DNA of 64,000 nt, taken from assembly GCF_022012395.1 (NCBI RefSeq), contig NZ_JAKLTQ010000002.1, positions 62,001 through 126,000 of the forward strand. Reading direction: 5' to 3'. The notes under the pieces are model-generated. The model saw nothing but the letters and a program-made list of their open reading frames with translations, had not been told where the DNA came from and ran no database searches. The stretch's first letter is position 1. Every line of letters starts with the position of its first letter. The DNA is from Arthrobacter hankyongi (GTDB lineage Bacteria; Actinomycetota; Actinomycetes; Actinomycetales; Micrococcaceae). Below, one piece after another: positions 1 through 64,000 of the stretch. The translations under genes and the position numbers were made by a program.

Positions 1-1
1 A

Positions 2-1156
2 GTCGCCGGACTGATCCCCGTACTCCGGGACGAGGCCGCTGCCGCGGAAGAAGGTCGGAAGGTCACCGCGCCTGTGATGGACGCGGCGGTCGAGGCTGGA
101 CTGTTCTCGGCACTGGTGCCTGCTCGCTTCGGCGGTCAGGCGCTGGGCCTTCGCTCGCTGACCGAGGCGGCCCGCCTGCTCGCCCGTGGCGACGCTTCGA
201 CTGCGTGGGCGCTCGCGTTCCTCATAGAACATAACTGGATGGCCGGCCGCATGCCGATCCCGGTCCAGGAGAAGCTCTTTGCTGACCGCAACTACATGCT
301 CGCTGCGGCGCCGCTGGTCTCGGGTGGTCCGGCCACACGCGAAGAAGACGGCAGCTACCGCATCACCGGCACCTGGCGCTACGGTACCGGCTATGACAAC
401 TCCGATTGGGTGTTCGTCACCTGCACGATCCAGGAGGAGGACGGCCCGGTCGACCGCGTCTTCATGCTCCCGGTCGATGCCGTCGAGGTCGTTCAGCGCT
501 GGGAGGCGTCGGGTATGGCGGCGACCTCGAGCCACAACCTGCGCGGCGAGGATCTGATCGTTCCCGCTGAGCGTAGCCTTCCGATTCCCGACTTTGTGTC
601 GGCGGACTCGCATGGTGGCATCGAGCACATTGAGTCGATCTACCACTACCCGCTGCACTTTGGTCTGAACAACATGATGGCGGGCATCTTCGTGGGGATT
701 GCCGAAGCGGTCCTCGATCTCTACGAGGGCAAGCTGGAGTCGAGCCGTCCGTTCGGGCTCGCCCGCAAGGAACGCACGCCGTCTCGCATTCGCTGGGCCG
801 CGGCTCGCAAGCGGATCGAGGCCGCGCGCCTGCTGTACTTTGCCACGATCGATTGGACGGTTGAGCTGTGCGAGAAGCGCGAGGGGTACACCCAGGAGGA
901 CATCGGCGAACTCCAACTCTCTTCGCTGACCATCGCGCATATGTGCCACGACGCAGTGAACCAGCTCTGCATGGGCATCGGATCGAGCGCGTTTGCACTG
1001 AAGGACCCGATTCAGCGCTACAAGCGTGATATCGATGTGCTGATCAACCATGCGGGTCTCGATTGGGACGTAGTGGCGGACCGCGCATCGCGCTGGTCGC
1101 TCGGCTTCGGGGCCGAGACGACCGACTGGCACTCGTCGCCTGCGAAGGGCAAGTGA
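2..1156 (+). CDS. Acyl-CoA dehydrogenase-like flavin-dependent hydroxylase, 5' end outside window
   Basis: The reading frame is open from base 2, before the first ATG at 74, so the gene starts outside the window. The upstream residues (AGLIPVLRDEAAAAEEGRKV) read as the usual N-terminus of this family, followed by a GLFSALVPARFGG stretch. The fold is acyl-CoA dehydrogenase-like. Family members without a CoA role are oxygenase components of two-component aromatic hydroxylases (HpaH/HsaA type), fed reduced flavin by a separate reductase. No reductase gene is visible next to it. The stop overlaps the GTG of the next gene (GTGA), indicating translational coupling. The hydroxylase role is inferred from family and neighbourhood; the substrate cannot be read. 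Confidence 0.75.
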   Translation, partial: VAGLIPVLRDEAAAAEEGRKVTAPVMDAAVEAGLFSALVPARFGGQALGLRSLTEAARLLARGDASTAWALAFLIEHNWMAGRMPIPVQEKLFADRNYMLAAAPLVSGGPATREEDGSYRITGTWRYGTGYDNSDWVFVTCTIQEEDGPVDRVFMLPVDAVEVVQRWEASGMAATSSHNLRGEDLIVPAERSLPIPDFVSADSHGGIEHIESIYHYPLHFGLNNMMAGIFVGIAEAVLDLYEGKLESSRPFGLARKERTPSRIRWAAARKRIEAARLLYFATIDWTVELCEKREGYTQEDIGELQLSSLTIAHMCHDAVNQLCMGIGSSAFALKDPIQRYKRDIDVLINHAGLDWDVVADRASRWSLGFGAETTDWHSSPAKGK

Positions 1157-1977
1157 TCGTTGTGAATACGCAGCATAGTTTCAACACGGAACAGTTCATC
1201 TGCGGGCTCTTCGGTGCCGACCCCGCCGTCGCGGAGCTAATCGACGAGGCCGCGACGGTCGACATTCCTCGCATCGGGCGGGTGTGCGGATCGCGGGGGC
1301 TCGAGCAGACCGTACGCTCCTGGCGTGCCGTATACCCCTACGAGCTGATCGGTGCGGAGGTACGCAACGTCATTACCACAGAAACCGGCCTCGTCTCGGA
1401 ATTCCGCCTGCTGCTGCGCGAGGGCGATCGCGAGTTCATTCTTCCCGTTGCCGTTGTCGCGTCGAGTGACAGCGAGGAGCAGTTCGTTCGGCTGTACCAT
1501 TCGGAGCGGCTGATTCACGGGGAGCGGAGGGGGCGACGTGCAGTGTGGCCTGCCGAGGATGGACAGTATCCGACCGCATTCGACGAGTATCACCCGGCGA
1601 TCCGCAACTATATGGCGGCGATCGCGAGCGGCGCGGCCGAGAACGTCACCGCGCGACTCGCCGAGGGTGCGGCACTCGACAATGGCGTGCGGCCGGTTGC
1701 CGACGCTGATGAACTGCTCGCGGTCTTTACCGCGATGGTGCGCACGGGCGGTGCACGTCTTGTGCGACGCAACGAGTTCGACAACGGCACGACCGTTGCG
1801 CTCGAGTACACGAGCCTGCCGCGACCAGGCGTTGCTGCCGGCGCACCGCGGACGCCGCCCGGTGGGGGCATCGGCATCTACGACTACGACGGGTCACACC
1901 TGATTCGTGCCGTTCGGATGTACGACGATTTCGACCCGGAGATGCTCATCGCCGCAGGAAGAAACACTGACAACTGA
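1153..1977 (+). CDS. NTF2/SnoaL-like protein of unknown function
   Basis: A protein of about 274 residues with two similar alpha+beta halves. The second half (ITARL-type helix, then a strand containing EYTSLP and IGIYDYDG) looks like a SnoaL/NTF2-type cone fold; this is recognition by pattern only. The start is taken as GTG 1153, overlapping the upstream stop, with GAAGG four bases before it. GTG 1162 is an alternative, and an ATG at 1063 lies inside the upstream gene and is unlikely. It is co-transcribed with the hydroxylase-like gene and may be an accessory or small-molecule-processing protein. No catalytic motif was recognised. Confidence 0.55.
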   Translation: MIVVNTQHSFNTEQFICGLFGADPAVAELIDEAATVDIPRIGRVCGSRGLEQTVRSWRAVYPYELIGAEVRNVITTETGLVSEFRLLLREGDREFILPVAVVASSDSEEQFVRLYHSERLIHGERRGRRAVWPAEDGQYPTAFDEYHPAIRNYMAAIASGAAENVTARLAEGAALDNGVRPVADADELLAVFTAMVRTGGARLVRRNEFDNGTTVALEYTSLPRPGVAAGAPRTPPGGGIGIYDYDGSHLIRAVRMYDDFDPEMLIAAGRNTDN

Positions 1978-2033
1978 ATATCTTTGCAAGCGTCCCAGGC
2001 CGAACTTGGGATGGAAAAAAATTAAGGGGAAGA

Positions 2034-3077
2034 ATGTTCAAGTTAAAGGCGACCAGAGGACTGCTAGTTACCGCTGCTCTTTCACTTGCGTTGGTCGCGA
2101 GTGGCTGCGCGAGCGGGACCACATCAGAACCGGCTACGGGCGGGGATGCGGTAGCAAACCCTGAGATTGCTCAGCTCGTTAAAGAGGCGAAGGCCGAAGG
2201 CCCCGTCTCGCTCTACGCCGTTATCGACGAGCGTATGGTGCAGAAGCTGCAGGAGGCTTTCACTAAAAAGTACGGCGTTGAGTTGTCGTACACGCGAGCG
2301 ACTGCGGCGGAGATTGCGCAGCGCTTCAGCGCGGAGGCTGAGGCCGGGGCTCCCGTTGCCGACGTGATACTGAATCTCGATGACGGCTTCATCGGTGACT
2401 CGCTGGCGAATGGCACGCTGACGCCGCTCGAGGATGCAAAAATTCCTGGGTACCCGAATGCCTTGGCAAAAAATGCGGTGATGGACGGTGCAGCGGTGGT
2501 GCAGTTGGCTCAGCTGGCCATCGCGTACAACACCGATCACGTCGACGGCGTCAAGGGCTGGCAGGATCTGCTGAGGCCGGAGCTAAAGGATAAGGTCGTC
2601 ATCGGTACGCCCGACAACGGTATCTACAATGCGCTCTTCTACAGCCTGTCGAAGGAGTACGGCCAGGATTATCTCAAGGGTCTCGGGGGCCAGATCGGCC
2701 GCGTGTACTCGAGCGGCTCGCAGATCATCGAGGCGCTCGGTTCAGGTGAGGCGCACGCGGTGGCGGGCACCCTCGCCGCGGCGATCGACATCGCGAAGCA
2801 ACAGGGCGCACCGGTCGAGGCCGTCGTGCCCGACCCCACGCTGCTGGCTCCGACCGTGCTCGCCATCAACAGCAAGGCACCGCACTCCGCGGGCGCGCGT
2901 CTGCTGGCCTATTACCTCACCACTGAGGAAGGCCTCAAGGTGCTCAACGACGGCCCCGGTCTCGTTGCACCGACCTCCAACGACGTGCTGGATTCGGGCT
3001 GGATCTATGCCCCGGCACTCAACGCGGAGGCCGCGAAGCACTCCGCTGAGGTTCGCCAGGATCTCGGCATCAAGTAA
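2034..3077 (+). CDS. ABC transporter substrate-binding lipoprotein (Fe3+/carboxylate type)
   Basis: A 347-residue extracellular solute-binding protein. The N-terminus has a basic region, a hydrophobic stretch and the lipobox ASGC, so it is predicted to be lipid-anchored at the membrane. The mature part resembles the AfuA/FbpA family (VSLYAVIDERMVQKL near the start, VVIGTPDNGIYNALFYSL in the middle). The start ATG follows AAGGGGA. Permease and ATPase genes come directly after it, completing the importer. Family members bind ferric iron, thiamine, phosphonates or organic acids. Because it sits between hydroxylase-like and ring-cleavage genes, an organic-acid or aromatic substrate is as plausible as iron. 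The substrate is not determined. Confidence 0.85.
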   Translation: MFKLKATRGLLVTAALSLALVASGCASGTTSEPATGGDAVANPEIAQLVKEAKAEGPVSLYAVIDERMVQKLQEAFTKKYGVELSYTRATAAEIAQRFSAEAEAGAPVADVILNLDDGFIGDSLANGTLTPLEDAKIPGYPNALAKNAVMDGAAVVQLAQLAIAYNTDHVDGVKGWQDLLRPELKDKVVIGTPDNGIYNALFYSLSKEYGQDYLKGLGGQIGRVYSSGSQIIEALGSGEAHAVAGTLAAAIDIAKQQGAPVEAVVPDPTLLAPTVLAINSKAPHSAGARLLAYYLTTEEGLKVLNDGPGLVAPTSNDVLDSGWIYAPALNAEAAKHSAEVRQDLGIK

Positions 3078-3083
3078 CCCGCA

Positions 3084-3112
3084 GGTTGGGGCCTGGCACT
3101 GAGGCCCCAACC
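3084..3112 (+). terminator. Intercistronic hairpin in the ABC importer operon
   Basis: A perfect 11-bp stem (GGTTGGGGCCT at 3084-3094 pairing with 3102-3112) with a 7-base loop lies just after the binding-protein stop. No T-run follows. In importer operons such hairpins usually act as partial terminators or 3' mRNA stabilisers, so that more binding protein than permease is made. That role is inferred here. Confidence 0.6.
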
Positions 3113-3160
3113 ACTGGTTGCAACTAGGCTGAATTCCCAAGTGGAAGAAAGAAGTCAACG

Positions 3161-4948
3161 TTGACTAGCACTACAGACATCAAGCCGGTCGTCAAACAGC
3201 GACGCCCGATGGCGACTCGGATCAGGCTTACGCCGTTCAATGCCATTGGCGCCCTAATCACCTTGGTTCTGATCCTTCTGGCGTTCCTGCCCCTTCTCGC
3301 CGTGCTCGTGCGGGCCTTCTTCCAAGACGGCTCATTCAATCTGTCGGCAATCGAAGAGACACTCGCGATCCCCGGTCTCGGTCAGACCCTGCTGAACACC
3401 TTTTCGGTAACGATCGCCAGCGGCTTCATTGCCCTCGTGTTCGGCAGCATTCTGGCGTGGCTGAACGAGCGAACGGACGCGCGACTCGGTCTTTTCACCG
3501 ACTCGCTGCCGCTGGTGGCCTTCGTGCTCCCTCCGATCGCAGGTGCGATCGGCTGGGTGCTGCTGCTCTCGCCGACGGCGGGCTACCTGAACGTCCTCGT
3601 ACGAGACTTCCTCGGCGTCTTCGGTGCCGAGCTCACCGAAGGCCCCTTCAACATCTACTCTTGGGGCGGCCTCTGCTTTGTCTACGCGATTTACCAGGTT
3701 CCGTTCGCTTTTATGTTCGTCTCGGCGGGCCTGAAGAACATGGACACCTCGCTTGAGGAGGCCTCGCGGGTCGCCGGGCGCGGCCTCGTCGGTACGCTTC
3801 TGCGCGTCACGCTCCCCGCTCTCGCACCGGCCCTCGCCGGCGCGCTGCTGCTCACGGTGTGGACCTCGCTCGCGCTGTACTCGATCCCATCAGTGATCGC
3901 CACCGGTGCCGAGATGAAGGTGCTGACGGTCGAGATCGTCAACGCGGTCGCCTTCTCGTACCCCGCCCGCACGGACATCGCCGTCGGGCTGAGCTTCATC
4001 ATGATCGTCGCGGTCGCCGGTGTCTGGTTCCTCCAAAACCGCATCGTGCGCAACTCCCGGCACGCCACCGTAGGTGGTAAGTCGCGCGCTGCGACCCCCA
4101 TGAAGCTCGGCCGCTTCCGCCCGCTGGCGCGTGCACTGTTCTGGATCTACGCGTCGGTCGCCACAATCCTCCCGATCGGTGCGCTACTGCTTGTGACCCT
4201 TTCCGGGTACTGGACCCCGAACATCAATTGGGGCAAGCTGAGCCTCGAACCCTTCCGCCGCCAGGTGCTCGAGAGCCCCATTGTGCGTGAAGCGCTGACA
4301 AACAGCCTGACCCTCGGTGTGGTCGGTGCGACGATCGCCATCGTCATGGCCGCGATTCTCGCGCTGTTCTTCCTGAAGCTCCCCAAGAGCCTCGCGCGCA
4401 CCATCGACGGCGCGATCAAGCTGCCGTCGACGCTCTCGCACATTGTGCTGGCGGTGGGCTTCATCTTCATCCTCGCCGGTCCTCCGCTGAGCCTGTCGGG
4501 CACGTGGCTGATCCTGCTCGTGTCGTACATCGCGCTGTACTACCCACAGGGTGCGGTCGCTGCCGACGGCGCGGCCTCGCAGGTCTCCTCCGAGCTCGGT
4601 GAAGCATCGATGGTATCTGGGGCCTCGCAGTCGAAGACATTCATTCGGGTGTATCTCCCGTTGATGCTTCCAGGTTTGATTGCCGGTTGGGCCATGCTGT
4701 TCGTGCGCATGGTAGGCGACCTCTCGGCCTCCGCAGTGCTCGCCGGAACCGGTAACCGGGTCGTCGGCCGGCAGATCCTCGAAATCTTTCAGAACGGGAC
4801 GTTCTCGCTCATGGCTGCACTCGCCATGGCGCTCACCGCGATTTCAGCGGTCGTAGTTATTAGCTTGACCATTGTTTCGCGTCGTGCGTCTCGCTGGTCG
4901 GTGGCTAGCTCTGGTGCCGGTTCACGAATCAAGAAGGGCATGAAATGA
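3161..4948 (+). CDS. ABC transporter permease, fused two-domain FbpB/SfuB type
   Basis: A 595-residue membrane protein made of two permease domains, each with about six transmembrane segments. The first spans roughly residues 30-300 and the second 325-585. Both carry the EAA-type loop (EEASRVAGRGLVGTLLRVTLP and ASMVSGASQSKTFIRVYLP), which docks the ATPase. This duplicated layout is typical of Fe3+-type importers. The start is TTG 3161, six bases after an AGAAAGAAG ribosome site; the next in-frame ATG (3209) has no such site. The last codons overlap the ATPase start (ATGA). Confidence 0.88.
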   Translation: MTSTTDIKPVVKQRRPMATRIRLTPFNAIGALITLVLILLAFLPLLAVLVRAFFQDGSFNLSAIEETLAIPGLGQTLLNTFSVTIASGFIALVFGSILAWLNERTDARLGLFTDSLPLVAFVLPPIAGAIGWVLLLSPTAGYLNVLVRDFLGVFGAELTEGPFNIYSWGGLCFVYAIYQVPFAFMFVSAGLKNMDTSLEEASRVAGRGLVGTLLRVTLPALAPALAGALLLTVWTSLALYSIPSVIATGAEMKVLTVEIVNAVAFSYPARTDIAVGLSFIMIVAVAGVWFLQNRIVRNSRHATVGGKSRAATPMKLGRFRPLARALFWIYASVATILPIGALLLVTLSGYWTPNINWGKLSLEPFRRQVLESPIVREALTNSLTLGVVGATIAIVMAAILALFFLKLPKSLARTIDGAIKLPSTLSHIVLAVGFIFILAGPPLSLSGTWLILLVSYIALYYPQGAVAADGAASQVSSELGEASMVSGASQSKTFIRVYLPLMLPGLIAGWAMLFVRMVGDLSASAVLAGTGNRVVGRQILEIFQNGTFSLMAALAMALTAISAVVVISLTIVSRRASRWSVASSGAGSRIKKGMK

Positions 4949-6093
4949 CAATGTTGACGACTCAACCGCAGATGGAGAGCATCCCGGTCGACCTCGAGGC
5001 GATGGTGTCGATCCGCTCGCTGAAAAAAGAATTCCGACGCAAGAACGGTGATGTCGTTGCGGCCATCGATGATGTTGCGATCGACGTGCGACCAGGGGAG
5101 TTTCTCGTGCTGCTCGGCCCGAGCGGCTGCGGCAAGACGACCCTGCTACGGACGATTGCGGGTCTCGAGATGCCCGATTCGGGTGTGATTCGAATTGCCG
5201 GCACACCGGTCTTTGATTCGGGCACGAAGGTGATGTTGCCGCCCGAGCGCCGCGACTTGGGAATGATCTTCCAGTCGTACGCGCTGTGGCCCCATATGTC
5301 GGTGCTGAAGAACGTCGAGTACCCGCTGAAGGCCCGCCGCGGTGATCTCACGAAGACGCAGATTCGTGAGAAGGCGAACCGTATTCTCGGCCTGCTCGGC
5401 CTGAGTGAGATGGCGGAGTCGTACCCGAGTCAGCTCAGCGGCGGCCAGCAGCAGCGCGTCGCTCTGGCCCGCGCGCTCGTCGGTGGGCGTCGACTCATTC
5501 TGTTCGATGAGCCGCTGTCGAACGTCGATGCGAAGGTGCGCGAGACGCTGCGTCGCGAGCTCAAGCTCATGCAGTCCGAGCTCGGCTTCAGCGCTGTCTA
5601 CGTCACGCACGATCAGACGGAGGCGATGGAACTCGCCGACCGGATCGCGGTCGTCAAGAGCGGTCGTGTCGAGCAGGTGGCGTCGCCGCAGGAGCTCTAC
5701 GACAACCCGGTCTCACGGTACGTGGCCGACTTCATCGGCGGCGCGAACCTCGTCGAGGGCACGGTGACCACGGTGCACGACGACGGCACGGTGATGGTTG
5801 AGACTGTGTTCGGCGCGGTCAAGGCGCAGGGGAGCATGCACTACGTGGGGGACACCGTTGTGCTGCTGGCCCGGCCGGAGCGCTGCGAGGTAACTCTTGA
5901 GAATCCGCACGCCGCGAACTCGTGGCCGGTTAAAGTGGGAAGGCGCGTCTTCTATGGCGCCCACGTCGAGGTTGAAGGAGAGGTTAACGGCGTCGTGTTC
6001 CGAGCATGGATTAAGGACGGCTCACTTCCGGACGACACGACTCAGGCGTGGCTCCGGGTCGCCCCGCAGCACGTGAGTGCAATTCGGCCATAG
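4945..6093 (+). CDS. ABC transporter ATP-binding protein
   Basis: A 382-residue ATPase that energises the importer. Visible motifs are Walker A GPSGCGKTTLL, Q-loop FQSYALWPHM, signature LSGGQQQRVALARAL, Walker B LILFDEPLSN and the switch histidine in VTHDQTEA. The C-terminal ~130 residues form a TOBE-type regulatory domain, as in the FbpC/PotA/UgpC group. The ATG overlaps the permease stop by four bases, so the two are translationally coupled. It is the last gene of the importer operon. Confidence 0.9.
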   Translation: MTMLTTQPQMESIPVDLEAMVSIRSLKKEFRRKNGDVVAAIDDVAIDVRPGEFLVLLGPSGCGKTTLLRTIAGLEMPDSGVIRIAGTPVFDSGTKVMLPPERRDLGMIFQSYALWPHMSVLKNVEYPLKARRGDLTKTQIREKANRILGLLGLSEMAESYPSQLSGGQQQRVALARALVGGRRLILFDEPLSNVDAKVRETLRRELKLMQSELGFSAVYVTHDQTEAMELADRIAVVKSGRVEQVASPQELYDNPVSRYVADFIGGANLVEGTVTTVHDDGTVMVETVFGAVKAQGSMHYVGDTVVLLARPERCEVTLENPHAANSWPVKVGRRVFYGAHVEVEGEVNGVVFRAWIKDGSLPDDTTQAWLRVAPQHVSAIRP

Positions 6094-6156
6094 GATTCAT
6101 CGAAAAGCTGTTGGTTTGTTCGGCCTGCAGTGGATTGATGATCAACGGAGATTGCG

Positions 6157-7053
6157 ATGGATCTACGCCAACTCGAGTATTTTGTTACGGTTGCCCGGCT
6201 TGGGCACTTCACGCAGAGTGCGGAGCACCTGTATGTCGGGCAGCCGGCGCTGTCGCAGGCGATTCGCCGGCTGGAGCGCCAGCTAGGCGCCGAGCTGCTT
6301 AACCGATCGGTGCACCCCATCGAGCTGACGTCGGCGGGGCGCGCGCTCTTGCCGTATGCGCAGCGTGCGGTCGAAGCCGTGGCGGAAGCGCGCGAGGAGT
6401 TCGGACTCATGGGCGGTGCGCCGAGCGGCCGTGTCACTGTGGGCGCTATGGCCTCGGTCGGGCCGGTCGAACAGGTGATTGCCGAGTTCGACCGGCTGTA
6501 CCCAGACGTTGACGTCGTGCTGCGCGAGGGCATCACGGGAGGGCTCATCGCCGACCTCGTCGCAGGCCAGGTTGACGCGGTGATTGCCACGCTGATCCGC
6601 CCCCTGCCAGCCAGGGTGGAGAGTGCGATCGTGTTCAGCGAGCCGATGGTGCTGATGGCGCCGCTCGAATCACCGTTCGAGCATGGCGTGCGGCTGGCCG
6701 ATCTCGATGGACAGTCGTTCCTCATGCCGGCCGAGGGCAGCGGTGTGCGCACGGTCATCGAGGCGGGCCTCGAGAAATCGGGTATCAAGTGGCGGCGGGG
6801 CCCCGAAAGCAACGATGTACAGCGCCAGCGTGTGCTGGTCTCGCAGAGGGTCGGCCTCGCGATCGTGCCCGCGAGTGCGATGCCCGTGGGCACGGCGCCG
6901 GTGAAGTTTCTCGAGTTCGCGGAGCCGATGCGTCGCGAGGTGGCGCTCATGTGGGCGCGCGATCGACGACATAGGAGTAGCATTCGCGCGTTCCTCGAGG
7001 TGGCGCGGCGCGAGTTGACCAGGTTCGGCATGGGAGAGAAGACAGAGGTGTAG
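6157..7053 (+). CDS. LysR-family transcriptional regulator
   Basis: A 298-residue regulator. The winged-helix domain is at residues 1-60 (MDLRQLEYFVTVARLGHFTQ, then QPALSQAIRRLERQLG), followed by a linker helix and a periplasmic-binding-like inducer domain. It lies between the importer and the maleylacetate reductase/dioxygenase genes, all in the same direction. LysR regulators of catechol and hydroxyquinol pathways usually sense a pathway intermediate, so it may control the downstream ring-cleavage genes, the importer, or both. The target is inferred only from position. Confidence 0.88.
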   Translation: MDLRQLEYFVTVARLGHFTQSAEHLYVGQPALSQAIRRLERQLGAELLNRSVHPIELTSAGRALLPYAQRAVEAVAEAREEFGLMGGAPSGRVTVGAMASVGPVEQVIAEFDRLYPDVDVVLREGITGGLIADLVAGQVDAVIATLIRPLPARVESAIVFSEPMVLMAPLESPFEHGVRLADLDGQSFLMPAEGSGVRTVIEAGLEKSGIKWRRGPESNDVQRQRVLVSQRVGLAIVPASAMPVGTAPVKFLEFAEPMRREVALMWARDRRHRSSIRAFLEVARRELTRFGMGEKTEV

Positions 7054-7054
7054 C

Positions 7055-7342
7055 GTGTCGGCGGCCCCCGCTGGGGGAGTCGCGAGCGGCGCGCACTTGA
7101 AAGGAGGTGCGTATGCCCGGGGGTACATCCACCACAGTTTTGAGCAGCGTGCCGTATTCACGACCGGCGGTTTCGCCGAGGAGCTGGCAGCCGAGATACA
7201 GCGGCGCGGTGCCGGGCACGTGTTGCTGATCGCGCGGCCGCGCACCGATGCCGAGGTGCTTTCGGCGCTTCGGGCCGCGGCGTCGATGGTGCAGGAGTGG
7301 CTCGAGGTGACCCAGCATATCGTCACCCTCATCAGCCCCTAG
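7055..7342 (+). pseudogene. N-terminal fragment of a maleylacetate reductase (iron-type alcohol dehydrogenase)
   Basis: Residues from about position 29 (FEQRAVFTTGGFAEELAAEI, later EWLEVTQHIV) align with the first ~75 residues of the intact maleylacetate reductase 500 bases downstream ([29 protein letters not shown]). The frame ends at a TAG (7340-7342) and the nucleotide-binding and catalytic parts are missing. A good ribosome site, AAAGGAGG, precedes an ATG at 7113, but that ATG is out of frame with the homologous part. Both a frameshift and a large deletion are therefore implied. It is not a working gene. Confidence 0.7.
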
Positions 7343-7510
7343 TCCGGCAACTCCGAAACGCCCGGCGTCCTCGACGTCGAGGGCACCTACACGAACTGGC
7401 TCACCCGGCTCGGCGCCACCTATGTGGTGCTGCGTCCGGATTTCTACGTGGCCGCCACCGCGGAGGACCTACGCGCCGCCGTCGGGCCCTGTTGCACCAG
7501 TCGGCGCCTC
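7343..7510 (+). pseudogene. C-terminal fragment of a flavoprotein aromatic hydroxylase
   Basis: Directly after the TAG of the reductase fragment, the same frame reads [16 protein letters not shown] and then [20 protein letters not shown]. This resembles the C-terminal thioredoxin-like end of FAD-dependent phenol hydroxylases. The intact hydroxylase at 39885-41681 ends in a comparable way (DLYFDWAKLREVAEDGAVLVRPD). Everything before it is gone. The fragment suggests that a hydroxylase-reductase-dioxygenase operon once stood here and lost most of its hydroxylase. Confidence 0.6.
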
Positions 7511-7589
7511 GGGCCCGGCCCGCGCCGCCTGAGCCCACCCCCGAACCACCGAACACTCCCTGAACTATCTCTCGAGAGGACCCTCCATC

Positions 7590-8684
7590 ATGTCCATGAG
7601 CTTTGAGCACACCACCCTGGGCCAGCGCGTGCTATTCGGCACCGGACAGGCCGCCGAGCACCTGACCGCCGAACTGGACCGGCTCGGCGCGACCCGTCCG
7701 ATGGTCATCGCCGGCGAACTCGAACGGGCCCTGGCCGAACAGGCTACCGCGAAGATCACCCCCGCCCTGTGGTGGGACGAAGTCATCCAGCACGTGCCCG
7801 TCGAGGTCGCCGAGAGGGCCCGGGCCGCGGCGGCCCGTGAGTCTGTGGACGTCGTGGTTTCCGTCGGCGGCGGCTCCACCACCGGGCTGGCCAAGGCCAT
7901 AGCCCTGACCACCGGGCTGCCGGTCATCGCTGTGCCGACCACCTACGCCGGGTCCGAGGCCACCGACGTGTGGGGACTGACTGAGGACCGTACCAAGACC
8001 ACCGGCACCGACCCGAATGTCCTGCCGGCGACCGTGGTGTACGACGCCGAGCTGTCCAAGACCCTGCCCGTGGGGCTCTCGGTGGCCTCCGGACTCAACG
8101 GGATGGCTCACTGCGTGGACTCCCTGTGGGCCCCGCGCACCGACCCGATCAACCAGGCCCTGGCCCTGGAGGGCGCCCGCGCCCTGGCCCGGTCCCTGCG
8201 CGGGATCGTGGCCGACGCCGACGACATGGACGCCCGCGAACAGGCCCTCTACGGGTGCTACCTGGCCGCGGTGTCCTTCGCCGGGGCCGGGTCTGGGCTG
8301 CACCACAAGATCTGCCACGTGCTCGGTGGGACCTTCGACCTGCCTCACGCCCAGACCCACGCCACCGTGCTGCCCTACGTGCTGGAGCTCAACGCCCCCG
8401 CCGTGCCCGAGCTGGCCGGCCGGCTCGCCACCGCCCTCGGCGGCGAGCCCTCCACCGATGATGCGGCCGGCGCCGCGGTGGCCGCCCTGCGCGAGCTCTA
8501 CGACGCTGTGCAGGCCCCTTCCCGGCTGGCCGACTACGGCTTCACCACCGACGGTATCGGCGAGGCAGTGGGCCGCATCGTGGCCGCGGCCCCGGCCTCG
8601 AACCCGGTGCCCGTCACCAAGCAGAACATCACCGGACTGCTCTGCGCCGCCCTGACCGGGGACCGGGCCACCGTCACCGTCTGA
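7590..8684 (+). CDS. Maleylacetate reductase (copy 1)
   Basis: A 364-residue iron-containing alcohol dehydrogenase-family enzyme. It reduces maleylacetate to 3-oxoadipate with NAD(P)H in the hydroxyquinol pathway. Visible are the nucleotide-binding stretch [30 protein letters not shown], and the C-domain [12 protein letters not shown] and [12 protein letters not shown] segments typical of maleylacetate reductases. The start ATG follows GAGAGGA. The dioxygenase that makes its substrate starts 49 bases downstream. It is closely related to the enzyme at 38806-39882, so the lower pathway is duplicated in this window. Confidence 0.92.
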
Positions 8685-8733
8685 GCCCGCGACGACACCA
8701 GATGCCACCAGGATCCGAGAGGACGACCAGACC

Positions 8734-9669
8734 ATGACCGACACCATCAATGCGCAGGATCACGCCCTGACCGCGGACCAAGCGGACGAACAGGCCCGCC
8801 GGGAGGAGGAGCTCATCCAGCGGGTGCTGGACTCCTTCGACTCCACCCCCGACGCCCGGCTGAAGGAGCTGATGCAGTCCCTGGTCAAGCACTTGCACGC
8901 CTTCATCCGGGACGTCCGGCTGACCGAGGCCGAGTGGGAGCAGGCGATCGAGTTCCTCACCGCGGTCGGGCACATCACCGATGACCGGCGCCAGGAGTTC
9001 GTGCTGCTCTCCGACGTGCTCGGTGCCTCGATGCAGACCATCACCGTGAACAACCCCGCCAACGGGGACGCCACCGAGGCCACCGTATTCGGACCGTTCT
9101 TCGTCGACGACGCCCCCGAGATCCAGTACGGCCAGGACATCGCCGGCGGCGCCCACGGTCAGCCCAGCTGGATCGAGGGCACCGTGCGCAACACCCGCGG
9201 TGAGGCCATCCCCGACGCGCGGATCGAGGTCTGGGAGGCCGACGAGGACGGCTTCTACGACGTCCAGTACGACGACCACCGGGTTGCCGGCCGGGCGTTC
9301 CTGCGCTCCGGGGCCGACGGGGAATACGCGTTCTGGGGACTGACCCCCACTCCGTACCCGATCCCGCACGACGGGCCGGTGGGCCAGATGCTCGCCGCCA
9401 CCAACCGGTCCCCGGTGCGGGCGGCGCACCTGCACTTCATGGTCACCGCCCCCGGCTACCGCACCCTGGTCACCCATATCTTCGTCGAGGGCGACCCCCA
9501 GCTGGAGATCGGCGACTCCGTGTTCGGCGTCAAGAAGTCCCTCATCAAGCAGTTCGCCGAACAGCCTGCCGGCACCCCCACCCCCAAAGGCCGCGACCTC
9601 GGTGACCAGACCTGGACCCGCGCCCGCTTCGACATCGTCCTGGCCGAGGACACCGACGAGCAGAACTGA
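8734..9669 (+). CDS. Hydroxyquinol 1,2-dioxygenase (intradiol, copy 1)
   Basis: A 311-residue non-heme Fe(III) dioxygenase predicted to cleave hydroxyquinol (benzene-1,2,4-triol) to maleylacetate. The four ferric ligands are placed as in the known enzyme family: Tyr175 (GFYDVQY), Tyr208 (TPYPIPHDG), His232 and His234 (AHLHFMV). The N-terminal ~100 residues form the helical dimerisation/linker domain seen in catechol and hydroxyquinol dioxygenases. The start ATG follows GAGAGGAC. It forms an operon with maleylacetate reductase. Hydroxyquinol is preferred over catechol as substrate because of that partner. Confidence 0.9.
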
Positions 9670-9702
9670 CCGGCGGCCCACCCCGACGAAAGCAGACTCA
9701 AG

Positions 9703-10744
9703 ACTCAGTCACCATCACTGGGCGCCTCGCGCCGGAAGGTCCTTCGCTTCGGTGCCGTAGCGGCAGCCAGCACCCTGGCCGCACCGGCCGCCGTGGCCTC
9801 GGCGCCCTCCCCGGCATCGGGAGGACCTCGGAAAGGGCGGGCCGGTACCGAGCTCGTGCTCCTCGGTACCGCTGGCGGACCGCCGCCGTGGGAAACCCCG
9901 GCACCCGCAGCGGTATCAGCTCGGCGCACACCGTGGGCGGGAAGTCGTACATCGTGGACGTCGGACACGGAATGTACAAGCAGTTCCAGCGCGCCGGGCT
10001 AACGTCCATGGACGGCATCATCATCACGCACCTGCACTCCGACCACATCGCCGATCTGTTCACGATACCGTGGCTGCGGCACGGAGGCGTCAGAGCAATC
10101 CCCGGACCCACCCCCATCTACGGCCCGGGCCGGGCCGGTGGCCTGCCGCCCTCCCGCGCCGGCAACGTCTCGGTGGTCAACCCCCAGAACCCCACGCTCG
10201 GGACCTGGACTTCATCGAGAAGTCCATCGAGGCCGGGGCCTACGACCTGAACATCAGGATGCGCGACGAGGGTTGGCCGGACCTGCGCCAGATGCTGCGT
10301 CCGCACGACATCGACCTGCCCGACGTCGGGGCCAGCGCCAGCGGGCAGCTGTACCCCGCGATGGAGCCGTTCACCGTCTTCGAGGACAACTAGATGAAGG
10401 TCTCGGCGACCCTGGTCAAGCACCCGCCGGTGTTCCCGGCCTTCGGCTTCCGCTTCGACACGGACAACGGATCGGTGGTGTTCTCCGGAGACACGGGGGC
10501 CTGCGAGGGGTCCTCCGGCGACCTGCCTGCATCCATCATCGATCACCTCGCGGAATCCCACACCGTCGTCAACGAAGTCGGCGCTCTGGCCGAAGCCGCC
10601 GGAATGAAAAACCTGGTCCCCGGTGCCCCGGAAGACGTGACCGACGGTCAGTGGACCAGCCGGGCCCAGCGTGGCTACTCGGGAAGAGTTCACGTTGGCC
10701 GCGATCTCATGATGTTCAAGCTCGGCGCTTCTCGTCAGCGCTAG
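9703..10744 (+). pseudogene. Broken metallo-beta-lactamase-fold hydrolase
   Basis: Pieces of one secreted MBL-fold protein are spread over two frames plus an in-frame stop. The parts, in order, are a twin-arginine-like leader (SRRKVLRFGAVAAASTLAAP), VLLGTAGGPPPW, then after a frameshift near 9888 GNPGTRSG and the zinc motif ITHLHSDHIADLF. After a second frameshift near 10200 comes DFIEKSIEAGAYDLNIRMRD, then a TAG at 10391-10393, then MKVSATLVKHPPVFPAFGF and VVFSGDTGAC. No convincing start codon precedes the leader. Intact relatives are RNase Z-like hydrolases of about 350 residues. Three lesions make it non-functional. Confidence 0.8.
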
Positions 10745-10770
10745 CTGTACTGCTCCGGGAGGTTGGTGAC
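10745..10770 (+). repeat. Left terminal inverted repeat of the IS481-like element
   Basis: A 26-base arm that begins CTGTACTGCTCCGGG. It matches the reverse complement of 11661-11686 at 21 positions. Confidence 0.75.
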
Positions 10771-10856
10771 ACGGGACGGGAAATGCGGCACTCAGAGGGG
10801 GCCTCCGGTGTTGTGTGGTGCTTGTCTACGGCATGCACACCCACCGGGAGGGCCCT

Positions 10857-11681
10857 GTGTCTCACTCTAACTCTTCGCTGTCCCCGACGGGCCGGCTGCG
10901 TCTGGCCCGCTGCGTGGTAGACAGGCGCTGGCCGTTGCGCCGGGCCGCCGACCGGTTCGGCGTTTCGGTCGCCACCGCCGTTCGGTGGGCCAGGCGCTAC
11001 CGGCAACACGGCCAGGCCGGCATGGTGGACCGCAGCAGCCGGCCGTATTCATGCCCGCACCAAACCGGCAGGCGGACCGAACGCCGGGTGGTCGGGCTGC
11101 GGGCCGCCAGGCGCTGGGGCCCGGCCAGGATCGCCTGGCACCTGCATCTGGCGCCCTCCACGGTCCGGCGCATCCTCACCCGGTACGGCTGCCCGCCGCT
11201 GAAATGGACGGACCCGGCCACCGGGGCCCGGATCCGTACCGGGCGCAGGGTACGAGTACGAGGCCGCCGGCCAGCTGTTGCACGTGGACGTGAAGAAGCT
11301 GGGCTGCATCCTAAGACGGCGGCGGCCACTCCCGCTATGCGTATTCGGAGATCCTCGGGGACGAAACGAAAGCCACGGCGGCCGGATTCATGGCCTAAGG
11401 CCCTGGCCCACTTCGCGTCCCTGGGCATCGGCATCGAACGCGTGCTGACCGACAACGGCGCCTGCTACCGTTCCCGGCCCTACCGGCCCCAGACCAACGG
11501 CAAGGTCGAACGCTTCAACCGGATCCTGTTGGAGGAATGGGCCTACGCCCGCGCCTACACTTCCGAAACCGAACGCCGCAGCCTCTACCCGGACTTCCTG
11601 GAGCACTACAATCACAGCAGGCCCCACACGGCACTTGAAGGCGCCCCACCCGCCAGCCGCGTCACCAACCACCCGGACTGA
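10857..11681 (+). pseudogene. IS481-family transposase, frameshifted and deleted
   Basis: The GTG start follows GGGAGGG. The N-terminal helix-turn-helix part (SPTGRLRLARCVVDRRWPLR, VRWARRYRQHGQAGMVDRSS) and the C-terminal part (RVLTDNGACYRS, PYRPQTNGKVERFNRILLEE) are clear IS481/rve-family signatures. In the middle the frame slips near 11240: the conserved LLHVDVKKLG is in another frame. RYAYSEILGDETKATAAGF is in yet another frame and runs into TAA. The stretch normally lying between NGACYRS and RPYRPQTNGK is missing. The catalytic core is therefore disrupted. Confidence 0.85.
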
Positions 11682-11686
11682 TACAG
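11661..11686 (+). repeat. Right terminal inverted repeat of the IS481-like element
   Basis: The reverse complement begins CTGTATCAGTCCGGG and pairs with the left arm at 10745-10770. It contains the transposase stop codon. Confidence 0.75.
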
Positions 11687-12049
11687 CTAGCGATTACTGA
11701 GCTGCCCGATCCTCGGTGCATCTCCTGTGCGAGCATGGCAATCAGACCGTCCGGGCCGTTGGCCTGCAACCCGGTGATGGCGGCGGCGAGATCGTCGACC
11801 ATGATGCCTAAGTTTCCGAGTTGGGACCATCTGGTGGTGCTCAGGTTCGGCTTCGGTGGCGACTGCGAGGAGTCGCATCAGGTGGGCTGGGACGAATGGT
11901 TCGCCACCTTCGATGAGCGCGGCCTGAACTTCATCTACCAGGAAGAGCGCAGCGGCGGGCAGCAGTCCAATTTCTTCCAGCTCGAGAACCCCGGGAGTGA
12001 AGACGCCTGGCGGCGGCAGCCGCCGGCCGCCGTCGTAATTTGCGCGCTC
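11687..12049. other. Gap with short coding remnants, no intact gene
   Basis: This 363-base stretch between the IS and the HD gene shows two gene-like scraps. On the plus strand from ATG 11801, the reading includes DEWFATFDERGLNFIYQEE and SNFFQLENP, with a good protein-like composition. It has no own stop and runs into the antisense of the HD gene. On the minus strand a short piece reads VDDLAAAITGLQANGPDGL. Neither was identified. The most likely explanation is debris of genes destroyed by past insertions. Confidence 0.4.
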
Positions 12050-12736
12050 TTAAGTCAGGGCCGTCCGTTCCGGCGCCAGGTTGATCGAGGCGATGGCGGC
12101 CAGTCCGCGTGCCATCGCCCGCGCCGGCTCGGTGAACACGCTGCCGTGCACCCGCGCGCAGCAGATCCGCAGCGCCTGGTCTGCGTCCAGCTCGAACCAG
12201 CCCCGGACGGTTGTCTGCCCGTGCGGAGTGAGCCGCCAGAGCTTGTCCGCATCCTTGACGATGGCATCGTTGAGCGACAAGCTCTCCGGCCGGGAATCGT
12301 GCCCGTCGATGATGCCGGCGATCTCCTCGATGTCCGCGCTGGGAAAATCCAGCCGGCCCAGGAGCTCCCGGGCAATCCGCGCCCCTTCGATTTCGTGCCG
12401 GCGGACCAGGTCCGGCCGGCCGCCGCCGGGAGCGATCGCCTCGAGGATCTGCGCGTCCGGCACCGTGGACCAGCCGGTGTCATGCAGCAGGATCGCCGGG
12501 AGCACGATCTCCTCGCGGGAGCCCGGAAGCAGCGCCTGCAGCGCGGCCGCGAGCCCGTAGGCGTACAGGGTGTGGACGTCATTGTCCCGCACGTTCAGAT
12601 ACCCCGCGGCCAGTTCCCAGACGGCCCGGTCCCGGGGGACCAGTTCGACGATTCCCTGCACGGCCGACCGTGGAGGCACCTTGGCAGAGACATCGGCGGC
12701 ATAGCGGGTGCTGGTGGATTCTGCGGGAACGCTCAT
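12050..12736 (-). CDS. HD-domain phosphohydrolase-like protein (paralogue of creD)
   Basis: A 228-residue HD-domain protein. Putative metal ligands are His55 (DNDVHTLYAYG), His85-Asp86 (LLHDTGW), the histidine in RRHEIEGARIA, and the GHD and DAD in IIDGHDSR and KDADKLWR. The same series is present in the HD protein at 20727-21470, so the two are paralogues. The start MSVPAES (12736) is chosen because upstream extensions run into the divergent promoter region. It diverges from the IclR gene and shares a 115-base control region with it. It may be a second aryl-phosphate phosphatase for the neighbouring pathway; that function is inferred. Confidence 0.75.
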   Translation of the reverse strand: MSVPAESTSTRYAADVSAKVPPRSAVQGIVELVPRDRAVWELAAGYLNVRDNDVHTLYAYGLAAALQALLPGSREEIVLPAILLHDTGWSTVPDAQILEAIAPGGGRPDLVRRHEIEGARIARELLGRLDFPSADIEEIAGIIDGHDSRPESLSLNDAIVKDADKLWRLTPHGQTTVRGWFELDADQALRICCARVHGSVFTEPARAMARGLAAIASINLAPERTALT

Positions 12737-12779
12737 GGCCCCATCTAAGATGTGAATCGGTGCACGGTCCAGTGCGGTA

Positions 12780-12794
12780 TCCCGTCCAGTGGAA
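12780..12794. promoter_or_regulatory. Candidate IclR-type operator, site 1
   Basis: The 15-mer TCCCGTCCAGTGGAA lies between the divergent HD and IclR genes. Thirteen of its 15 bases match the site at 13673-13687 before the P450 operon. The TTCC-N7-GGAA shape of the second copy is IclR-like. Binding is inferred. Confidence 0.35.
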
Positions 12795-12851
12795 GCCGCG
12801 ATGGTACAGGGCAGGGGCCTGCGGGCGGCGAAGAGCGGAGAAGGAGGCTCA

Positions 12852-13637
12852 GTGGCAGGTGGCAGCCGGGAACCCGGGCGGACGGTGACTTCCAAAGTGC
12901 TCGCCATTTTGGAGGCGTTCGAGAAGTCCCGCGGTGCCCTGAGCCTGACCGACATCGCCGAAGGGTCGGGCCTTCCGCTAAGTACCGCGCACCGGCTGGT
13001 GGCTGAGCTCACCGACTGGGGCTTCCTGTCGCGCAGCACGACCGGCCGCTACCAACTGGGCATCCGGCTGTGGGAGCTTGCCCAGAATACCGGCCGGCAG
13101 CTGCGCGAGACGGCCCGGCCGTTTGTGCAGGACCTTTTTTCGCTTACCGGGGAGACCTCCCAGCTGGCCGTGCGTGCGGGGCATGAGGTGCTTTATATCG
13201 AGCGTATCTACGGCACGAAGCGTGTCCCGCGTGCTTCCCGCGTCGGCGGCAGGCTGCCGATGCACGCGACAGCGGTGGGCAAGGTCATCCTCGCCTTCGA
13301 GGAGGAGTGGGTCCGGACGGCCTACCTGAACCGGGAGCTGGAACAGACGACGGCGCATTCGCACACGAATCCGCGCCGGCTGGGGGAGGAGCTGGAACAG
13401 ATCCGGGAACAGGGCTATGCGACGACGCTTGAGGAAGCGCGTCTGGGTTCCTGCTCGATCGCGGTGCCGGTGTTCCATACCGGCAGGATCGGTGCCGGGC
13501 TGGGCCTGGTGATGGCTTCCACCCAGGCCGCGAACATGACGAGGCATCTGCCGGTGCTGCTGGGGGTATCGGCCCAGATTGAGCGGGCCACGGCTCACAT
13601 ACCACTCGAATCGCTGCTGGGCATCAACCGCCGCTAA
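12852..13637 (+). CDS. IclR-family regulator of the cre-like cluster
   Basis: A 261-residue regulator. The winged helix is at residues ~15-75 (KVLAILEAFEKSRGALSLTD, GLPLSTAHRLVAEL), and the IclR effector-binding domain fills the rest (VGGRLPMHATAVGKVILA, GSCSIAVPVF). The start GTG 12852 is chosen over GTG 12789 and ATG 12801 because AAGGAGG stands five bases before it and the domain begins soon after. It lies just upstream of, and in the same direction as, the P450 operon, and diverges from an HD gene. IclR proteins commonly sense phenolic or aromatic acids, so it is the likely controller of both sides. Confidence 0.88.
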   Translation: MAGGSREPGRTVTSKVLAILEAFEKSRGALSLTDIAEGSGLPLSTAHRLVAELTDWGFLSRSTTGRYQLGIRLWELAQNTGRQLRETARPFVQDLFSLTGETSQLAVRAGHEVLYIERIYGTKRVPRASRVGGRLPMHATAVGKVILAFEEEWVRTAYLNRELEQTTAHSHTNPRRLGEELEQIREQGYATTLEEARLGSCSIAVPVFHTGRIGAGLGLVMASTQAANMTRHLPVLLGVSAQIERATAHIPLESLLGINRR

Positions 13638-13672
13638 GCGTGGTCCTGCACCGTTTCGCCGTTGCATATGGT

Positions 13673-13687
13673 TTCCGCCCAGTGGAA
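13673..13687. promoter_or_regulatory. Candidate IclR-type operator, site 2
   Basis: TTCCGCCCAGTGGAA, 105 bases before the P450 start, has outer TTCC/GGAA arms. It shares 13 of 15 bases with the copy at 12780-12794. Its position fits control of the cre-like operon by the adjacent IclR protein. Confidence 0.4.
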
Positions 13688-13791
13688 GTTTGTAGTGCAG
13701 CTCACAGGGTGATGTGCGCAACACTGGATAGTGAACGAACCGCAGAAGGCATCCCCAGCCGGAAGCGGGAGACGAAATCCAAGGAGCACAG

Positions 13792-15069
13792 ATGTCACCC
13801 TCGACTGAAACGGCCGCTCGTTGCCCCTTCGGCCACGGCGCCGAGGCCCCCGCCGGGCACCACGGCTACCAGCCGTTCCAGATGAAGGATCCGTTCCCGG
13901 CCTATGCCGAACTGCGGGCGGAACAGCCGGTCATGTTCGACGAGCGCATCGGCCTCTACGTCGTCTCCCGTTACGACGACATCAAGGCCGTCTTCGACGA
14001 TTGGGAGACCTTCTCCAGCGAGAACGCCCAGGCACCGGTGCGCGAGCGCGGCCCGCAGGCCAAGCAGATCATGGAAGAGGGCGGCTTCACCGCCTACTCG
14101 GGCCTGTCCGCCCGCCGTCCGCCGGAGCACACGAGGATCCGAGCCGTGGTCCAGAAGGCCTTCACTCCGCGCCGGTTCAAGGTGCTGGAGCCGTTCATCC
14201 GGCAGAACGTGGTGGACCAGCTGGAGGCGATGCTGGCCAACCCGGAGCGCCGCGGCGACATTTTCCGCGACCTGGCCTACGACGTTCCCACCGTGACGAT
14301 CCTGACGCTGATCGGCGCCGACGTGGAGCAGGTGGACACGTTCAAGCGCTGGAGCGATTCCCGCGCCGCGATGACCTGGGGCGACCTGTCCGACGAGGAG
14401 CAGATCCCGCACGCCCACAACCTGGTCGAGTACTGGCAGGAATGCCAGCGGCTGGTCCGCGTCGCCCACGAGCAGGGCGGCGACAACCTCACCGCGGACC
14501 TGGTCAAGGCCCAGCAGGACGGCGCCGAGATCACCGACCACGAGATCGCCTCGGTCCTCTACAGCATGCTTTTCGCCGGCCACGAGACCACCACCACGCT
14601 GATCTCCAACGCCGTGCGGGTGCTGCTGGCCCATCCGGAGCAGTGGCAGCAGCTGGTCGAGGACCCCAAGAAGATCCCGGCGGCGATCGACGAGGTGCTG
14701 CGCTACTCCGGCTCGATCGTCGGCTGGCGCCGCAAGGCGCTGAAGGACGCCGAAGTCGGCGGCGTCAAGATCCCTGAGGGCGGACAGTTGCTGCTGCTGA
14801 TGGGCTCGGCCAACCGCGACGAGGGCCGGTTCGCCGATGGCGAAGAGTTCGACATCTCGCGCAGCAACGCCCGCGAGCACCTCTCCTTCGGCTACGGCAT
14901 CCACTACTGCCTGGGCAATATGCTCGCCAAGCTGCAGGCCAAGATCGCGCTGGAGGAAATCGCCCGGCTGGCGCCGAACCTGAAGCTGGACAACCCGGAA
15001 GCGATCGAGTTCCGCGAGAACCTCTCCTTCCGCGTCCCCGAATCCGTTCCCGTGACCTGGGAGGCCTAA
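13792..15069 (+). CDS. creJ: Cytochrome P450, CreJ-like aryl-phosphate alkyl hydroxylase
   Basis: A 425-residue soluble bacterial P450. The oxygen-binding I-helix motif AGHETT is at 262-267, the ExxR motif is Glu301-Arg304, and the haem loop FGYGIHYCLG (366-375) places the thiolate ligand at Cys373. The ATG follows AAGGAG. It is the first gene of an operon whose order is the same as creJ-I-H-G-F-E-D-C of C. glutamicum. There the P450 oxidises the methyl group of phosphorylated p-cresol, using the phosphate as a handle, with the ferredoxin and reductase encoded downstream. The P450 assignment is certain; the CreJ role rests on gene order. Confidence 0.85.
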   Translation: MSPSTETAARCPFGHGAEAPAGHHGYQPFQMKDPFPAYAELRAEQPVMFDERIGLYVVSRYDDIKAVFDDWETFSSENAQAPVRERGPQAKQIMEEGGFTAYSGLSARRPPEHTRIRAVVQKAFTPRRFKVLEPFIRQNVVDQLEAMLANPERRGDIFRDLAYDVPTVTILTLIGADVEQVDTFKRWSDSRAAMTWGDLSDEEQIPHAHNLVEYWQECQRLVRVAHEQGGDNLTADLVKAQQDGAEITDHEIASVLYSMLFAGHETTTTLISNAVRVLLAHPEQWQQLVEDPKKIPAAIDEVLRYSGSIVGWRRKALKDAEVGGVKIPEGGQLLLLMGSANRDEGRFADGEEFDISRSNAREHLSFGYGIHYCLGNMLAKLQAKIALEEIARLAPNLKLDNPEAIEFRENLSFRVPESVPVTWEA

Positions 15070-15074
15070 GCACC

Positions 15075-16247
15075 ATGGAAAGCAACCAGTACGTCCAGTT
15101 TTTCGACGGCGGCATCGAGCCTAAGCTCGAAACGCTCGGCGGCAAGGGCGCGTCCCTCGTCATCATGACCTCAGCCGGCATGCCGGTGCCCCCCGGCTTT
15201 GTCGTCACCACCGCGGCCTTCGACGAGTTCATGGCCGCAGCCGGCATCATCCAGGAAATCCACGACCTGCTCGACGGACTGGACCCGGAAGACGTGGCCC
15301 AGGTGGAGAAGGTCTCGGCCGGGATCCGCGCCGACATCTGCTCCAAGCCGGTTCCGGAGGGCCTGCGCGCCCAGACGCTGGCGGCCTACGAGGCGCTGAT
15401 GGGGCGCTTCGACACTCCGGTGCCGGTCGCGGTCCGCTCCAGCGCCACCGCGGAGGACCTGCCCGACGCTTCCTTCGCCGGCCAGCAGGACACCTACCTG
15501 TGGCTGGAAGGCGCCAAGGCGGTGACCGAGCACATCCGCCAGTGCTGGGCCTCGCTGTTCACCTCCCGGGCCATCCTTTACCGGCTGAAGAACAGCATCC
15601 CCAATGAGGGCCTGTCCATGGCCGTCGTGGTGCAGAAGATGGTGAACTCCAAGGTCTCCGGCGTCGCCATGACTCTCGATCCGGCCAACGGCGACCGTTC
15701 CAAGATCACCATCGACTCCTCCTACGGCGTCGGCGAAATGGTCGTCTCCGGCCAGGTCACCCCGGACAACATCCTGCTGGACAAGGTGACGCTCGCCGTC
15801 GTATCCGAACACCTCGGCGACAAGCACGCCGAACTGGTCCCGGACCGTTCCGCCCACACCCTGGTCGAGCGTGAGGTGGAGGAGGAACGCCGCGCCCGGC
15901 GCAGCCTGAACGACGCCGAACTCGCCGCGGTTGCGGCGATGGCCAAGCGCGCGGAGAAGCACTACAAGTGCCCGCAGGACATCGAATGGGCCTTGGATGC
16001 CGACCTGCCCGACGGCGAAAACCTGCTGCTGCTGCAGTCCCGGCCGGAGACCGTCCACTCCTCCAAGCCGGCAGCCCCGAAGGCGGCAACGGGCGGCTGG
16101 GCGGCTGCGCTCGGCGCCACCGGTGCCGGCCAGGCGCCGGCCGGCGGTACCCAAGCGGGCGGAACTCCGGCGGGCGGAACGTCCGCCGGAGCCGGAGGAT
16201 TCAGCCTCGGCAGCATCACCGCGTCGCTGCTGAAAGCCTCCATCTGA
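15075..16247 (+). CDS. creI: Aryl kinase ATP-grasp subunit (PEP synthase N-domain), CreI-like
   Basis: A 390-residue protein with the ATP/pyruvate-phosphate-dikinase N-terminal fold. Visible are LGGKGASLVIMTSAGMPVPP, VAVRSSATAEDLPDASFAG, VSGVAMTLDPANGDRSKI and CPQDIEWALD near the end of the domain. It lacks the phosphohistidine domain, which is carried by the next gene. This two-protein split is as in phenylphosphate synthase and CreHI. It should bind ATP and phosphorylate the histidine of its partner. The last ~45 residues are a low-complexity Gly/Ala/Thr tail (GGTQAGGTPAGGTSAGAGG), possibly a flexible tether. The ATG lies five bases after the P450 stop. Confidence 0.85.
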   Translation: MESNQYVQFFDGGIEPKLETLGGKGASLVIMTSAGMPVPPGFVVTTAAFDEFMAAAGIIQEIHDLLDGLDPEDVAQVEKVSAGIRADICSKPVPEGLRAQTLAAYEALMGRFDTPVPVAVRSSATAEDLPDASFAGQQDTYLWLEGAKAVTEHIRQCWASLFTSRAILYRLKNSIPNEGLSMAVVVQKMVNSKVSGVAMTLDPANGDRSKITIDSSYGVGEMVVSGQVTPDNILLDKVTLAVVSEHLGDKHAELVPDRSAHTLVEREVEEERRARRSLNDAELAAVAAMAKRAEKHYKCPQDIEWALDADLPDGENLLLLQSRPETVHSSKPAAPKAATGGWAAALGATGAGQAPAGGTQAGGTPAGGTSAGAGGFSLGSITASLLKASI

Positions 16248-16325
16248 TTTGCCCCACCGCACCACCGCTCTACCGACCTTGTCAGCCAAGGGCCCGACGT
16301 CGAGCCCGCACCGAAAGGACGCTCC

Positions 16326-18191
16326 ATGTCCCTGAAGTCCTTCCCGAAACCGTCCGAACTGCCGGTGCCCGCCGGCGCCGAGGGGTGGGAGAAGATCTAC
16401 CCCTACTACCTGGTCTTCCAGGACAAGCTCAAGGACCAGGAGGACGCGAAGTTCTGGTTCTGCGACAGCCAGCACTGGCCCACGGTCTTCAAGCCCTTTG
16501 AGACCATCGGCGGCGAGTTCGCGGTCAAGTGCCTGGGCCAGTACAACGCCCGCCACCTGATGATCCCCAACGCCAACGGCATCGAGTTCCGCATCCACCT
16601 CGGCTACCTGTACATGTCGCCGATCCCGGTGCCGGAGGAGCAGATCGCCGCCCGGGTGCCCTTGTTCGAGCAGCGCGTGGGCCACTACTTCCAGAACTGG
16701 GAGGAGCTGCTCAAGCAGTGGCACGTCAAGGTCCGCGGCACCATCGACGAGATGGAGACGCTGTCCTTCAACAAGCTGCCGGACATGGTCCCGATGGACG
16801 ACATCACCACCGGCAAGGCGATGGACGGCTCCGAGGTCCTGCTGGAGAACTACGACCGGCTGATCCAGTTGGCCTACCAGAACTGGCAGTACCACTTCGA
16901 ATTCCTGAACCTGGGCTACATCGCCTACCTGGACTTCTTCAACTTCTGCAAGGAAGTGTTCCCGAACATCCCGGACCAGTCGATCGCCACCATGGTCCAG
17001 GGCGTGGACATGGAGCTGTTCCGCCCCGACGATGAGCTCAAGGGCCTGGCCACGCTCGCCGTGGAACTGGGCATCCAGTCCGCCTTTTCCAACACCGACG
17101 ACGTCGAGGCCACCCTGGCTGCCGTCGCTGCGGCCCCGGGCGGGGACCGGTGGATCAGGCAGTACAAGGACGCCCAGGACCCGTGGTTCAACTTCACGGT
17201 GGGCAACGGCTTCTACGGCCATGACAAGTACTGGAAGGACCACCAGGAGATCCCGCTCGGCTACATCGCCGACTACATCCGCCGGCTGGACGAGGGCCAG
17301 CAGATCATGCGCCCCACCGGGGAGCTGATTGCGGAGAAGGAGCGGATCGTCGAGGAGTACCGCGACCTGCTTGAGGGCGACACCCAGGCCGCCTTCGATG
17401 CCAAGCGCCAGCTGGCCGCGACGGCCTACCCGTACGTGGAGAACCACAACTTCTACATCGAGCACTGGACCATGGGCGTGTTCTGGCGCAAGGTCCGCGA
17501 GCTGTCCCGGATGATGCAGGCCGAAGGGTTCTGGACCGAGCCGGACGACCTGCTCTACCTGAACCGCAACGAGGTCCGCGACGCGCTCTTCGACCTGGTC
17601 ACCGGCTGGGGCGTCGGCGCGGCCCCGATCGGCCCGACCTACTGGCCCCAGGAGATCGAGCGCCGCCGCGGCATCGTGGATGCGCTGAAGACCGCCCGTC
17701 CGGCCCCGGCGCTGAACACCCCGCCGGCCTCCATCACCGAACCGTTCACCCGGATGCTCTGGGGCATCACCACCGAGCAGGTCCAGCAGTGGCTCGGCGC
17801 CGGCGAGGAAGTCGAAGGCGGCGGCCTGCGCGGCATGGCGGCCTCCCCGGGCGTGGTCGAAGGCATTGCCCGGGTCATCCACGACTCGGACCAGCTCGCC
17901 GAGGTCCAGCAGGGCGAGATCCTGGTCGCCACGGTCACCGCCCCGTCCTGGGGCCCGATCTTCGGCAAGATCAAGGCCACCGTCACGGACATCGGCGGCA
18001 TGATGAGCCACGCGGCGATCGTCTGCCGCGAGTACGGCCTGCCCGCGGTGACCGGCACCGGCTCCGCGTCCACCACGATCAAGACCGGCCAGCGGCTCCG
18101 CGTGGACGGCACCAAGGGCACCGTCCAGATCCTGGACGCGGACGAGCCGGCCATCACCGGACCGGGCGCCCACAGCCACAGCCACGCCTGA
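16326..18191 (+). CDS. creH: Aryl kinase phosphohistidine subunit, CreH-like
   Basis: A 621-residue protein. The first ~450 residues form an aromatic-kinase-specific region (HFEFLNLGYIAYLDFFNFC), and the C-terminal ~100 residues form a swivelling PEP-utiliser phosphohistidine domain. The likely phosphorylated residue is His562 in GGMMSHAAIVCREYG. With the preceding subunit it should transfer a phosphoryl group from ATP to a phenol hydroxyl, giving for example 4-methylphenyl phosphate. The C-terminus ends HSHSHA, a histidine-rich tail also seen in the kinase encoded at 54372-55469. It is paralogous to 55498-57369, with shared signatures along the whole length. Confidence 0.85.
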   Translation: MSLKSFPKPSELPVPAGAEGWEKIYPYYLVFQDKLKDQEDAKFWFCDSQHWPTVFKPFETIGGEFAVKCLGQYNARHLMIPNANGIEFRIHLGYLYMSPIPVPEEQIAARVPLFEQRVGHYFQNWEELLKQWHVKVRGTIDEMETLSFNKLPDMVPMDDITTGKAMDGSEVLLENYDRLIQLAYQNWQYHFEFLNLGYIAYLDFFNFCKEVFPNIPDQSIATMVQGVDMELFRPDDELKGLATLAVELGIQSAFSNTDDVEATLAAVAAAPGGDRWIRQYKDAQDPWFNFTVGNGFYGHDKYWKDHQEIPLGYIADYIRRLDEGQQIMRPTGELIAEKERIVEEYRDLLEGDTQAAFDAKRQLAATAYPYVENHNFYIEHWTMGVFWRKVRELSRMMQAEGFWTEPDDLLYLNRNEVRDALFDLVTGWGVGAAPIGPTYWPQEIERRRGIVDALKTARPAPALNTPPASITEPFTRMLWGITTEQVQQWLGAGEEVEGGGLRGMAASPGVVEGIARVIHDSDQLAEVQQGEILVATVTAPSWGPIFGKIKATVTDIGGMMSHAAIVCREYGLPAVTGTGSASTTIKTGQRLRVDGTKGTVQILDADEPAITGPGAHSHSHA

Positions 18192-18274
18192 GCCCTTCCC
18201 GCCCAGGTGATCAGCTGCCGGACCGGGGCGTTCCCCCAACCGCCCCGGTCCGGCCCCCAACCGAAAGATCTGAG

Positions 18275-19054
18275 ATGACGCAGGAAACCACACCAACGGC
18301 CCCGGGACAGGCCGGCGCGCGCACGGTGCTGATCACCGGTGCAGCCGGCGGCTTGGGCCGGGCCTTCGCCCTCGGCTTCGCCGGCCGCGGCTACCGCGTC
18401 GCGGTGGCGGACGTGAACCTGGCTGGCGCGGAGGAAACCGCGCGGCTGGTCCGCGAAACCGGTGCCGAGTCCGCGGCTTTCGAGGCCGACGTCACCAGCG
18501 CCGAATCCACCCGGTCCCTCGCCGAACGGTGCGCCGAATTCGGCAACGGAGGGATCGACGTCGTCCTGAACAACGCGGCGATCTACGCCACCGTCACCCG
18601 CAGCCCGTTCGAGGAGATCGACCCGGACGAATGGGACCTGGTGATGAACGTGAACCTCAAGGGCCCGTGGCTGGTCACCCGCGCGGCGAGCAAGTACCTG
18701 CCCGAAGGCGGCCGCGTCATCAACCTCTCCTCCGCCACGATTTTCTCCGGATCGGAGCAGTGGCTGCACTATGTGGCCTCCAAGGGCGGCGTGGTGGCGA
18801 TGACCCGCGTGCTGGCCAAGGAACTCGGCCGCCGCGGCATCACGGTCAACGCTATCGCCCCGGGCTTCACGCTCACCGAGGCCAGCTACTCGCTGATGGA
18901 GAACGCGGAGAACTACGGGGTGGACCGCGGCGCCCTCAAACGCGCCAGCCAGCCGGAGGACATCGTCGGCGCGGCGCTGTTCCTGGCCGGGCCGGACTCG
19001 TCCTACATCACCGGCCAGACCCTCGTGGTCGACGGCGGCCGCCAGTTCATCTAG
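18275..19054 (+). CDS. creG: SDR dehydrogenase, CreG-like hydroxybenzyl alcohol dehydrogenase
   Basis: A 259-residue short-chain dehydrogenase. It shows the cofactor motif TGAAGGLG, the NNAAIYA segment, serine in NLSSATIF and the catalytic Tyr/Lys in YVASKGG. The acidic residue after strand 2 (VAVADVN) favours NAD. The start ATG 18275 is chosen because the dinucleotide fold begins about 18 residues later; the longer open frame upstream lies inside the kinase gene. In the cre pathway this position holds the enzyme that oxidises 4-hydroxybenzyl alcohol to the aldehyde after dephosphorylation. Confidence 0.82.
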   Translation: MTQETTPTAPGQAGARTVLITGAAGGLGRAFALGFAGRGYRVAVADVNLAGAEETARLVRETGAESAAFEADVTSAESTRSLAERCAEFGNGGIDVVLNNAAIYATVTRSPFEEIDPDEWDLVMNVNLKGPWLVTRAASKYLPEGGRVINLSSATIFSGSEQWLHYVASKGGVVAMTRVLAKELGRRGITVNAIAPGFTLTEASYSLMENAENYGVDRGALKRASQPEDIVGAALFLAGPDSSYITGQTLVVDGGRQFI

Positions 19055-19081
19055 ACCTGCACCACCGAAAAGGAGATCCCC

Positions 19082-19402
19082 GTGCCTACGGTTCATTTCA
19101 CCGACGCTGAAGGCGTTGTCCGCGACATTGAAGGCAACGCCGGAGACTCGGTCATGGAGACCGCGGTGCGCAACGGCGTGCCCGGCATCGTCGCCGAATG
19201 CGGCGGCTCGCTGTCCTGCGCCACCTGCCACGTCTTCGTCCGCGAGGACTGCCTCGACCAGCTGCCCGAGATGGACGAGATGGAGGACGAGATGCTCTAC
19301 GGCACCGCCGTGGACCGTGAGGACAACTCGCGCCTGTCCTGCCAGCTGAAGCTCTCCGAGGACAGCGACCTCTACGTCACCACTCCGGAAACGCAGGTCT
19401 GA
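19082..19402 (+). CDS. creF: 2Fe-2S ferredoxin for the P450, CreF-like
   Basis: A 106-residue adrenodoxin/putidaredoxin-type ferredoxin. Cluster ligands are Cys40, Cys46, Cys49 (ECGGSLSCATCHVFV) and Cys87 (SRLSCQL). The acidic patch DEMEDEM is typical of partners of P450 systems. The GTG start follows AAGGAGA. It passes electrons one at a time from the reductase encoded two bases downstream to the P450. Confidence 0.9.
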   Translation: MPTVHFTDAEGVVRDIEGNAGDSVMETAVRNGVPGIVAECGGSLSCATCHVFVREDCLDQLPEMDEMEDEMLYGTAVDREDNSRLSCQLKLSEDSDLYVTTPETQV

Positions 19403-19404
19403 CC

Positions 19405-20715
19405 ATGTCTGCCACCAACACTAGTGCGACGGCGGCGCCCGCCGCAGGCTCGGACGGCACCGTGCGCACGGGGCTGCTGATTATCGGCGCGAGCCAGTCC
19501 GGCGTCCAGCTGGCGGTCTCGCTCCGGGCCCTTGGTTTTGAGGAACACATTACGCTGCTCGGCGACGAGGACCACCGGCCCTACCAGCGCCCGGCGCTGT
19601 CCAAGGAGTTCCTGCAGGGCACGGTCGGGAGCGAATCGCTGATCTTCCGCTCCAACGAGTACTGGGCTGAGCACAATGTCGCCCTGGTCAAGGGCGAGCG
19701 GATCACGCGGATCGACCGGGAAGCCGACGGCTCCGGCGTGGCCCACGCGGCGTCCGGCGCGCAGTTCCCCTTCCAGCGGCTGGCGCTGACCGTGGGTGCC
19801 CGCGCGCGGAAGCTGGAGCTGTCCGGCGCGGACCTGGACGGCGTGGTGTACCTGCGCAATGCCGACGACGCGCTGGAACTGAAGGCCCGGCTGGACGATG
19901 TCCGCGAGGCCGTGGTCATCGGCGGCGGGTTCATCGGGCTCGAGGCTGCCTCCAGCCTGCACAAGATGGGCAAGACGGTCACGGTGCTCGAGTACGGTCC
20001 GCGGCTGATCGGCCGGGCCGTGGGCGAAGAGACCAGCGAGTACTTCCTGGCGGCGCACCGCGAACGCGGCCTGGACATCCGGCTGGATGCCCGGATGAAC
20101 CGCCTGGTGCCGGCCGAAGACGGAAGCCGCGTGGCCGGCGTCGAACTTGATGATGGCACCGTGGTGCCGGCGCAGTTGGTGCTGGTCGGCATCGGCGTGG
20201 TTCCGAATATCGAGTTGGCCGAGCAGTTGGGCCTGGCCGTGGACAACGGGATCGTGGTGGACCGGCACGCGCTGGCCTCCGACGGGACCACGGTGGCCGT
20301 GGGCGACGTGGCGAACATTCCGAACCCGCTGCCCGGTGCGCCCGAGGGCGAACGGATCCGGCTGGAGAGCGTGAACAACGCGATCGAACACGCCAAGGTC
20401 GCAGCCTACTCGCTGATGGGCCGGCGCGAGGACTATGCCGGCATCCCGTGGTTTTGGTCCAACCAGGCGGACCTGAAGCTGCAGATCGCGGGGCTGACGC
20501 TCGGCTACGACAGCACCGTGGTCCGCCGCGACGACGGGCGCGGCAAGTTCTCCGTCCTGTACTACCGCGACGGGCGGATCATCGCCGCCGACTGCGTGAA
20601 CGCGCCGCTGGACTTTATGGCGGTCAAGAACGCCCTCGCCAAGGGCCAGAACATTCCCGCGGACGCGGCGGCCGATCCCGCCGTGGTCCTGAAAACCATC
20701 GTCACGGACGGCTGA
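19405..20715 (+). CDS. creE: Ferredoxin reductase (FAD, NAD(P)H), CreE-like
   Basis: A 436-residue putidaredoxin-reductase-type flavoprotein. The FAD fold is at the N-terminus (LLIIGASQSGVQLAVSL; the usual GxGxxG is replaced by GASQSG). The NAD fold is at ~171-200 (AVVIGGGFIGLEAASSL), with a second FAD contact in AVGDVANIPNP. The first glycine motif is a mild deviation from consensus. It lies two bases after the ferredoxin stop, so the electron-transfer pair is made together. It oxidises NADH or NADPH and reduces the ferredoxin. Confidence 0.88.
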   Translation: MSATNTSATAAPAAGSDGTVRTGLLIIGASQSGVQLAVSLRALGFEEHITLLGDEDHRPYQRPALSKEFLQGTVGSESLIFRSNEYWAEHNVALVKGERITRIDREADGSGVAHAASGAQFPFQRLALTVGARARKLELSGADLDGVVYLRNADDALELKARLDDVREAVVIGGGFIGLEAASSLHKMGKTVTVLEYGPRLIGRAVGEETSEYFLAAHRERGLDIRLDARMNRLVPAEDGSRVAGVELDDGTVVPAQLVLVGIGVVPNIELAEQLGLAVDNGIVVDRHALASDGTTVAVGDVANIPNPLPGAPEGERIRLESVNNAIEHAKVAAYSLMGRREDYAGIPWFWSNQADLKLQIAGLTLGYDSTVVRRDDGRGKFSVLYYRDGRIIAADCVNAPLDFMAVKNALAKGQNIPADAAADPAVVLKTIVTDG

Positions 20716-20726
20716 GGAGCCCAGGG

Positions 20727-21470
20727 ATGAGCACCCCCGATATGCAGACAGACCAGACCAACGACGGCGCCCCCGCCTTTGCCGAGGATCCGCGCGCCCG
20801 CGCCTTCGCCGCAGCGAACCCGGTCCGGCCGGTTCCGGCCACCGGCCCGGTGGACACGACGCCGATCGCACTGACCCCGGCCGCGGCGGACCTCGATCCG
20901 CTCTGGAAGACAGTGGTGGAGGAGACCCGCGCGCGCGGCAGCGACATCCACCTGCCGATCTCGCTGGCCTTCGCCGAGCGGCTGTGCCGGGCCTACCCGG
21001 AGGCGGACGCCGAGCTGGTGCGCGTGACCGTCCTGCTGCACGACACCGGCTGGGCGCATGTGGACGAGTCCCGCATTCTCTCCGAGGGCTTCACCGGCGA
21101 CTGGCGCAAGGCCGCCATCCGCTACGAGCACGAGGCCGAGGGCTGCAAGGTCGCCTGCCGCGTGCTGCCCGGTCTCGGGTACGCCGAGGAGTTCATCGAG
21201 CGGGTCTGCGAGATCATCGACGGGCACGACACCCGGCATGTGGCCTACTCGCTCGAGGACGCCCTGGTCCGCGACGCCGACCGGCTGTGGCGCTTCGACC
21301 AAGCCGGGATCGCGCTGGCCTCGTCCTGGTTCGGCATGACACCGGACGTGTACACCGACCGGCTCGCAGCGGAAATCATCCCGGAGCTGATCACCGAGGC
21401 CGCGGTGCAGATGGGAACGGCAGACCTGGCGCGCTCGAACGCGCTGCTGAAGACAGGAGTCATCCGATGA
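20727..21470 (+). CDS. creD: HD-domain phosphohydrolase, CreD-like aryl phosphatase
   Basis: A 247-residue HD-domain protein. Putative metal ligands are His75 (SDIHLPISLAF), His105-Asp106 (LLHDTGW), the histidine in RYEHEAEG, and the GHD and DAD in IIDGHDTR and RDADRLWR. Its place in the operon corresponds to creD, whose product removes the phosphate from the oxidised aryl phosphate. The first ~50 residues are proline- and threonine-rich and probably unstructured. The start is ATG 20727, with GAGG upstream. Its stop overlaps the aldehyde dehydrogenase start (ATGA). It is paralogous to the HD protein at 12050-12736. Confidence 0.82.
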   Translation: MSTPDMQTDQTNDGAPAFAEDPRARAFAAANPVRPVPATGPVDTTPIALTPAAADLDPLWKTVVEETRARGSDIHLPISLAFAERLCRAYPEADAELVRVTVLLHDTGWAHVDESRILSEGFTGDWRKAAIRYEHEAEGCKVACRVLPGLGYAEEFIERVCEIIDGHDTRHVAYSLEDALVRDADRLWRFDQAGIALASSWFGMTPDVYTDRLAAEIIPELITEAAVQMGTADLARSNALLKTGVIR

Positions 21471-23026
21471 CCACCACCCCGCACGCCCCGCAGGCCACAG
21501 CCGGGACACCCACCCAGGCGCCGGCGTCGTTCTCCGGCCCCGCCGTGGACGCACGCGCCGCCCTCGCCCTGCCCTACACGCACGTGGACGACATGTTCAT
21601 CGACGGGGCCTGGGTTCCGGCGCACGGCACCGGGCGCAACGAGGTCACCGACCCGGCGACCGGCCAGGTCTGGGGCTCCGTCCCGGACGGCGACGCCGAG
21701 GATATCGACGCCGCCGTCGCCGCCGCCCGCCGGGCGCTTGGCGGCGAATGGGCGCGGCTGGCGCCAGCGGAGCGCGCCGCCTGCCTGCTGCGGATCGCCG
21801 ACGAAGTGGACAAGCGCGCCACCGAGCTGTCGCTGACCAACACCCGGGAGAACGGCTCCCCGGTGTCGGAATCCTCCGGGGCCGCCGCGAACGCCGCAGC
21901 GATCTTCCGGTATTTTGCGACCCTGGCGGACTACCTCGGGAAGGAAGACGTCCGGCCGTTCCCGTTCGCACCCGGGCAGGAGTCTGTGGTCCGGCGGAAC
22001 CCGGTCGGCGTGTGCGCGCTGATCGCGCCCTGGAACTTCCCGATCAACCTGATGGTGATCAAGTTGGCACCGGCGCTGCTGGCCGGCTGCACCGTGGTGA
22101 TGAAACCGGCCTCGCCCACCCCGCTGTCCTTCCGCCTGATCGTCGACGCCGTCGCCGCCGCCGGCGTGCCGGCCGGCGTGGTCAACCTGGTCACCGGCGG
22201 CGGGCGCCTGGGCGATGCGCTGGTGAAGCATCCCGGCGTGGACAAGGTGGCCTTCACCGGCTCCACGCCGGTGGGCCGGAAAATTGCCTCAGCCTGCGGC
22301 GAGTTGCTGCGCCCGGTCACCCTGGAACTGGGCGGTAAGTCCAGCGCCATCGTGCTGCCGGACGCAGACCTGGACGCCATGTCGCACGTGCTGGTCCGTT
22401 CCTGCATGCGCAACACCGGCCAGACCTGCTACATCTCCACCCGCATCCTCGCCCCCGCCGGACGCTATGACGAGGTCGTGGACATGGTCACCGCGACCAT
22501 CGCCGCCGGCAAACAGGGCGACCCGCTGGATCCGGCGACGGTGTTCGGGCCTTCTGCGACGGCTTCCCAGTACCGGACGGTGCTGGACTACGTTCAGTCC
22601 GGCCTGGCCGAGGGGGCACGCGCCACCACCGGCGGACGTGCGGCCCGGCTCGGCGGCGGGCTGGAACACGGGTACTTCGTGGAGCCCACGGTCTTCGCCG
22701 ACGTCACTCCGGACATGCGCATCTCCCGGGAGGAGATCTTCGGCCCGGTCATCTCGGTGCTGAAATACTCCAACGTGGACGAGGCCGTGGCGCTGGCCAA
22801 CAACACCGAGTTCGGACTCGGAGGGCTGGTCTTCGGCCAGGACCAGGAGGCCGCGCTGGCCGTCGCGGACCGGATGGACACCGGCTCGGTGGGCATCAAC
22901 TTCTTCGCCTCCAACCACTCCGCCCCGTTCGGCGGCCGGCACGACTCCGGCCTCGGCACCGAGTACGGGATCGAGGGTCTCAACGCCTACCTGACCTACA
23001 AATCCATCCACCGCCGGCCGCGGTAG
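21467..23026 (+). CDS. creC: Aldehyde dehydrogenase, CreC-like (4-hydroxybenzaldehyde)
   Basis: A 519-residue NAD(P)-dependent aldehyde dehydrogenase. The catalytic pair is Glu287 (LELGGKSS) and Cys321 (NTGQTCYIS), with the usual spacing of 34. The cofactor stretch PWNFPINLM and the GSTPVGRKI turn are present. An N-terminal extension of ~40 residues is Thr/Pro/Ala-rich. The ATG overlaps the HD stop by four bases. As last gene of the operon it should oxidise 4-hydroxybenzaldehyde to 4-hydroxybenzoate. No 4-hydroxybenzoate hydroxylase lies in the window, so the next step is encoded elsewhere. Confidence 0.85.
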   Translation: MTTTPHAPQATAGTPTQAPASFSGPAVDARAALALPYTHVDDMFIDGAWVPAHGTGRNEVTDPATGQVWGSVPDGDAEDIDAAVAAARRALGGEWARLAPAERAACLLRIADEVDKRATELSLTNTRENGSPVSESSGAAANAAAIFRYFATLADYLGKEDVRPFPFAPGQESVVRRNPVGVCALIAPWNFPINLMVIKLAPALLAGCTVVMKPASPTPLSFRLIVDAVAAAGVPAGVVNLVTGGGRLGDALVKHPGVDKVAFTGSTPVGRKIASACGELLRPVTLELGGKSSAIVLPDADLDAMSHVLVRSCMRNTGQTCYISTRILAPAGRYDEVVDMVTATIAAGKQGDPLDPATVFGPSATASQYRTVLDYVQSGLAEGARATTGGRAARLGGGLEHGYFVEPTVFADVTPDMRISREEIFGPVISVLKYSNVDEAVALANNTEFGLGGLVFGQDQEAALAVADRMDTGSVGINFFASNHSAPFGGRHDSGLGTEYGIEGLNAYLTYKSIHRRPR

Positions 23027-23145
23027 CGCGCCGGACGCCGCCAGCCGAACCGGGCCCGGGAAGCGCGGGCCCGGCGGCAACCTTGCCGTTACCTGCAACT
23101 GGTATGACTGGGAAGGTTGAAACGATTTATTAGCTGGGGGAGACG

Positions 23146-23553
23146 TTGAATATTCCGTATGTGCCCAGGTCGGCGGCCATGCTGGTCTGGGGCCTGGTGC
23201 TCTCCGTGGTGGGCGGCGTGCTGAGCACCTGGCTGTCGATTGCCGCGGTCGGGGAAGTCGTCAAGGATGCCGCGAGCATGTTCTACGACTCCAGCGCGGA
23301 GGCGTTCTCCGGCCTGGCTGTGCTGTTCGGCCTGGTCGCGCTCGCCGGGTTTGTCCTGCTTGCCGTGGGCCTGGGCCGGCTGCTGGGCCGGATCGACCAA
23401 AAATACGAGGTGTGGTTCCGCTCCCTGCCGGCGGCCACCTTCCCCCAGCCGGTTCCCTACCCTCCGGCCGCCGCGCCGGGCCAGCCCGTGCCGCCTGCGG
23501 CCGTGTCCCGACCGCCGATGCCGGCCACCGCGCCGAAACTGCCGCAGGGATAG
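23146..23553 (+). CDS. Small membrane protein, unknown function
   Basis: A 135-residue protein with two predicted transmembrane segments (residues ~10-35 and ~57-80) and a proline/alanine-rich cytoplasmic or external tail. The start is TTG 23146, six bases after GGGGGAGA. No family was recognised. It stands alone, after the cre-like operon and before an oxidoreductase gene. Confidence 0.6.
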   Translation: MNIPYVPRSAAMLVWGLVLSVVGGVLSTWLSIAAVGEVVKDAASMFYDSSAEAFSGLAVLFGLVALAGFVLLAVGLGRLLGRIDQKYEVWFRSLPAATFPQPVPYPPAAAPGQPVPPAAVSRPPMPATAPKLPQG

Positions 23554-23613
23554 CCCGCGTCCGGCAATCGCCGTAGGATGCCTCAGAAGCGCACGCGTTC
23601 CGGAAGGCCGTCC

Positions 23614-24657
23614 ATGACCGTTGCCCCGCCCCTCCGCACCGCCCTGATCGGCTTCGGCCTGTCCGGCCGGGACTTCCACGCCCCGTTCATCCAGGCAGAC
23701 CCGCGCTACTCGCTGGACTTTATTGTCACCGGCAGCGAGGAACGGGCCGCCCGGGCCCATGCGGCGTATCCGGACACCGCGGTCCTGGCCAGCACCGCGG
23801 AGCTTTTCGGCCGGGCCGGGCAGCTGGACCTGGTGCTGGTCTGCACGCCGCCGGCCAGCCATATCGAACTGGCTGCCGCGGCCATCGGGCACGGCCTGAA
23901 CGTGGTGGTGGACAAGCCCTTTGCCGCCACCTCGGCAGCAGCGCAAGAGCTGATCGGCCAAGCCCGGCAGGCCGGCGTCGTCCTGACCGTCTACCAGAAC
24001 CGGCGCTGGGACGCCGACTTCCTGACACTTCGGGAGCTGATCGGCGACGGCGAACTCGGGCAGGTGCACCTGTTCGAGTCCCGCTTCGAGCGCTGGTCCC
24101 CGCACGGGCTGCGCGCCTGGAAGAGCAGCGCCGGGATCGCCGACGGCGGCGGGATCCTCTTCGACCTGGGCTCGCACCTGATCGACCAGGCGCTGCAGCT
24201 GTTCGGACCGGTGGCCACGGTCTACGGCGAGACCGCCCGGCACATCCGGGCGGAGGAGTCCGATGCGGACGACGACGCCTTCGTGTCCCTGCTGCACGAG
24301 TCCGGCGTGCGTTCGCACCTGTCCGCCAACCTGGTTTCGGCGCTCCAGCTGCCCCGCTTCCACGTCCTGGGCTCGTCCGCCGCCTACACCAAGTGGGGCA
24401 TGGACGGGCAGGAGGCGGCCCTGGCCGCCGGGCTGCTGCCCACGGATCCGGGCTACGGCGTCGAACCGGAAGAGGCCTGGGGCAAGCTCGGCGTGCCCGG
24501 CAATATCCGCAAGGTCCCGGCGCAGCAGGGCGCCTACCCCGAGTTCTACCGGCAGCTGGCGGCCGCCCTGGCCGGGGACGGGCCGGTGCCGGTGGACCCG
24601 GCCGATGCCGTCGCTGTACTGCGGATCATCGAGGAAGTCCACCGGCAGGCCGGCTGA
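23614..24657 (+). CDS. Gfo/Idh/MocA-family oxidoreductase
   Basis: A 347-residue NAD(P)-dependent oxidoreductase. It has an N-terminal Rossmann fold (ALIGFGLSGRDFHAPF, VCTPPASHIELA), the EKP-like motif replaced by VDKPFA, and the C-terminal GFO/IDH/MocA sheet domain with the conserved GGGILFDLGSHLIDQA helix. Start 23614 is preferred over the ATG at 23578 because GGAAGG lies seven bases before it. The substrate is probably a sugar or cyclitol; nothing in the context fixes it. Confidence 0.85.
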   Translation: MTVAPPLRTALIGFGLSGRDFHAPFIQADPRYSLDFIVTGSEERAARAHAAYPDTAVLASTAELFGRAGQLDLVLVCTPPASHIELAAAAIGHGLNVVVDKPFAATSAAAQELIGQARQAGVVLTVYQNRRWDADFLTLRELIGDGELGQVHLFESRFERWSPHGLRAWKSSAGIADGGGILFDLGSHLIDQALQLFGPVATVYGETARHIRAEESDADDDAFVSLLHESGVRSHLSANLVSALQLPRFHVLGSSAAYTKWGMDGQEAALAAGLLPTDPGYGVEPEEAWGKLGVPGNIRKVPAQQGAYPEFYRQLAAALAGDGPVPVDPADAVAVLRIIEEVHRQAG

Positions 24658-24704
24658 GCCGTGGCCGCTCGACAGCCGCCGCGGCGGCAGGGTAAGGAGG
24701 GACC

Positions 24705-25661
24705 GTGGCCATCATCGGATTCCATGCATCGCACGAACAGATCGGGCCGGCGCAGCTGCTCGCCGACGTCGAGCTGGCCGAACAGGCGGGCTTCGACGCC
24801 GCGATGTGCTCGGACCACATCGAGCCCTGGTCGGCGCACCAAGGCCATTCCGGCTACGCCTGGTCCTGGCTCGGCGCCGCGCTGGCCCGCACCCGGCTGC
24901 GCTTCGGCGTCGTGACGGCCCCGGGCCAGCGCTACCATCCGGTCATCACCGCCCATGCCTCCGCCACCCTGGCGGCGATGTTCCCCGGCCGCTTCTGGCT
25001 GGCGCTGGGCAGCGGCGAGAACCTGAACGAGCACATCACCGGCGGGCCGTGGCCGCCCAAGGAGGTGCGCCAGCAGCGGCTGGAGGAGTGCGTCCAGGTG
25101 ATCCGGCGGCTGCACGCGGGCGAGGAGGTCACCCACCACGGGCTGGTCGACGTCGAGCAGGCCCGGCTGTGGGATGTGCCCGAGGCCAGGCCGCCGCTGA
25201 TCGCCCCTGCCGTGAGCGTGGAGACGGCCGGCCGGTCCGCCGCGTGGGCGGACGGGCTGGTGACCATTAACCAGGATCCTGGCCGCCTGCGCCGGATGCT
25301 TGAGGCCTACCGCGGCGCCGGCGGACGGGGCCCGGCGGCCCTCCAGGTGCACCTGTCCTGGGCGCCGGACGAGGCCGAGGCCCTGGCCATCGCCTGGGAC
25401 CAGTGGCGGACCAATGTCTTTGCGCCGCCGGTGCCCTGGGACCTGGCCAAGGCCGAGCATTTCGACGACGCTGCGGAGCAGGTGGGCGAGGAACAGCTGC
25501 GCCATTCCGTCAATATCTCCGCGCACACGGGGCAGCACCTCGAGTGGCTGCAGGAGTACCTGGAGCTGGGCTTCGACGAGCTCTACCTGCATTTCGTGGG
25601 ACAGCACCAGGAACCATTCATCAAGACCTTCGCGGACGAAGTGCTGCCGCAGCTGCGCTGA
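24705..25661 (+). CDS. Luciferase-like F420/FMN-dependent oxidoreductase beside a GH13 gene
   Basis: A 318-residue luciferase-like monooxygenase-fold protein. Visible are IGFHASHEQIGP at the N-terminus, ALGSGENLNEHI, and the WADGLVTINQDP region. It belongs to the F420-dependent glucose-6-phosphate dehydrogenase-like group. In actinobacteria a subgroup of these is found next to a trehalose-synthase-like GH13 gene, as here, where a GH13 gene starts 63 bases downstream. The start is GTG, with GGAGGGACC before it. Its true cofactor and substrate are unknown. Confidence 0.82.
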   Translation: MAIIGFHASHEQIGPAQLLADVELAEQAGFDAAMCSDHIEPWSAHQGHSGYAWSWLGAALARTRLRFGVVTAPGQRYHPVITAHASATLAAMFPGRFWLALGSGENLNEHITGGPWPPKEVRQQRLEECVQVIRRLHAGEEVTHHGLVDVEQARLWDVPEARPPLIAPAVSVETAGRSAAWADGLVTINQDPGRLRRMLEAYRGAGGRGPAALQVHLSWAPDEAEALAIAWDQWRTNVFAPPVPWDLAKAEHFDDAAEQVGEEQLRHSVNISAHTGQHLEWLQEYLELGFDELYLHFVGQHQEPFIKTFADEVLPQLR

Positions 25662-25724
25662 GCCGGCTCCCGGCCCGGTCACCCCGCAGGGGCAGGACAG
25701 ACAGGACAAAGGCAAGGAGGATCC

Positions 25725-27404
25725 GTGAGGATTACCGAGACGGCGGACCTGTGGTGGAAGACCGCGGTGGTCTACTGCCTGGACGTGGAGACCTTTTTCG
25801 ACTCCGACGGCGACGGCGTGGGGGACTTCGCGGGCCTGGCCCAGCGCGTGGACTACCTGGCGGAGCTGGGCGTCACCTGCATCTGGCTGATGCCGTTCTA
25901 CCCGACGCCGGACCGGGACGACGGCTACGACATCACCGATTTCTACGGGGTGGATCCGCGGCTGGGCGACCACGGGGAGCTGGTCGAGTTCCTGCGCACC
26001 GCGCGGGACCGGGGGATGCGGGTGATCGCGGACCTAGTGGTCAACCACACCTCGGACCGGCACCCCTGGTTCCGGTCCGCCAGGAAGTCCAAGGACAGCC
26101 CGTTCCGGGACTACTACGTCTGGCGCTCGGACCCGCCGCCGGATACCTCCAAGGAGGTGGTGTTCCCGGACCGGGAGAACTCGCTCTGGACCCTGGAGGA
26201 AACCACCGGGGAGTGGTACCTGCACCGCTTCTACAGGCACCAGCCGGACCTGAACATCACCAATCCCGCGGTCCGGGACCACCTCGCCAAGGCGATGGGC
26301 TTCTGGCTGCAGCTGGGCCTGGACGGCTTCCGGGTCGATGCGGTGCCGTTCTTCCTCGAGACGATGGGGGAGGACGCCGCCAAGCTGCCGGATCCGCACG
26401 AGGTCCTGCGGGACCTGCGCCGCCTGATCGGCCGGCGCTCCGGAGACGGAATCCTGCTCGGCGAGGTGAACCTGCCCTACAAGGACCAGCTGACGTTCTT
26501 CGGCGGCAGCGAGGGGGACGAGCTGACCGTGATGTTCGACTTCATCGGCATGCAGAACCTCTACCTCTCGCTGGCCCGGCAGGAGGCCGCGCCGCTGGCC
26601 AAGGCGCTCACCGCGCGGCCGGCGATCAACGCCGACAACCAGTGGGCCACCTTCGTCCGCAACCATGACGAGCTGACCCTGGACAAGCTCTCGGAGGACG
26701 AACGCCAGGAGGTGTTCGCCGCCTTCGGGCCGGAAGAGCGGATGCAGGTCTACGGCCGCGGACTCAAGCGCCGGCTGCCGCCGATGCTCGGCGGGGATCC
26801 GCGGGCGCTGCGGATGGTCTACTCGCTGCTGTTTTCGCTGCCCGGCACCCCGGTGCTCTACTACGGCGAGGAAATCGGCATGGGCGAGGACCTGGCCGCG
26901 GACGGCCGGCTGGCCGTGCGCACCCCGATGCAGTGGACCGACGGCGCCAACGCGGGGTTCTCGACGGCGCCGGCGGGCAAGCTCATTTCGCCACTGGTGG
27001 ACGGCGGCTTCGGGCCGAAGCACGTCAACGCTGCCCAGGCCAGGCGGGACCCGGATTCGCTCTGGAACTTCATGACGCTGCTCATCCGGCGCTACCGGGA
27101 ATGCCCGGAACTGGGCTGGGGCCGGTTCGAGGTACTGCGCCAGCCGGCGAAGTCGGTGCTCGCGCACCGGTGCACCTGGGAGGAAGACTGCATCGTGCTG
27201 CTGCACAACCTCGGCCCCGAACCGGCCACGGTGCCGCTTGAGCTGGATCTCGGGGAGCCGGGCGGCGCCGGCACGGTGCTGCTGGACCTGCTCGACGGCG
27301 ACGATGTGCAGCTGTCCGCGGAGGGCACCTGCGAGCTGGCGCTGCCGGCCTACGGCTACCGGTGGCTGCGCCGGCAGACGCCCGGCGACCGCCGCCTGCC
27401 GTGA
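25725..27404 (+). CDS. GH13 alpha-glucosyl enzyme, trehalose synthase-like
   Basis: A 559-residue alpha-amylase-family enzyme. The nucleophile is Asp205 (GFRVDAVPFF), the acid/base Glu247 (LLGEVNL) and the third carboxylate Asp315 (VRNHDELT). The (beta/alpha)8 barrel is followed by a C-terminal beta-sandwich from about residue 460. The sequence IWLMPFYPTPDRDDGYDITD and the overall length fit maltose-to-trehalose isomerase relatives, although some relatives are simple alpha-glucosidases. The start is GTG, preceded by AAGGAGG. It forms a probable operon with the luciferase-like gene. Confidence 0.85.
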   Translation: MRITETADLWWKTAVVYCLDVETFFDSDGDGVGDFAGLAQRVDYLAELGVTCIWLMPFYPTPDRDDGYDITDFYGVDPRLGDHGELVEFLRTARDRGMRVIADLVVNHTSDRHPWFRSARKSKDSPFRDYYVWRSDPPPDTSKEVVFPDRENSLWTLEETTGEWYLHRFYRHQPDLNITNPAVRDHLAKAMGFWLQLGLDGFRVDAVPFFLETMGEDAAKLPDPHEVLRDLRRLIGRRSGDGILLGEVNLPYKDQLTFFGGSEGDELTVMFDFIGMQNLYLSLARQEAAPLAKALTARPAINADNQWATFVRNHDELTLDKLSEDERQEVFAAFGPEERMQVYGRGLKRRLPPMLGGDPRALRMVYSLLFSLPGTPVLYYGEEIGMGEDLAADGRLAVRTPMQWTDGANAGFSTAPAGKLISPLVDGGFGPKHVNAAQARRDPDSLWNFMTLLIRRYRECPELGWGRFEVLRQPAKSVLAHRCTWEEDCIVLLHNLGPEPATVPLELDLGEPGGAGTVLLDLLDGDDVQLSAEGTCELALPAYGYRWLRRQTPGDRRLP

Positions 27405-27550
27405 CCGCCGCGGTGCCGCACCACGGGCCTTGACACCTCCGGCAGAGGGACTAAGTTCAACCTTGTCTGCTGCCCGGGGCAGGGGAAGGCCAAGTGGCAG
27501 CAGCCGGGGCAGCATCAACGCAGGCCGGCACCGCTTGGAAGGACAGCATC

Positions 27551-27988
27551 ATGACAGAGTCAGCAGCGGATCGGGAACTGGTCATTACCAGGATGTTCAA
27601 CGCCCCGCGGGAGCGTGTCTACCAGGCGTTCACGGATCCGGACCTGCTCTCCCGGTGGTTCGGCCCGGTGGGGTTCTCGGTCCCGCGCGAGACGATCGAT
27701 TTCGACATGCGGGTCGGCGGCCTGCAGCGGTTCGTCATGGTCAGCGACGAAGATCCGGACTTCAAGTCCGCCGTCAACGCCACCTTCACCGAAGTGGCGG
27801 AGAATGAGCGGCTCTCCGGCACCGAGACCTGGGAGGACGGCACGATGGACCTCAGCTTCGAATTCCACGACGAGGACGGCGGCACGCGGCTGGTGCTTCG
27901 GCAGGGGCCCTACACCGAGGAAATGGAAGCCATGGCCCGCGAAGGCTGGGAGAGTTCCTTCACCAAGCTGGACGCCCTGCTCGCCTAA
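27551..27988 (+). CDS. SRPBCC (AHSA1/START-like) protein
   Basis: A 145-residue helix-grip fold protein of the AHSA1 type. The start of the domain (VITRMFNAPRERVYQAFTDP) and WFGPVGFSVP are characteristic. It probably binds a hydrophobic small ligand. ATG 27551 has GGAAGGA just upstream and begins right at the domain. A GTG at 27494 with its own purine-rich site would add 19 residues and cannot be excluded. Confidence 0.82.
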   Translation: MTESAADRELVITRMFNAPRERVYQAFTDPDLLSRWFGPVGFSVPRETIDFDMRVGGLQRFVMVSDEDPDFKSAVNATFTEVAENERLSGTETWEDGTMDLSFEFHDEDGGTRLVLRQGPYTEEMEAMAREGWESSFTKLDALLA

Positions 27989-28008
27989 GCCGGGCCAAGG
28001 CCGCCCAC

Positions 28009-28067
28009 CCCCTCCCATCGACTCGACGGATAACGCCCTTCTCAGGGCGTTATCCGTCCAGTTGATG
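28009..28067. repeat. Dispersed palindromic repeat, copy 1
   Basis: A long hairpin: arm 28016-28039 pairs with 28044-28067 (24 bp, two imperfect positions) around a TCTC loop. The 17 bases 28009-28025 are identical to 61750-61766. The right arm GGCGTTATCCGTCCAGT is repeated at 61797-61813. It sits after the SRPBCC stop and may also terminate transcription. Confidence 0.8.
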
Positions 28068-28113
28068 CCGGGAGGGAGGTGGCCGGGAGGGCGGGCGAGG
28101 TAGGAGTGGCCGG

Positions 28114-28404
28114 TCAGGCGTGTTCGTAGGTCAGGCAGTCCGCGTTGTCGGCCCCCGGGCCTACCCGGACGGCCGGAGCATTGCAGAGCAGATGGTCGTT
28201 GTGCGTGCACTCGGCCCGTTGGCAGGCGCCCACCGTGGCGAGCACCTTGGGCAGCCCGCCATGGGTGCCGATGTCCACGAACGTGGCACAGGCCGCATGG
28301 TTTTCCCCGCCGCCCACGGTGATCGCGGCTGCGGAGCAATTGTGATGGTGGTCGTTGAAGGAGCAGGTGTCCACGCTGCAGTCGGCAACATTGGTCAGGT
28401 CCAT
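28114..28404 (-). CDS. Cysteine-rich DUF1540 protein
   Basis: A 96-residue protein made of two copies of a DUF1540 cysteine motif. The first is near residues 8-41 (DCSVDTCSFNDHHHNCSAAA, ACATF) and the second near 61-92 (ACQRAECTHNDHLLCNAPAV, DCLTY). The four-cysteine pattern of each repeat suggests a small metal-binding fold. It stands alone on the minus strand. The function is unknown in the family. Confidence 0.85.
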   Translation of the reverse strand: MDLTNVADCSVDTCSFNDHHHNCSAAAITVGGGENHAACATFVDIGTHGGLPKVLATVGACQRAECTHNDHLLCNAPAVRVGPGADNADCLTYEHA

Positions 28405-28633
28405 GGAATTACCTCCGTTGTTGCGGGCCCCGGGTCCGGGACTCCTCGTCCCAGCGTAGCCCGGGGAGCGGCGGAAGAATTAGTGCCAGTTTCCTGACGT
28501 TATTCCGGTCCCGGCGGTCCAGCCATGTTTCCTTCATGCCGAATTTACCCTGTCGTGGCGCGCAGTCCGCCGGGGCGGGACAGGATCGGGTGCGCAAGGT
28601 TAAACGGTCAAGCACCCCCAAAGGAACCTACTC

Positions 28634-29848
28634 ATGGCACCTCGCACCAAGGCGCTGGGCACTGTCGCAGCCGTCGTTCTGTCCCTGGCCGGCGCACCGG
28701 CGGCCGTCGCACAACCGGCCGCCGCGGAACCGGCATCCGGCACCCCACTGCTGATCGGCCATCGCGGCGCAGCGGGCACCACCCCGGAGAATACCGTGGC
28801 CGCGTTCAAGAACGGCCGCGCCTCGGGCGCGGATTACTTCGAAATCGATGTCCAGCTCAGCGCCGACGGCGTGCCGTTCATCTTCCACGACGACACGGCC
28901 GCGCGCACCACCAATGTCGAGGAAGTGTTCCCGGACCGCGCCCAGGATCCGGTCACCTCCTTTACCTGGGCCGAGCTGCAGCAGCTGGACGCCGGCTCCT
29001 ATTTCGGCAGCCGGTTTGCCGGCGAGCGCATCCCGCACCTGGACGACGCGGCCCGGATCGCCGGCGGCAGCACCGGGGTCTATGTGGAGATCAAGTCCCC
29101 GAAGAACTCCCCGGGCGTGGAGACGCTGGTCGCCCGGGAACTGGAGCAGGACGGCAGCTGGCGCCGGCTGGTGGCGGCGGGCAAGGTGCAGGTGCTCGGC
29201 TTCGACGAGGCCTCCAACCGCGAATTTGCCCGGCTCGCACCGGAGATTCCGCTGCAGCAGCTCACCACCGTCGTGCCGGGACCGGAGCAGCTGGCCTCCT
29301 GGGCCGGCTTCGCGGACTCGGTGGGGACCAACTACCGCAACCTCGGCGCGCAGAACGTGGCCGACGTCCGGGCGGCGGGCCTGGCGCTGGGCGTCTACAC
29401 GGTGAATGCACCCGAGGCCATCCGCTCCATGGTCGGCCTCGGCGTGGACGCGATCACGGGGGACTTCCCGATCCAGGCGGCCCGCCTACTGCGGGGGCAG
29501 AAGGTGCTTCCCGCGGCGCCGGGCATCCGGATTGCCGAGGCGCTGAACAACCCGGCCGGCAACGACGTCCAGCCCGAAAACGGCGAGTATGTGCTGCTGC
29601 ACAATGCCTCGGAACGCAGCGTGGACGTCAGCGGCTATGCCATCCGGGATGCTGCCGGCAACGTGCTGCGGGTCGGGGACGGCTACCTGCTGGCGCCCGG
29701 CGGCCAGCTGCGCGTCTACACCGGTCCCGGCACCAGCAGCGCAGAGCGCTACTACAACGGGGGTACCGCCTCGGTGCTGAACAACGAGGGTGATTCGCTG
29801 GCCCTGTGGACCGCGCAGGACCGGCTGGCGGATCTTTTCGCCAACTGA
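28634..29848 (+). CDS. Secreted glycerophosphodiester phosphodiesterase with lamin-tail domain
   Basis: A 404-residue protein with a Sec signal peptide (first ~27 residues, AVVLSLAGAPAAVAQ). The GDPD barrel spans ~40-290, and a C-terminal lamin-tail (LTD) domain starts near 298. GDPD motifs seen are IGHRGAAGTTPENT, EIDVQLSADG and FHDDTAART, giving the catalytic histidines and metal acids. It should hydrolyse glycerophosphodiesters outside the cell to glycerol-3-phosphate. The LTD (VLLHNASERSVDVSGYAI) probably tethers it to a surface or polymer. Another LTD occurs in the protein at 50176-51180. Confidence 0.87.
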   Translation: MAPRTKALGTVAAVVLSLAGAPAAVAQPAAAEPASGTPLLIGHRGAAGTTPENTVAAFKNGRASGADYFEIDVQLSADGVPFIFHDDTAARTTNVEEVFPDRAQDPVTSFTWAELQQLDAGSYFGSRFAGERIPHLDDAARIAGGSTGVYVEIKSPKNSPGVETLVARELEQDGSWRRLVAAGKVQVLGFDEASNREFARLAPEIPLQQLTTVVPGPEQLASWAGFADSVGTNYRNLGAQNVADVRAAGLALGVYTVNAPEAIRSMVGLGVDAITGDFPIQAARLLRGQKVLPAAPGIRIAEALNNPAGNDVQPENGEYVLLHNASERSVDVSGYAIRDAAGNVLRVGDGYLLAPGGQLRVYTGPGTSSAERYYNGGTASVLNNEGDSLALWTAQDRLADLFAN

Positions 29849-29916
29849 CCGTGCGCGGCGGCTGCCGCTTGCGCCGCCGGTGCCACCGGATCCGGGAGTG
29901 CAGGCGGCAGCATTGG

Positions 29917-30681
29917 TCAGCCTTGCGTGGGCCGTCCCAGCCGGTGGTCCGGCAGCTGCTCTTGGATGCTGTCCGGGACCCTGCCCCACTGTTCCTTCAG
30001 CCGCGTCCGCGCGGCCGCTGCGGAGGCGTCGGCCCGGTCCGGGAGCCCGGCGAGCAGTTGGCGCAGCTCCTCGTCGTCGACCGGATCGTCCTGGATCAGC
30101 GCCTGCAGCCGGTTTCCCGCCACCGCTGACCGCGCCCCGGGGCCGTCCGGCTGGTCCGCTTCGTCCGCCGCCACGGCCGCCGGGACTGCAGCGGCCCAGT
30201 CCGCCTGGCGTATTCCGGTGACCTGCCAGCAGACCTTGACCCGGGGGTGGTCGGTCCGGATGGTAAACGCGTTGTCTTCGATCTCCTCTGCCACAACTGC
30301 CTGGGCCAAATTTCCGAGCACAGTGAGCTGGTAGCGGAATTCACTGGCGAGGGCCTCGAAGTCCTCCGGCAGCGCCACGCGCGCCACGCCGTCGTCGCCG
30401 GTGGCCACCGTGCCGCTGCAGACATAGAGCATCTCCGCGGACCCGGCGAAGGACGGGGCCAGATACCTGGCGTCCGGATCCGGCCGGTGGTCGACCGTGA
30501 AGCCGGCTCCGGTGCCCGCGGGCGCCTCGGGGTCGAGGCCGTCCGGCGCCAGGCTGCTGCCGATGTCGAATGCGCCGGTGCCAGGCTCCTCCCAGACCTG
30601 CACCGGACTGTCGTTGGCGTCCGCGGGCTGCTGCCCGGGACTGGCCGGATCAAGACCTTCAATACCTTCAACGCGCGCCAT
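29917..30681 (-). CDS. Hypothetical protein resembling auto-processing tail-protein chaperone domains
   Basis: A 254-residue acidic protein. The middle part contains a beta-rich stretch, VARVALPEDFEALASEFRYQ, followed by LTVLGNLAQAVVAEEI and VKVCWQVTGIRQADW. This pattern occurs in C-terminal domains of phage-tail-like and secreted repeat proteins (peptidase G2-like). Here it stands without the long N-terminal fibre, so either the domain has been reused or the gene is a remnant. The last ~80 residues are charged and helical. The function is unknown. Confidence 0.6.
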   Translation of the reverse strand: MARVEGIEGLDPASPGQQPADANDSPVQVWEEPGTGAFDIGSSLAPDGLDPEAPAGTGAGFTVDHRPDPDARYLAPSFAGSAEMLYVCSGTVATGDDGVARVALPEDFEALASEFRYQLTVLGNLAQAVVAEEIEDNAFTIRTDHPRVKVCWQVTGIRQADWAAAVPAAVAADEADQPDGPGARSAVAGNRLQALIQDDPVDDEELRQLLAGLPDRADASAAAARTRLKEQWGRVPDSIQEQLPDHRLGRPTQG

Positions 30682-30806
30682 TGCGCCCCCCTTTTGGCAT
30701 GAGTGTGCAGGCTGGCTATGCCATACACTTCCCCAGCATCAAGGCCGGGCGGGGACTTGACAAGAGTTTCGCTGACAATATTTCGGCGGCATGGCAAAAT
30801 GCCCGC

Positions 30807-31313
30807 ATGCCCGCCCACCTGCTGTTCCTTGCAGACACCCATGTGCCCAAGCGCGCCCGCGTGCTGCCGGACGCCGTCTGGGACGCCGTCGGACGGGCCG
30901 ATGTCGTGTTCCACGCCGGGGACTGGGTGTCCGAGGATCTGCTGGACACGCTGCAGTTGCGCGCGGCGCGGCTGGTGGGGGTGTACGGCAACAACGACGG
31001 CGAGGCGCTGCGGGCGCGGCTGCCCCAGGTGGCGCGGGTGCAGCTCGAGGGTATCCGCTTCGCCATGGTGCATGAGACCGGGTCCGCCCGCGGACGGGAA
31101 GCCCGCGCGGATGAACGGTTCCCGGACGCGGATGTGCTGATCTTCGGGCACAGCCACATCCCGTGGGACTCGGTCAGCCCGCGCGGGATGCGGCTGCTGA
31201 ACCCGGGCTCGCCCACGGACCGGCGGCGGCAGCCGTTCCGGACCTACCTGACGGCGGTCGCGGAGGCGGGCCGGCTGCGGGAGGTGGAGCTGGTGAAGCT
31301 GCCGCCCGCCTGA
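30807..31313 (+). CDS. YfcE/MJ0936-type metallophosphoesterase
   Basis: A 168-residue phosphodiesterase-fold protein. The metal motifs are LADTHVPK (D-x-H), FHAGDW (GD), YGNNDG (GNND), the histidine in MVHETG, and FGHSHIP (GHSH). The start ATG 30807 is chosen because the first strand begins five residues later. This family hydrolyses phosphodiesters such as bis-p-nitrophenyl phosphate in vitro; the natural substrate is unknown. Confidence 0.85.
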   Translation: MPAHLLFLADTHVPKRARVLPDAVWDAVGRADVVFHAGDWVSEDLLDTLQLRAARLVGVYGNNDGEALRARLPQVARVQLEGIRFAMVHETGSARGREARADERFPDADVLIFGHSHIPWDSVSPRGMRLLNPGSPTDRRRQPFRTYLTAVAEAGRLREVELVKLPPA

Positions 31314-31443
31314 CCGGCGTCAACCCGCCAGGCCCGGTTCCCCTCGGCTGTCCGCCAAGCTCGGTTTCCCTCGAACCGGGACGGCCCTGCGTTCCGCCGG
31401 TACAGGGGATTCCCCGGTCGAGGGGAATTCCCGCCGCCCACAG

Positions 31444-32265
31444 TCAGCGGACCTTCTTCTCCCCGGCCTCCACCGGCGCGTCCACCACGTTGCCCTCGAT
31501 CGGACGCGGACAAATGCCGAAGTCCGTGAAGGCACTCGGGAAGTTGATCGCCCGGTTGAAGTCGATGGTCACGGTGCCGTCCGCCGCCGGCCGGTTGGTG
31601 ACTACCTGGCGCCAGCCCGCGGTCGTGTCCCCGTTGGTCCGGTCATGGAAGGTCAGCCGGAGCGTGCCCAGCTTCTCCGGCTCGGCGACCAGGGTGTGGG
31701 TGCGCCCGGCCAGGCCGAACTCCACCGTGCCCACGGCCGTGGCGGCGCCGCCGACCTGCGGGTTGGAGGTGCCGATGGCCACCTGCCGCGGCTGCTCGTA
31801 GGCGGTGAAGCGGCCAGCCACGACGAGGTCCGGATTGTACGCGAAGGTGGGTACGCCGTCGAACCCGGCCAGCACCGGGGAGGCATTGTCCCGGGTGCGC
31901 ACCGCGTAGCGGTCGCCGCGCACGGCGAGTTCGACGACGGTGCTTCCGTACCGGACCCAGTTCAGTGATTCCTCGTCGGCCAGGGCCGCGGTGAACGTGC
32001 CGACGGCAGGCTCGCCGCTGTCCGCGAACACCAGGCCGTCGGCAGCCGCCGCGGTCAGGGTGGCCGCGCCGCCGGCCGAGGACACGCCGTCGGCACTCCA
32101 GAGCCCGGGGACCAGCTCCAGCGGGGCGGGCCGGGACGGCAGCCACTGCAGCGAGGTCAGCGTCAGCCAGCCGTGGTCCGCGGCCAGGGCCGCGTCCCGG
32201 TTGGCACGGAAACGGTGCCAACGTTCGACGAGGGCGTCGAGGGACTTCGGGGCGGCGGGGTTCAT
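31444..32265 (-). CDS. DUF1684 family protein
   Basis: A 273-residue protein of the DUF1684 type. Hallmarks are the N-terminal WHRFRANRDAALAADHGWLT and the C-terminal DFNRAINFPSAFTDFGICPR. It has no signal peptide or membrane segment, and the family has no agreed function. It is a single gene, divergent from the riboswitch-OsmC unit. Confidence 0.85.
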   Translation of the reverse strand: MNPAAPKSLDALVERWHRFRANRDAALAADHGWLTLTSLQWLPSRPAPLELVPGLWSADGVSSAGGAATLTAAAADGLVFADSGEPAVGTFTAALADEESLNWVRYGSTVVELAVRGDRYAVRTRDNASPVLAGFDGVPTFAYNPDLVVAGRFTAYEQPRQVAIGTSNPQVGGAATAVGTVEFGLAGRTHTLVAEPEKLGTLRLTFHDRTNGDTTAGWRQVVTNRPAADGTVTIDFNRAINFPSAFTDFGICPRPIEGNVVDAPVEAGEKKVR

Positions 32266-32480
32266 GATCCTCCTTGCTGGCCGGAACGCCGTATGCGCAG
32301 GCCACGAGCATTAACACGGTGCTGCGGGAGGGTTATTCCTGCCCGGGGCGGACCGGGAGCCCGTTGTGGCCGCCATCCAGGAATGATGGTCAGCACTTCA
32401 CCTCCGGTAACATCCGCCCGACATGTTGCGCCGTGTGACCGGACGCTTGCCGCAGTCGTGCGCGCGCCCAAGAATGGGAC

Positions 32481-32605
32481 CGGAATCAGGAGACCCAACG
32501 ACAAGCCCTGGCTGGTTGGGCGGCAACCCTCATCGCTGTAGTGGGGTGCCCCAGGTGACGATTCGGCGCAGCCCCGGCATAGGACCGGGCCGCGTAAGTA
32601 TGGCG
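32481..32605 (+). promoter_or_regulatory. SAM-IV-type riboswitch
   Basis: The leader shows the conserved SAM-IV core: CAAGCCCTGGCTGG followed by CGGCAACCCTC and GTGGGGTGCCCCAGGTGA. Stem P1 pairs GAATC (32483-32487) with GATTC (32560-32564). P2 pairs CCCAAC (32494-32499) with GTTGGG (32515-32520). A later stem CCCGG/CCGGG (about 32573-32588) follows. It lies ~40 bases before the OsmC start, so S-adenosylmethionine would be expected to control that gene. Conservation of the core is strong; the 3' limit is approximate. Confidence 0.85.
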
Positions 32606-32641
32606 CCGTGCCTGGCATGCGCCGCGACACGAAGGAACATC

Positions 32642-33181
32642 ATGACCGAAACCGCAGTACGGGACCTGGCCGAGGACCGCGCCGCACGCCTGGATGAGGC
32701 CGGCGGGTTCTGGGGCCGCAGGATCTCCGAGGACACCGCCAACGCCCGCCTGACGTTCAAGGCAGCAGGCGACGGCGTTGGGGCAGTGGCCACCCGCCTC
32801 ACCGCAGGCCGCCACGAATTCACCGTGGACGAACCGGCCGGGCTGGCCGGCGACGACGCCGCGGCGAGTCCGGTCGAATACGCGCTCGGCGCGCTGATCT
32901 CCTGCCAGGTGGTCGTCTACCGGCTGTACGCCCACCGGCTGGGCATCCGGGTCGACGAGATCAGCATCGACGCCGAGGGAGATCTCGATGTCCGGGGCCT
33001 GTTCGGCGCCGGCGACGGCGTGCGTCCAGGTTTCGAAGCCGTACGCCTGAAGGTGGAGATCACCGGTCCCGAAACACCGGAGCGCTACGAGGAACTGCGC
33101 CGGACCGTCGACGCGCACTGCCCGGTCCTGGACCTCTTCGCCAACCCGACTCCGGTCAGCATCGAGCTGGCCAGGAAGTAG
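32642..33181 (+). CDS. OsmC-family peroxidase-like protein under riboswitch control
   Basis: A 179-residue OsmC/Ohr-fold protein. The two redox cysteines of the family are present: one in ALISCQVVVY and one in VDAHCPVLDLF. It should reduce organic or sulfur-linked peroxides, or bind related thiols. The ATG 32642 follows GAAGGAAC. The SAM-IV-type leader links expression to methionine/SAM status, suggesting a role in sulfur metabolism rather than plain oxidative stress; this is inference. Confidence 0.85.
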   Translation: MTETAVRDLAEDRAARLDEAGGFWGRRISEDTANARLTFKAAGDGVGAVATRLTAGRHEFTVDEPAGLAGDDAAASPVEYALGALISCQVVVYRLYAHRLGIRVDEISIDAEGDLDVRGLFGAGDGVRPGFEAVRLKVEITGPETPERYEELRRTVDAHCPVLDLFANPTPVSIELARK

Positions 33182-33186
33182 CAGGT

Positions 33187-33217
33187 CCGCCGTGTGGGGC
33201 CCGGCCCCACACGGCGG
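33187..33217 (+). terminator. Hairpin terminator after the OsmC gene
   Basis: A perfect 14-bp stem (33187-33200 with 33204-33217; CCGCCGTGTGGGGC) with a 3-base loop starts 6 bases after the stop. It is followed by a short mixed tail rather than a T-run. Confidence 0.6.
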
Positions 33218-33286
33218 GTGACGGCTTTCAGCCCGGCCGGCAGCAATTAACTGGCCACTTCTCCCGGGACCGACCCGGGGCAACGG

Positions 33287-34291
33287 TCAGGCGAGGCGGG
33301 TCGCGGGCGCCTGGGTCCGGGCAGGATCCCGTTCGGCCAGTCCGCCGATCGCCTCGTCGATCCGGGCCAGAGTGCCGGCGTCCAGCCGCACGCCGGTGGC
33401 CTGGACGTTCGAGGCCACCTGCTCGGGCCGGGAGGCTCCGATGATGGCGGAAGCGACGTTGCGGTTCTGCAGCACCCACGCGACGGCGAGCTGGGCCATG
33501 GTCAGGCCGGCCTCCTCGGCGACGGACCGCAGCTTCTGCACCGCCATGAGCACGTCGTCGGCCAGCCAGCGTTTGATCATGTCCGCGCCGCCCTTCTCAT
33601 CGGCCGCCCGGCTCCCGGCCGGCACCGCCGCTCCGGGCTTGTACTTGCCGGAGAGCACGCCCTGGGCCACCGGCGACCAGACGATCTGCGAGATGCCCAG
33701 ATCCTCCGAAGCGGGCACCACTTCCTCCTCGATGACGCGCCAGAGCATCGAATACTGTGGCTGGTTGGAAACCAGCTGGATGCCCAGCTCCTTGGCCAGC
33801 GCGTGGCCGGCACGCAGCTCCTCCGCGGTCCACTCGCTGACCCCGATATACAGGGCCTTGCCCGCCCTGACCACGTCCGCGAAGGCCTGCATGGTTTCCT
33901 CCAGCGGCGTTTCGACGTCGTAGCGGTGCGCCTGGTAGAGGTCCACATAGTCGGTCTGCAGCCGGCGCAGCGATCCATTGATGGATTCCAGGATGTGCTT
34001 GCGGGACAGCCCGGTATCGTTGTGGCCCTTGGGGCCGGTGGGGAAGTAGACCTTGGTGAAGATCTCCAGGGATTCCCGGCGCTCGTCCTTCAGGGCGTTG
34101 CCCAGCACCGTTTCGGCCGCCGTGTTGGCGTAGACGTCGGCGGTGTCGAAGGTGGTGATGCCGGCGTCCAGCGCCGCGTGCACGCAGGCGGTGGCGACGT
34201 CGTTCTCCACTTGGGAGCCGTGGGTGAGCCAGTTGCCGTAGGTGATTTCCGAGATCTTGAGTCCGCTGTTGCCCAGATACCTGAATTCCAT
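33287..34291 (-). CDS. Aldo/keto reductase
   Basis: A 334-residue NADPH-dependent reductase of the Kv-beta/YghZ group. Catalytic residues are Asp and Tyr in FDTADVYANTAAE, Lys in IFTKVYFP and His in YQAHRYD. The cofactor loop is GASRPEQV. It reduces aldehydes or ketones, with unknown natural substrate. It is a single gene on the minus strand, convergent with the OsmC gene. Confidence 0.9.
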   Translation of the reverse strand: MEFRYLGNSGLKISEITYGNWLTHGSQVENDVATACVHAALDAGITTFDTADVYANTAAETVLGNALKDERRESLEIFTKVYFPTGPKGHNDTGLSRKHILESINGSLRRLQTDYVDLYQAHRYDVETPLEETMQAFADVVRAGKALYIGVSEWTAEELRAGHALAKELGIQLVSNQPQYSMLWRVIEEEVVPASEDLGISQIVWSPVAQGVLSGKYKPGAAVPAGSRAADEKGGADMIKRWLADDVLMAVQKLRSVAEEAGLTMAQLAVAWVLQNRNVASAIIGASRPEQVASNVQATGVRLDAGTLARIDEAIGGLAERDPARTQAPATRLA

Positions 34292-34451
34292 GACCCCAAG
34301 CTAGCAGCCGAGGGTCCCGCCGCGAACGAAGAGAGCGGAGGGAGGCTGCGACGCGCTAGCAGCCGGCCGCGGTCCGGCGGGACTACCGTCTGCGGGCCTG
34401 CAGCGGGAGGATGGTCTTCAGCGGAGCGCCGGCAGAGGGAAAGGAAGCGGC

Positions 34452-35060
34452 ATGAGCGAATATTTCAAGGACGATCCGAGGACCCAGCAGGAGCGGATGC
34501 TGGCCGGGGATCTGTACATTGCCGATGATCCGGTGCTGGCCCGCGCCAGCCGGGAGGCCATCAGGATGGCCGCGGAGTACTCCCGGATCTGGGCTGCGCA
34601 CCCGGACACGGCCGCCCGTATCCTGCGCCGGCTGCTTGGCTCGATCGGCGAGGGCACGGAAATCAGGGCGCCGCTCTATGTGGACTACGGCAAGAACATC
34701 ACCGTCGGGGCCCGGACCTTCATCAACTACAACCTGACCGCGCTGGACGTCGTCGGAATTACGATCGGGGACGATGTGCAGATCGGCCCCAACGTCCAAC
34801 TGCTCACCCCGACCCATCCGCTGGATGCCCAGCAGCGGCGGGACAAGCTCGAGGCCGGCAAGCCGATCGTGATCGAGGACAACGTCTGGCTGGGCGGCGG
34901 GGTGATTGTCCTGCCCGGGGTGACCATCGGCGAGAACACTGTGGTCGGGGCGGGCGCCATTGTCACCAAGGACCTGCCGCCGAACGTGGTGGCCACAGGA
35001 CGGCCCGCCAAGATCCGTCGCGGGCTTTTGGACCCGACGAGCCTGCCCCCGCAGCGCTAG
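34452..35060 (+). CDS. Maltose O-acetyltransferase-like (left-handed beta helix)
   Basis: A 202-residue acetyltransferase of the Maa/NodL group. It has an N-terminal helical domain (ERMLAGDLYIADDP), then hexapeptide repeats (FINYNLTALDVVGITIGDDV, VIVLPGVTIGENTVVGAGAI). The catalytic histidine is in LTPTHPLD. It transfers acetyl from acetyl-CoA to a sugar hydroxyl. The start ATG follows AAAGGAAG. A small membrane protein gene begins 23 bases downstream. Confidence 0.88.
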   Translation: MSEYFKDDPRTQQERMLAGDLYIADDPVLARASREAIRMAAEYSRIWAAHPDTAARILRRLLGSIGEGTEIRAPLYVDYGKNITVGARTFINYNLTALDVVGITIGDDVQIGPNVQLLTPTHPLDAQQRRDKLEAGKPIVIEDNVWLGGGVIVLPGVTIGENTVVGAGAIVTKDLPPNVVATGRPAKIRRGLLDPTSLPPQR

Positions 35061-35083
35061 GCCGGGGGACACAGGAGGTGCGC

Positions 35084-35569
35084 ATGCGCCGGGCCCGCGT
35101 CGCCGCACGGCTGATCCTGCCGGCTGTCTGGCTGGGGATGATCATCGGCATTTCGCTCATCGAGGCCCCGCTGAAATTCATGGCCCCCGGCATCACGATT
35201 CCGCTGGGCCTGGGCATCGGACGGCTGGTCTTCACCGCAATGAACATCGTGGAGCTGGTGATTGCGGCGCTGCTGGTGCTCTGCTGCGTGCGGGCAGGGG
35301 TGGACCGGAGGTTCTGGGGCCTGCTCTGGGCCACCGTGGCGGTGCTGCTGGTGAAGGTTGCGGTGATCCGGCCGATCCTGAACCACGAGACGGACCGAGT
35401 GCTCGCGGGTCTCTCCGCGGGAGGATCGGCCATCCACCTGTTCTATATTGCGGCCGACGGCGTGTTGATCGTCCTGCTCGTGCTGTTGCTGGCTGCCGGC
35501 GCCCGGCGCTGGCTTGCGGTGCCTCCAACACCCCATCGAGTCGATGGGAGAGGAGCGGCTGGCTGCTGA
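35084..35569 (+). CDS. Small integral membrane protein, unknown
   Basis: A 161-residue protein with four predicted transmembrane segments (approximate residues 9-28, 45-68, 78-100, 122-143). ATG 35084 sits five bases after AGGAGG. The last ~15 codons cover a palindromic repeat (35532-35548), so the C-terminus may be an extension created by the repeat. It probably shares a transcript with the acetyltransferase. No family was identified. Confidence 0.65.
   Translation: MRRARVAARLILPAVWLGMIIGISLIEAPLKFMAPGITIPLGLGIGRLVFTAMNIVELVIAALLVLCCVRAGVDRRFWGLLWATVAVLLVKVAVIRPILNHETDRVLAGLSAGGSAIHLFYIAADGVLIVLLVLLLAAGARRWLAVPPTPHRVDGRGAAGC
35532..35548. repeat. Dispersed palindromic repeat, short copy
   Basis: CCCATCGA-G-TCGATGGG, an 8-bp perfect inverted repeat. 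Its arms equal the outer arms of the copies at 28009-28067 and 61750-61820, but the centre is missing. It lies inside the 3' end of the membrane-protein frame. Confidence 0.6.
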
Positions 35570-35589
35570 TCAACTAAGGGCAGGAACCC

Positions 35590-36792
35590 TCAGGCGAAAT
35601 CCGCCAGCCACAGATCCGGGCCGAATACCTCGTACTGGATGTCTTTGGCCGGCACACCGTTGGCGACGAGGGCGCTGCGCACCGACTGCATGAACGGCAA
35701 CGGCCCGCACAGGTAGTATTCGGCGTCCTGCGGCAGTTCGACGTCGTTGACGTTCATGAACCCGCTCAGTTCGCCCGGCGCCAGCGAGGCTGGCGGCTGC
35801 TCGAACCAGACGGTCAGGGAGGCGTCCGGCAGTTTGCCCAAGTCCTCCGTGACCTGCGCCCGCAGGGCGAAGGTTTCGGGCGAGAGATCCGCATGCAGCA
35901 TCCGGACCGTGCGCTGTGCCCCGGCCTTGGCCAGATGGGAGAGCATGCCCGCCATGGGGGTGATGCCGATGCCGGCGCTGGCCAGCACCACGGGCCGGTC
36001 CGAGTACTCCAGCACCACATCGCCGAACGGTGCGCTGAGCACCACCTCGTCGCCAACCTGCACCTCCTGGTGAAGCAGGTTGGACACTTCGCCATCCGGG
36101 GTGCCCTGCCCGTACACGCGCTTGACGGCGAACTGCCGGTGCTGTCCGTCGTCGGCCTTGGTCAGGCTGTATTGCCGCGGCTGGTGCACCCCGTCGGGCA
36201 TCCGCATCTTGAGGGTCACGTACTGGCCCGGTAGCGACGGCTTCACCTCGCGCTCGTCGGTACGCTCCACGATGAAAGTGGTGACATCCTCGGTTTCCGG
36301 AATTTTTTCGCTCACCCGCCACGTGCGCCAGATGGTGTCCGGCGAGAGGTGGACGGCACCGTAGAGACCGCGTTCCTTGTTGATCAGCACGTTCGCGAAG
36401 AGCCAGTAGACCTCGTCCCAGGCGGCGGCGACGTCCGGGGTGACCGCGCTGCCAAGCACGTCGCCGATGGCCCACATCAGGTTGTCATGGACGATTGTGT
36501 ACTGGTTCGGATGCAGGCCGAGCGAGACGTGCTTGTGGGCGATGCGGGATACCAAATGGTCCGGCAGCTGGTCGGGGTGCTCCACCAGGTTCGTGGCGAA
36601 GGCCGCCACCGAGCCAGCCAGTGCCTGCTGCTGGCGACCGTCCGCCTGGTTGCCTCGGTTGAAAAGACCGTCGAGCAGTTCAGGATGTTCGGCGAACATG
36701 TGTTTATAGAAACGCTGGGCGATTTCCTGGATGTTCTCGCCGACCACCGGCAGGGTGGCAGTGATAATGGGGACAGCCTTATCCGACAGCAT
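35590..36792 (-). CDS. hmp: Flavohemoprotein (nitric oxide dioxygenase)
   Basis: A 400-residue three-domain protein. The globin domain is at 1-140 (proximal histidine in IAHKHVSLGLHPNQY). The FAD domain is at ~150-255 (QPRQYSLTKADD) and the NAD domain at ~260-395 (VLASAGIGITPMAGMLSHL, EYYLCGPLPFM). It converts NO plus O2 and NAD(P)H to nitrate. The start ATG is preceded by AAAGGAG on its strand. It is a single gene; no regulator such as NsrR is adjacent. Confidence 0.95.
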   Translation of the reverse strand: MLSDKAVPIITATLPVVGENIQEIAQRFYKHMFAEHPELLDGLFNRGNQADGRQQQALAGSVAAFATNLVEHPDQLPDHLVSRIAHKHVSLGLHPNQYTIVHDNLMWAIGDVLGSAVTPDVAAAWDEVYWLFANVLINKERGLYGAVHLSPDTIWRTWRVSEKIPETEDVTTFIVERTDEREVKPSLPGQYVTLKMRMPDGVHQPRQYSLTKADDGQHRQFAVKRVYGQGTPDGEVSNLLHQEVQVGDEVVLSAPFGDVVLEYSDRPVVLASAGIGITPMAGMLSHLAKAGAQRTVRMLHADLSPETFALRAQVTEDLGKLPDASLTVWFEQPPASLAPGELSGFMNVNDVELPQDAEYYLCGPLPFMQSVRSALVANGVPAKDIQYEVFGPDLWLADFA

Positions 36793-36880
36793 GATCCGGC
36801 TCCTTTGCCTGTAACTGGCCGCTGCTGTTTTGCGCTATCAAGGTAGCACCGCGGCGGGCGCCGGGACAGGGCCGGCGGCG

Positions 36881-37147
36881 TCAGGGCTCCCGGCGGTCCT
36901 CTTCGATGTAGCGCTCGCCCTCGTCGTCCTCGTAGACCGTGTAGTTCTCCTCCAGGTCCTCGATGGCTGCGGCGTCGATCGCGTTGGGTTCCTTCACCGG
37001 TTCGTCCAGGGCGCCGCGGTCCGCATCCCCCCAGACTTTGCCGAGCCCTTGGGAGGATGACGCCGGCTGCCGGTGCGGCAGCAGTTCTTCGTCGCGTGCC
37101 GGGTTCGGGTCCGTCGGCCGCTGGTCCTCGTGGCGCTCCGAAGTCAT
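36881..37147 (-). CDS. Small acidic hydrophilic protein, unknown
   Basis: An 88-residue, strongly charged protein with no hydrophobic segment, rich in Glu, Asp and Arg. A short ordered-looking region is AAAIEDLEENYTVYEDDEGE. The start at 37147 (MTSERHEDQ) is preferred for its AGGGAAA ribosome site. It is probably disordered, and the function is unknown. Confidence 0.55.
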   Translation of the reverse strand: MTSERHEDQRPTDPNPARDEELLPHRQPASSSQGLGKVWGDADRGALDEPVKEPNAIDAAAIEDLEENYTVYEDDEGERYIEEDRREP

Positions 37148-37465
37148 GATTTCCCTGCTTTCTTCACGAATCGTCTCCGGTCCCCAGTTTTTCGCCTCTT
37201 CACACCAATTGCAAGCATGCTTCCTATTGGCGGCAAAGCAGCAAGGCAACGGCTTTCGCCTCCCTCGAATAAGTTGCCTGAGGCGTCAAACTTTGACTTT
37301 TTGCGGCAAATTGTGGCTTTTTGTCCGCAGTGGGGCGGATTGCCATTCTCTACCGGCCGGTAACCGCCTAGGGTCGACTGTAGTGCCGAGGTTGCTGCGC
37401 GGGGGGTGCGGCAGGTTGGTGCAGGTTATAAGTTGTGCATCGAGAAATTTCGAAGGGGACTGCGC
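37148..37465. other. 318-base divergent intergenic region
   Basis: No gene is visible. The centre (about 37280-37325) is richer in A/T and holds two similar runs, GACTTTTTGCGGCAAATTG and TGGCTTTTTGTCCG, likely promoter territory for the two divergent small genes. No assignable operator or structured RNA was seen. Confidence 0.4.
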
Positions 37466-37669
37466 ATGTTTGAAATCTTCCGTGACCGCAATCGAAAGTA
37501 CCGCTTTCGGTTGCTGGGTGAGAAGAACGCCGTGATTGCCGTATCCGAAGGGTACGACGAGAAGGCGCGGGTGGTGGCTGCGATCAATGATGCGCGCGAG
37601 TACGCTGCCACTTCGCGAATCGCGGATAAGTCTTCCACTCCGGAGGGTCTGGTCAGCCTGGCCAGTTAG
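37466..37669 (+). CDS. YegP/DUF1508 small protein
   Basis: A 67-residue protein matching one DUF1508 unit (FEIFRDRNRKYRFRLLGEKN, VIAVSEGYDEKARVVAAIND), the small alpha+beta fold of YegP. ATG 37466 follows GAAGGGGA; the upstream extension to 37406 is not needed. The family is linked to stress in some bacteria but has no set function. Confidence 0.8.
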   Translation: MFEIFRDRNRKYRFRLLGEKNAVIAVSEGYDEKARVVAAINDAREYAATSRIADKSSTPEGLVSLAS

Positions 37670-37695
37670 CGGCGGGAGCGCCAGGCGCATCTACC

Positions 37696-37774
37696 GACGG
37701 AAACACCCGGTCAGGCTCGAGAGCCTGACCGGGTGTTTCCGTCTTCCGTGCTCCCGGAGCATCCGGGAGCACGG
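37696..37774. terminator. Tandem perfect hairpins between convergent genes
   Basis: Two hairpins stand side by side. The first has a perfect 23-bp stem (37696-37718 with 37721-37743). The second has a perfect 13-bp stem (CCGTGCTCCCGGA at 37746-37758 with 37762-37774). They lie between the plus-strand DUF1508 gene and the minus-strand dioxygenase, and can act as a bidirectional terminator. Confidence 0.8.
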
Positions 37775-37880
37775 CTCACCGCGTCGCGGCCTCCCATTCC
37801 TCGCATGCTCGGGCTGAGGCTTTCGGCAGAGAGCAGCCAGGGGTCCCCGTGCGCAAAGCGTGGGCGGAGGCTTCGAACAG

Positions 37881-38795
37881 TTAGCTGCCTGCGGGGGCGA
37901 GGACGATGTCAAAGCGGGTGCGGGCCCAGGCCTGGTTGCCGAGGTCGCGGCCGTCCGGGGCGGGGGTGCCGGGGGCCTGTTGGTCGAACTTCTTGATCAG
38001 GGAGTCCTTGACCCCGAACACGCTGTCGCCGATCTCTATCTGGGGGTCGCCCTCGACGAAGATGTGGGTGACCAGGGTGCGCTTGCCCGGTGCGGTGACC
38101 ATGAAGTGCAGGTGCGAGGCGCGCACCGGGGAGCGGTGCACGGCCTCCAGCATCTTGCCGACCGGCCCGTCGTGCGGAATCGGGTACGGGGTGGGGGTCA
38201 GGCCCCAGAACGCGTACCGGCCCCCGGCGTCGGAAAAGAGGTGGGCCCGGCCGGCGGTGCGGCCGTCGGTGTACTGCACGTCGTAGAATCCGTCCTCGTC
38301 GGCCTCCCAGACCTCGATCCTGGCGTTCGGGACCGGGTTGCCCTCGGTGCCGGTGACGGTGCCCTCGACCCAGCAGGGCTGGCCGGCCGCGCCGCCAGCG
38401 ATGTCCCCGCCGGACGGGATCTCCGGGGCGTCCTCGGTGAAGAACGGGCCGAAGACGGTGGCCTCGGTGGCGCCCTTGTAGGCCTGGTTGTTCACCGCGA
38501 TGGTCATCATCGAGGCGCCGAGCACGTCGGAGAGGAGGACGAACTCCTGGCGCTTCTCGTCGGTGATGTGCCCGGCACCGGTGAGGAACTCGATGGCCTT
38601 GTTCCACTCGTCCTCGGTGAGCCGGACCTCGCGGATGAAGGCGTGCAGGTGCCGGGTCAGGGCCTGCATCAGGGTGCGCAGCCGCGGGTCCGGGGCGTTG
38701 TCGAAGGAGGCCAAGACCCGGCGGGTCAGGTCCTCCTCGACCGCGGCCTGTTCGGCGCTGATGCCGTTGAGGGTGGTTTCTGCGGAGTCGGTCAT
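37881..38795 (-). CDS. Hydroxyquinol 1,2-dioxygenase (intradiol, copy 2)
   Basis: A 304-residue ferric dioxygenase, closely similar to the enzyme at 8734-9669 along its whole length. The ligands are Tyr171 (GFYDVQY), Tyr204 (TPYPIPHDG), His228 and His230 (SHLHFMV). It opens hydroxyquinol to maleylacetate. It is the last gene of the operon hydroxylase - maleylacetate reductase - dioxygenase, ten bases after the reductase stop. The order fits the resorcinol pathway, where resorcinol is hydroxylated to hydroxyquinol. Confidence 0.92.
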
Positions 38796-38805
38796 GGCAG
38801 GTCCT

Positions 38806-39882
38806 TTAGAGGTCGGTGAGGGTTTTGGGATCGTCCCCGTGCAGGGCGGCGGTGAGCAGCGCGGTCAGGTTCGCGTCGGTGACGGGCCGCGGGTTGGAGG
38901 CCGGGATGGCCGGCAGCGCGATGCGCACGGCCTCTGGGATGTTGTCTTCGGTGAAGCCGTAGTCGGCCAGCGCCTGGGGTGCGTCCAGGGTTTCACGCAA
39001 GGCCAGCAGGCCTTCCAGCGCACCGGCGGTGCCGAACGCGGCGGCGATGCGCTTCTCCGCCTCCGGGGCGGCGCCGGCGTTGAAGGCAAGCACGTAGGGC
39101 AGCACGGTCGCGTGGGTCTGGGCGTGCGGCAGGTTGAAGGTCCCGCCGAGCACGTGGCAGATCTTGTGGTGCATCCCGGACCCCGCACTGGCGAACGCGA
39201 CCGCGGCCAGGTACGCCCCGTACAGGGCCTGCTCCCGGCCCTCCATCCCGGCCGGATCGGCTTTCACTGCCGGCAGGCCCTGGTTCAGGGCGCGGATGCC
39301 CTCGGCAGCCAGGGCGGCATTGATCGGATCCGCCCGCGGCGCCCAGAGCGAGTCCACGCAGTGGGCCAGCGCGTTCAGCCCCGACGCGACCGAGAGTTCC
39401 ACCGGCAGGGTGAGAGTCAGCTCCGCGTCGTAGATGACCGTGGCGGGCAGGACGGCGTCGTCCACCCCGGTGGTCTTCCGCGCGGCCTCGGTCAGCCCCC
39501 AGACGTTGGTCGCTTCCGAGCCGGCATAGGTGGTCGGCACCGCCACGATCGGGATCCCCGTGGTCAGCGCGACCGCCTTGGCCAGGCCGGTCGTCGAACC
39601 CCCGCCCACGCAGACCAGCAGGTCGATGCCGTGCTCGGCCGCGGCGGCCCGGGCCTTCTCGGCCACCTCCACCGGCACGTGCATCACCACGTCGTGGTGC
39701 CACAGGGCAACCTCGATCCCGGTGGCCACGACCCGGGCCATCCCGGTCTCGAACTCGGAGGCGATCACCATCACCTTCTGCGCGCCGAGCCGGGCCACCT
39801 CCGCGGCCAGGTTTTCCGCGGCCTTCCCGGACCCGAACAGCACCCGCTGCCCCAACGTCACATGCTCGAAAGTCAATGCCAT
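38806..39882 (-). CDS. Maleylacetate reductase (copy 2)
   Basis: A 358-residue iron-type alcohol dehydrogenase-family reductase that converts maleylacetate to 3-oxoadipate. Nucleotide motif [31 protein letters not shown] and the [12 protein letters not shown] segment match copy 1 at 7590-8684. It lies two bases after the hydroxylase stop and ten bases before the dioxygenase, so the three genes form one transcript. 3-Oxoadipate would enter the beta-ketoadipate pathway, whose genes are not in the window. Confidence 0.92.
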
Positions 39883-39884
39883 AG

Positions 39885-41681
39885 TCAGTTGCTCCTGCTC
39901 AGGATGGTGGCCACGACGGTGCGCAGCGCGGCTTCAGGGTCGGCAGGCAGCGTGTGCGAACGCCAGCCGACGTGCTTGTCCGGGCGCACCAGGACGGCAC
40001 CGTCTTCGGCCACTTCGCGCAGCTTCGCCCAGTCGAAGTATAGGTCCGTGATCTCCCGGCCCGGACCGATTACCACGGTCTTGATACTGACGCCGAGCTG
40101 GTCGCTGACCTTCTGTGCCGCCGTCGTCCATTCCTCGCCGGTGATGCCGGTGAACAGCGTGAACTCGCCGTACGGGGCCAGGTCGTGGGTGGAGTACTTG
40201 CGGGTGTTGTCGCCGACCCAGGCGTGCGGCAGGCGGCCGCCCGGGTAGGTGGACGGCTGGTAGTAGAGCTCCGGATCGCGGACGGGGGCCGGCTTGGCCG
40301 TGCCGTCCCCGACGACGGCGGTGGAGAGGTACTGCTGGCCCAGTTCCACGCCGTGGGCATTGAACTCATAGTTCTTCAGCTCCATGGCCTCCTGGACGGC
40401 GGCACGCTTGGCGGCGCCGTCGGGCGTCGCGTCCTTGCGGGACTCGATCAGCGCGGCCATTTCCTCGGGCGACCCGGCCTTATCGATGCCGAGAGCTTCG
40501 AACAGCTTGCCGAATTCGCGGCCGGACTGGTTCGCGCGGGTGACGATCTGCTTGGCCACGGGGGCGCGTTCGGCCGAGTAGGTTTCCAGCAGTTCCGGAC
40601 CGGCCTGCCCCTTGAGCACGGCGGCGAGCTTCCAGGCCAGGTTGTAGGAGTCCTGGATGGAGGTGTTGGAGCCCAGCCCGTTGCTCGGCGGGTGCCGGTG
40701 CGCCGCGTCCCCGGCGATGAAGACCCGGCCGGACTGCATGTGGGTCGCATACATCTCGTTGTTGCCCCAGAGCGAGATGCCGGTGATTTCGACGTCGAGG
40801 TCCGGCACCCCGATCAGGTTCCGGACGATCTGGCGCGCGTCCTCCTCGGAAACCTCCGGGGTGCCCTCGTTGATGTCGAAGCCCCAGACGATCAGCCATT
40901 CGTTCCACGGCCGGACCATGCGCACCAGACCGGCACCGATGCCGCCGATATTGGATCCAGGCTGGACCACCCAGTACAGCACGGACGGGCGGTGGCCCAC
41001 GAGTCCGGCGATGTCCGCCTTGAAGGTGATGTTCATCGAACCGGCGATGTCCATCTGCCCCTCGTACGGCAGTTGCAGCTCGGACGCGACCTTGGAGCGG
41101 GCGCCGTCGGCGCCAATCAGGTACTTGGCCCGGATCGTGTACTCGGTGCCCAGCAGCCGGTTGAGCACGCGGACGTTGACTCCGTTGGCGTCCTGGCTGT
41201 GGGCGAGGTATTCGGTGGAGAACTGGCTCTGGGTGCCGCGCGCGGTGGCGTTGCGGACCAGGATCGGTTCCAGGTAGGTCTGCGGGATGTCGCAGTTCAG
41301 CGACGGCGAGGCCAGTTCGTAGTCCGCATGCCGGGCCGGGTGGTTGCCCCAGGTCAGGATGCGTCCGATTTCCTCGCCGGCGATCGAGGTGCAGAAGACG
41401 GTGTCGCCGATCAAGTGGTGCGGGGTGGCGTCTGCGAGCACCTGCTCCTCGATGCCCAGGTCCCGGAAGATCTCCATGGTCCGCTGGTTGGTGATGTGCG
41501 CCCGCGGGGTGTTCGCGGTCCAGCGGTACTTGGTGATCATGATGTTCGGGATGCCCAGTGAGGACAGGAACAGTGCGGCCGAGGCCCCGGCCGGGCCCGA
41601 ACCGACAATCAGGACATCCGTCTCGACGACGGCGGAATCCGGGGTTTCGGTCTCGGCGACCCCGTCATTGAAAATCACCAT
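39885..41681 (-). CDS. FAD-dependent phenol/resorcinol hydroxylase (TfdB-like)
   Basis: A 598-residue class A flavoprotein monooxygenase. FAD motif VLIVGSGPAGASAALFL is near residue 23, the DG motif is YLIGADGARSKVA, and the second FAD contact is VFIAGDAAHRHPPSNGLG. A C-terminal thioredoxin-like domain follows from ~430. Length and sequence style fit 2,4-dichlorophenol/phenol hydroxylases. With maleylacetate reductase and hydroxyquinol dioxygenase behind it, the best substrate guess is resorcinol (or a related dihydroxybenzene). The start ATG 41681 (MVIFNDG) follows GGAG; a longer frame to 41747 lacks support. Confidence 0.88.
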   Translation of the reverse strand: MVIFNDGVAETETPDSAVVETDVLIVGSGPAGASAALFLSSLGIPNIMITKYRWTANTPRAHITNQRTMEIFRDLGIEEQVLADATPHHLIGDTVFCTSIAGEEIGRILTWGNHPARHADYELASPSLNCDIPQTYLEPILVRNATARGTQSQFSTEYLAHSQDANGVNVRVLNRLLGTEYTIRAKYLIGADGARSKVASELQLPYEGQMDIAGSMNITFKADIAGLVGHRPSVLYWVVQPGSNIGGIGAGLVRMVRPWNEWLIVWGFDINEGTPEVSEEDARQIVRNLIGVPDLDVEITGISLWGNNEMYATHMQSGRVFIAGDAAHRHPPSNGLGSNTSIQDSYNLAWKLAAVLKGQAGPELLETYSAERAPVAKQIVTRANQSGREFGKLFEALGIDKAGSPEEMAALIESRKDATPDGAAKRAAVQEAMELKNYEFNAHGVELGQQYLSTAVVGDGTAKPAPVRDPELYYQPSTYPGGRLPHAWVGDNTRKYSTHDLAPYGEFTLFTGITGEEWTTAAQKVSDQLGVSIKTVVIGPGREITDLYFDWAKLREVAEDGAVLVRPDKHVGWRSHTLPADPEAALRTVVATILSRSN

Positions 41682-41928
41682 GGCGTGTACTCCGTTCAGT
41701 CTCGCGTGAAGCTGTTGACAGCTAGTGTTCCGGCTCACGGGGACCAATCGGGGGCGTGGTGCGCATCACGGCGGAAACAGGCAAAAACCCGGCGGATGTG
41801 GACAATATCCGGCCCGCTGCGAACCAAATCCGATCGACTTGCCACTTACCGCCCTTTTCCGGCGTGAATGGGGCGTCAAGTGTCGAGCCGATGAAGGGCG
41901 TGGGAGGGATCGGAGCGGGGAGGGGGGC

Positions 41929-42894
41929 TCAGGACGTGGCTTTACGGTCCTGCAAAGGGGACAGGCCGAACTTTTCCTTGTAGCTGCGCGAGAAGTGCGC
42001 CTGCGAGGCAAAGCCGAGCGCGGCGGACAGATCGCCGAGCTTCAGCCGTGCCGCGTCCGGGGATTTCAGCTGCCGGCGGGCGGCCTGCAGCCGGGCATCC
42101 AAAATGGCACCGGGAACGCTCGAACCGGCCTCGGCGAAGACCCGCGAGAGCTGCCGGTCCGAAATCCCGGCGGCGGCGGCGATTCGCCCGGCGGACAGCT
42201 GAGGATCGGCCAGATGCGCGTCGATGTAGGCCTGGGCTGCGGCGAGGTGGCCGGCCGGGCCGCCGTCGGCGCCGAGCAGCCGGGCGAGCAGGTCCAGGAC
42301 GGATGTCTCGAGCTGGTCCCAGTCCGTGGATCGGCCGGACAGGGCGCGGCCCAGCACTTGGGCCAGGGCCTCCGCGCTCCCGGGCTGGGAGCCGGATCCG
42401 GCGCCGCGGAAGCCGAAGACCTGCGGGCGGTTCAGGCCGGAGCGTCCGGTCAGCTCGCTGAAGGTGCGCCGCGGGACCTTCAGCGCCAGTTCCTTCAGGC
42501 CGTGCGAAAAGCCGCGCAGGAACGGCTGGTCGGCGTCGTACAGGATGGCCTGGCCCGGCTGCAGGATCTCGCAGCCGTCCCGGTGGTAGAAAAAACCTTC
42601 GCCTTCGAGGGCAAAGTACGCCACCACGGATTCGGCCGGGTACTCGGCGATCTGCCGGGCCGAACGCTCGACGATGTGCGGAGTGCCGGTGACTTGGGCC
42701 AGCTGCAGCCGCGGCAGGATCAGGTTCAGCTCGGAGGCCTCCAGCACCGCGCCGCTGAGCGTGCGCGCCTCCAGTCCCACCAGGGCCCGGGCGTTGTGCT
42801 CCTCCCAGAGCTGGATCCGGTGGGCGCCGGGCAGCCCCGCGGTGGAGAACCGCGTGAGCCCGTGCGGGCGCATACCGGCAGTGGCCTGCGTCAT
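41929..42894 (-). CDS. AraC-family regulator of the hydroxyquinol operon
   Basis: A 321-residue regulator with an N-terminal AraC-binding-like sensor domain (residues ~20-190) and a C-terminal double helix-turn-helix (AGRIAAAAGISDRQLSRVFA, LSAALGFASQAHFSRSYKEK). It is encoded upstream of, and in the same direction as, the hydroxylase operon, with a 247-base gap that probably carries the operon promoter. It shares its sensor layout (ILYDADQPF, VPRRTF) with the second AraC protein at 48414-49382, so the two are paralogues likely sensing related phenols. Confidence 0.88.
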   Translation of the reverse strand: MTQATAGMRPHGLTRFSTAGLPGAHRIQLWEEHNARALVGLEARTLSGAVLEASELNLILPRLQLAQVTGTPHIVERSARQIAEYPAESVVAYFALEGEGFFYHRDGCEILQPGQAILYDADQPFLRGFSHGLKELALKVPRRTFSELTGRSGLNRPQVFGFRGAGSGSQPGSAEALAQVLGRALSGRSTDWDQLETSVLDLLARLLGADGGPAGHLAAAQAYIDAHLADPQLSAGRIAAAAGISDRQLSRVFAEAGSSVPGAILDARLQAARRQLKSPDAARLKLGDLSAALGFASQAHFSRSYKEKFGLSPLQDRKATS

Positions 42895-42924
42895 AGTTCA
42901 ACAGTGTACGTGCGGTGCGCAACC

Positions 42925-43141
42925 TCGAGGAACCGTGCCAAGATCCGTGAAGGCTCGCTGCCGATCTGCGGCGACGACGGCAAGCTCAAAGGATTCATGA
43001 CAGACCGCGACATCGTGTTCAGGTGCCTGGCCGAAGGCCGGGACGCCCGTAATTTCCGACCACAAACTGGTCGGCGTCGTCAGCCGCCGCGGTACGACCC
43101 TGGCCGTCGAATCTGACAAGCGCCACGGGGCGGGAAACTAA
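42925..43141 (+). pseudogene. CBS-domain protein remnant
   Basis: One frame reads SLPICGDDGKLKGFMTDRDI then VFRCLAEGRD, the clear core of a CBS domain. After a frame change at about 43046 a second piece reads VISDHKLVGVVSRRG and runs to TAA 43139-43141. In intact two-CBS proteins of about 140 residues these parts are ~60 residues apart, so the middle has been deleted and the frame broken. No start codon or ribosome site is left. Confidence 0.75.
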
Positions 43142-43259
43142 ACGGCTGGCGCCTCCGGGCCTAAATGTCAGGCGACGCCAGTCGGCAGATAGGCCTGCAA
43201 AATCAGGCTTAAGTCGGGTGGGGACCCAAATGTCTTCCAACCTGGCTTGAAACCTTGGC

Positions 43260-43300
43260 CGGGCCTGCCCACCATTGCAGGCGCATGCCGGGCAGGCCCG
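43260..43300 (-). terminator. Hairpin terminator after the luciferase-like gene
   Basis: An 11-bp perfect stem, CGGGCCTGCCC (43260-43270) with GGGCAGGCCCG (43290-43300), with a 19-base loop, directly downstream of the minus-strand gene ending at 43313. Confidence 0.6.
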
Positions 43301-43312
43301 CGTGCCGAAAGG

Positions 43313-44335
43313 TCAGCGCCAGCCCAGCTGCGGCGCCACGTGCTTTAGGACCGACTCGATGACGTGGGCGTTGTACTCGACGCCGAGCTGGTTCGGGACC
43401 GTAAGCAGCAGGGTGTCGGCCGCGGCGAGTGCCTCGTCCTCCGCCAACTTCGCAGCCAGCTCGTCCGGGTCGCCCGCGTAGGACCGGCCGAAGACCGCGC
43501 GGGTCTTCTCGTCGATGTTGCCGACGTGATCGGAGCTGTAGCGGTCGCGGCCGAAGTACTGCCAGTCGCGCTCGTCCGTCAGCGCGAAGATGCTGCGGCT
43601 GACCGAGACGCGCGGTTCCCGCTCGTGCCCCGCCTCCTTCCAAGCCTGCCGGTAGAGCTCGATCTGCTCGGCCTGCTGGACATGGAAGGGCTTGCCGCTC
43701 TCGTCGTCCTTGAGCGTGGAGCTCTGCAGGTTCATCCCGAGCCGCGCCGCCCAGACCGCCGTGGCGTTCGAGCCGGAGCCCCACCAAATGCGATCGCGCA
43801 AGCCCGGAGAGTGCGGCTCCACGCGCAGCAGGCCCGGAGGGTTCGGGAACATCGGGCGCGGGTTGGGCTGGGCGAAGCCCTCTCCCGTGAGCACCTCGAG
43901 CAGCCGCTCGGTGTGCCGGCGGCCCATGTCGGCGTCGGACTCGCCCTCGGCGGGGGAGAAGCCGAAGTATCGCCAGCCGTCGATGACCTGCTCTGGTGAA
44001 CCGCGGCTGATGCCCAGCTGTAGCCGCCCGCCCGAGATCAGGTCGGCTGCGCCGGCGTCCTCCGCCATGTAGAGCGGGTTCTCGTAGCGCATGTCGATTA
44101 CGCCGGTGCCGATCTCGATCCGGCTGGTCCGCGCCCCGATCGCGGCCAGCAGCGGGAACGGGGAGGCGTATTGCTGCGCGAAATGGTGGACGCGGAAGTA
44201 GGCACCGTCCGCGCCCAATTCCTCGGCCGCGACCGCAAGGTCGATCGCCTGCAGCAGCGCGTCCGACGCGCTGCGCGTGCCGGACTGCTGATGATTGGTC
44301 CAGTGGCCGAAGGACAGGAATCCGATGTTCTTCAC
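43313..44335 (-). CDS. Luciferase-like (LLM) flavin-dependent oxidoreductase
   Basis: A 340-residue luciferase-fold protein (IGFLSFGHWTNHQQSGTRSA, FRVHHFAQQYASPFPLL, IEIGTGVIDMRYENPLYMAE). Members oxidise small organic compounds with FMN and O2, or use F420. The GTG at 44335 is taken as start because the fold begins immediately after it, but no strong ribosome site is visible. It stands downstream of the SDR gene, separated by a hairpin. A role in aromatic breakdown is suggested only by location. Confidence 0.8.
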   Translation of the reverse strand: MKNIGFLSFGHWTNHQQSGTRSASDALLQAIDLAVAAEELGADGAYFRVHHFAQQYASPFPLLAAIGARTSRIEIGTGVIDMRYENPLYMAEDAGAADLISGGRLQLGISRGSPEQVIDGWRYFGFSPAEGESDADMGRRHTERLLEVLTGEGFAQPNPRPMFPNPPGLLRVEPHSPGLRDRIWWGSGSNATAVWAARLGMNLQSSTLKDDESGKPFHVQQAEQIELYRQAWKEAGHEREPRVSVSRSIFALTDERDWQYFGRDRYSSDHVGNIDEKTRAVFGRSYAGDPDELAAKLAEDEALAAADTLLLTVPNQLGVEYNAHVIESVLKHVAPQLGWR

Positions 44336-44455
44336 GACAGGAGCTAACCCAGGGGCGATGGATCCTATTCCTGGACCGCCAGCGTTTTGCGGCAGGGAGT
44401 ACGACGGCGGTGTCCGGCTGCGCGGGCGCGGCCAGGGCCGCGGTGGGTTCACGTG

Positions 44456-44490
44456 AGCGTGGCCGCCCTTGGGAAAGGGGCGGCCACGCT
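44456..44490 (-). terminator. Hairpin terminator after the SDR gene
   Basis: A perfect 12-bp stem, AGCGTGGCCGCC (44456-44467) with GGCGGCCACGCT (44479-44490), lies between the SDR stop and the LLM start. The two genes therefore may not share a transcript. Confidence 0.65.
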
Positions 44491-44565
44491 GGCGGGACGA
44501 TGCGGCGTTCAAGTCCCGCTGTGGTCGGATCGCCGCAGGTGCAGGGACTGCGCGGTGACGCAGGG

Positions 44566-45336
44566 CTACCGGGAGGTGTAGCCCGCGTCGGCGTGGATGG
44601 TGGTGCCGGTGACGTAGGAGGCGGCGTCGGAGGCGAGCCAGAGGCTGGCCTCGGCGATCTCGCGGGCGTCGCCAAAGCGGTTGAGCAGGCTCAGCTGCGG
44701 GGCGTAGGCCTCGGGGTCGATGCCCATCTCCTCAAGCGCCCCGCGGAGCATCGGGGTGTCGATGGCGCCGGGGGCCACCGAGTTCACGCGGATGTTCTCC
44801 GGGCCGTTCTCCAGGGCTGCGGCCTTGGTCAGGCCCACCACGCCGTGCTTCGCGGCGATGTACGCGGGGTTGCCCGGCTGCGGACGGAAGCCGCTCACCG
44901 AAGAGATATTGATAAGCGAGCCGCCGCCGCCCTGGGCGCGCAACTGCTGGATCTCGTACTTCAGGCTCAGGGCGACGCCCTTGAGGTCCACGGACATGAG
45001 GCGGTCCCAGTACTGCTCGTCGAACTCGTGGATGGGTGCCTGGTCCGGGGTGAGCGCCGCGTTGTTCACGGCGACGTCGAGCCGACCGTACTTTTCGACG
45101 GCGGCCGCGACCATCGCCTTGACCTCTTCGCCCTTGGAGATGTCGACCTTGACGAAGAAAGCGTCGCCGCCGGCGGCGACGATCTCGTCGACGACCGACT
45201 GGCCCTTCTCCTGGTTGAAGTCCGCGACTACGACCTTCGCGCCGGCCTCGGCGAAGAGGCGCGCCGTGGCCTCACCCATACCCTGCGCCGCGCCCGTGAC
45301 GATGGCGACCTTGTCCTGAAGAACCGGGAATGTCAT
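44566..45336 (-). CDS. SDR-family dehydrogenase
   Basis: A 256-residue short-chain dehydrogenase: cofactor motif TGAAQGMG, NNAAL, serine in NISSVSG, and catalytic Tyr/Lys in YIAAKHG. Asp at the end of strand 2 (VVVADFN) favours NAD. The ATG 45336 follows AAGGAG. A terminator (45529-45564) separates it from the alpha/beta hydrolase operon upstream. It may oxidise an alcohol or diol made by neighbouring enzymes; the substrate is unknown. Confidence 0.85.
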   Translation of the reverse strand: MTFPVLQDKVAIVTGAAQGMGEATARLFAEAGAKVVVADFNQEKGQSVVDEIVAAGGDAFFVKVDISKGEEVKAMVAAAVEKYGRLDVAVNNAALTPDQAPIHEFDEQYWDRLMSVDLKGVALSLKYEIQQLRAQGGGGSLINISSVSGFRPQPGNPAYIAAKHGVVGLTKAAALENGPENIRVNSVAPGAIDTPMLRGALEEMGIDPEAYAPQLSLLNRFGDAREIAEASLWLASDAASYVTGTTIHADAGYTSR

Positions 45337-45528
45337 GACTGCTCCTTGGCTGGATGCTCCGGGGCGGCCGGTCGGTCGTCCCACCTATGGTCAACAGCCG
45401 GGACGTCCGCGTATTCCATGCATATGCATGTGAATTGCGTCTCGGTCGTCGCTGGAAGTCGGTACTGCCGGAAGATCGGAGGGGAACCTGGACCGCCGTC
45501 GTACGACTGTTCGGTGCCTTGAACGGCC

Positions 45529-45564
45529 GCCCCGCCTTGCCCGCGGATGAGGGCAAGGCGGGGC
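45529..45564 (-). terminator. Terminator of the two-component monooxygenase operon
   Basis: A perfect 14-bp stem, GCCCCGCCTTGCCC (45529-45542) with 45551-45564, and an 8-base loop, 29 bases after the alpha/beta hydrolase stop on the minus strand. Confidence 0.7.
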
Positions 45565-45593
45565 AACCAGCTCCGCCCGGACGGGGCCAAGAA

Positions 45594-46538
45594 TCAGTTG
45601 GCGAGCGAACCCGCCTTCACCTTGCCGGCGATCAGCTCCATGACTTCCGCGCTGGCCGGCAGCACATTGACCATCGAGAAGAAGGCGTGCATCTGGCCCG
45701 GCCAGCGGTGGTGCTCCACCGGCACGCCGGCCTCGCGCAGCCGCGCCGCGTACGCCTCGCCCTCGTCCCGGAGCACATCGTGCTCGGCCGTGATCACCAG
45801 CGCCGGCGGCAGGCCGGCCAGGGACTGGGCGCGCAACGGGGACGCCTCCGGGTGCAGCCGGTCCTCGGGGGCAGGAAGGTAGTGGCCCCAGAACCAGTTC
45901 ATGAACTCGGCGGTCAGGAAGGACTGGTTCTCCGGCTCCAGATAAGACGCCCGGGTGAAGTCGGCATCCGTGACCGGGTAGACCAGGATCTGGCCGGCGA
46001 GTTCCGGGCCGCCGTTGTCGCGGGCCCGCAGGGCGGTGACCGCGGCGAGGTTGCCGCCGGCACTGTCGCCGCCGATGTAGAGCGGCACCCGGGCGCCGGC
46101 GATCTGCTTCAGGTTCGTCTCCGTCCAGTGCAGCGCGGTCCAGGAATCCTCCACCGGGGTGGGGAAGGGATGCTCGGGCGCCTTGCGGTATTCGGCCAGG
46201 ACGACGGCGGCGCCCGACTTTTGTGCCAGCTGCCGGCCGAGCGTGTCGAAGCCGTCGATGTCCTCCAGGACCCAGCCGCCGCCGTGCAGGTACAGGATCA
46301 CCGCGGAGGGGCTTTCCACCGGGACGTGCACGCGCACCCGGAAGCTGCCGCCGTCGAACCCGGCCAGTGTATGGTCCTCGATGCGCAGCATCTCGGGACC
46401 GGGACCGTAAAGGTCCTTCAGTCCGCCGCCTGCGGCACGGGCCTCGGCGGGGGACAGCTCCCACAACGGTTTCGCGTCCGGTCCGGCGGCTTCGGTCATG
46501 CCGGCGAGGAAGCCCAGGGTTGCCTGGTCAAGTGCCAT
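45594..46538 (-). CDS. Alpha/beta hydrolase, hormone-sensitive-lipase-type esterase
   Basis: A 314-residue carboxylesterase of the HSL/GDSAG group. It shows oxyanion motif YLHGGGWV, nucleophile Ser in GGDSAGGNLA, acid in TAEHDVLRDEGE and His in GQMHAFFSM. The ATG 46538 follows AAGGAG. It is 28 bases after the flavin reductase and in the same operon as the monooxygenase. It may cleave an ester or activated aryl compound before or after hydroxylation. The precise substrate is not evident. Confidence 0.88.
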   Translation of the reverse strand: MALDQATLGFLAGMTEAAGPDAKPLWELSPAEARAAGGGLKDLYGPGPEMLRIEDHTLAGFDGGSFRVRVHVPVESPSAVILYLHGGGWVLEDIDGFDTLGRQLAQKSGAAVVLAEYRKAPEHPFPTPVEDSWTALHWTETNLKQIAGARVPLYIGGDSAGGNLAAVTALRARDNGGPELAGQILVYPVTDADFTRASYLEPENQSFLTAEFMNWFWGHYLPAPEDRLHPEASPLRAQSLAGLPPALVITAEHDVLRDEGEAYAARLREAGVPVEHHRWPGQMHAFFSMVNVLPASAEVMELIAGKVKAGSLAN

Positions 46539-46566
46539 CAGTTTTTCTCCTTCGAAGGGTGGGTGT

Positions 46567-47112
46567 TCAGGCGAGCGCGGACTGCTCGCCGAGGGTGTGC
46601 CAGCTCCGGTTGTGGTAGACCAGCGGGTCCGGGGTCTGCTCCGGGGCCCGGGCCTGCAGGACCTGGACGGCGACGACGGTGGAATCCCCGGCCTCCATCC
46701 GGTCCACGATCCGTCCACGCAGCCAGATCGGCGCACCGGCCAGGACCGGTTCCCCGGTCACGAGCCGGGACCAGCTGCCCGTGTCCGCGAAGCGGTCGAT
46801 GCCGCCGGTGGCGAAGGTCTTGGCCAGCTGGACCTGGTCCGCACCGAGCAGGTGGACCACCACCGTCCCGGCCCGGGCCAGGGCCGGAGCGGCGGAGGAG
46901 AAGGCCGAGAGCGAGAACACCAGCAGCGGGGGATTGGCCGAGACCGAGATGACCGAGCTGGCGGTCAGGCCGACCGGCCCGTCGCCGGGGTCCGCGGTGA
47001 CAACGGCGACGCCGGCGGGATGGTTGCGGAAGGCGGCCTTGAACTGCTCCGCCGGAAGCATGTCCTCGAAGGCGCCCTCCGCGACCCGCTGGGCGGACTG
47101 GCCGCGGCTCAC
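46567..47112 (-). CDS. Flavin reductase, small component of two-component monooxygenase
   Basis: A 181-residue flavin reductase of the HpaC/HsaB type (FRNHPAGVAVVTADP, GLTASSVISVSANPPLLVFS, WLRGRIVDRMEAGDSTVVAV). It supplies reduced FMN/FAD to the oxygenase encoded just before it. The start is the GTG at 47112, overlapping the oxygenase stop (GTGA); the long N-terminal extension of the open frame lies inside the upstream gene and is rejected. Confidence 0.87.
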   Translation of the reverse strand: MSRGQSAQRVAEGAFEDMLPAEQFKAAFRNHPAGVAVVTADPGDGPVGLTASSVISVSANPPLLVFSLSAFSSAAPALARAGTVVVHLLGADQVQLAKTFATGGIDRFADTGSWSRLVTGEPVLAGAPIWLRGRIVDRMEAGDSTVVAVQVLQARAPEQTPDPLVYHNRSWHTLGEQSALA

Positions 47113-48308
47113 CGCTGCCCCTTCTCGATCAGCGAGAAGAAGACCCATTCGGCGTCCTTTGCCAGGCCGGAGAGCATCCGGCCGCAGGCCTGCAGGACCA
47201 CCGGGCCGGACGTCATGTGCTGGGTGCCCGCGTGCATGTCGCGGAAGAAGCGCTGCAGGTCCCCCTCGCGCAGGGCGGCGGTGGCAGCCCACTTGTAGAC
47301 GCTCATGCAGACCTCGTGGGCGGACCAGGTGGCATTGTTCAGGGCCAGCCGGGTCAGGGTTTCCTGCTCGGGGGAGAGCAGTTCACCGCGGTCCAGCATG
47401 GCCTCGTTGCCGGCCCAGACGTCGAAGACGAAGGCACGGGCCGAGCGCAGGGTGGCCTCGGCCTTGGCGTATTCGGCCGCGAACTGGTCGGTGTCCACGC
47501 TGGCGCCGGGAGCGCCGGACTTCTTTTGCGCCAGCACCTTCATTTCGTCCAGCATCCGGCGGCCGACGCCGAGCGCCCAGCCGGCGTGGTTGATCCCGGA
47601 CATATTGGCCAGGCCCATCCGGTACAGCGCACCTCCGTGGATGGATTCCTTGGTGGCGACGTTGTAGGTGTAGGCCTCGGGGACGAAGAGATCCTCGGTG
47701 CTGTAGTCGATGCTGCCGGTGGCCTTCAGGCCCATCACGTCCCAGTTGTCCACGATCTGCGCCTGCTCCTTGGGGAAGGTGAAGATCAGCGGTTCGCCGG
47801 TCTCTTCGACCAGCGCAGCGGTGTGGATGTGGCTGGCATGCGGCAGGCCCGAGGCGAAGTTCCAGGACCCGGTGAGCAGGTAGCCGCCGTCGACCTTCCG
47901 GGCGGTGCCCAGGCGGGTGCCCTGGCCGGCCATCAGGTGGTAGCCGCCGTCGGCGAACAGCTCCGCGGTGGCCTCGGCGCCCTGGTAGGCGGCGGTGGTG
48001 CCGGTGATCATCTGCAGCGCCATCACGGCCCAGCCGGTGGAGGCATCCGCATAGGCGAGCTTCTCGATCACCTCGATGACCTGGCGCGGCGAGGCCTCGT
48101 AGCCGCCCAGGTCCCGCGGGATGCCGAGCCGGAAGACACCGGCGTCGTGCAGGGCCTGCGCGGCGGCCTCGGTGAGGTGGCCTAGCTCCTCATTCTGCGC
48201 CGCCTGGGACATCAGCAGCGGGGTGATTTCCTCGATGCGCTCCAGCAGCGCGGGGATCTCGTCGCTGACGTGCAGCTGGCCGGTGGTTTCGGAAACGGTC
48301 TGGGACAT
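47109..48308 (-). CDS. Acyl-CoA dehydrogenase-like oxygenase component of two-component hydroxylase
   Basis: A 399-residue protein of the HsaA/HpaH type (acyl-CoA dehydrogenase fold, uses reduced flavin and O2). It shows GVFRLGIPRDLGGYEASPRQ, YADASTGWAVMAL and LTGSWNFASGLPHA. The gene after it encodes a flavin reductase with overlapping stop and start, which strongly supports the two-component hydroxylase assignment over a true dehydrogenase. It is related in fold to the partial gene at 2-1156. The aromatic substrate is unknown. Confidence 0.88.
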   Translation of the reverse strand: MSQTVSETTGQLHVSDEIPALLERIEEITPLLMSQAAQNEELGHLTEAAAQALHDAGVFRLGIPRDLGGYEASPRQVIEVIEKLAYADASTGWAVMALQMITGTTAAYQGAEATAELFADGGYHLMAGQGTRLGTARKVDGGYLLTGSWNFASGLPHASHIHTAALVEETGEPLIFTFPKEQAQIVDNWDVMGLKATGSIDYSTEDLFVPEAYTYNVATKESIHGGALYRMGLANMSGINHAGWALGVGRRMLDEMKVLAQKKSGAPGASVDTDQFAAEYAKAEATLRSARAFVFDVWAGNEAMLDRGELLSPEQETLTRLALNNATWSAHEVCMSVYKWAATAALREGDLQRFFRDMHAGTQHMTSGPVVLQACGRMLSGLAKDAEWVFFSLIEKGQR

Positions 48309-48413
48309 CTCGTGCTCCTTCGCCCGATGAATGTGATGTGCATCTCATCGTGGCGGAGGATTGTCCCGGCCGGCGCCGATGGCCGAAGCAGGCAAATATT
48401 TTGTCAGGCCGGG

Positions 48414-49382
48414 TCAAATTCCGGCGGCCTCCCCGCGCGCCTCGCGCGGGGTACGGCCGTAGGCCTGCTTGAAGGCGCGGGAGAAGTGCGCCGCGGAGGT
48501 AAAGCCCACCGAGGCGGCGATGGCGCCGACCGGCGCGGCATGCAGTTGCGGGTCCGCGAGCTTCTCCGCGGCACGGCGCAGCCGCGTGACCAGGATTTCC
48601 CGGCCGGCGCTGGTCTCCTCGGCGGCGAAGACCCGGGCGAGGTGGCGCTCGCTAATGCCGACGGCGCGGGCGATCCGGGGTGCGGACAGGTCCGCCTCCT
48701 GAAGGTGGTTCCGGATGTACTCCCGGGCGGCGAGCAGGTAGCCGGCCGCGGCCGCGCCGGTCTGGTTGCCGGTCAGCAGTTCGAAGAGGTCCAGTGCCGC
48801 GTCCTCCACCGGCCGCGGGTCAGCCGGAGGCGCCTGCAGCGCATTGCGGATGGTGCGCACCGCGGCCTGTGCGTGCATGGCGAACGGCAGGCCTGGCCCG
48901 GGACGCAGGACGCGGGGAGCCGTCAGGCCGGACTGCCCGGTGCGCTCCAGGTAGAGCTTGCGGGGCACCTCGAGGATGACCTGGCGCATCGCCGTCGAAA
49001 AGCCGTACATGAACGGCTGGTCCGCGTCGTAGAGGATGGCGTCCCCGGCGGAGAGGGTCTCGCAGCCCGCGGAATGGTAGTAGAAGGCGCTGCCTTCCAG
49101 CAGCAGGCACAGCGGCAGCGATTCGGCCGGCACGGTGCGGATGTCCTCACCCGAGCGTTCGACCACGTGGTCGTTGCCCCGGATTTCGGTGAAGCGCAGC
49201 CTCGGCAGCCGCAGGTTGCGCTGCGCAGCGAGCAGTCCGTCGGCAGCCAGGGTGCGGCAGCTCAGCCCGATCAGCGAACGCTTGTTGTAGTCCTCCCAGA
49301 GGGGAAGCCGCTCCTGCCGGGGCACCCGGACGGTGGAGAAAGCGGTCGCCACGGCATTGGCGGATGCTGTCGCAAGGCCCAA
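48414..49382 (-). CDS. AraC-family regulator of the two-component hydroxylase operon
   Basis: A 322-residue regulator with an AraC-binding-like sensor domain and a C-terminal double helix-turn-helix (APRIARAVGISERHLARVFA, IAASVGFTSAAHFSRAFKQA). The start is TTG 49382, six bases after AAGGAG. It lies upstream of and in the same direction as the oxygenase operon. It is paralogous to the AraC protein at 41929-42894. Confidence 0.87.
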   Translation of the reverse strand: MGLATASANAVATAFSTVRVPRQERLPLWEDYNKRSLIGLSCRTLAADGLLAAQRNLRLPRLRFTEIRGNDHVVERSGEDIRTVPAESLPLCLLLEGSAFYYHSAGCETLSAGDAILYDADQPFMYGFSTAMRQVILEVPRKLYLERTGQSGLTAPRVLRPGPGLPFAMHAQAAVRTIRNALQAPPADPRPVEDAALDLFELLTGNQTGAAAAGYLLAAREYIRNHLQEADLSAPRIARAVGISERHLARVFAAEETSAGREILVTRLRRAAEKLADPQLHAAPVGAIAASVGFTSAAHFSRAFKQAYGRTPREARGEAAGI

Positions 49383-49533
49383 GCCAGGCTCCTTTTGCCG
49401 ACGATTGAGTCACCCAACAATACCTGTGACCGCAGGCACAGCGGAATATCCGCAGCTGCTTTATTGACTTCCCGCACTGGCCCGTCAAGGCTGGGCAACG
49501 GTCCCGGAACGGGCCGGCAACGGGAGGGAATCG

Positions 49534-50166
49534 ATGAAACTGACCTTGAACACATTCCTGAGCCTCGACGGCGTCATGCAGGGCCCGGGCGGGCCGGACG
49601 AGGACGTGAGCGGCGGCTTCGACCTGGGCGGCTGGCTGGTCCCGCACGTGGACGAGGACTTCGGGCGCATCGTCGACGGCTGGTTCGCCCAGGCGGAGGC
49701 CCTCCTGCTCGGACGCACCACCTACCAGATGATGCAGCCCTACTGGGAGCAGGTCACCGATCCGGATAATTCCGTGGCCACCGCCATGAACACCCTGCCC
49801 AAATACCTCGTCTCCGCGACCGTGACGGAGCCGACCTGGCAGAACACCAGAGTCATCTCCAACGACGTCGCCGGGGCCGTGGCCGGGCTGAAGTCCCGTC
49901 CCGGAGGCGAGTTGCAGGTGCACGGCAGCCACCGGCTCGCCCGTACCCTGCACGACGCCGGCCTGGTGGACGAGTACCGGCTGATCCTCTTCCCGGTGGC
50001 GCTGGGCAAGGGCAAGCGCCTGTTCGACGACGGCGCGGTTCCCTCCGCGTTCGAACTCGTGGACAGCACGATTACCGGCGCCGGCGCCGTGGCGCTGACC
50101 CTGCGCCCGAAGCCGTTCGGGACCGGGTACATCGGCGTGGACGACGGACGCGGGACCGTGCAGTAG
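49534..50166 (+). CDS. Dihydrofolate reductase/RibD C-domain-like reductase
   Basis: A 210-residue protein of the RibD C-terminal/DHFR-like family (TLNTFLSLDGVMQGPGG, LLLGRTTYQMMQPYW, VHGSHRLARTLHDAGLVDEY). Such proteins are probable NADPH-dependent reductases with unknown substrate. The ATG follows GGGAGGG. It is a single gene between divergent AraC and convergent DUF2278 genes. Confidence 0.85.
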   Translation: MKLTLNTFLSLDGVMQGPGGPDEDVSGGFDLGGWLVPHVDEDFGRIVDGWFAQAEALLLGRTTYQMMQPYWEQVTDPDNSVATAMNTLPKYLVSATVTEPTWQNTRVISNDVAGAVAGLKSRPGGELQVHGSHRLARTLHDAGLVDEYRLILFPVALGKGKRLFDDGAVPSAFELVDSTITGAGAVALTLRPKPFGTGYIGVDDGRGTVQ

Positions 50167-50175
50167 GACGGCGGC

Positions 50176-51180
50176 TCAGAAGATGATCGTCCAGCCCTCC
50201 CGCTGGGCCTGCTCCTGGGTGTAGGCGACGCCGTGGACCTTCAGCCCCGCGTCGTCCAGCAGGGTGATCTGCCCGCCGCTGTTGCCCAGCTGCGCCGGCG
50301 CCGCGACCGGCACCCGGAGGATTTCCCCGGCCGGGAGCGGCCCGGCGGCCGGGACCGGGCAGCTCTGCTTCAACCGGTCGGCCAGCCGCCAGCCGGCCAG
50401 GTCCACGGGACCCGGTGAGGCGTTGATCAGCAGCACGCTCTCGGCCTCCGGTGCGCCGCCGGCGGGATTGGCCAGCGCGGCCAGGATCCGCATCGCCCCG
50501 GTGTCCGTGACCGGGCCGACCTCGGCGACCGTGTGGCCGGTGGCATCGTCGGTGTGCCAGGACTGGCTCTGGAAGGCCAGGAAAACGGCCACCCACCGGT
50601 CCTCGCCGGGGAACCGGAAGAGCAGGCCGCCGTCCTGCCACACACCGTCGTCGCGCACGTACGGGCCGCTGTTGCCTTGGTTCATGTGCACGTCGTGGAC
50701 GCCGTTGCCGGGCAGGAAGCCGAAGACCTTGTCCTTGACCCCGGGCTCGGGTCCAAAGCGCTGGCCGAATACGTAGACCAGGGCGGACTGGTCCGCGATG
50801 GCCCGCTGCACATAGTGGTCCAGCTTGTCCGCCAGGTCATTGTCCGGGCCCGCCACGTTCGGCGGGATCGGGCGCATGCCGGCCCGGTCGAAGAGGTTGC
50901 CGCGGATAAAGTCCAGGTTGGCGCGGCCCGGACCTTGCGGCAGCGGCGTCCAGCCGGCGGCGGTCTCCGGCAGCAGGGCCAGCAGCGGGTGATGGAAGTC
51001 CTCGTCGGCGAGGTAGAGCAGCTCGGATGGCGCCTGGGCGGAGAGCACGTTGACCGCGGCGCGGTAGTGCGTTCCGGCCGCGTCGCGCAGTTCGATCTGG
51101 TAGTGCGGCGAATCCACGGCGCCTTCGCGCCGGCTGTCGACGGCGCTCGCCGCCAGGACGCCGTAGTTGTTCAGCGGCAT
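50176..51180 (-). CDS. DUF2278 protein with C-terminal lamin-tail domain
   Basis: A 334-residue protein. Residues 1-220 match the DUF2278 family (NNYGVLAASAV, GNLFDRAGMRPIPPN, KVFGFLPGNGVHDVHMNQGN). From ~240 a lamin-tail-like domain follows (SVLLINASPGPVDLAGWRLA). The start ATG 51180 lies six bases after GGGAG. The stop faces the DHFR-like gene ten bases away. The function is unknown; the H-x-H in VHDVHMNQG looks catalytic or metal-binding. Confidence 0.8.
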   Translation of the reverse strand: MPLNNYGVLAASAVDSRREGAVDSPHYQIELRDAAGTHYRAAVNVLSAQAPSELLYLADEDFHHPLLALLPETAAGWTPLPQGPGRANLDFIRGNLFDRAGMRPIPPNVAGPDNDLADKLDHYVQRAIADQSALVYVFGQRFGPEPGVKDKVFGFLPGNGVHDVHMNQGNSGPYVRDDGVWQDGGLLFRFPGEDRWVAVFLAFQSQSWHTDDATGHTVAEVGPVTDTGAMRILAALANPAGGAPEAESVLLINASPGPVDLAGWRLADRLKQSCPVPAAGPLPAGEILRVPVAAPAQLGNSGGQITLLDDAGLKVHGVAYTQEQAQREGWTIIF

Positions 51181-51272
51181 GATCATCTCCCGGTTTGGAC
51201 GGACAGCTCCAGTGCACACCCGGTGCGTTACCGGCCGCGGCCGCAGGCACAGCCGGAAGGCATAATGCATAC

Positions 51273-52040
51273 ATGCCCAAAGCCGAGACCTCGCCCGTGG
51301 AGTCCGTGGACCGCGCGCTGCTCCTGCTCCTGCTGATGCGCGAGCGCGGACCTGTTTCGGTCAAGACGGCGGCGGAGCATCTGGCCGTGGCCCCTTCCAC
51401 GGCCCACCGGCTGCTGTCCGCGCTGGCCTTCCGCGGCTTTGTCAGCCAGGACCGCGAACGGCGTTACCGGCTGGGTCCGGCGCTGATGGACCGCTCCATG
51501 GAACCGTTTTCGATCAGCAGGCTCCGTGAATACGCCCGCGGTCCGCTGTTGGAACTGCACAGCCGGTTGGGCGAAACAGTGCAGCTGATGGTCCTGCGCG
51601 GAGGCAATATCCAGTTTATCGACGGCGTGGAATCGGAATCCTCGCTGCGGGTGGGCATGCGGATCGGAGACCAGATGCCCGCCTTTGTTTCCGCCGGGGG
51701 CAAGGCGATCCTGGCGCAGCTGAGCAATGCCGAGCTTGAGGAGCTCTACCGTAACGGTCTGCCGGCCTGGCCCACCAGCCGGATTACCACGATGGCGATG
51801 CTCAAACGCAGCATGACCAAGGTGCGTCGGGCCGAATTCGGCACCAATTTCGAAGAGACCGAGCAGGGGGTGTCCGGCGTTGGCGTGAGCATTGGCGATG
51901 TGACCGGCCGTCCGGTGGCCGCCGTGACGGTGGCGACGCCGAGCATCCGCTTCCGCCGGGTGGACATGGCCGTGCATGTGGCGGCGCTGAGGCAGGCGGC
52001 GGCCAGCATCGAGGAGCGGATCGCGCAGGCGTCGCGGTAG
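51273..52040 (+). CDS. IclR-family regulator of the hpe-like operon
   Basis: A 255-residue regulator. The winged helix is at ~10-65 (SVDRALLLLLLMRERGPVSV, AVAPSTAHRLLSALAFRGFV), followed by an IclR effector domain (RIGDQMPAFVSAGGKAILAQ, GVSGVGVSIGDV). It is convergent with the hpe-like operon: its stop is 65 bases from the amidohydrolase stop, with a terminator between. Its effector is probably a hydroxyacetophenone or a product. The assignment to this operon is by proximity. Confidence 0.85.
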   Translation: MPKAETSPVESVDRALLLLLLMRERGPVSVKTAAEHLAVAPSTAHRLLSALAFRGFVSQDRERRYRLGPALMDRSMEPFSISRLREYARGPLLELHSRLGETVQLMVLRGGNIQFIDGVESESSLRVGMRIGDQMPAFVSAGGKAILAQLSNAELEELYRNGLPAWPTSRITTMAMLKRSMTKVRRAEFGTNFEETEQGVSGVGVSIGDVTGRPVAAVTVATPSIRFRRVDMAVHVAALRQAAASIEERIAQASR

Positions 52041-52062
52041 GGCGGGCCGTTCCGGCAGCACT

Positions 52063-52101
52063 GCAGGGGCACCGAGTCCGCAGCGGACACGGCGCCCCTG
52101 C
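52063..52101. terminator. Bidirectional terminator between IclR and the hpe-like operon
   Basis: An outer stem GCAGGGGC (52063-52070) with GCCCCTGC (52094-52101) encloses a second hairpin, GTCCGC/GCGGAC. It lies between two convergent genes. Confidence 0.6.
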
Positions 52102-52105
52102 TGCC

Positions 52106-52996
52106 TCAGCGCAGTCCCAGCAGCTTTACGGCGTTGTGCTTGAGGATCTTGGGCCGGACCTCGTCCCTGATCGGCAGTTCCGCGAAGGCGTCCAGCCATT
52201 TGGCCGGGGTGATCAGCGGGAAGTCGGTGCCGAAGAGCACCTTGTCCTGCAGCACCGAGCCGGCGAGCTTCACCAGGGACTGCGGGAAGTACCTCGGGGA
52301 CCAGCCGGAGAGGTCGATGAACACGTTCGCCTTGTGCGTGGCGATCGAGTTGGCCTCGTCCTGCCACGGCACCGAGGGGTGGGCCATGATGATCTGCAGC
52401 TCCGGGAAGTCCGCCGCGACCTCGTCCAGCAGCAGCGGGTTGGAGTAGCCCAGCTTGATCCCGGCGCCGCCGGGCAGGCCGGCACCCATGCCGTTCTGCC
52501 CGGTGTGGAAGACGGCCGGCAGGCCGAGCTCCTGCAGCGCCTCCCAGAGCGGGTAGAACCGTTCGTCGGCGGGGTTGAAGCCCTGCAGGCTCGGATGGAA
52601 CTTGAACCCGCGCACCCCCCAGTCCCCGGCCAGGCGCCTGGCCCGGTCGATCGCGTCCGCGCCGGTGAGCGGGTCCACCGAGCCGAACGGGATCAGCACG
52701 TCGTTGTTGCGTGCCGCGCCCTCGGCGATCTCCTCGATGCTGTTCGGCTCGTGCCCGAGCCGGGTCCGGGCGTCCACGGTGAAGACCACCGCGGCCATGT
52801 TCAGCCCCCGGTAGGTCTCCGCGATCGAATCCAGCGACGGGGTCCGGTCCCCGGCCCTGAAGTACTTGGCCGAGGCCTCCATCAGCGGCTGCGGCAGCGA
52901 GAGGTGGCCGTGGCTGTCCGCCTCGACATGCACGTGCATGTCGACCGCGGCCAGCGACGCGACGTCCAGCGCCGGTTCGTAGCGCACCGGTGCCAC
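52106..52996 (-). CDS. Amidohydrolase-family (type 2) C-C hydrolase/decarboxylase candidate
   Basis: A 296-residue metal-dependent TIM-barrel hydrolase of amidohydrolase family 2. Metal motifs are DMHVHVE, FKFHPSLQGF, VFHTGQNG, IMAHPSVPW and FGTDFPL. Members decarboxylate or hydrolytically split C-C bonds of aromatic and keto acids. As last gene of the hpe-like operon it is the candidate for splitting the 3-oxo-3-arylpropanoate into an aromatic acid and acetate. The GTG start (52996) comes two bases after the ligase stop, with GAGGG upstream. The exact reaction is inferred. Confidence 0.8.
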   Translation of the reverse strand: MAPVRYEPALDVASLAAVDMHVHVEADSHGHLSLPQPLMEASAKYFRAGDRTPSLDSIAETYRGLNMAAVVFTVDARTRLGHEPNSIEEIAEGAARNNDVLIPFGSVDPLTGADAIDRARRLAGDWGVRGFKFHPSLQGFNPADERFYPLWEALQELGLPAVFHTGQNGMGAGLPGGAGIKLGYSNPLLLDEVAADFPELQIIMAHPSVPWQDEANSIATHKANVFIDLSGWSPRYFPQSLVKLAGSVLQDKVLFGTDFPLITPAKWLDAFAELPIRDEVRPKILKHNAVKLLGLR

Positions 52997-52998
52997 GG

Positions 52999-54342
52999 CT
53001 ATGCCCTCGCGTAGGTGAGGGCGTTCTTGTATTCGCCGATGGCAATCGTGCCCGGGTCCACGAATTCCACGGCGACGCGGACGCGCAGCCGTTCGCGGAC
53101 CCGCTCGCCGATCCGCCAGGCCAGGTCGCCGGCCTCCGGTCCGCCGGCTCCTGCGGGCAGTTCGATTTCCAGTGGAATCGGATCGTCGAAGCGGACCTGC
53201 TCCGTCCGTTCCTTGCGCAGCCGCAGCGGGCCGGCGATCTCGGCGGAGAATCCCTCCATGACCACGTCGCGGATGGCACTGGGAAAGACGTTCATGGCCT
53301 TGTAGATCAGCATGTCGTCGGTGCGCCCGATGCAGCGGACAACCGGTGCCGTCCGCCCGCAGGCGCATTCGGAGGTGGCGAGCACCTCAAGGTGGTCCCG
53401 GGAACGGAAGCGCAGTACGGGGGTGGCCTGGCGGGTGAAGGTGGTGTAGACGGCCTCGCCCTTGGCTCCCGGAGTCCACTCGACGATGTCACCGGTGTCC
53501 GGATCGATCAGTTCCACGTAGACGTTGCGTCCGGCGGTGAAGTGCATGCCGGGGCCTTCGGGGCACTCGCCCCACAGCCCCGACATAACATCGCCCAGGC
53601 CCATGACCTCGCTGATCCGGGTGGCGCCCCAGTCCGAACGGATCCGGCCCCGGATGGCTTCCTGGCCCAGCCCGGGTTCGCCGCCGGCGATGATGGTCCG
53701 TACCGCCAGTTCGCTCGCCGGACGTTCCAGGACCTCTGCGCACCGGCCGGCGAAGAAGGTGGCGAACGACGCCGTGCCAACGATCGTGTCCACCTTCAGC
53801 TTTTCCGTGATGGCAACCATGCGCGCCGGGGTCTGGCCTCCGACCCAGACCAGCGTGGCGCCGATGCGTCGGATCGCGTCCGCATAGGGCATGCCGCCGG
53901 CCACGAGTGGCATGCCGGTGGTCAGGGCCACCACGCTGTCCTTGCGGATACCGGCCGTGAAGAACATGTTGGCGATGCTGTCGGTCCACGCCAGCCGGTC
54001 TTCTTCGGTGAGGCCGAAGAAGACCGGAGCCCCGGTGGTCCCGGAGGAAGCGATGACCTGGCTGACCTCCGGGTCTTCCACGCCCTGCAGGTCGCCGAGC
54101 ATATTGTCCGTGACAGCCTGCTGCTGCCCGGCACGCAGGTCATCCTTCGTAGTGAACGGGACCTGGGTCCACAGTTGCGGCTCGGCCGCCCGCCGGGCGT
54201 CGATCCCGGCCAGCCGGGCGGCATAGAACGGCGAACGGCCGGCCAGCCCGGTCAGGAAGGGTGCCAGCTGGGCGCGCTGCCATGCCTGCAGTTCGTCCCA
54301 TGGCTTGGTGTCGAATTCCGGATCCCAGAGTTGGTCGGTCAT
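52999..54342 (-). CDS. PaaK-like acyl-CoA ligase/adenylate-forming enzyme
   Basis: A 447-residue adenylate-forming protein of the phenylacetate-CoA ligase group. Visible are the ATP loop IASSGTTGAPVFFG, VMGLGDVMSGLWGEC, and the C-domain VRCIGRTDDMLIYKAMNVFP with GEYKNALTY near the end. It could activate a carboxylated intermediate (aroyl-acetate) as CoA thioester, as in the known acetophenone pathway, or another product. It is seventh of eight genes in the operon. No thiolase lies in the window. Confidence 0.82.
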   Translation of the reverse strand: MTDQLWDPEFDTKPWDELQAWQRAQLAPFLTGLAGRSPFYAARLAGIDARRAAEPQLWTQVPFTTKDDLRAGQQQAVTDNMLGDLQGVEDPEVSQVIASSGTTGAPVFFGLTEEDRLAWTDSIANMFFTAGIRKDSVVALTTGMPLVAGGMPYADAIRRIGATLVWVGGQTPARMVAITEKLKVDTIVGTASFATFFAGRCAEVLERPASELAVRTIIAGGEPGLGQEAIRGRIRSDWGATRISEVMGLGDVMSGLWGECPEGPGMHFTAGRNVYVELIDPDTGDIVEWTPGAKGEAVYTTFTRQATPVLRFRSRDHLEVLATSECACGRTAPVVRCIGRTDDMLIYKAMNVFPSAIRDVVMEGFSAEIAGPLRLRKERTEQVRFDDPIPLEIELPAGAGGPEAGDLAWRIGERVRERLRVRVAVEFVDPGTIAIGEYKNALTYARA

Positions 54343-54371
54343 GTGTCTTCCTCAGTCAGTCGGTGGCTGCG

Positions 54372-55469
54372 TCAGTGCTTGTGGGAGTGGGTGTGGACGC
54401 CTTCGACATCCGCCGCCGTGGCGGCCGGGGCGCCGGAGATGCTGCCGGCGATCCAGCTCATCATGCCGGCGGAGGCATCGAAGGCCGGCTTGCGTTCCGC
54501 ATTGGACCAGACCGTCTCGGGACGGCACTGGAGCAGGACGAGGTTCATGCCCGGCGGCAGTTCCTCGTCGACGGCGAACTCGATGTCCTGGGGCGCGCGG
54601 TGGATCTTCTCGAGGCGCTTGCCCAGGGTGGCCAGGGCCACGACCTCGTCGTCGTCCAGGCAGAGCACTTCGCGGCGCTCTGCCGGCACGTCCTGGGGTG
54701 CATCTCCGCGCCGGTATTCGATGTGTTTGTGGCCCGGGGTGCGGTCCACGATGGCCAGCCCGATCTTGTCCACCAGGAACCTGTCCGGCGTGACTTCGCC
54801 GCCGACCACGGACAGTCCCAGCCCCCAGCTGGCCTCCAACACGATCTTGGACCGGTCCCCGCTGGTGGGGCTGAGCGTGAACATCACCCCGGCGGACCGG
54901 GCGCGCACCGTTTTCTGGATGACCACGGCCATTTCGACGGCGTGCGGCTCGATCTCCTTTTCGGCCAGATAGGAAAGCACCCGGCCGGCGAAGACGCTGA
55001 GGTAGCACTTGTGCACGTAGGCCAGCACGTCCTCGGCTCCTGTGATGTCCACCCAGGTTTCGAACTCGCCGGCGAAGCTGGCGCCCACCGAGTCCTCCGC
55101 GGTGGCACTGGAGCGCACCGCCACGGCCATGTCCTCCACCCCGGTGTCCCGGCACAGCCCGGCATAGGCGGCCCGGATGCCGTCTGCCACCTCCTGGGGC
55201 AGGGGCACCTGCGCCAGCCGGGCAGTGATGGTGCGTTCGGCGTCGTCGAACGCTGCCTGGCCGGCGTCCGGACCGAGCCGGCCGAGCACTTCGGAGGTGA
55301 ACTGCCGCAGGCCGGCCTCGTCCAGGTAGCGGCGGTAGGCGGCGGCGGTGACCGCGAAGCCCGGGGCGACAGGCAGTCCGGCGGCCGTCATCGCGGCCAG
55401 CCCGGCGGCCTTGCCGCCCACTTCGCGGACATCCTGGCAGGACGGGTTGCTGAATTCGAGCGTGTACAT
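54372..55469 (-). CDS. hpeI: Aryl kinase ATP-grasp subunit, HpeI-like
   Basis: A 365-residue PEP-synthase-N-domain protein, paralogous to 15075-16247: VGGKAAGLAAMTAAGLPVAP, VAVRSSATAEDSVGASFAG, AGVMFTLSPTSGDRSKIV, APQDIEFAVD. It should bind ATP and phosphorylate the histidine of the partner subunit encoded 28 bases upstream. It ends HTHSHKH, a histidine-rich tail; in the cre-like pair that kind of tail is instead on the other subunit. Substrates of HpeHI are 4-hydroxyacetophenone and acetovanillone. Confidence 0.85.
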   Translation of the reverse strand: MYTLEFSNPSCQDVREVGGKAAGLAAMTAAGLPVAPGFAVTAAAYRRYLDEAGLRQFTSEVLGRLGPDAGQAAFDDAERTITARLAQVPLPQEVADGIRAAYAGLCRDTGVEDMAVAVRSSATAEDSVGASFAGEFETWVDITGAEDVLAYVHKCYLSVFAGRVLSYLAEKEIEPHAVEMAVVIQKTVRARSAGVMFTLSPTSGDRSKIVLEASWGLGLSVVGGEVTPDRFLVDKIGLAIVDRTPGHKHIEYRRGDAPQDVPAERREVLCLDDDEVVALATLGKRLEKIHRAPQDIEFAVDEELPPGMNLVLLQCRPETVWSNAERKPAFDASAGMMSWIAGSISGAPAATAADVEGVHTHSHKH

Positions 55470-55497
55470 GGTCTGAATCCTTACGTCTCCGGACGGC

Positions 55498-57369
55498 TTA
55501 GCGGGCGGCCACAGCGGCGTCGTCGAGGTCCGTGTCCCCGGCGTCGTCTGCGTCGAGCACGACGACGGTTCCCGCCTTGCCGTCGATGCGGACCCGCTGG
55601 CCGGTCTTCAGCCGGGCGGTGGCGAAGCCGGTGCCCACCACGGCGGGGATGCCGTATTCGCGGCAGACAATCGCGGCGTGGCACATCATGCCGCCGATGT
55701 CGGTGATCACGCCGGTGGCCACGGCGAAGGCGGCCGCCCAGGACGGCGCGGTGATCGGGGCGACCAGGATCTCGCCCGGCTGCAGCAGCGGCAGGTCCTT
55801 TTCCGAACGCAGTACGCGGACGGGGCCTTCGACCACGCCGAGGGACCCCGGGATGCCGTTGAACGAATTTCCTGCCGAACCGGAGGCCCCGAGCCAGTCA
55901 TTGACGCGCTCAGTGGTGACGCCGTAGTTCATCACCGCGAAGGGGTCGGTGACCTGCTGCGGCGGGATGCCGTAGGCCGGCGGGGCGGATGCGGCCTGCA
56001 GGGCGGCGACGATCGGCTTGCGGCGCTCGATCTCGGCCTGCCAGCGCTGCTTGCCGCGCGCCGGCACGCCGATCGCCCACGCCTGCACGACGTCGGCCAG
56101 GACGGTGTCCAGCTCGAAACGGTTCAGGTAGAACATGTCGTCCGCCTCGGCGAGGAAGCCGGCGTCCACCAGGAACGCGGCCAGTTCGCGGGTCTTCTCC
56201 CAGAACACGTTGTGGGACCAATGCTCCACGTAGATGTTGTGCTCTTCGATGTACGGGAACACCTTGCGGGCCAGACCCAGCAGTTCGTCGAACTGCCGGG
56301 CCTCGTCCTCGGTCAGCAGCGCACGGTACTCGTCCACGATCTCGTCGCGCTCCTCGCGCAGCCGCTCGATCGGGCGGGAAATGTCCTCGCCGGCGGCCAG
56401 CTTGGCGGCATAGCGGGCGATGCCCTGCAGCGGCACGGACAGATCCGAGTTCCAGGTCTCCTGGTCGTGCGTGAAGCCGTACTCGGTGAAGTAGTTGAAC
56501 CACGGATGGCGGGCGGCCTCGAAATCCTGCAGCCAGGCGCGGCCGTTGCCGGATTCCTGCAGGCGCCCGCGCAGGACCGCGAACGGTTCCCCGGCGGCGA
56601 GCTCGCCGGCCAGGCCCAGCTCGTTGGCCCGGGCAGCGAGCTTGCGCAGTTCGTCATCGGGCCGGAAGGCCAGCACATCCACGCCGGCGACCATCCTGGA
56701 GATGCTCTGCTCGGTGATCAGCGGGAAGGCCTGCTTGCAGAACTGGAAGAAGGTGATGTAGCCGCCGTAGCCCAGGTTGAGGAATTCGAAGTGGTACTGC
56801 CAGATGGCGAAGAACTCGTCGATCAGCCGGTGGTAGTTCTCGATCACGGCCACGGAGCTGGAGCGGCCGCGGGCCTCGTCGACCACCTCGTCCGGGTCAT
56901 ATTCATCCAGCTTCGGGAAGGTGATGGAGCGCAGGGACTCGACGGCGCCGTCCATCTTGGTCTTCCACTTCCCGTACAGCTCGTCCCAGTTGGCGTAGTA
57001 GTAGCCGGCGCGCTGCTGGAAGACGCCCACGCGCTCCTGGATCCGTTCCGGATCGGTGACGGCCAATGGGGCGATATAGACGTAGCCGTTGACCACCCGC
57101 ACGTCCAGGCCCAGGGAAACCGGCAGCGCGAAGATGCGGGTGCTGAACGCCCCGGCGCCGTAGTAGACCGCTTCGGCGCCGATGCTGTCGAACGGGTGGC
57201 AGCCGCGGGACCAGTGCATGGTGTCCGCGAACCAGAACTGGGCGTCCTCATGCTTCCGGGTCTCCTCCGAGGGGACCAGGTAGTAGGGGTACATGGTTTC
57301 CCAGCCTTCGGCGCCCTGCGGTGCCTCGGCCTCGTGGAAGAACGGGAAACGGGAGATGTCCTGGCTCAT
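55498..57369 (-). CDS. hpeH: Aryl kinase phosphohistidine subunit, HpeH-like
   Basis: A 623-residue protein paralogous to 16326-18191. It has a central aromatic-kinase region (YHFEFLNLGYGGYITFFQFC) and a C-terminal swivelling domain with catalytic His564 in GGMMCHAAIVCREYG. Together with the ATP-grasp subunit it should phosphorylate the phenolic OH of a hydroxyacetophenone. The start is the ATG overlapping the HAD phosphatase stop (ATGA). Only the residue before His differs from the cre-like kinase (Cys versus Ser). Confidence 0.85.
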   Translation of the reverse strand: MSQDISRFPFFHEAEAPQGAEGWETMYPYYLVPSEETRKHEDAQFWFADTMHWSRGCHPFDSIGAEAVYYGAGAFSTRIFALPVSLGLDVRVVNGYVYIAPLAVTDPERIQERVGVFQQRAGYYYANWDELYGKWKTKMDGAVESLRSITFPKLDEYDPDEVVDEARGRSSSVAVIENYHRLIDEFFAIWQYHFEFLNLGYGGYITFFQFCKQAFPLITEQSISRMVAGVDVLAFRPDDELRKLAARANELGLAGELAAGEPFAVLRGRLQESGNGRAWLQDFEAARHPWFNYFTEYGFTHDQETWNSDLSVPLQGIARYAAKLAAGEDISRPIERLREERDEIVDEYRALLTEDEARQFDELLGLARKVFPYIEEHNIYVEHWSHNVFWEKTRELAAFLVDAGFLAEADDMFYLNRFELDTVLADVVQAWAIGVPARGKQRWQAEIERRKPIVAALQAASAPPAYGIPPQQVTDPFAVMNYGVTTERVNDWLGASGSAGNSFNGIPGSLGVVEGPVRVLRSEKDLPLLQPGEILVAPITAPSWAAAFAVATGVITDIGGMMCHAAIVCREYGIPAVVGTGFATARLKTGQRVRIDGKAGTVVVLDADDAGDTDLDDAAVAAR

Positions 57370-58241
57370 GGTCGGGCTCCTTGCGTCAGTGGAAGGGTGG
57401 GATAGAGCAGTTGGTACAGTTCGGCGACGTCGGCGACGGCGAGGTCGGGACGGGCGTCGCCCTCGAGGGTGCGCAGGTGCTCCCCGGTGGTGGCCCCGGA
57501 GAGCACCAGGGCGCTGTTGGCGCCCATGTGCCGGGCGAGCCGGATTTCCACGGTGGCATCGCCGACCACGGTGACCTCGGCCGCCGGCACGCCGAGCCGG
57601 CGCAGCAGGGTCTCGGCCAGCGCCGTGGACGGCTTGCCGAGGACCTGCGGCGTGGCGCCGGTGGCCCAGCCGATCGCGTTGGCGACCGCGGCCGAGACGC
57701 ACACCGATTTGTCCAGGCCCCCGTGGAACCAGGGCACGTCCACGGTGGTGAACAGCGGGGCGCCGGCATCGACGGCCAGGCTGGCGGCGTTGATCACCTC
57801 GGTGCTGTAGCCGTCCGCGGCGCCCACGACGACGACGTCGGCCAGCCCCGGCTGGCCGGGTTCGGCCAGGTCGACGCCGAGTCGGCGCAGCGGTGCGGCC
57901 AGGCCCTCTGCGCCGGCGGCGAGCACCCGGGCCCCGGGGTAGTGGTGCGCGATGTATTCCGCCGCGGCGCTGCCGGCGGTGGCGAAGTCCTCGTCGCGGA
58001 CGCCGATGCCCTGGGCGCGCAGGTGGGCGGCATATTCGGCAGGCGTCTTCTCCGAGGCATTGGTGCAGACGACGACGGCGTGGCCGGCCTCGTAGAGGGC
58101 CGCCACCAGGTCCGCGGCGTGCGGCATGGCCTCCCCGCCGGCGCCGCCGGCGCGCTTGGTGCGCATCAGGCAGCCGTCCACGTCCAGCACCCAGCCCCGG
58201 GAGCCGAGCACGGTGGCGTTCGCCTTATCTACGGCGCTCAC
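57366..58241 (-). CDS. hpeD: HAD-superfamily phosphatase, HpeD-like
   Basis: A 291-residue HAD (IIA/NagD-type) phosphatase. The nucleophile is Asp20 and the acid Asp22 (WVLDVDGCLM); motif II is VVVCTNAS, the lysine is in LGKPS and motif IV is VVGDATVE. It is the only phosphatase of the operon and should remove the phosphate after carboxylation. It is unrelated in fold to the HD phosphatase of the cre-like pathway. Overlapping ATGA junctions on both sides couple it to the carboxylase and kinase genes. Confidence 0.8.
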   Translation of the reverse strand: MSAVDKANATVLGSRGWVLDVDGCLMRTKRAGGAGGEAMPHAADLVAALYEAGHAVVVCTNASEKTPAEYAAHLRAQGIGVRDEDFATAGSAAAEYIAHHYPGARVLAAGAEGLAAPLRRLGVDLAEPGQPGLADVVVVGAADGYSTEVINAASLAVDAGAPLFTTVDVPWFHGGLDKSVCVSAAVANAIGWATGATPQVLGKPSTALAETLLRRLGVPAAEVTVVGDATVEIRLARHMGANSALVLSGATTGEHLRTLEGDARPDLAVADVAELYQLLYPTLPLTQGARP

Positions 58242-59710
58242 AGCGCTGCCTCCTGGGTGTGCGGTCGTTCAAGCGAGAATTTCGTGCTGCCGTCGCTGAC
58301 CGAGACCGAGTGCAGCTTCGGGCGGTCCTCCAGCAGGGAAAGCAGCCGCTTCAGCGATGAGGCGGGGGAAGAGGTCTTGGCCGCGTACATCGCGTCCACC
58401 TGCTCGGTCGGCATCACCGCGCGCAGCAGCAGTTCCTCGTCGCCGATGGTGGCGCCGAAGCGGCGCCGCAGGTCCGCAATGGTGACGTCCCCGCCGTCGT
58501 TCACCGGCTGCTGGCCGCGCTTGGTGGCCATCGCCCGGTCCAGCAGTTCCGGGTTCACCGGGCCGGGCAGCGGCCCGAAGTCTCCGCGCAGCAGGTCGAT
58601 CACTTCGTCGGAGATCTGCTTGTAGCGTTCGCCCGAGATCACGTTCAGGGTGGCCTGGGTGACGATGTACTGTGCGAACGGGGTCATCACGATCGGCCAG
58701 CCTAGATCCTCGCGCACGTGCACGGATTCCTCGATCACCGCGTCGAACAGTTCCGGTCGGCGGATCTCGCCCAGCTGGCGGCGGGTGGTGGACTGCACAC
58801 CGCCGGGGATGGTGTGCCGGTAGTAGGCCTCGTCGTATTCGTTCGGCGTGCCGACCGGCAGGTTCTTGATTTTCGCCTGGCGCTTCAGGTAGTCCGAGGC
58901 CCGGTCCATGGCGTCCAGGTCCACGTCCACGTTGTGGCCGCGGGCGCGCAGATTGCGTACCAACTGTTGGGCCGCGGGGTGGGAGGCGCCGTTGGCCAGC
59001 GGCGGCAGCGCACAGTGGATGGTGGGGATCCCCAGGTCCGCTGCCTCCAGGACGGTGATCGGGGAAATGCCGGTGGTGGTGTGCGAGTGGATTTCCTCCA
59101 GTTTCTTGCCGGACAGGGCCCCCTGCAGCCTGGGCACCAGGCTGCGCACGCGGTCCGGCGTCAGCAGCCCGGCAGGGTCCTTCAGGTAGATGCCGTCAAT
59201 GGCGGGGGAACCGTCGAGTTCGGCGATCTTCTGTACGAAGTAGTCGTCGGTGTGCACCGGGCTCGTGGTGTAGCACACACCGCCGATGACCTCATCGAAG
59301 CCCACCCGCTTGGCCATTTCCGCGGTCCGCCTGGCCCCTTCCATATCGTGCATCGGGTCGATCACCCAGAGCCGGGTGATCCCGTTGCGGGCCAGCAGGC
59401 TGAAAGCCAGCTCGAAGACCGCGTCGGGGGTGCGGTGGAAGGTGATGAACCGCTTGCCGGTGGTCAGGAATCCCAACTTCGTGTGCGGCATGCGGTCCCG
59501 TGCTGCGCGCAGCCGTTCCCACGGATCTTCGCGGTGGTAGCGCACGGCCGTGGCCAGGACGGTGCTGGAAGCCAGCTCGATGGCCCGGTAGCCCGCCCGG
59601 TCCAGTTCCGGCGACACGCCTTCCACCATCCGGGTGGTGACGCCTGTGGCACCCCAGATGCTTTGGTTTCCGTCCCGCAGGGACACATCCACGAGGTTGA
59701 TGTCTGCCAT
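58238..59710 (-). CDS. Carboxyltransferase subunit of a biotin-dependent carboxylase (pyruvate carboxylase B type)
   Basis: A 490-residue protein with the HMG-CoA-lyase-type TIM barrel (residues 1-290) and a following PYC-OADA helical domain. Motifs are VSLRDGNQSIWGA at the start, the carboxylated lysine in YLKDPAGLLTP, and the metal HxH in EEIHSHTTTG. Pyruvate carboxylases have DGHQS; here it is DGNQS, suggesting a different acceptor. In the Hpe pathway the acceptor is the methyl group of the phosphorylated acetophenone. The ATG overlaps the biotin carboxylase stop (TAATG). Confidence 0.85.
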   Translation of the reverse strand: MADINLVDVSLRDGNQSIWGATGVTTRMVEGVSPELDRAGYRAIELASSTVLATAVRYHREDPWERLRAARDRMPHTKLGFLTTGKRFITFHRTPDAVFELAFSLLARNGITRLWVIDPMHDMEGARRTAEMAKRVGFDEVIGGVCYTTSPVHTDDYFVQKIAELDGSPAIDGIYLKDPAGLLTPDRVRSLVPRLQGALSGKKLEEIHSHTTTGISPITVLEAADLGIPTIHCALPPLANGASHPAAQQLVRNLRARGHNVDVDLDAMDRASDYLKRQAKIKNLPVGTPNEYDEAYYRHTIPGGVQSTTRRQLGEIRRPELFDAVIEESVHVREDLGWPIVMTPFAQYIVTQATLNVISGERYKQISDEVIDLLRGDFGPLPGPVNPELLDRAMATKRGQQPVNDGGDVTIADLRRRFGATIGDEELLLRAVMPTEQVDAMYAAKTSSPASSLKRLLSLLEDRPKLHSVSVSDGSTKFSLERPHTQEAAL

Positions 59711-61095
59711 TAGTGCACCTCCTGTTCGACGTCGTTGCCGAGGTAATCGTTGAGGTAGTCGTTGAGCCAGTGGGTGGTGACCACGTTGCTGCGGTAGTCC
59801 TGATGCGCCAGGATCCGCCGCAGCAGCGGCAGCGAGGTGGTGACGCCACCGATCTCGAACTGCTCCAGGACCGAGTCCATCCGTTCGACGGCGGCCGTCC
59901 GATCCGGGGCCCAGACGATCTGCTTGCCCATCAGTGCGTCATAGAAGGGCGGGAACCGGTAGCCCTCATAGATATGGGAGTCCAGTCTGGCCCCGCCGGC
60001 GGCAGGCGGGCGCCACCGGGCCACGGTGCCGGGTGAGGGCGCCAGCGAGTTGTCCGGGTCCTGGGCCGTGATGCGGCACTCGATGGCGTGGCCGGTGAGC
60101 CGGATGTCGGCTTGGCGCAACGTCATCGGGTGGCCCAGGGCGGCCAGCAGCTGTTCGCGGACCAGATCCACACCGGTGACGGCCTCGGTGACCGGGTGCT
60201 CCACCTGCAGCCGCGGGTTGACCTCGAGGAAGGCCAGCTCGTCCCGTGTGACGTCGTAGAGGAATTCCACCGTGCCCAGGCCGACGTAGTCCAAGGCGTC
60301 GGCGATCTTCAGGGCGCTGGTGTGCAGCAGGGTGCGGGTGGCTTCCGGCAGCGCGGCGCAGGGAGCCTCCTCCACCACCTTCTGGTAGCGGTACTGGACC
60401 GAGCATTCGCGTTCGCCCAGGTGGACGCGGTTGCCGTGGCGGTCGCCGAGGACCTGGACTTCCACGTGCTTGGCGTCCGTGACGAACCGCTCCAGGAACA
60501 CGGTGCCGTTGCCGAAGGCCGACTCCGCCTCGGCCGAAGCCAACTGCCAGGCGTCCTGCAGCTCTTCGGGGCCGGTGACCAGCTTCATGCCGCGTCCGCC
60601 GCCGCCGTGCGCGGCTTTGACCAGCACCGGATAGCCGATCCGCCCGGCCAGTTCCCGGACCTCGGCCGCAGTGCCGGCGGTGCCTCCGGCGGAGACCGGC
60701 ACGCCGAGGGACTCGGCCAGGCGCCGTGCGGTGAGTTTGTCGCCGAGCGCTTCCAGCGCCTCCGGGGAGGGGCCCACGAACACGATGCCGTTTTCGGCGC
60801 ACTGCCGGGCGAACTCCGGATTCTCGGAGAGGAAGCCGTAGCCGGGATGGATGGCCGTGCAGCCGGTGGAGATGGCCGCCTGCAGCACCGCGTTCATGTT
60901 CAGGTAGCTCTCGCCCGGCCGTGGTCCGCCGAGCACGACTGTCCGGCCGGCCCGGCGGGCTCCGAGGGTGCTGCGGTCTGCGGCGGAGACGCCCAGGACG
61001 GTATCGTAGCCGAGCCGGTCGCAGGCCTCGATGATCCGCAGCGCGATCTCGCCGCGGTTGGCCACGAAGACGCGCTCGGTCTGTCGTTCCGTCAT
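59710..61095 (-). CDS. Biotin carboxylase subunit
   Basis: A 461-residue ATP-grasp enzyme of the AccC type that carboxylates biotin with bicarbonate and ATP. Visible are FVANRGEIALRIIEACDRLG, IHPGYGFLSENPEFA, the glycine-rich KAAHGGGGRGMKLV, and LEVNPRLQVEHPVTE with the catalytic Glu/Asn region. The length equals ordinary AccC, so no carrier domain is fused. It overlaps BCCP at its start and the carboxyltransferase at its stop, forming a three-subunit carboxylase (HpeCBA-type). Confidence 0.9.
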   Translation of the reverse strand: MTERQTERVFVANRGEIALRIIEACDRLGYDTVLGVSAADRSTLGARRAGRTVVLGGPRPGESYLNMNAVLQAAISTGCTAIHPGYGFLSENPEFARQCAENGIVFVGPSPEALEALGDKLTARRLAESLGVPVSAGGTAGTAAEVRELAGRIGYPVLVKAAHGGGGRGMKLVTGPEELQDAWQLASAEAESAFGNGTVFLERFVTDAKHVEVQVLGDRHGNRVHLGERECSVQYRYQKVVEEAPCAALPEATRTLLHTSALKIADALDYVGLGTVEFLYDVTRDELAFLEVNPRLQVEHPVTEAVTGVDLVREQLLAALGHPMTLRQADIRLTGHAIECRITAQDPDNSLAPSPGTVARWRPPAAGGARLDSHIYEGYRFPPFYDALMGKQIVWAPDRTAAVERMDSVLEQFEIGGVTTSLPLLRRILAHQDYRSNVVTTHWLNDYLNDYLGNDVEQEVH

Positions 61096-61610
61096 GCCGT
61101 CGCCTTGATGGCGAACAGCGGCTGTTCGAACTCCACGAGGTCCCCGTCGTTGACGAAGACGGCGCTGACCTCGCCGGCGGCACCGGCGCTGACCGAATTC
61201 ATCAGCTTCATGACCTCGACGATGCAGAGCACGGAGTCGGCATCCACGACGTCGCCCACCTTGACGAATGCCGGTTCGCCTGGCTTGGGCGCGCTGTAGA
61301 AGGTGCCCAGCATGGGGGCGGTTACCGCGATGTGCCCGTCCGGCAGGTTGGCGGCGGTAATGCTTGAGGACGCCGGGGCTGAGGCGGCCGCAGGTACTGC
61401 GGGCACTGCCGGAGCCGGGGCGGCGGTCCCGGCCTCAGGGGCGGCGGCCGGCACCGCGGCGGGCTGCCGTGCGGCTGCCGGTGCGTCATCGTAGTAGCCG
61501 CCGCGGCGCACCTGGATGCGCAGGTCCCCGTGTTCATACCGGAAATCCGTGAAATCGGTCTTGTCCAGCTGCTCGATGATGGCGGCAAGTTCTTCGAGAT
61601 CAATGTTCAT
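61092..61610 (-). CDS. Biotin carboxyl carrier protein
   Basis: A 172-residue AccB-like protein. It has an N-terminal helical and strand part (IDLEELAAIIEQLDKTDFTD), an Ala/Pro-rich linker (~55-92) and a biotinyl domain with Lys135 in VEVMKLMN as biotin site (consensus EAMKM). The ATG 61610 follows GAGGAGGT. It is the first gene of the eight-gene operon, whose overlapping junctions run down to the kinase. Its promoter is expected in the 140 bases upstream. Confidence 0.9.
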   Translation of the reverse strand: MNIDLEELAAIIEQLDKTDFTDFRYEHGDLRIQVRRGGYYDDAPAAARQPAAVPAAAPEAGTAAPAPAVPAVPAAASAPASSSITAANLPDGHIAVTAPMLGTFYSAPKPGEPAFVKVGDVVDADSVLCIVEVMKLMNSVSAGAAGEVSAVFVNDGDLVEFEQPLFAIKATA

Positions 61611-61681
61611 CGGTTGGTACCTCCTCGCTGGCGTGCCGGACGTTTCCTGCTCCGCCGGCATTGTGTCTCCCGTCACGTTCT

Positions 61682-61698
61682 GATCGAACTTATCGATC
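61682..61698. promoter_or_regulatory. Candidate operator before the hpe-like operon
   Basis: An inverted repeat GATCGA-ACTTA-TCGATC about 72 bases upstream of the BCCP start, in the expected promoter region. It could bind the IclR protein of 51273-52040. This is a weak inference from position and symmetry. Confidence 0.3.
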
Positions 61699-61749
61699 GA
61701 TTCCAATACACGCAACGAAAAGTGCGAACATTCCGCCCTGAGGAATCAG

Positions 61750-61820
61750 CCCCTCCCATCGACTCGTCACTTAAAGACCTTTTCCTGGCTGAAAACGGCG
61801 TTATCCGTCCAGTCGATGGG
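61750..61820. repeat. Dispersed palindromic repeat, copy 2
   Basis: The outer arms CCCATCGACT (61755-61764) and AGTCGATGGG (61811-61820) are perfectly complementary. The centre is imperfect. Both ends match copy 1 at 28009-28067 (17 of 17 bases on the left, 21 of 22 on the right). It lies just after the glycosyltransferase stop. Confidence 0.78.
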
Positions 61821-61832
61821 GCAGCCGCGCCT

Positions 61833-63758
61833 TCAGCCGCGCGCCAGCTTGTAGACGGTGCTGCCCCCGACCGTCATGGCCTCGAAGTTCTCCGCCACGT
61901 ACTGCGCAACTTCGGAGTTGCCGCCGCGGCCGCCGGGCCCGCCCATGCCGCCGGCAATAAAGTAGCCAATCTGTCCGTCGGCCACCATTTCCTTGAACTG
62001 CTTCAGCGTGGGGTAGGGGTCTCCGCCGTTCCAGCCACCCAGCGCGATCACATTCGTGCCGGTGGCCAGTTCCAGCCTGGCGGCGGACGGGGCACCGGAG
62101 ACGATCGCCGACCACTTGGTGCCGGCAGCCTTGAGCAGCGCGGTCAGCTCGGCGGAGGCGGACGCGTCCTGTGGCCCGCCGCCGGCAGGGCCGCCTGCCG
62201 GAGCATCCGCCAGGCCGCCGCGTCCGTTTGCCATGCCGCCGAAGCCGCCCATTGAGTCCCGTCCGGACGGGCCGGACACGGGGATCGAACCGGTATGCCC
62301 CACCGCGGCCGTGGCGACGGCGTAGGCGGTGGAGCCGAGTCCGCCGGCGAGCAGCGCCGCAGCCACGAGCACCATCGCCCCGGCCCGGCGCCGGTCCAGC
62401 CGCAGCAGCAGCCCGGCGGCCGCCAGGGCCGCCAGGGCGATCACCACGAACTTCAACCCGGGCACCCAACTCGCGTCCCGTCCCAGCAGTACGGCACCCC
62501 ACAGGCCGGCAGCGAGCACCGCCGCGGCCAGCGTCAGCCGGGCTGGCCAAAACGCCCGCCCGCGCCAGAGTTGGACGGCGCCGATCCCGGCAAGGGCGGC
62601 GATGCCGGGAGCCAGGGCCACCGCATAGTACGGGTGGATGGTTCCGCCCATGAAGCTGAACACCGCGGCGGTGATCAGGGTCCAGCCGCCCCAGATGACC
62701 AGCGAGGCGCGGACCCGGTCCGTGCGTGCTGCGCGGCGGGTGAACCACAGCCCGGCGGCCAGCATCAGCAAGGCCGCGGGCAGCAGCCAGGACACCTCGG
62801 TGCCGAAGGCCGCGCCGAACATGCGCAGCAGGCCGGGGGAACCGCCGAAACCGGTGTTGCCCCCGCCCATCCCGCCGCCGTTACCGGTACCGCCAAAGAT
62901 CCGCCCCAAACCGTTGTAGCCGAAGGTCAGCTCCAGGAAGCTGTTGTTCTCGGAGCCGGCCATGTAGGGGCGGACCGAGGCGGGGGTGAGCTGGAAGACG
63001 AGCAGATAACTACCGGCCACTGCCACGATCCCGGCCAGCGCCGCGCCCAGATGGGCCAGCCGCTTGCCCAGCGTCGCCGGGGCGGCCCAGAGGTAGGCCA
63101 GCGCCAGTGCCGGAACGATGAGCACGCCCTGGAGCATCTTGGTTAGGAAGGCCAGGCCGATCAGCGCGCCGGCGGCGGCCAGCCAGCGCCACGAGGCCTT
63201 TTCGACGGCGCGCACGGTGCAGTAGGCGGCCAGCACCAGGCAGAGGGTGAGCATGGCGTCGGGGTTGTTGAAGCGGAACATCAGTGCGGCCACCGGGGTG
63301 GCCGCCAGTACGCCGCCGGCGATCAGGCCGGCGGCCGGGCCGCTGACCCGCTTGACCGCCAGGTACAGGACGCCGACGGCGGCCACTCCCATCACCGCCT
63401 GCGGCAGCAGCATGGTGAAGGAGCTGAACCCGAAGATCCGGACGAACAGGCCCGGGATCCAGAGCGCAGCCGGCGGTTTGTCCACGGTGATCGCATTGCC
63501 CGCGTCCAGCGAGCCGAAGAGCAGCGCCACCCAGTCCTTGCTGCCGGCCTGCACGGCCGCGGCGTAGAAGCTGTTGCCATAGCCGGAGTTGGCCAGGTTC
63601 CACAGGTACAGGAAGCCGGTAGCGGTCAGCAGGGCGGCGGCCGAGGGCCGGACCCAGCGTGGCTGGGCGCCGAAGGCCAGCCGGACCCAGCGCCGGGAGC
63701 GGACGGGCGGCTGGGTCTGGGCAGAGGCGGCTTGCCGGGCGCGGAGTGTGCTGGTCAT
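61833..63758 (-). CDS. GT39-type membrane glycosyltransferase (PMT/ArnT-like)
   Basis: A protein of ~641 residues with a large N-terminal multi-span region (about 11-13 segments) of the GT39/PMT_2 type. Acidic residues sit in the first external loop (DAGNAITVDKPPAALWIPGL), and a Gly-rich soluble C-terminal domain follows (NGGDPYPTLKQFKEMVADGQ). It should transfer a sugar from a polyprenyl-phosphate donor to a cell-surface acceptor. The start 63758 is chosen for a weak GAAAG site; an ATG at 63812 overlapping the upstream stop is possible. The upstream GtrA-like gene is a typical partner. Confidence 0.82.
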   Translation of the reverse strand: MTSTLRARQAASAQTQPPVRSRRWVRLAFGAQPRWVRPSAAALLTATGFLYLWNLANSGYGNSFYAAAVQAGSKDWVALLFGSLDAGNAITVDKPPAALWIPGLFVRIFGFSSFTMLLPQAVMGVAAVGVLYLAVKRVSGPAAGLIAGGVLAATPVAALMFRFNNPDAMLTLCLVLAAYCTVRAVEKASWRWLAAAGALIGLAFLTKMLQGVLIVPALALAYLWAAPATLGKRLAHLGAALAGIVAVAGSYLLVFQLTPASVRPYMAGSENNSFLELTFGYNGLGRIFGGTGNGGGMGGGNTGFGGSPGLLRMFGAAFGTEVSWLLPAALLMLAAGLWFTRRAARTDRVRASLVIWGGWTLITAAVFSFMGGTIHPYYAVALAPGIAALAGIGAVQLWRGRAFWPARLTLAAAVLAAGLWGAVLLGRDASWVPGLKFVVIALAALAAAGLLLRLDRRRAGAMVLVAAALLAGGLGSTAYAVATAAVGHTGSIPVSGPSGRDSMGGFGGMANGRGGLADAPAGGPAGGGPQDASASAELTALLKAAGTKWSAIVSGAPSAARLELATGTNVIALGGWNGGDPYPTLKQFKEMVADGQIGYFIAGGMGGPGGRGGNSEVAQYVAENFEAMTVGGSTVYKLARG

Positions 63759-63808
63759 GGTGTGCTTTCGGTTGGTGCGGGTCTGCGGGAGGGGAGAGGC
63801 GGCCGGCG

Positions 63809-64000
63809 TCATGGCCGCGGGGCGGGACGCCGGCGGAACACCCAGAGCCGGAAGAGCAGGAACTTCACCGCCGTGGCCACCAGGTTCGCGCCGGTGACCA
63901 CCGCCAGCTCCGTCCAGCGGCCGGGGTCGGCCAGCCCGTGCACCCAGGCCAGCCCGGCCGCGGTGAGCGCCCAGCCGATGCCGAAGACCACCAGCCCCTC
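63809..64000 (-). CDS. GtrA-like membrane protein, 5' end outside window
   Basis: The last 63 residues of a small membrane protein. It has two hydrophobic segments, the second containing VVTGANLVATAVKFLLFRLW, then VFRRRP, the typical C-terminal end of GtrA-family proteins. These are thought to flip polyprenyl-linked sugars. The frame is open to the window end. It sits immediately upstream of the GT39-type gene, which fits supply of its sugar donor. Confidence 0.7.
   Translation of the reverse strand, partial: EGLVVFGIGWALTAAGLAWVHGLADPGRWTELAVVTGANLVATAVKFLLFRLWVFRRRPAPRP

Follow-up and report, generated by a model that had tools for sequence, protein, structure and literature searches.

A probable hydroxyacetophenone catabolic operon in Arthrobacter hankyongi with a kinase-carboxylase core distinct from that of Hpe

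Overview

The window analyzed (64,000 nucleotides of the genome of the soil actinobacterium Arthrobacter hankyongi) carries an operon of eight genes that probably break down lignin-derived hydroxyacetophenones by phosphate addition followed by CO2 addition. We estimate a probability of about 70% that the operon is catabolically complete and has a core of separate lineage; its substrate would be an aryl methyl ketone with a para-hydroxyl group, 4-hydroxyacetophenone being the likeliest and acetovanillone a possibility. Judged by gene order, identities and trees, the C-A-B-D-H-I core evolved separately and forms a third lineage next to Hpe/Acv, in which H-I comes first, and Xcc/Hac. A ligase and a cleavage enzyme were probably added locally to the core, the hydrolase through a recent copy from within the genome.

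Gene organization of the operon

Eight adjacent minus-strand ORFs span 52106-61610 in the order C-A-B-D-H-I-E-F (biotin carboxyl carrier protein, biotin carboxylase, carboxyltransferase, HAD phosphatase, two dikinase subunits, ligase, and hydrolase; Table 1). The ORF layout and domain searches confirmed the original prediction of eight coupled genes of these enzyme kinds. The predicted span of 51273-61610 needs one correction: 51273-52040 lies outside the minus-strand operon and is occupied by a convergent plus-strand IclR-family gene. The ORFs overlap by 1-4 nt at the C/A, A/B, B/D, and D/H junctions, and intergenic gaps of 29 nt or less separate H/I, I/E, and E/F. The promoter scan returned no sigma-70-like sites (0.6 expected), and terminator-like sites were at chance level (5 versus 4.2 expected).

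Table 1. Features of the operon and its convergent regulator gene, with amino acid identities to Aromatoleum toluclasticum and to the GD02-type reference.
Gene	Product	Position	Strand	Basis	A. toluclasticum	GD02-type
C	Biotin carboxyl carrier protein, 172 aa	61092..61610	-	TIGR00531 above cut-off		41% (over only 91 aligned residues; reference C start set too short)
A	Biotin carboxylase subunit	59710..61095	-	Pfam Biotin_carb_N/CPSase_L_D2/Biotin_carb_C	65%	47%
B	Carboxyltransferase subunit	58238..59710	-	HMGL-like and PYC_OADA; tree	62%	43%
D	HAD-IIA phosphatase	57366..58241	-	Hydrolase_6/Hydrolase_like		31%
H	Dikinase substrate-binding and swivel (His) subunit	55498..57369	-	PEP-utilizers domain; tree	64%	46%
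I	Dikinase ATP-grasp subunit	54372..55469	-	PPDK_N		40%
E	PaaK-like AMP-forming CoA ligase	52999..54342	-	Best matches PaaK models and structures		
F	Amidohydrolase-2 family, predicted CouO/HpeF-like beta-ketoacyl-CoA hydrolase	52106..52996	-	PF04909 (Amidohydro_2)		
	IclR-family regulator	51273..52040	+	IclR_C and HTH_IclR		

Key motifs are retained in the core. C, which could also start farther upstream at 61661, conserves the biotinylation motif EVMKLMN, and D keeps its DxD, GKPS, and GD..E motifs. H carries TDIGGMMCH around the catalytic His, which fits the T/SxxGGxxxH motif (defined in PMC12167813). A dikinase with this motif, a three-part biotin carboxylase, and a HAD phosphatase are thus present in one operon. 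Arthrobacter sp. CAU 1506 has relatives of all six core genes, identically ordered and 70-87% identical (70% for C), so a chance arrangement is not a concern. Neither a flavoprotein hydroxylase nor a thiolase is present in the operon or among the adjoining ORFs scanned, which encode a YkcB-like transferase, a DUF2278 protein, the IclR protein, and a RibD_C protein.

Comparison with the GD02-type Hpe operon

The original prediction held that the operon matches the Hpe operon of Rhodococcus rhodochrous GD02, in which the genes are hpeHICBADEF (PMC9618137; PMC12167813). The locus of Rhodococcus sp. JS3073 (L093) served as the GD02-type reference; its order is H-I-C-A-B-D-ligase-F, and its I protein is a nearly identical, full-length match to HpeI (9GOJ, 780.8 bits). 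The enzyme kinds are alike in both operons: a two-component dikinase with the catalytic His motif, a three-part biotin carboxylase, a HAD phosphatase, a CoA ligase, and a CouO-like hydrolase. The two F proteins are 63% identical over 295 residues. These similarities would suit an ordinary hpe orthologue, taken up as a whole operon by another genus. However, H-I does not come first in the window, the six core proteins are only 31-47% identical to their counterparts, and the window has a PaaK-like ligase rather than an AcsA-like one (HpeE is AcsA2-like). The window's I protein has GD02 HpeI (9GOJ) as its best PDB match, but a distant one (220.7 bits). Kinase and carboxylase do not group with Hpe; they fall in a clade of their own with SH-aLRT 100 in each of the five protein trees (A, B, D, H, and I), and constraining the window B to the GD02-type rows was rejected (p-AU 1.75e-07). 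Under the models used, order, identity, and trees rule out that the cluster is simply hpe, and uptake of an hpe orthologue is very improbable. The claimed match to GD02 is therefore not upheld. The host does belong to another genus (the genus group of Arthrobacter sp. CAU 1506), but this does not in itself extend the range of the pathway, since hpe-like clusters outside Rhodococcus have been reported previously (PMC9618137; PMC13101465).

Phylogeny of the C-A-B-D-H-I lineage

Within the limits of six peptide patterns, a search across 84,980 species yielded 125 confirmed relatives, of which 80 were kept. Among these 80 are 20 loci of the window's lineage. The clade was seen in 18 other actinobacterial loci and also in Eoetvoesiella and Aromatoleum. 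The sequence of one lineage locus (L022) breaks off within H, and its I is hence not visible. Loci with the order C-A-B-D-H-I form a single clade in all five trees, from which two lineage loci (L013 and L015) were omitted. The B tree had 42 rows (38 chosen loci, the window, two clusters of the Aromatoleum genome G778, and one outgroup), and the H tree had 43 (the window and its Cre-like H, one row from G778, four additional H homologues, and 36 of the 38 loci, the other two having too little sequence); the A, D, and I trees had 38 rows each. All trees were built in quick mode, with SH-aLRT and no bootstrap. Branch length is high for L086 and very high for the B-tree outgroup. In the kinase tree, which carries a warning of long branches meeting, the deepest branching among kinase clades is not settled.

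In a plasmid search, the 17 records with a B homolog had 33-45% identity, and none belongs to the window's lineage by that measure. No characterized member of the clade was found in the literature searched, and for this reason any activity is assigned to it only tentatively. PMC13101465 quotes 52 (of 836) kinase-carboxylase clusters; these, and Fig. S5 of PMC9618137, may well include members of the C-A-B-D-H-I lineage.

Comparison with Aromatoleum, Acv, and Cre systems

The Aromatoleum genome G778 has two separate carboxylase clusters, at about 3.43 Mb and about 196 kb. The former has the order C-A-B-D-H-I and groups with the window in the B tree. This second type of cluster, found in G778 and A. 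toluclasticum, shares 62-66% identity in A, B, and H with the window and differs in having a molybdopterin oxidoreductase nearby; in G778, an AcsA-like ligase and a thiolase are also present. These clusters have no F-like match, and neither the scanned ORFs nor the flanks of A. toluclasticum showed an IclR gene. No characterization of this second carboxylase-kinase cluster was found in the literature. The 196-kb cluster has flavoprotein, thiolase, and AcsA-like neighbors of the ethylphenol type, and its carboxyltransferase, putatively XccC of EbN1 by gene content and chromosome length, groups with the Acv side.

Because A. toluclasticum is among the nearest betaproteobacterial relatives, identity with Xcc/Hac was considered; the 4-hydroxyacetophenone carboxylase operon that serves ethylphenol breakdown would then have been transferred from Aromatoleum-like bacteria. 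The Xcc/Hac cluster of Aromatoleum aromaticum EbN1 likewise combines a three-part carboxylase with a HAD protein in the order C-A-B-D, and the closest betaproteobacterial relatives of the window are indeed Aromatoleum clusters of like order. However, those relatives are of the 3.43-Mb type, whereas the ethylphenol-type B is only 44% identical to that of the window, and the 32 kb read of its cluster contains neither H nor I. Reading the two G778 clusters separately led us to drop this identification, and such a transfer appears scarcely credible. The published Aromatoleum ethylphenol carboxylase cluster appears to differ from the Aromatoleum member of this clade.

The Acv locus of Sphingobium SYK-6 (acvABCDEF) shares the module of kinase, carboxylase, and phosphatase, but its order is H-I-C-A-B-D and its identities to the window are 45% for B, 43% for H, and 32% for D; no E- or F-like match was found there. 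The window also contains a second kinase pair beside a P450 gene (15075-18191), presumably Cre-like by its gene content. Like CreHI-type (4-cresol) kinases, the operon kinase is a two-subunit PEP-synthase-like aryl kinase, but it is only 43% (H) and 41% (I) identical to this pair. The tree speaks against membership in Cre, as in it the operon kinase has its own clade apart from the Cre-like pair. Its H is about equally far from HpeH and from the Cre-like H.

Taken together, there is a good likelihood that actinobacteria and Aromatoleum share a third, deeply separate lineage of phosphorylation plus biotin-dependent carboxylation, in which conservation is confined to the six-gene core, with local recruitment of the enzymes for the final steps. 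The recruits would be a thiolase and an AcsA-like ligase near the Aromatoleum cluster, and an AcsA-like or PaaK-like ligase with a CouO-like hydrolase in actinobacteria.

Accessory genes and duplication of the hydrolase

Accessory genes were scored in flanks of up to 10 kb per side, shorter at contig ends. Within these, an IclR gene accompanies all 18 actinobacterial loci; the IclR protein of the window is the likely regulator of its operon. An AcsA-like ligase is found at 15 of the 18, whereas the window has the PaaK-like E instead. E scores below the curated Pfam and NCBIfam cut-offs, with PaaK models and structures still its best matches, and is shared among related loci only with Georgenia EYE_87 (57% identity). 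An SDR gene lies near several Arthrobacter clusters; a role as hydroxyphenylethanol dehydrogenase was set aside, since none of the 60 top-ranking PDB matches (of 643) bears that name.

The last gene of the operon appears to be a recent duplicate of a gene located elsewhere in this genome. Positions 52112..53001 on the minus strand match a CouO-like gene on contig C34 of this genome over 890 bp, with 98.9% identity and 10 mismatches. The duplicated stretch runs from the stop codon of E to one codon before that of F. Genes, order, clades, and this duplication are all read directly from the DNA.

Proposed pathway and substrate

The gene content fits a route of phosphorylation, carboxylation, dephosphorylation, CoA activation, and cleavage to a 4-hydroxybenzoate, for which each reaction, the substrate, and the regulation are predicted. 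I would charge the His of H from ATP, and H would hand the phosphate to the phenol to give a 4-phospho-ketone. A would load CO2 onto the biotin of C, from which B would transfer it to the methyl carbon, giving a phospho-aryl-beta-ketoacid. D may then strip the phosphate, E may form the CoA thioester, and F would cleave this to 4-hydroxybenzoate (or vanillate) and acetyl-CoA. In the same genome, a pobA-like gene lies beside pcaHG (its pobA match is below the NCBI cut-off, at 420.4 of 538.7 bits), and vanA is also present. Of the predicted Hpe route, then, the pathway logic stands, given the enzyme kinds, catalytic motifs, HpeF/CouO-type hydrolase, and downstream genes, whereas the match to the GD02 operon does not.

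The same chemistry could act on another para-hydroxyphenyl ketone, such as 4-hydroxypropiophenone or one with another side chain. The equal distance of the kinase clade from HpeH and Cre-like kinases, the molybdopterin oxidoreductase near the Aromatoleum relatives, and the presence of this cluster in G778 in addition to one with ethylphenol-type neighbors all agree with such a substrate. However, a CouO/HpeF-type hydrolase is found not only in the operon but also in the flanks of 10 of the 18 actinobacterial loci (none was seen in the other eight). Moreover, F of a Nocardia member of the clade is 86% identical to that of the Rhodococcus hpe operon despite distant cores, which suits aryl-beta-ketopropionyl-CoA and suggests that both routes end in one and the same beta-ketoacyl-CoA. 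A different ketone is therefore rather unlikely, and hydroxyacetophenones are the more probable substrates. An F-type hydrolase by itself would also be expected for hydroxycinnamate breakdown.

Significance

Few aerobic pathways carboxylate an aromatic ketone. The Acv route is another aerobic aromatic pathway with a carboxylation step. In the Discussion of their 2022 paper, the authors of the Hpe work knew of no other such aerobic aromatic pathway (PMC9618137), and acetophenone carboxylase is described as being used aerobically too (PMC4729919). In A. hankyongi, the fresh hydrolase copy gives an exceptionally direct look at how duplicating one gene completes a catabolic operon.

Gene content and predicted route

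The A. hankyongi genome (5.19 Mb) consists of 67 contigs, and the window spans positions 62001–126000 of contig C12. Eight consecutive minus-strand genes at 52106–61610 are spaced by overlaps of 1–4 nt or gaps of at most 29 nt. The original prediction of an operon for phosphorylation and carboxylation of hydroxyacetophenones read these eight genes well. Its claimed span (51273–61610) also took in a plus-strand IclR gene, which is not part of the operon.

Genes of the operon and the convergent IclR gene
Gene	Position	Strand	Assignment
C	within 52106–61610	minus	BCCP
A	within 52106–61610	minus	biotin carboxylase
B	within 52106–61610	minus	carboxyltransferase
D	within 52106–61610	minus	HAD-IIA
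H and I	within 52106–61610	minus	dikinase subunits
E	within 52106–61610	minus	PaaK-like ligase
F	within 52106–61610	minus	amidohydrolase
IclR gene	51273–52040	plus	convergent with the operon

The motifs TDIGGMMCH in H, EVMKLMN in C, and DxD, GKPS, and GD..E in D are retained, and F has His and Asp positions in common with hpe F. Roles of the HAD and amidohydrolase residues are assigned by family. The motifs required at every step are kept, and the original prediction also read the pathway route well. Reactions have been demonstrated for HpeHI, HpeCBA, and HpeD (PMC9618137). The route of the window operon would follow these reactions by analogy, and its activity, substrate, and regulation are predicted. 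Downstream genes in the genome are vanA and a pobA-like gene (420.4 bits, below the NCBI cut-off) adjoining pcaHG.

A lineage separate from Hpe and Acv

The GD02-type reference was a plasmid-borne operon of Rhodococcus sp. JS3073 with the gene order H-I-C-A-B-D-ligase-F, the I protein of which matches the deposited GD02 HpeI (PDB 9GOJ) over its full length (780.8 bits). The Acv reference was the SYK-6 locus. With the window B as the query in one scan of 84,980 species, 125 relatives were confirmed and the best 80 were retained. Among these 80, 20 loci have a B that is 61–87% identical to the window B, and the order C-A-B-D-H-I is complete in 19 of them (L022 breaks off inside H). These 20 loci include 18 from actinobacteria (Arthrobacter, Georgenia, Nocardia, Micromonospora, Microbispora, Micrococcus, Actinophytocola, Nocardioides, Corynebacterium, and Streptomyces) and two from betaproteobacteria (Eoetvoesiella and Aromatoleum toluclasticum). 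In the other 60 (B identity 41–47%), H/I precede C wherever H or I lies within the sequence examined, and A or D is absent beside B at some loci. At E ≤ 1e-60, B relatives were found in four of 148 relatives (own genome counted), two of which belong to the C-A-B-D-H-I lineage: A. hankyongi and a genome of the same genus group whose B gene shares its contig coordinates with that of Arthrobacter sp. CAU 1506 (hereafter CAU 1506). At the class level, 10 of 394 genomes match B at 1e-80 and only the own genome exceeds 46%; in the Microbispora family, 16 of 250 genomes match, and one (Microbispora itself) belongs to this lineage.

Amino acid identities of the window proteins to the JS3073 operon are 41% (91 residues), 47, 43, 31, 46, 40, and 63% for C, A, B, D, H, I, and F, respectively. 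For C, A, B, D, H, and I, the values are 42, 51, 45, 32, 43, and 40% to SYK-6, and 50, 65, 62, 53, 64, and 52% to A. toluclasticum. The C-A-B-D-H-I loci form a single clade (SH-aLRT 100) in each of the B, H, A, D, and I trees, and constraining the window B with GD02-type sequences was rejected (p-AU 1.75e-07). Moreover, the JS3073 operon has H-I ahead of C and an AcsA-like ligase, whereas the window has C-A-B-D-H-I and a PaaK-like ligase. The proposed identity with the GD02 Hpe operon was thus not upheld; judged by sequence, the operon is a separate lineage of the same kind. In the kinase (H) tree, the C-A-B-D-H-I clade, Hpe/Acv, Cre-like sequences, and a further H type from two Aromatoleum genomes split deeply with no resolved branching order, so the kinase alone does not indicate the substrate.

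Matches were found in two of the 17 Aromatoleum genomes searched. One chromosome (G778), which we take to be that of EbN1, holds two clusters. The cluster at ~3.43 Mb is C-A-B-D-H-I (B 62% identical to the window) and is surrounded by a XylR_N/sigma-54 regulator, an AcsA-like ligase, a molybdopterin oxidoreductase, a thiolase, and transposases; we know of no substrate assigned to it. The cluster at ~196 kb is C-A-B-D, and its B (44%) falls on the Acv side of the tree. Its neighbors are a flavoprotein (FAD_binding_4), a thiolase, and an AcsA-like gene, as described for the ethylphenol-route cluster (PMC10715001). H homologs in G778 at E ≤ 1e-30 occur only at 1.87 and 3.43 Mb; no hpeHI homologs were seen beside the 196-kb cluster, whereas PMC9618137 states that xcc genes cluster with them. 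The 196-kb and 3.43-Mb clusters of G778 (L163–L166) are thus paralogous ketone-carboxylase clusters on one chromosome, each near AcsA-like, MMPL, and BNR-repeat genes.

Probable recruitment of accessory genes

All 18 actinobacterial loci have an IclR gene within the flanks examined. There, 15 of the loci also have an AcsA-like ligase, 10 have F, and one has the PaaK-like ligase (Georgenia EYE_87, 57%). None of the IclR, AcsA-like, PaaK-like, or F probes matched in the examined flanks of the two betaproteobacterial loci. The CAU 1506 operon has an AcsA-like ligase upstream and no F in the examined flanks.

The A. hankyongi genome has a second F (98% protein identity) on another contig, C34. Window positions 52112–53001 share 890 bp with C34 (10 mismatches), from the stop codon of E to one codon short of the stop of F. 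On C34, F lies in an SDR-F-acyl-CoA dehydrogenase-MaoC cassette (neighbor families judged by eye from translations). Because this cassette is found in all nine other same-genus genomes searched (F identity 79–88%), C34 is most likely the original location of F. A third F homolog (50–52%) lies on contig C12 directly ahead of the window (L185, 8821–9702), in a run that by eye includes CoA-transferase-like, aldehyde-dehydrogenase-like, and Zn-dehydrogenase-like proteins.

In Nocardia brevicatena, F shares 86% identity with that of the Rhodococcus hpe operon although the cores of these operons are distant, and HpeF is 95% identical to CouO (Table 1 of PMC9618137). Taken together, these identities suggest that host groups have repeatedly supplied the hydrolase from their own hydroxycinnamate-type pathway.

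Other aromatic loci

Plasmid pA of Rhodococcus pyridinivorans P23 (L094, 1866–14171) carries, as one continuous series of genes, a PEP-utilizing enzyme, a dikinase, a biotin carboxylase, a carboxyltransferase (37% to B), a thiolase, and a protein annotated as a tyrosine-protein phosphatase, possibly a further kinase-carboxylase lineage with a different phosphatase. Plasmid pBAR1 of Sphingomonas bisphenolicum, whose species name refers to bisphenol, has a carboxylase and HAD cluster (L180, 572–11357; B 45%). This cluster also encodes a Tm-1-like ATP-binding protein, a carotenoid oxygenase, and a 3-keto-5-aminohexanoate cleavage protein; no H/I annotation occurs in that stretch.

In the window, minus-strand genes at 37881–41681 and 47109–49352 encode a FAD phenol-hydroxylase-type enzyme, a maleylacetate-reductase-like Fe-ADH, a product weakly matching intradiol dioxygenases, and, adjoining an AraC regulator, an acyl-CoA-dehydrogenase-like protein. 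A Cre-like plus-strand cluster (13792–21470) includes a P450, a second two-subunit dikinase (15075–16247 and 16326–18191), a ferredoxin-sized short ORF, a ferredoxin reductase, and an HD-domain protein. This cluster likely serves 4-cresol-type catabolism via phosphorylation; A. hankyongi would then encode two separate routes that phosphorylate aryl compounds, ~31 kb apart.
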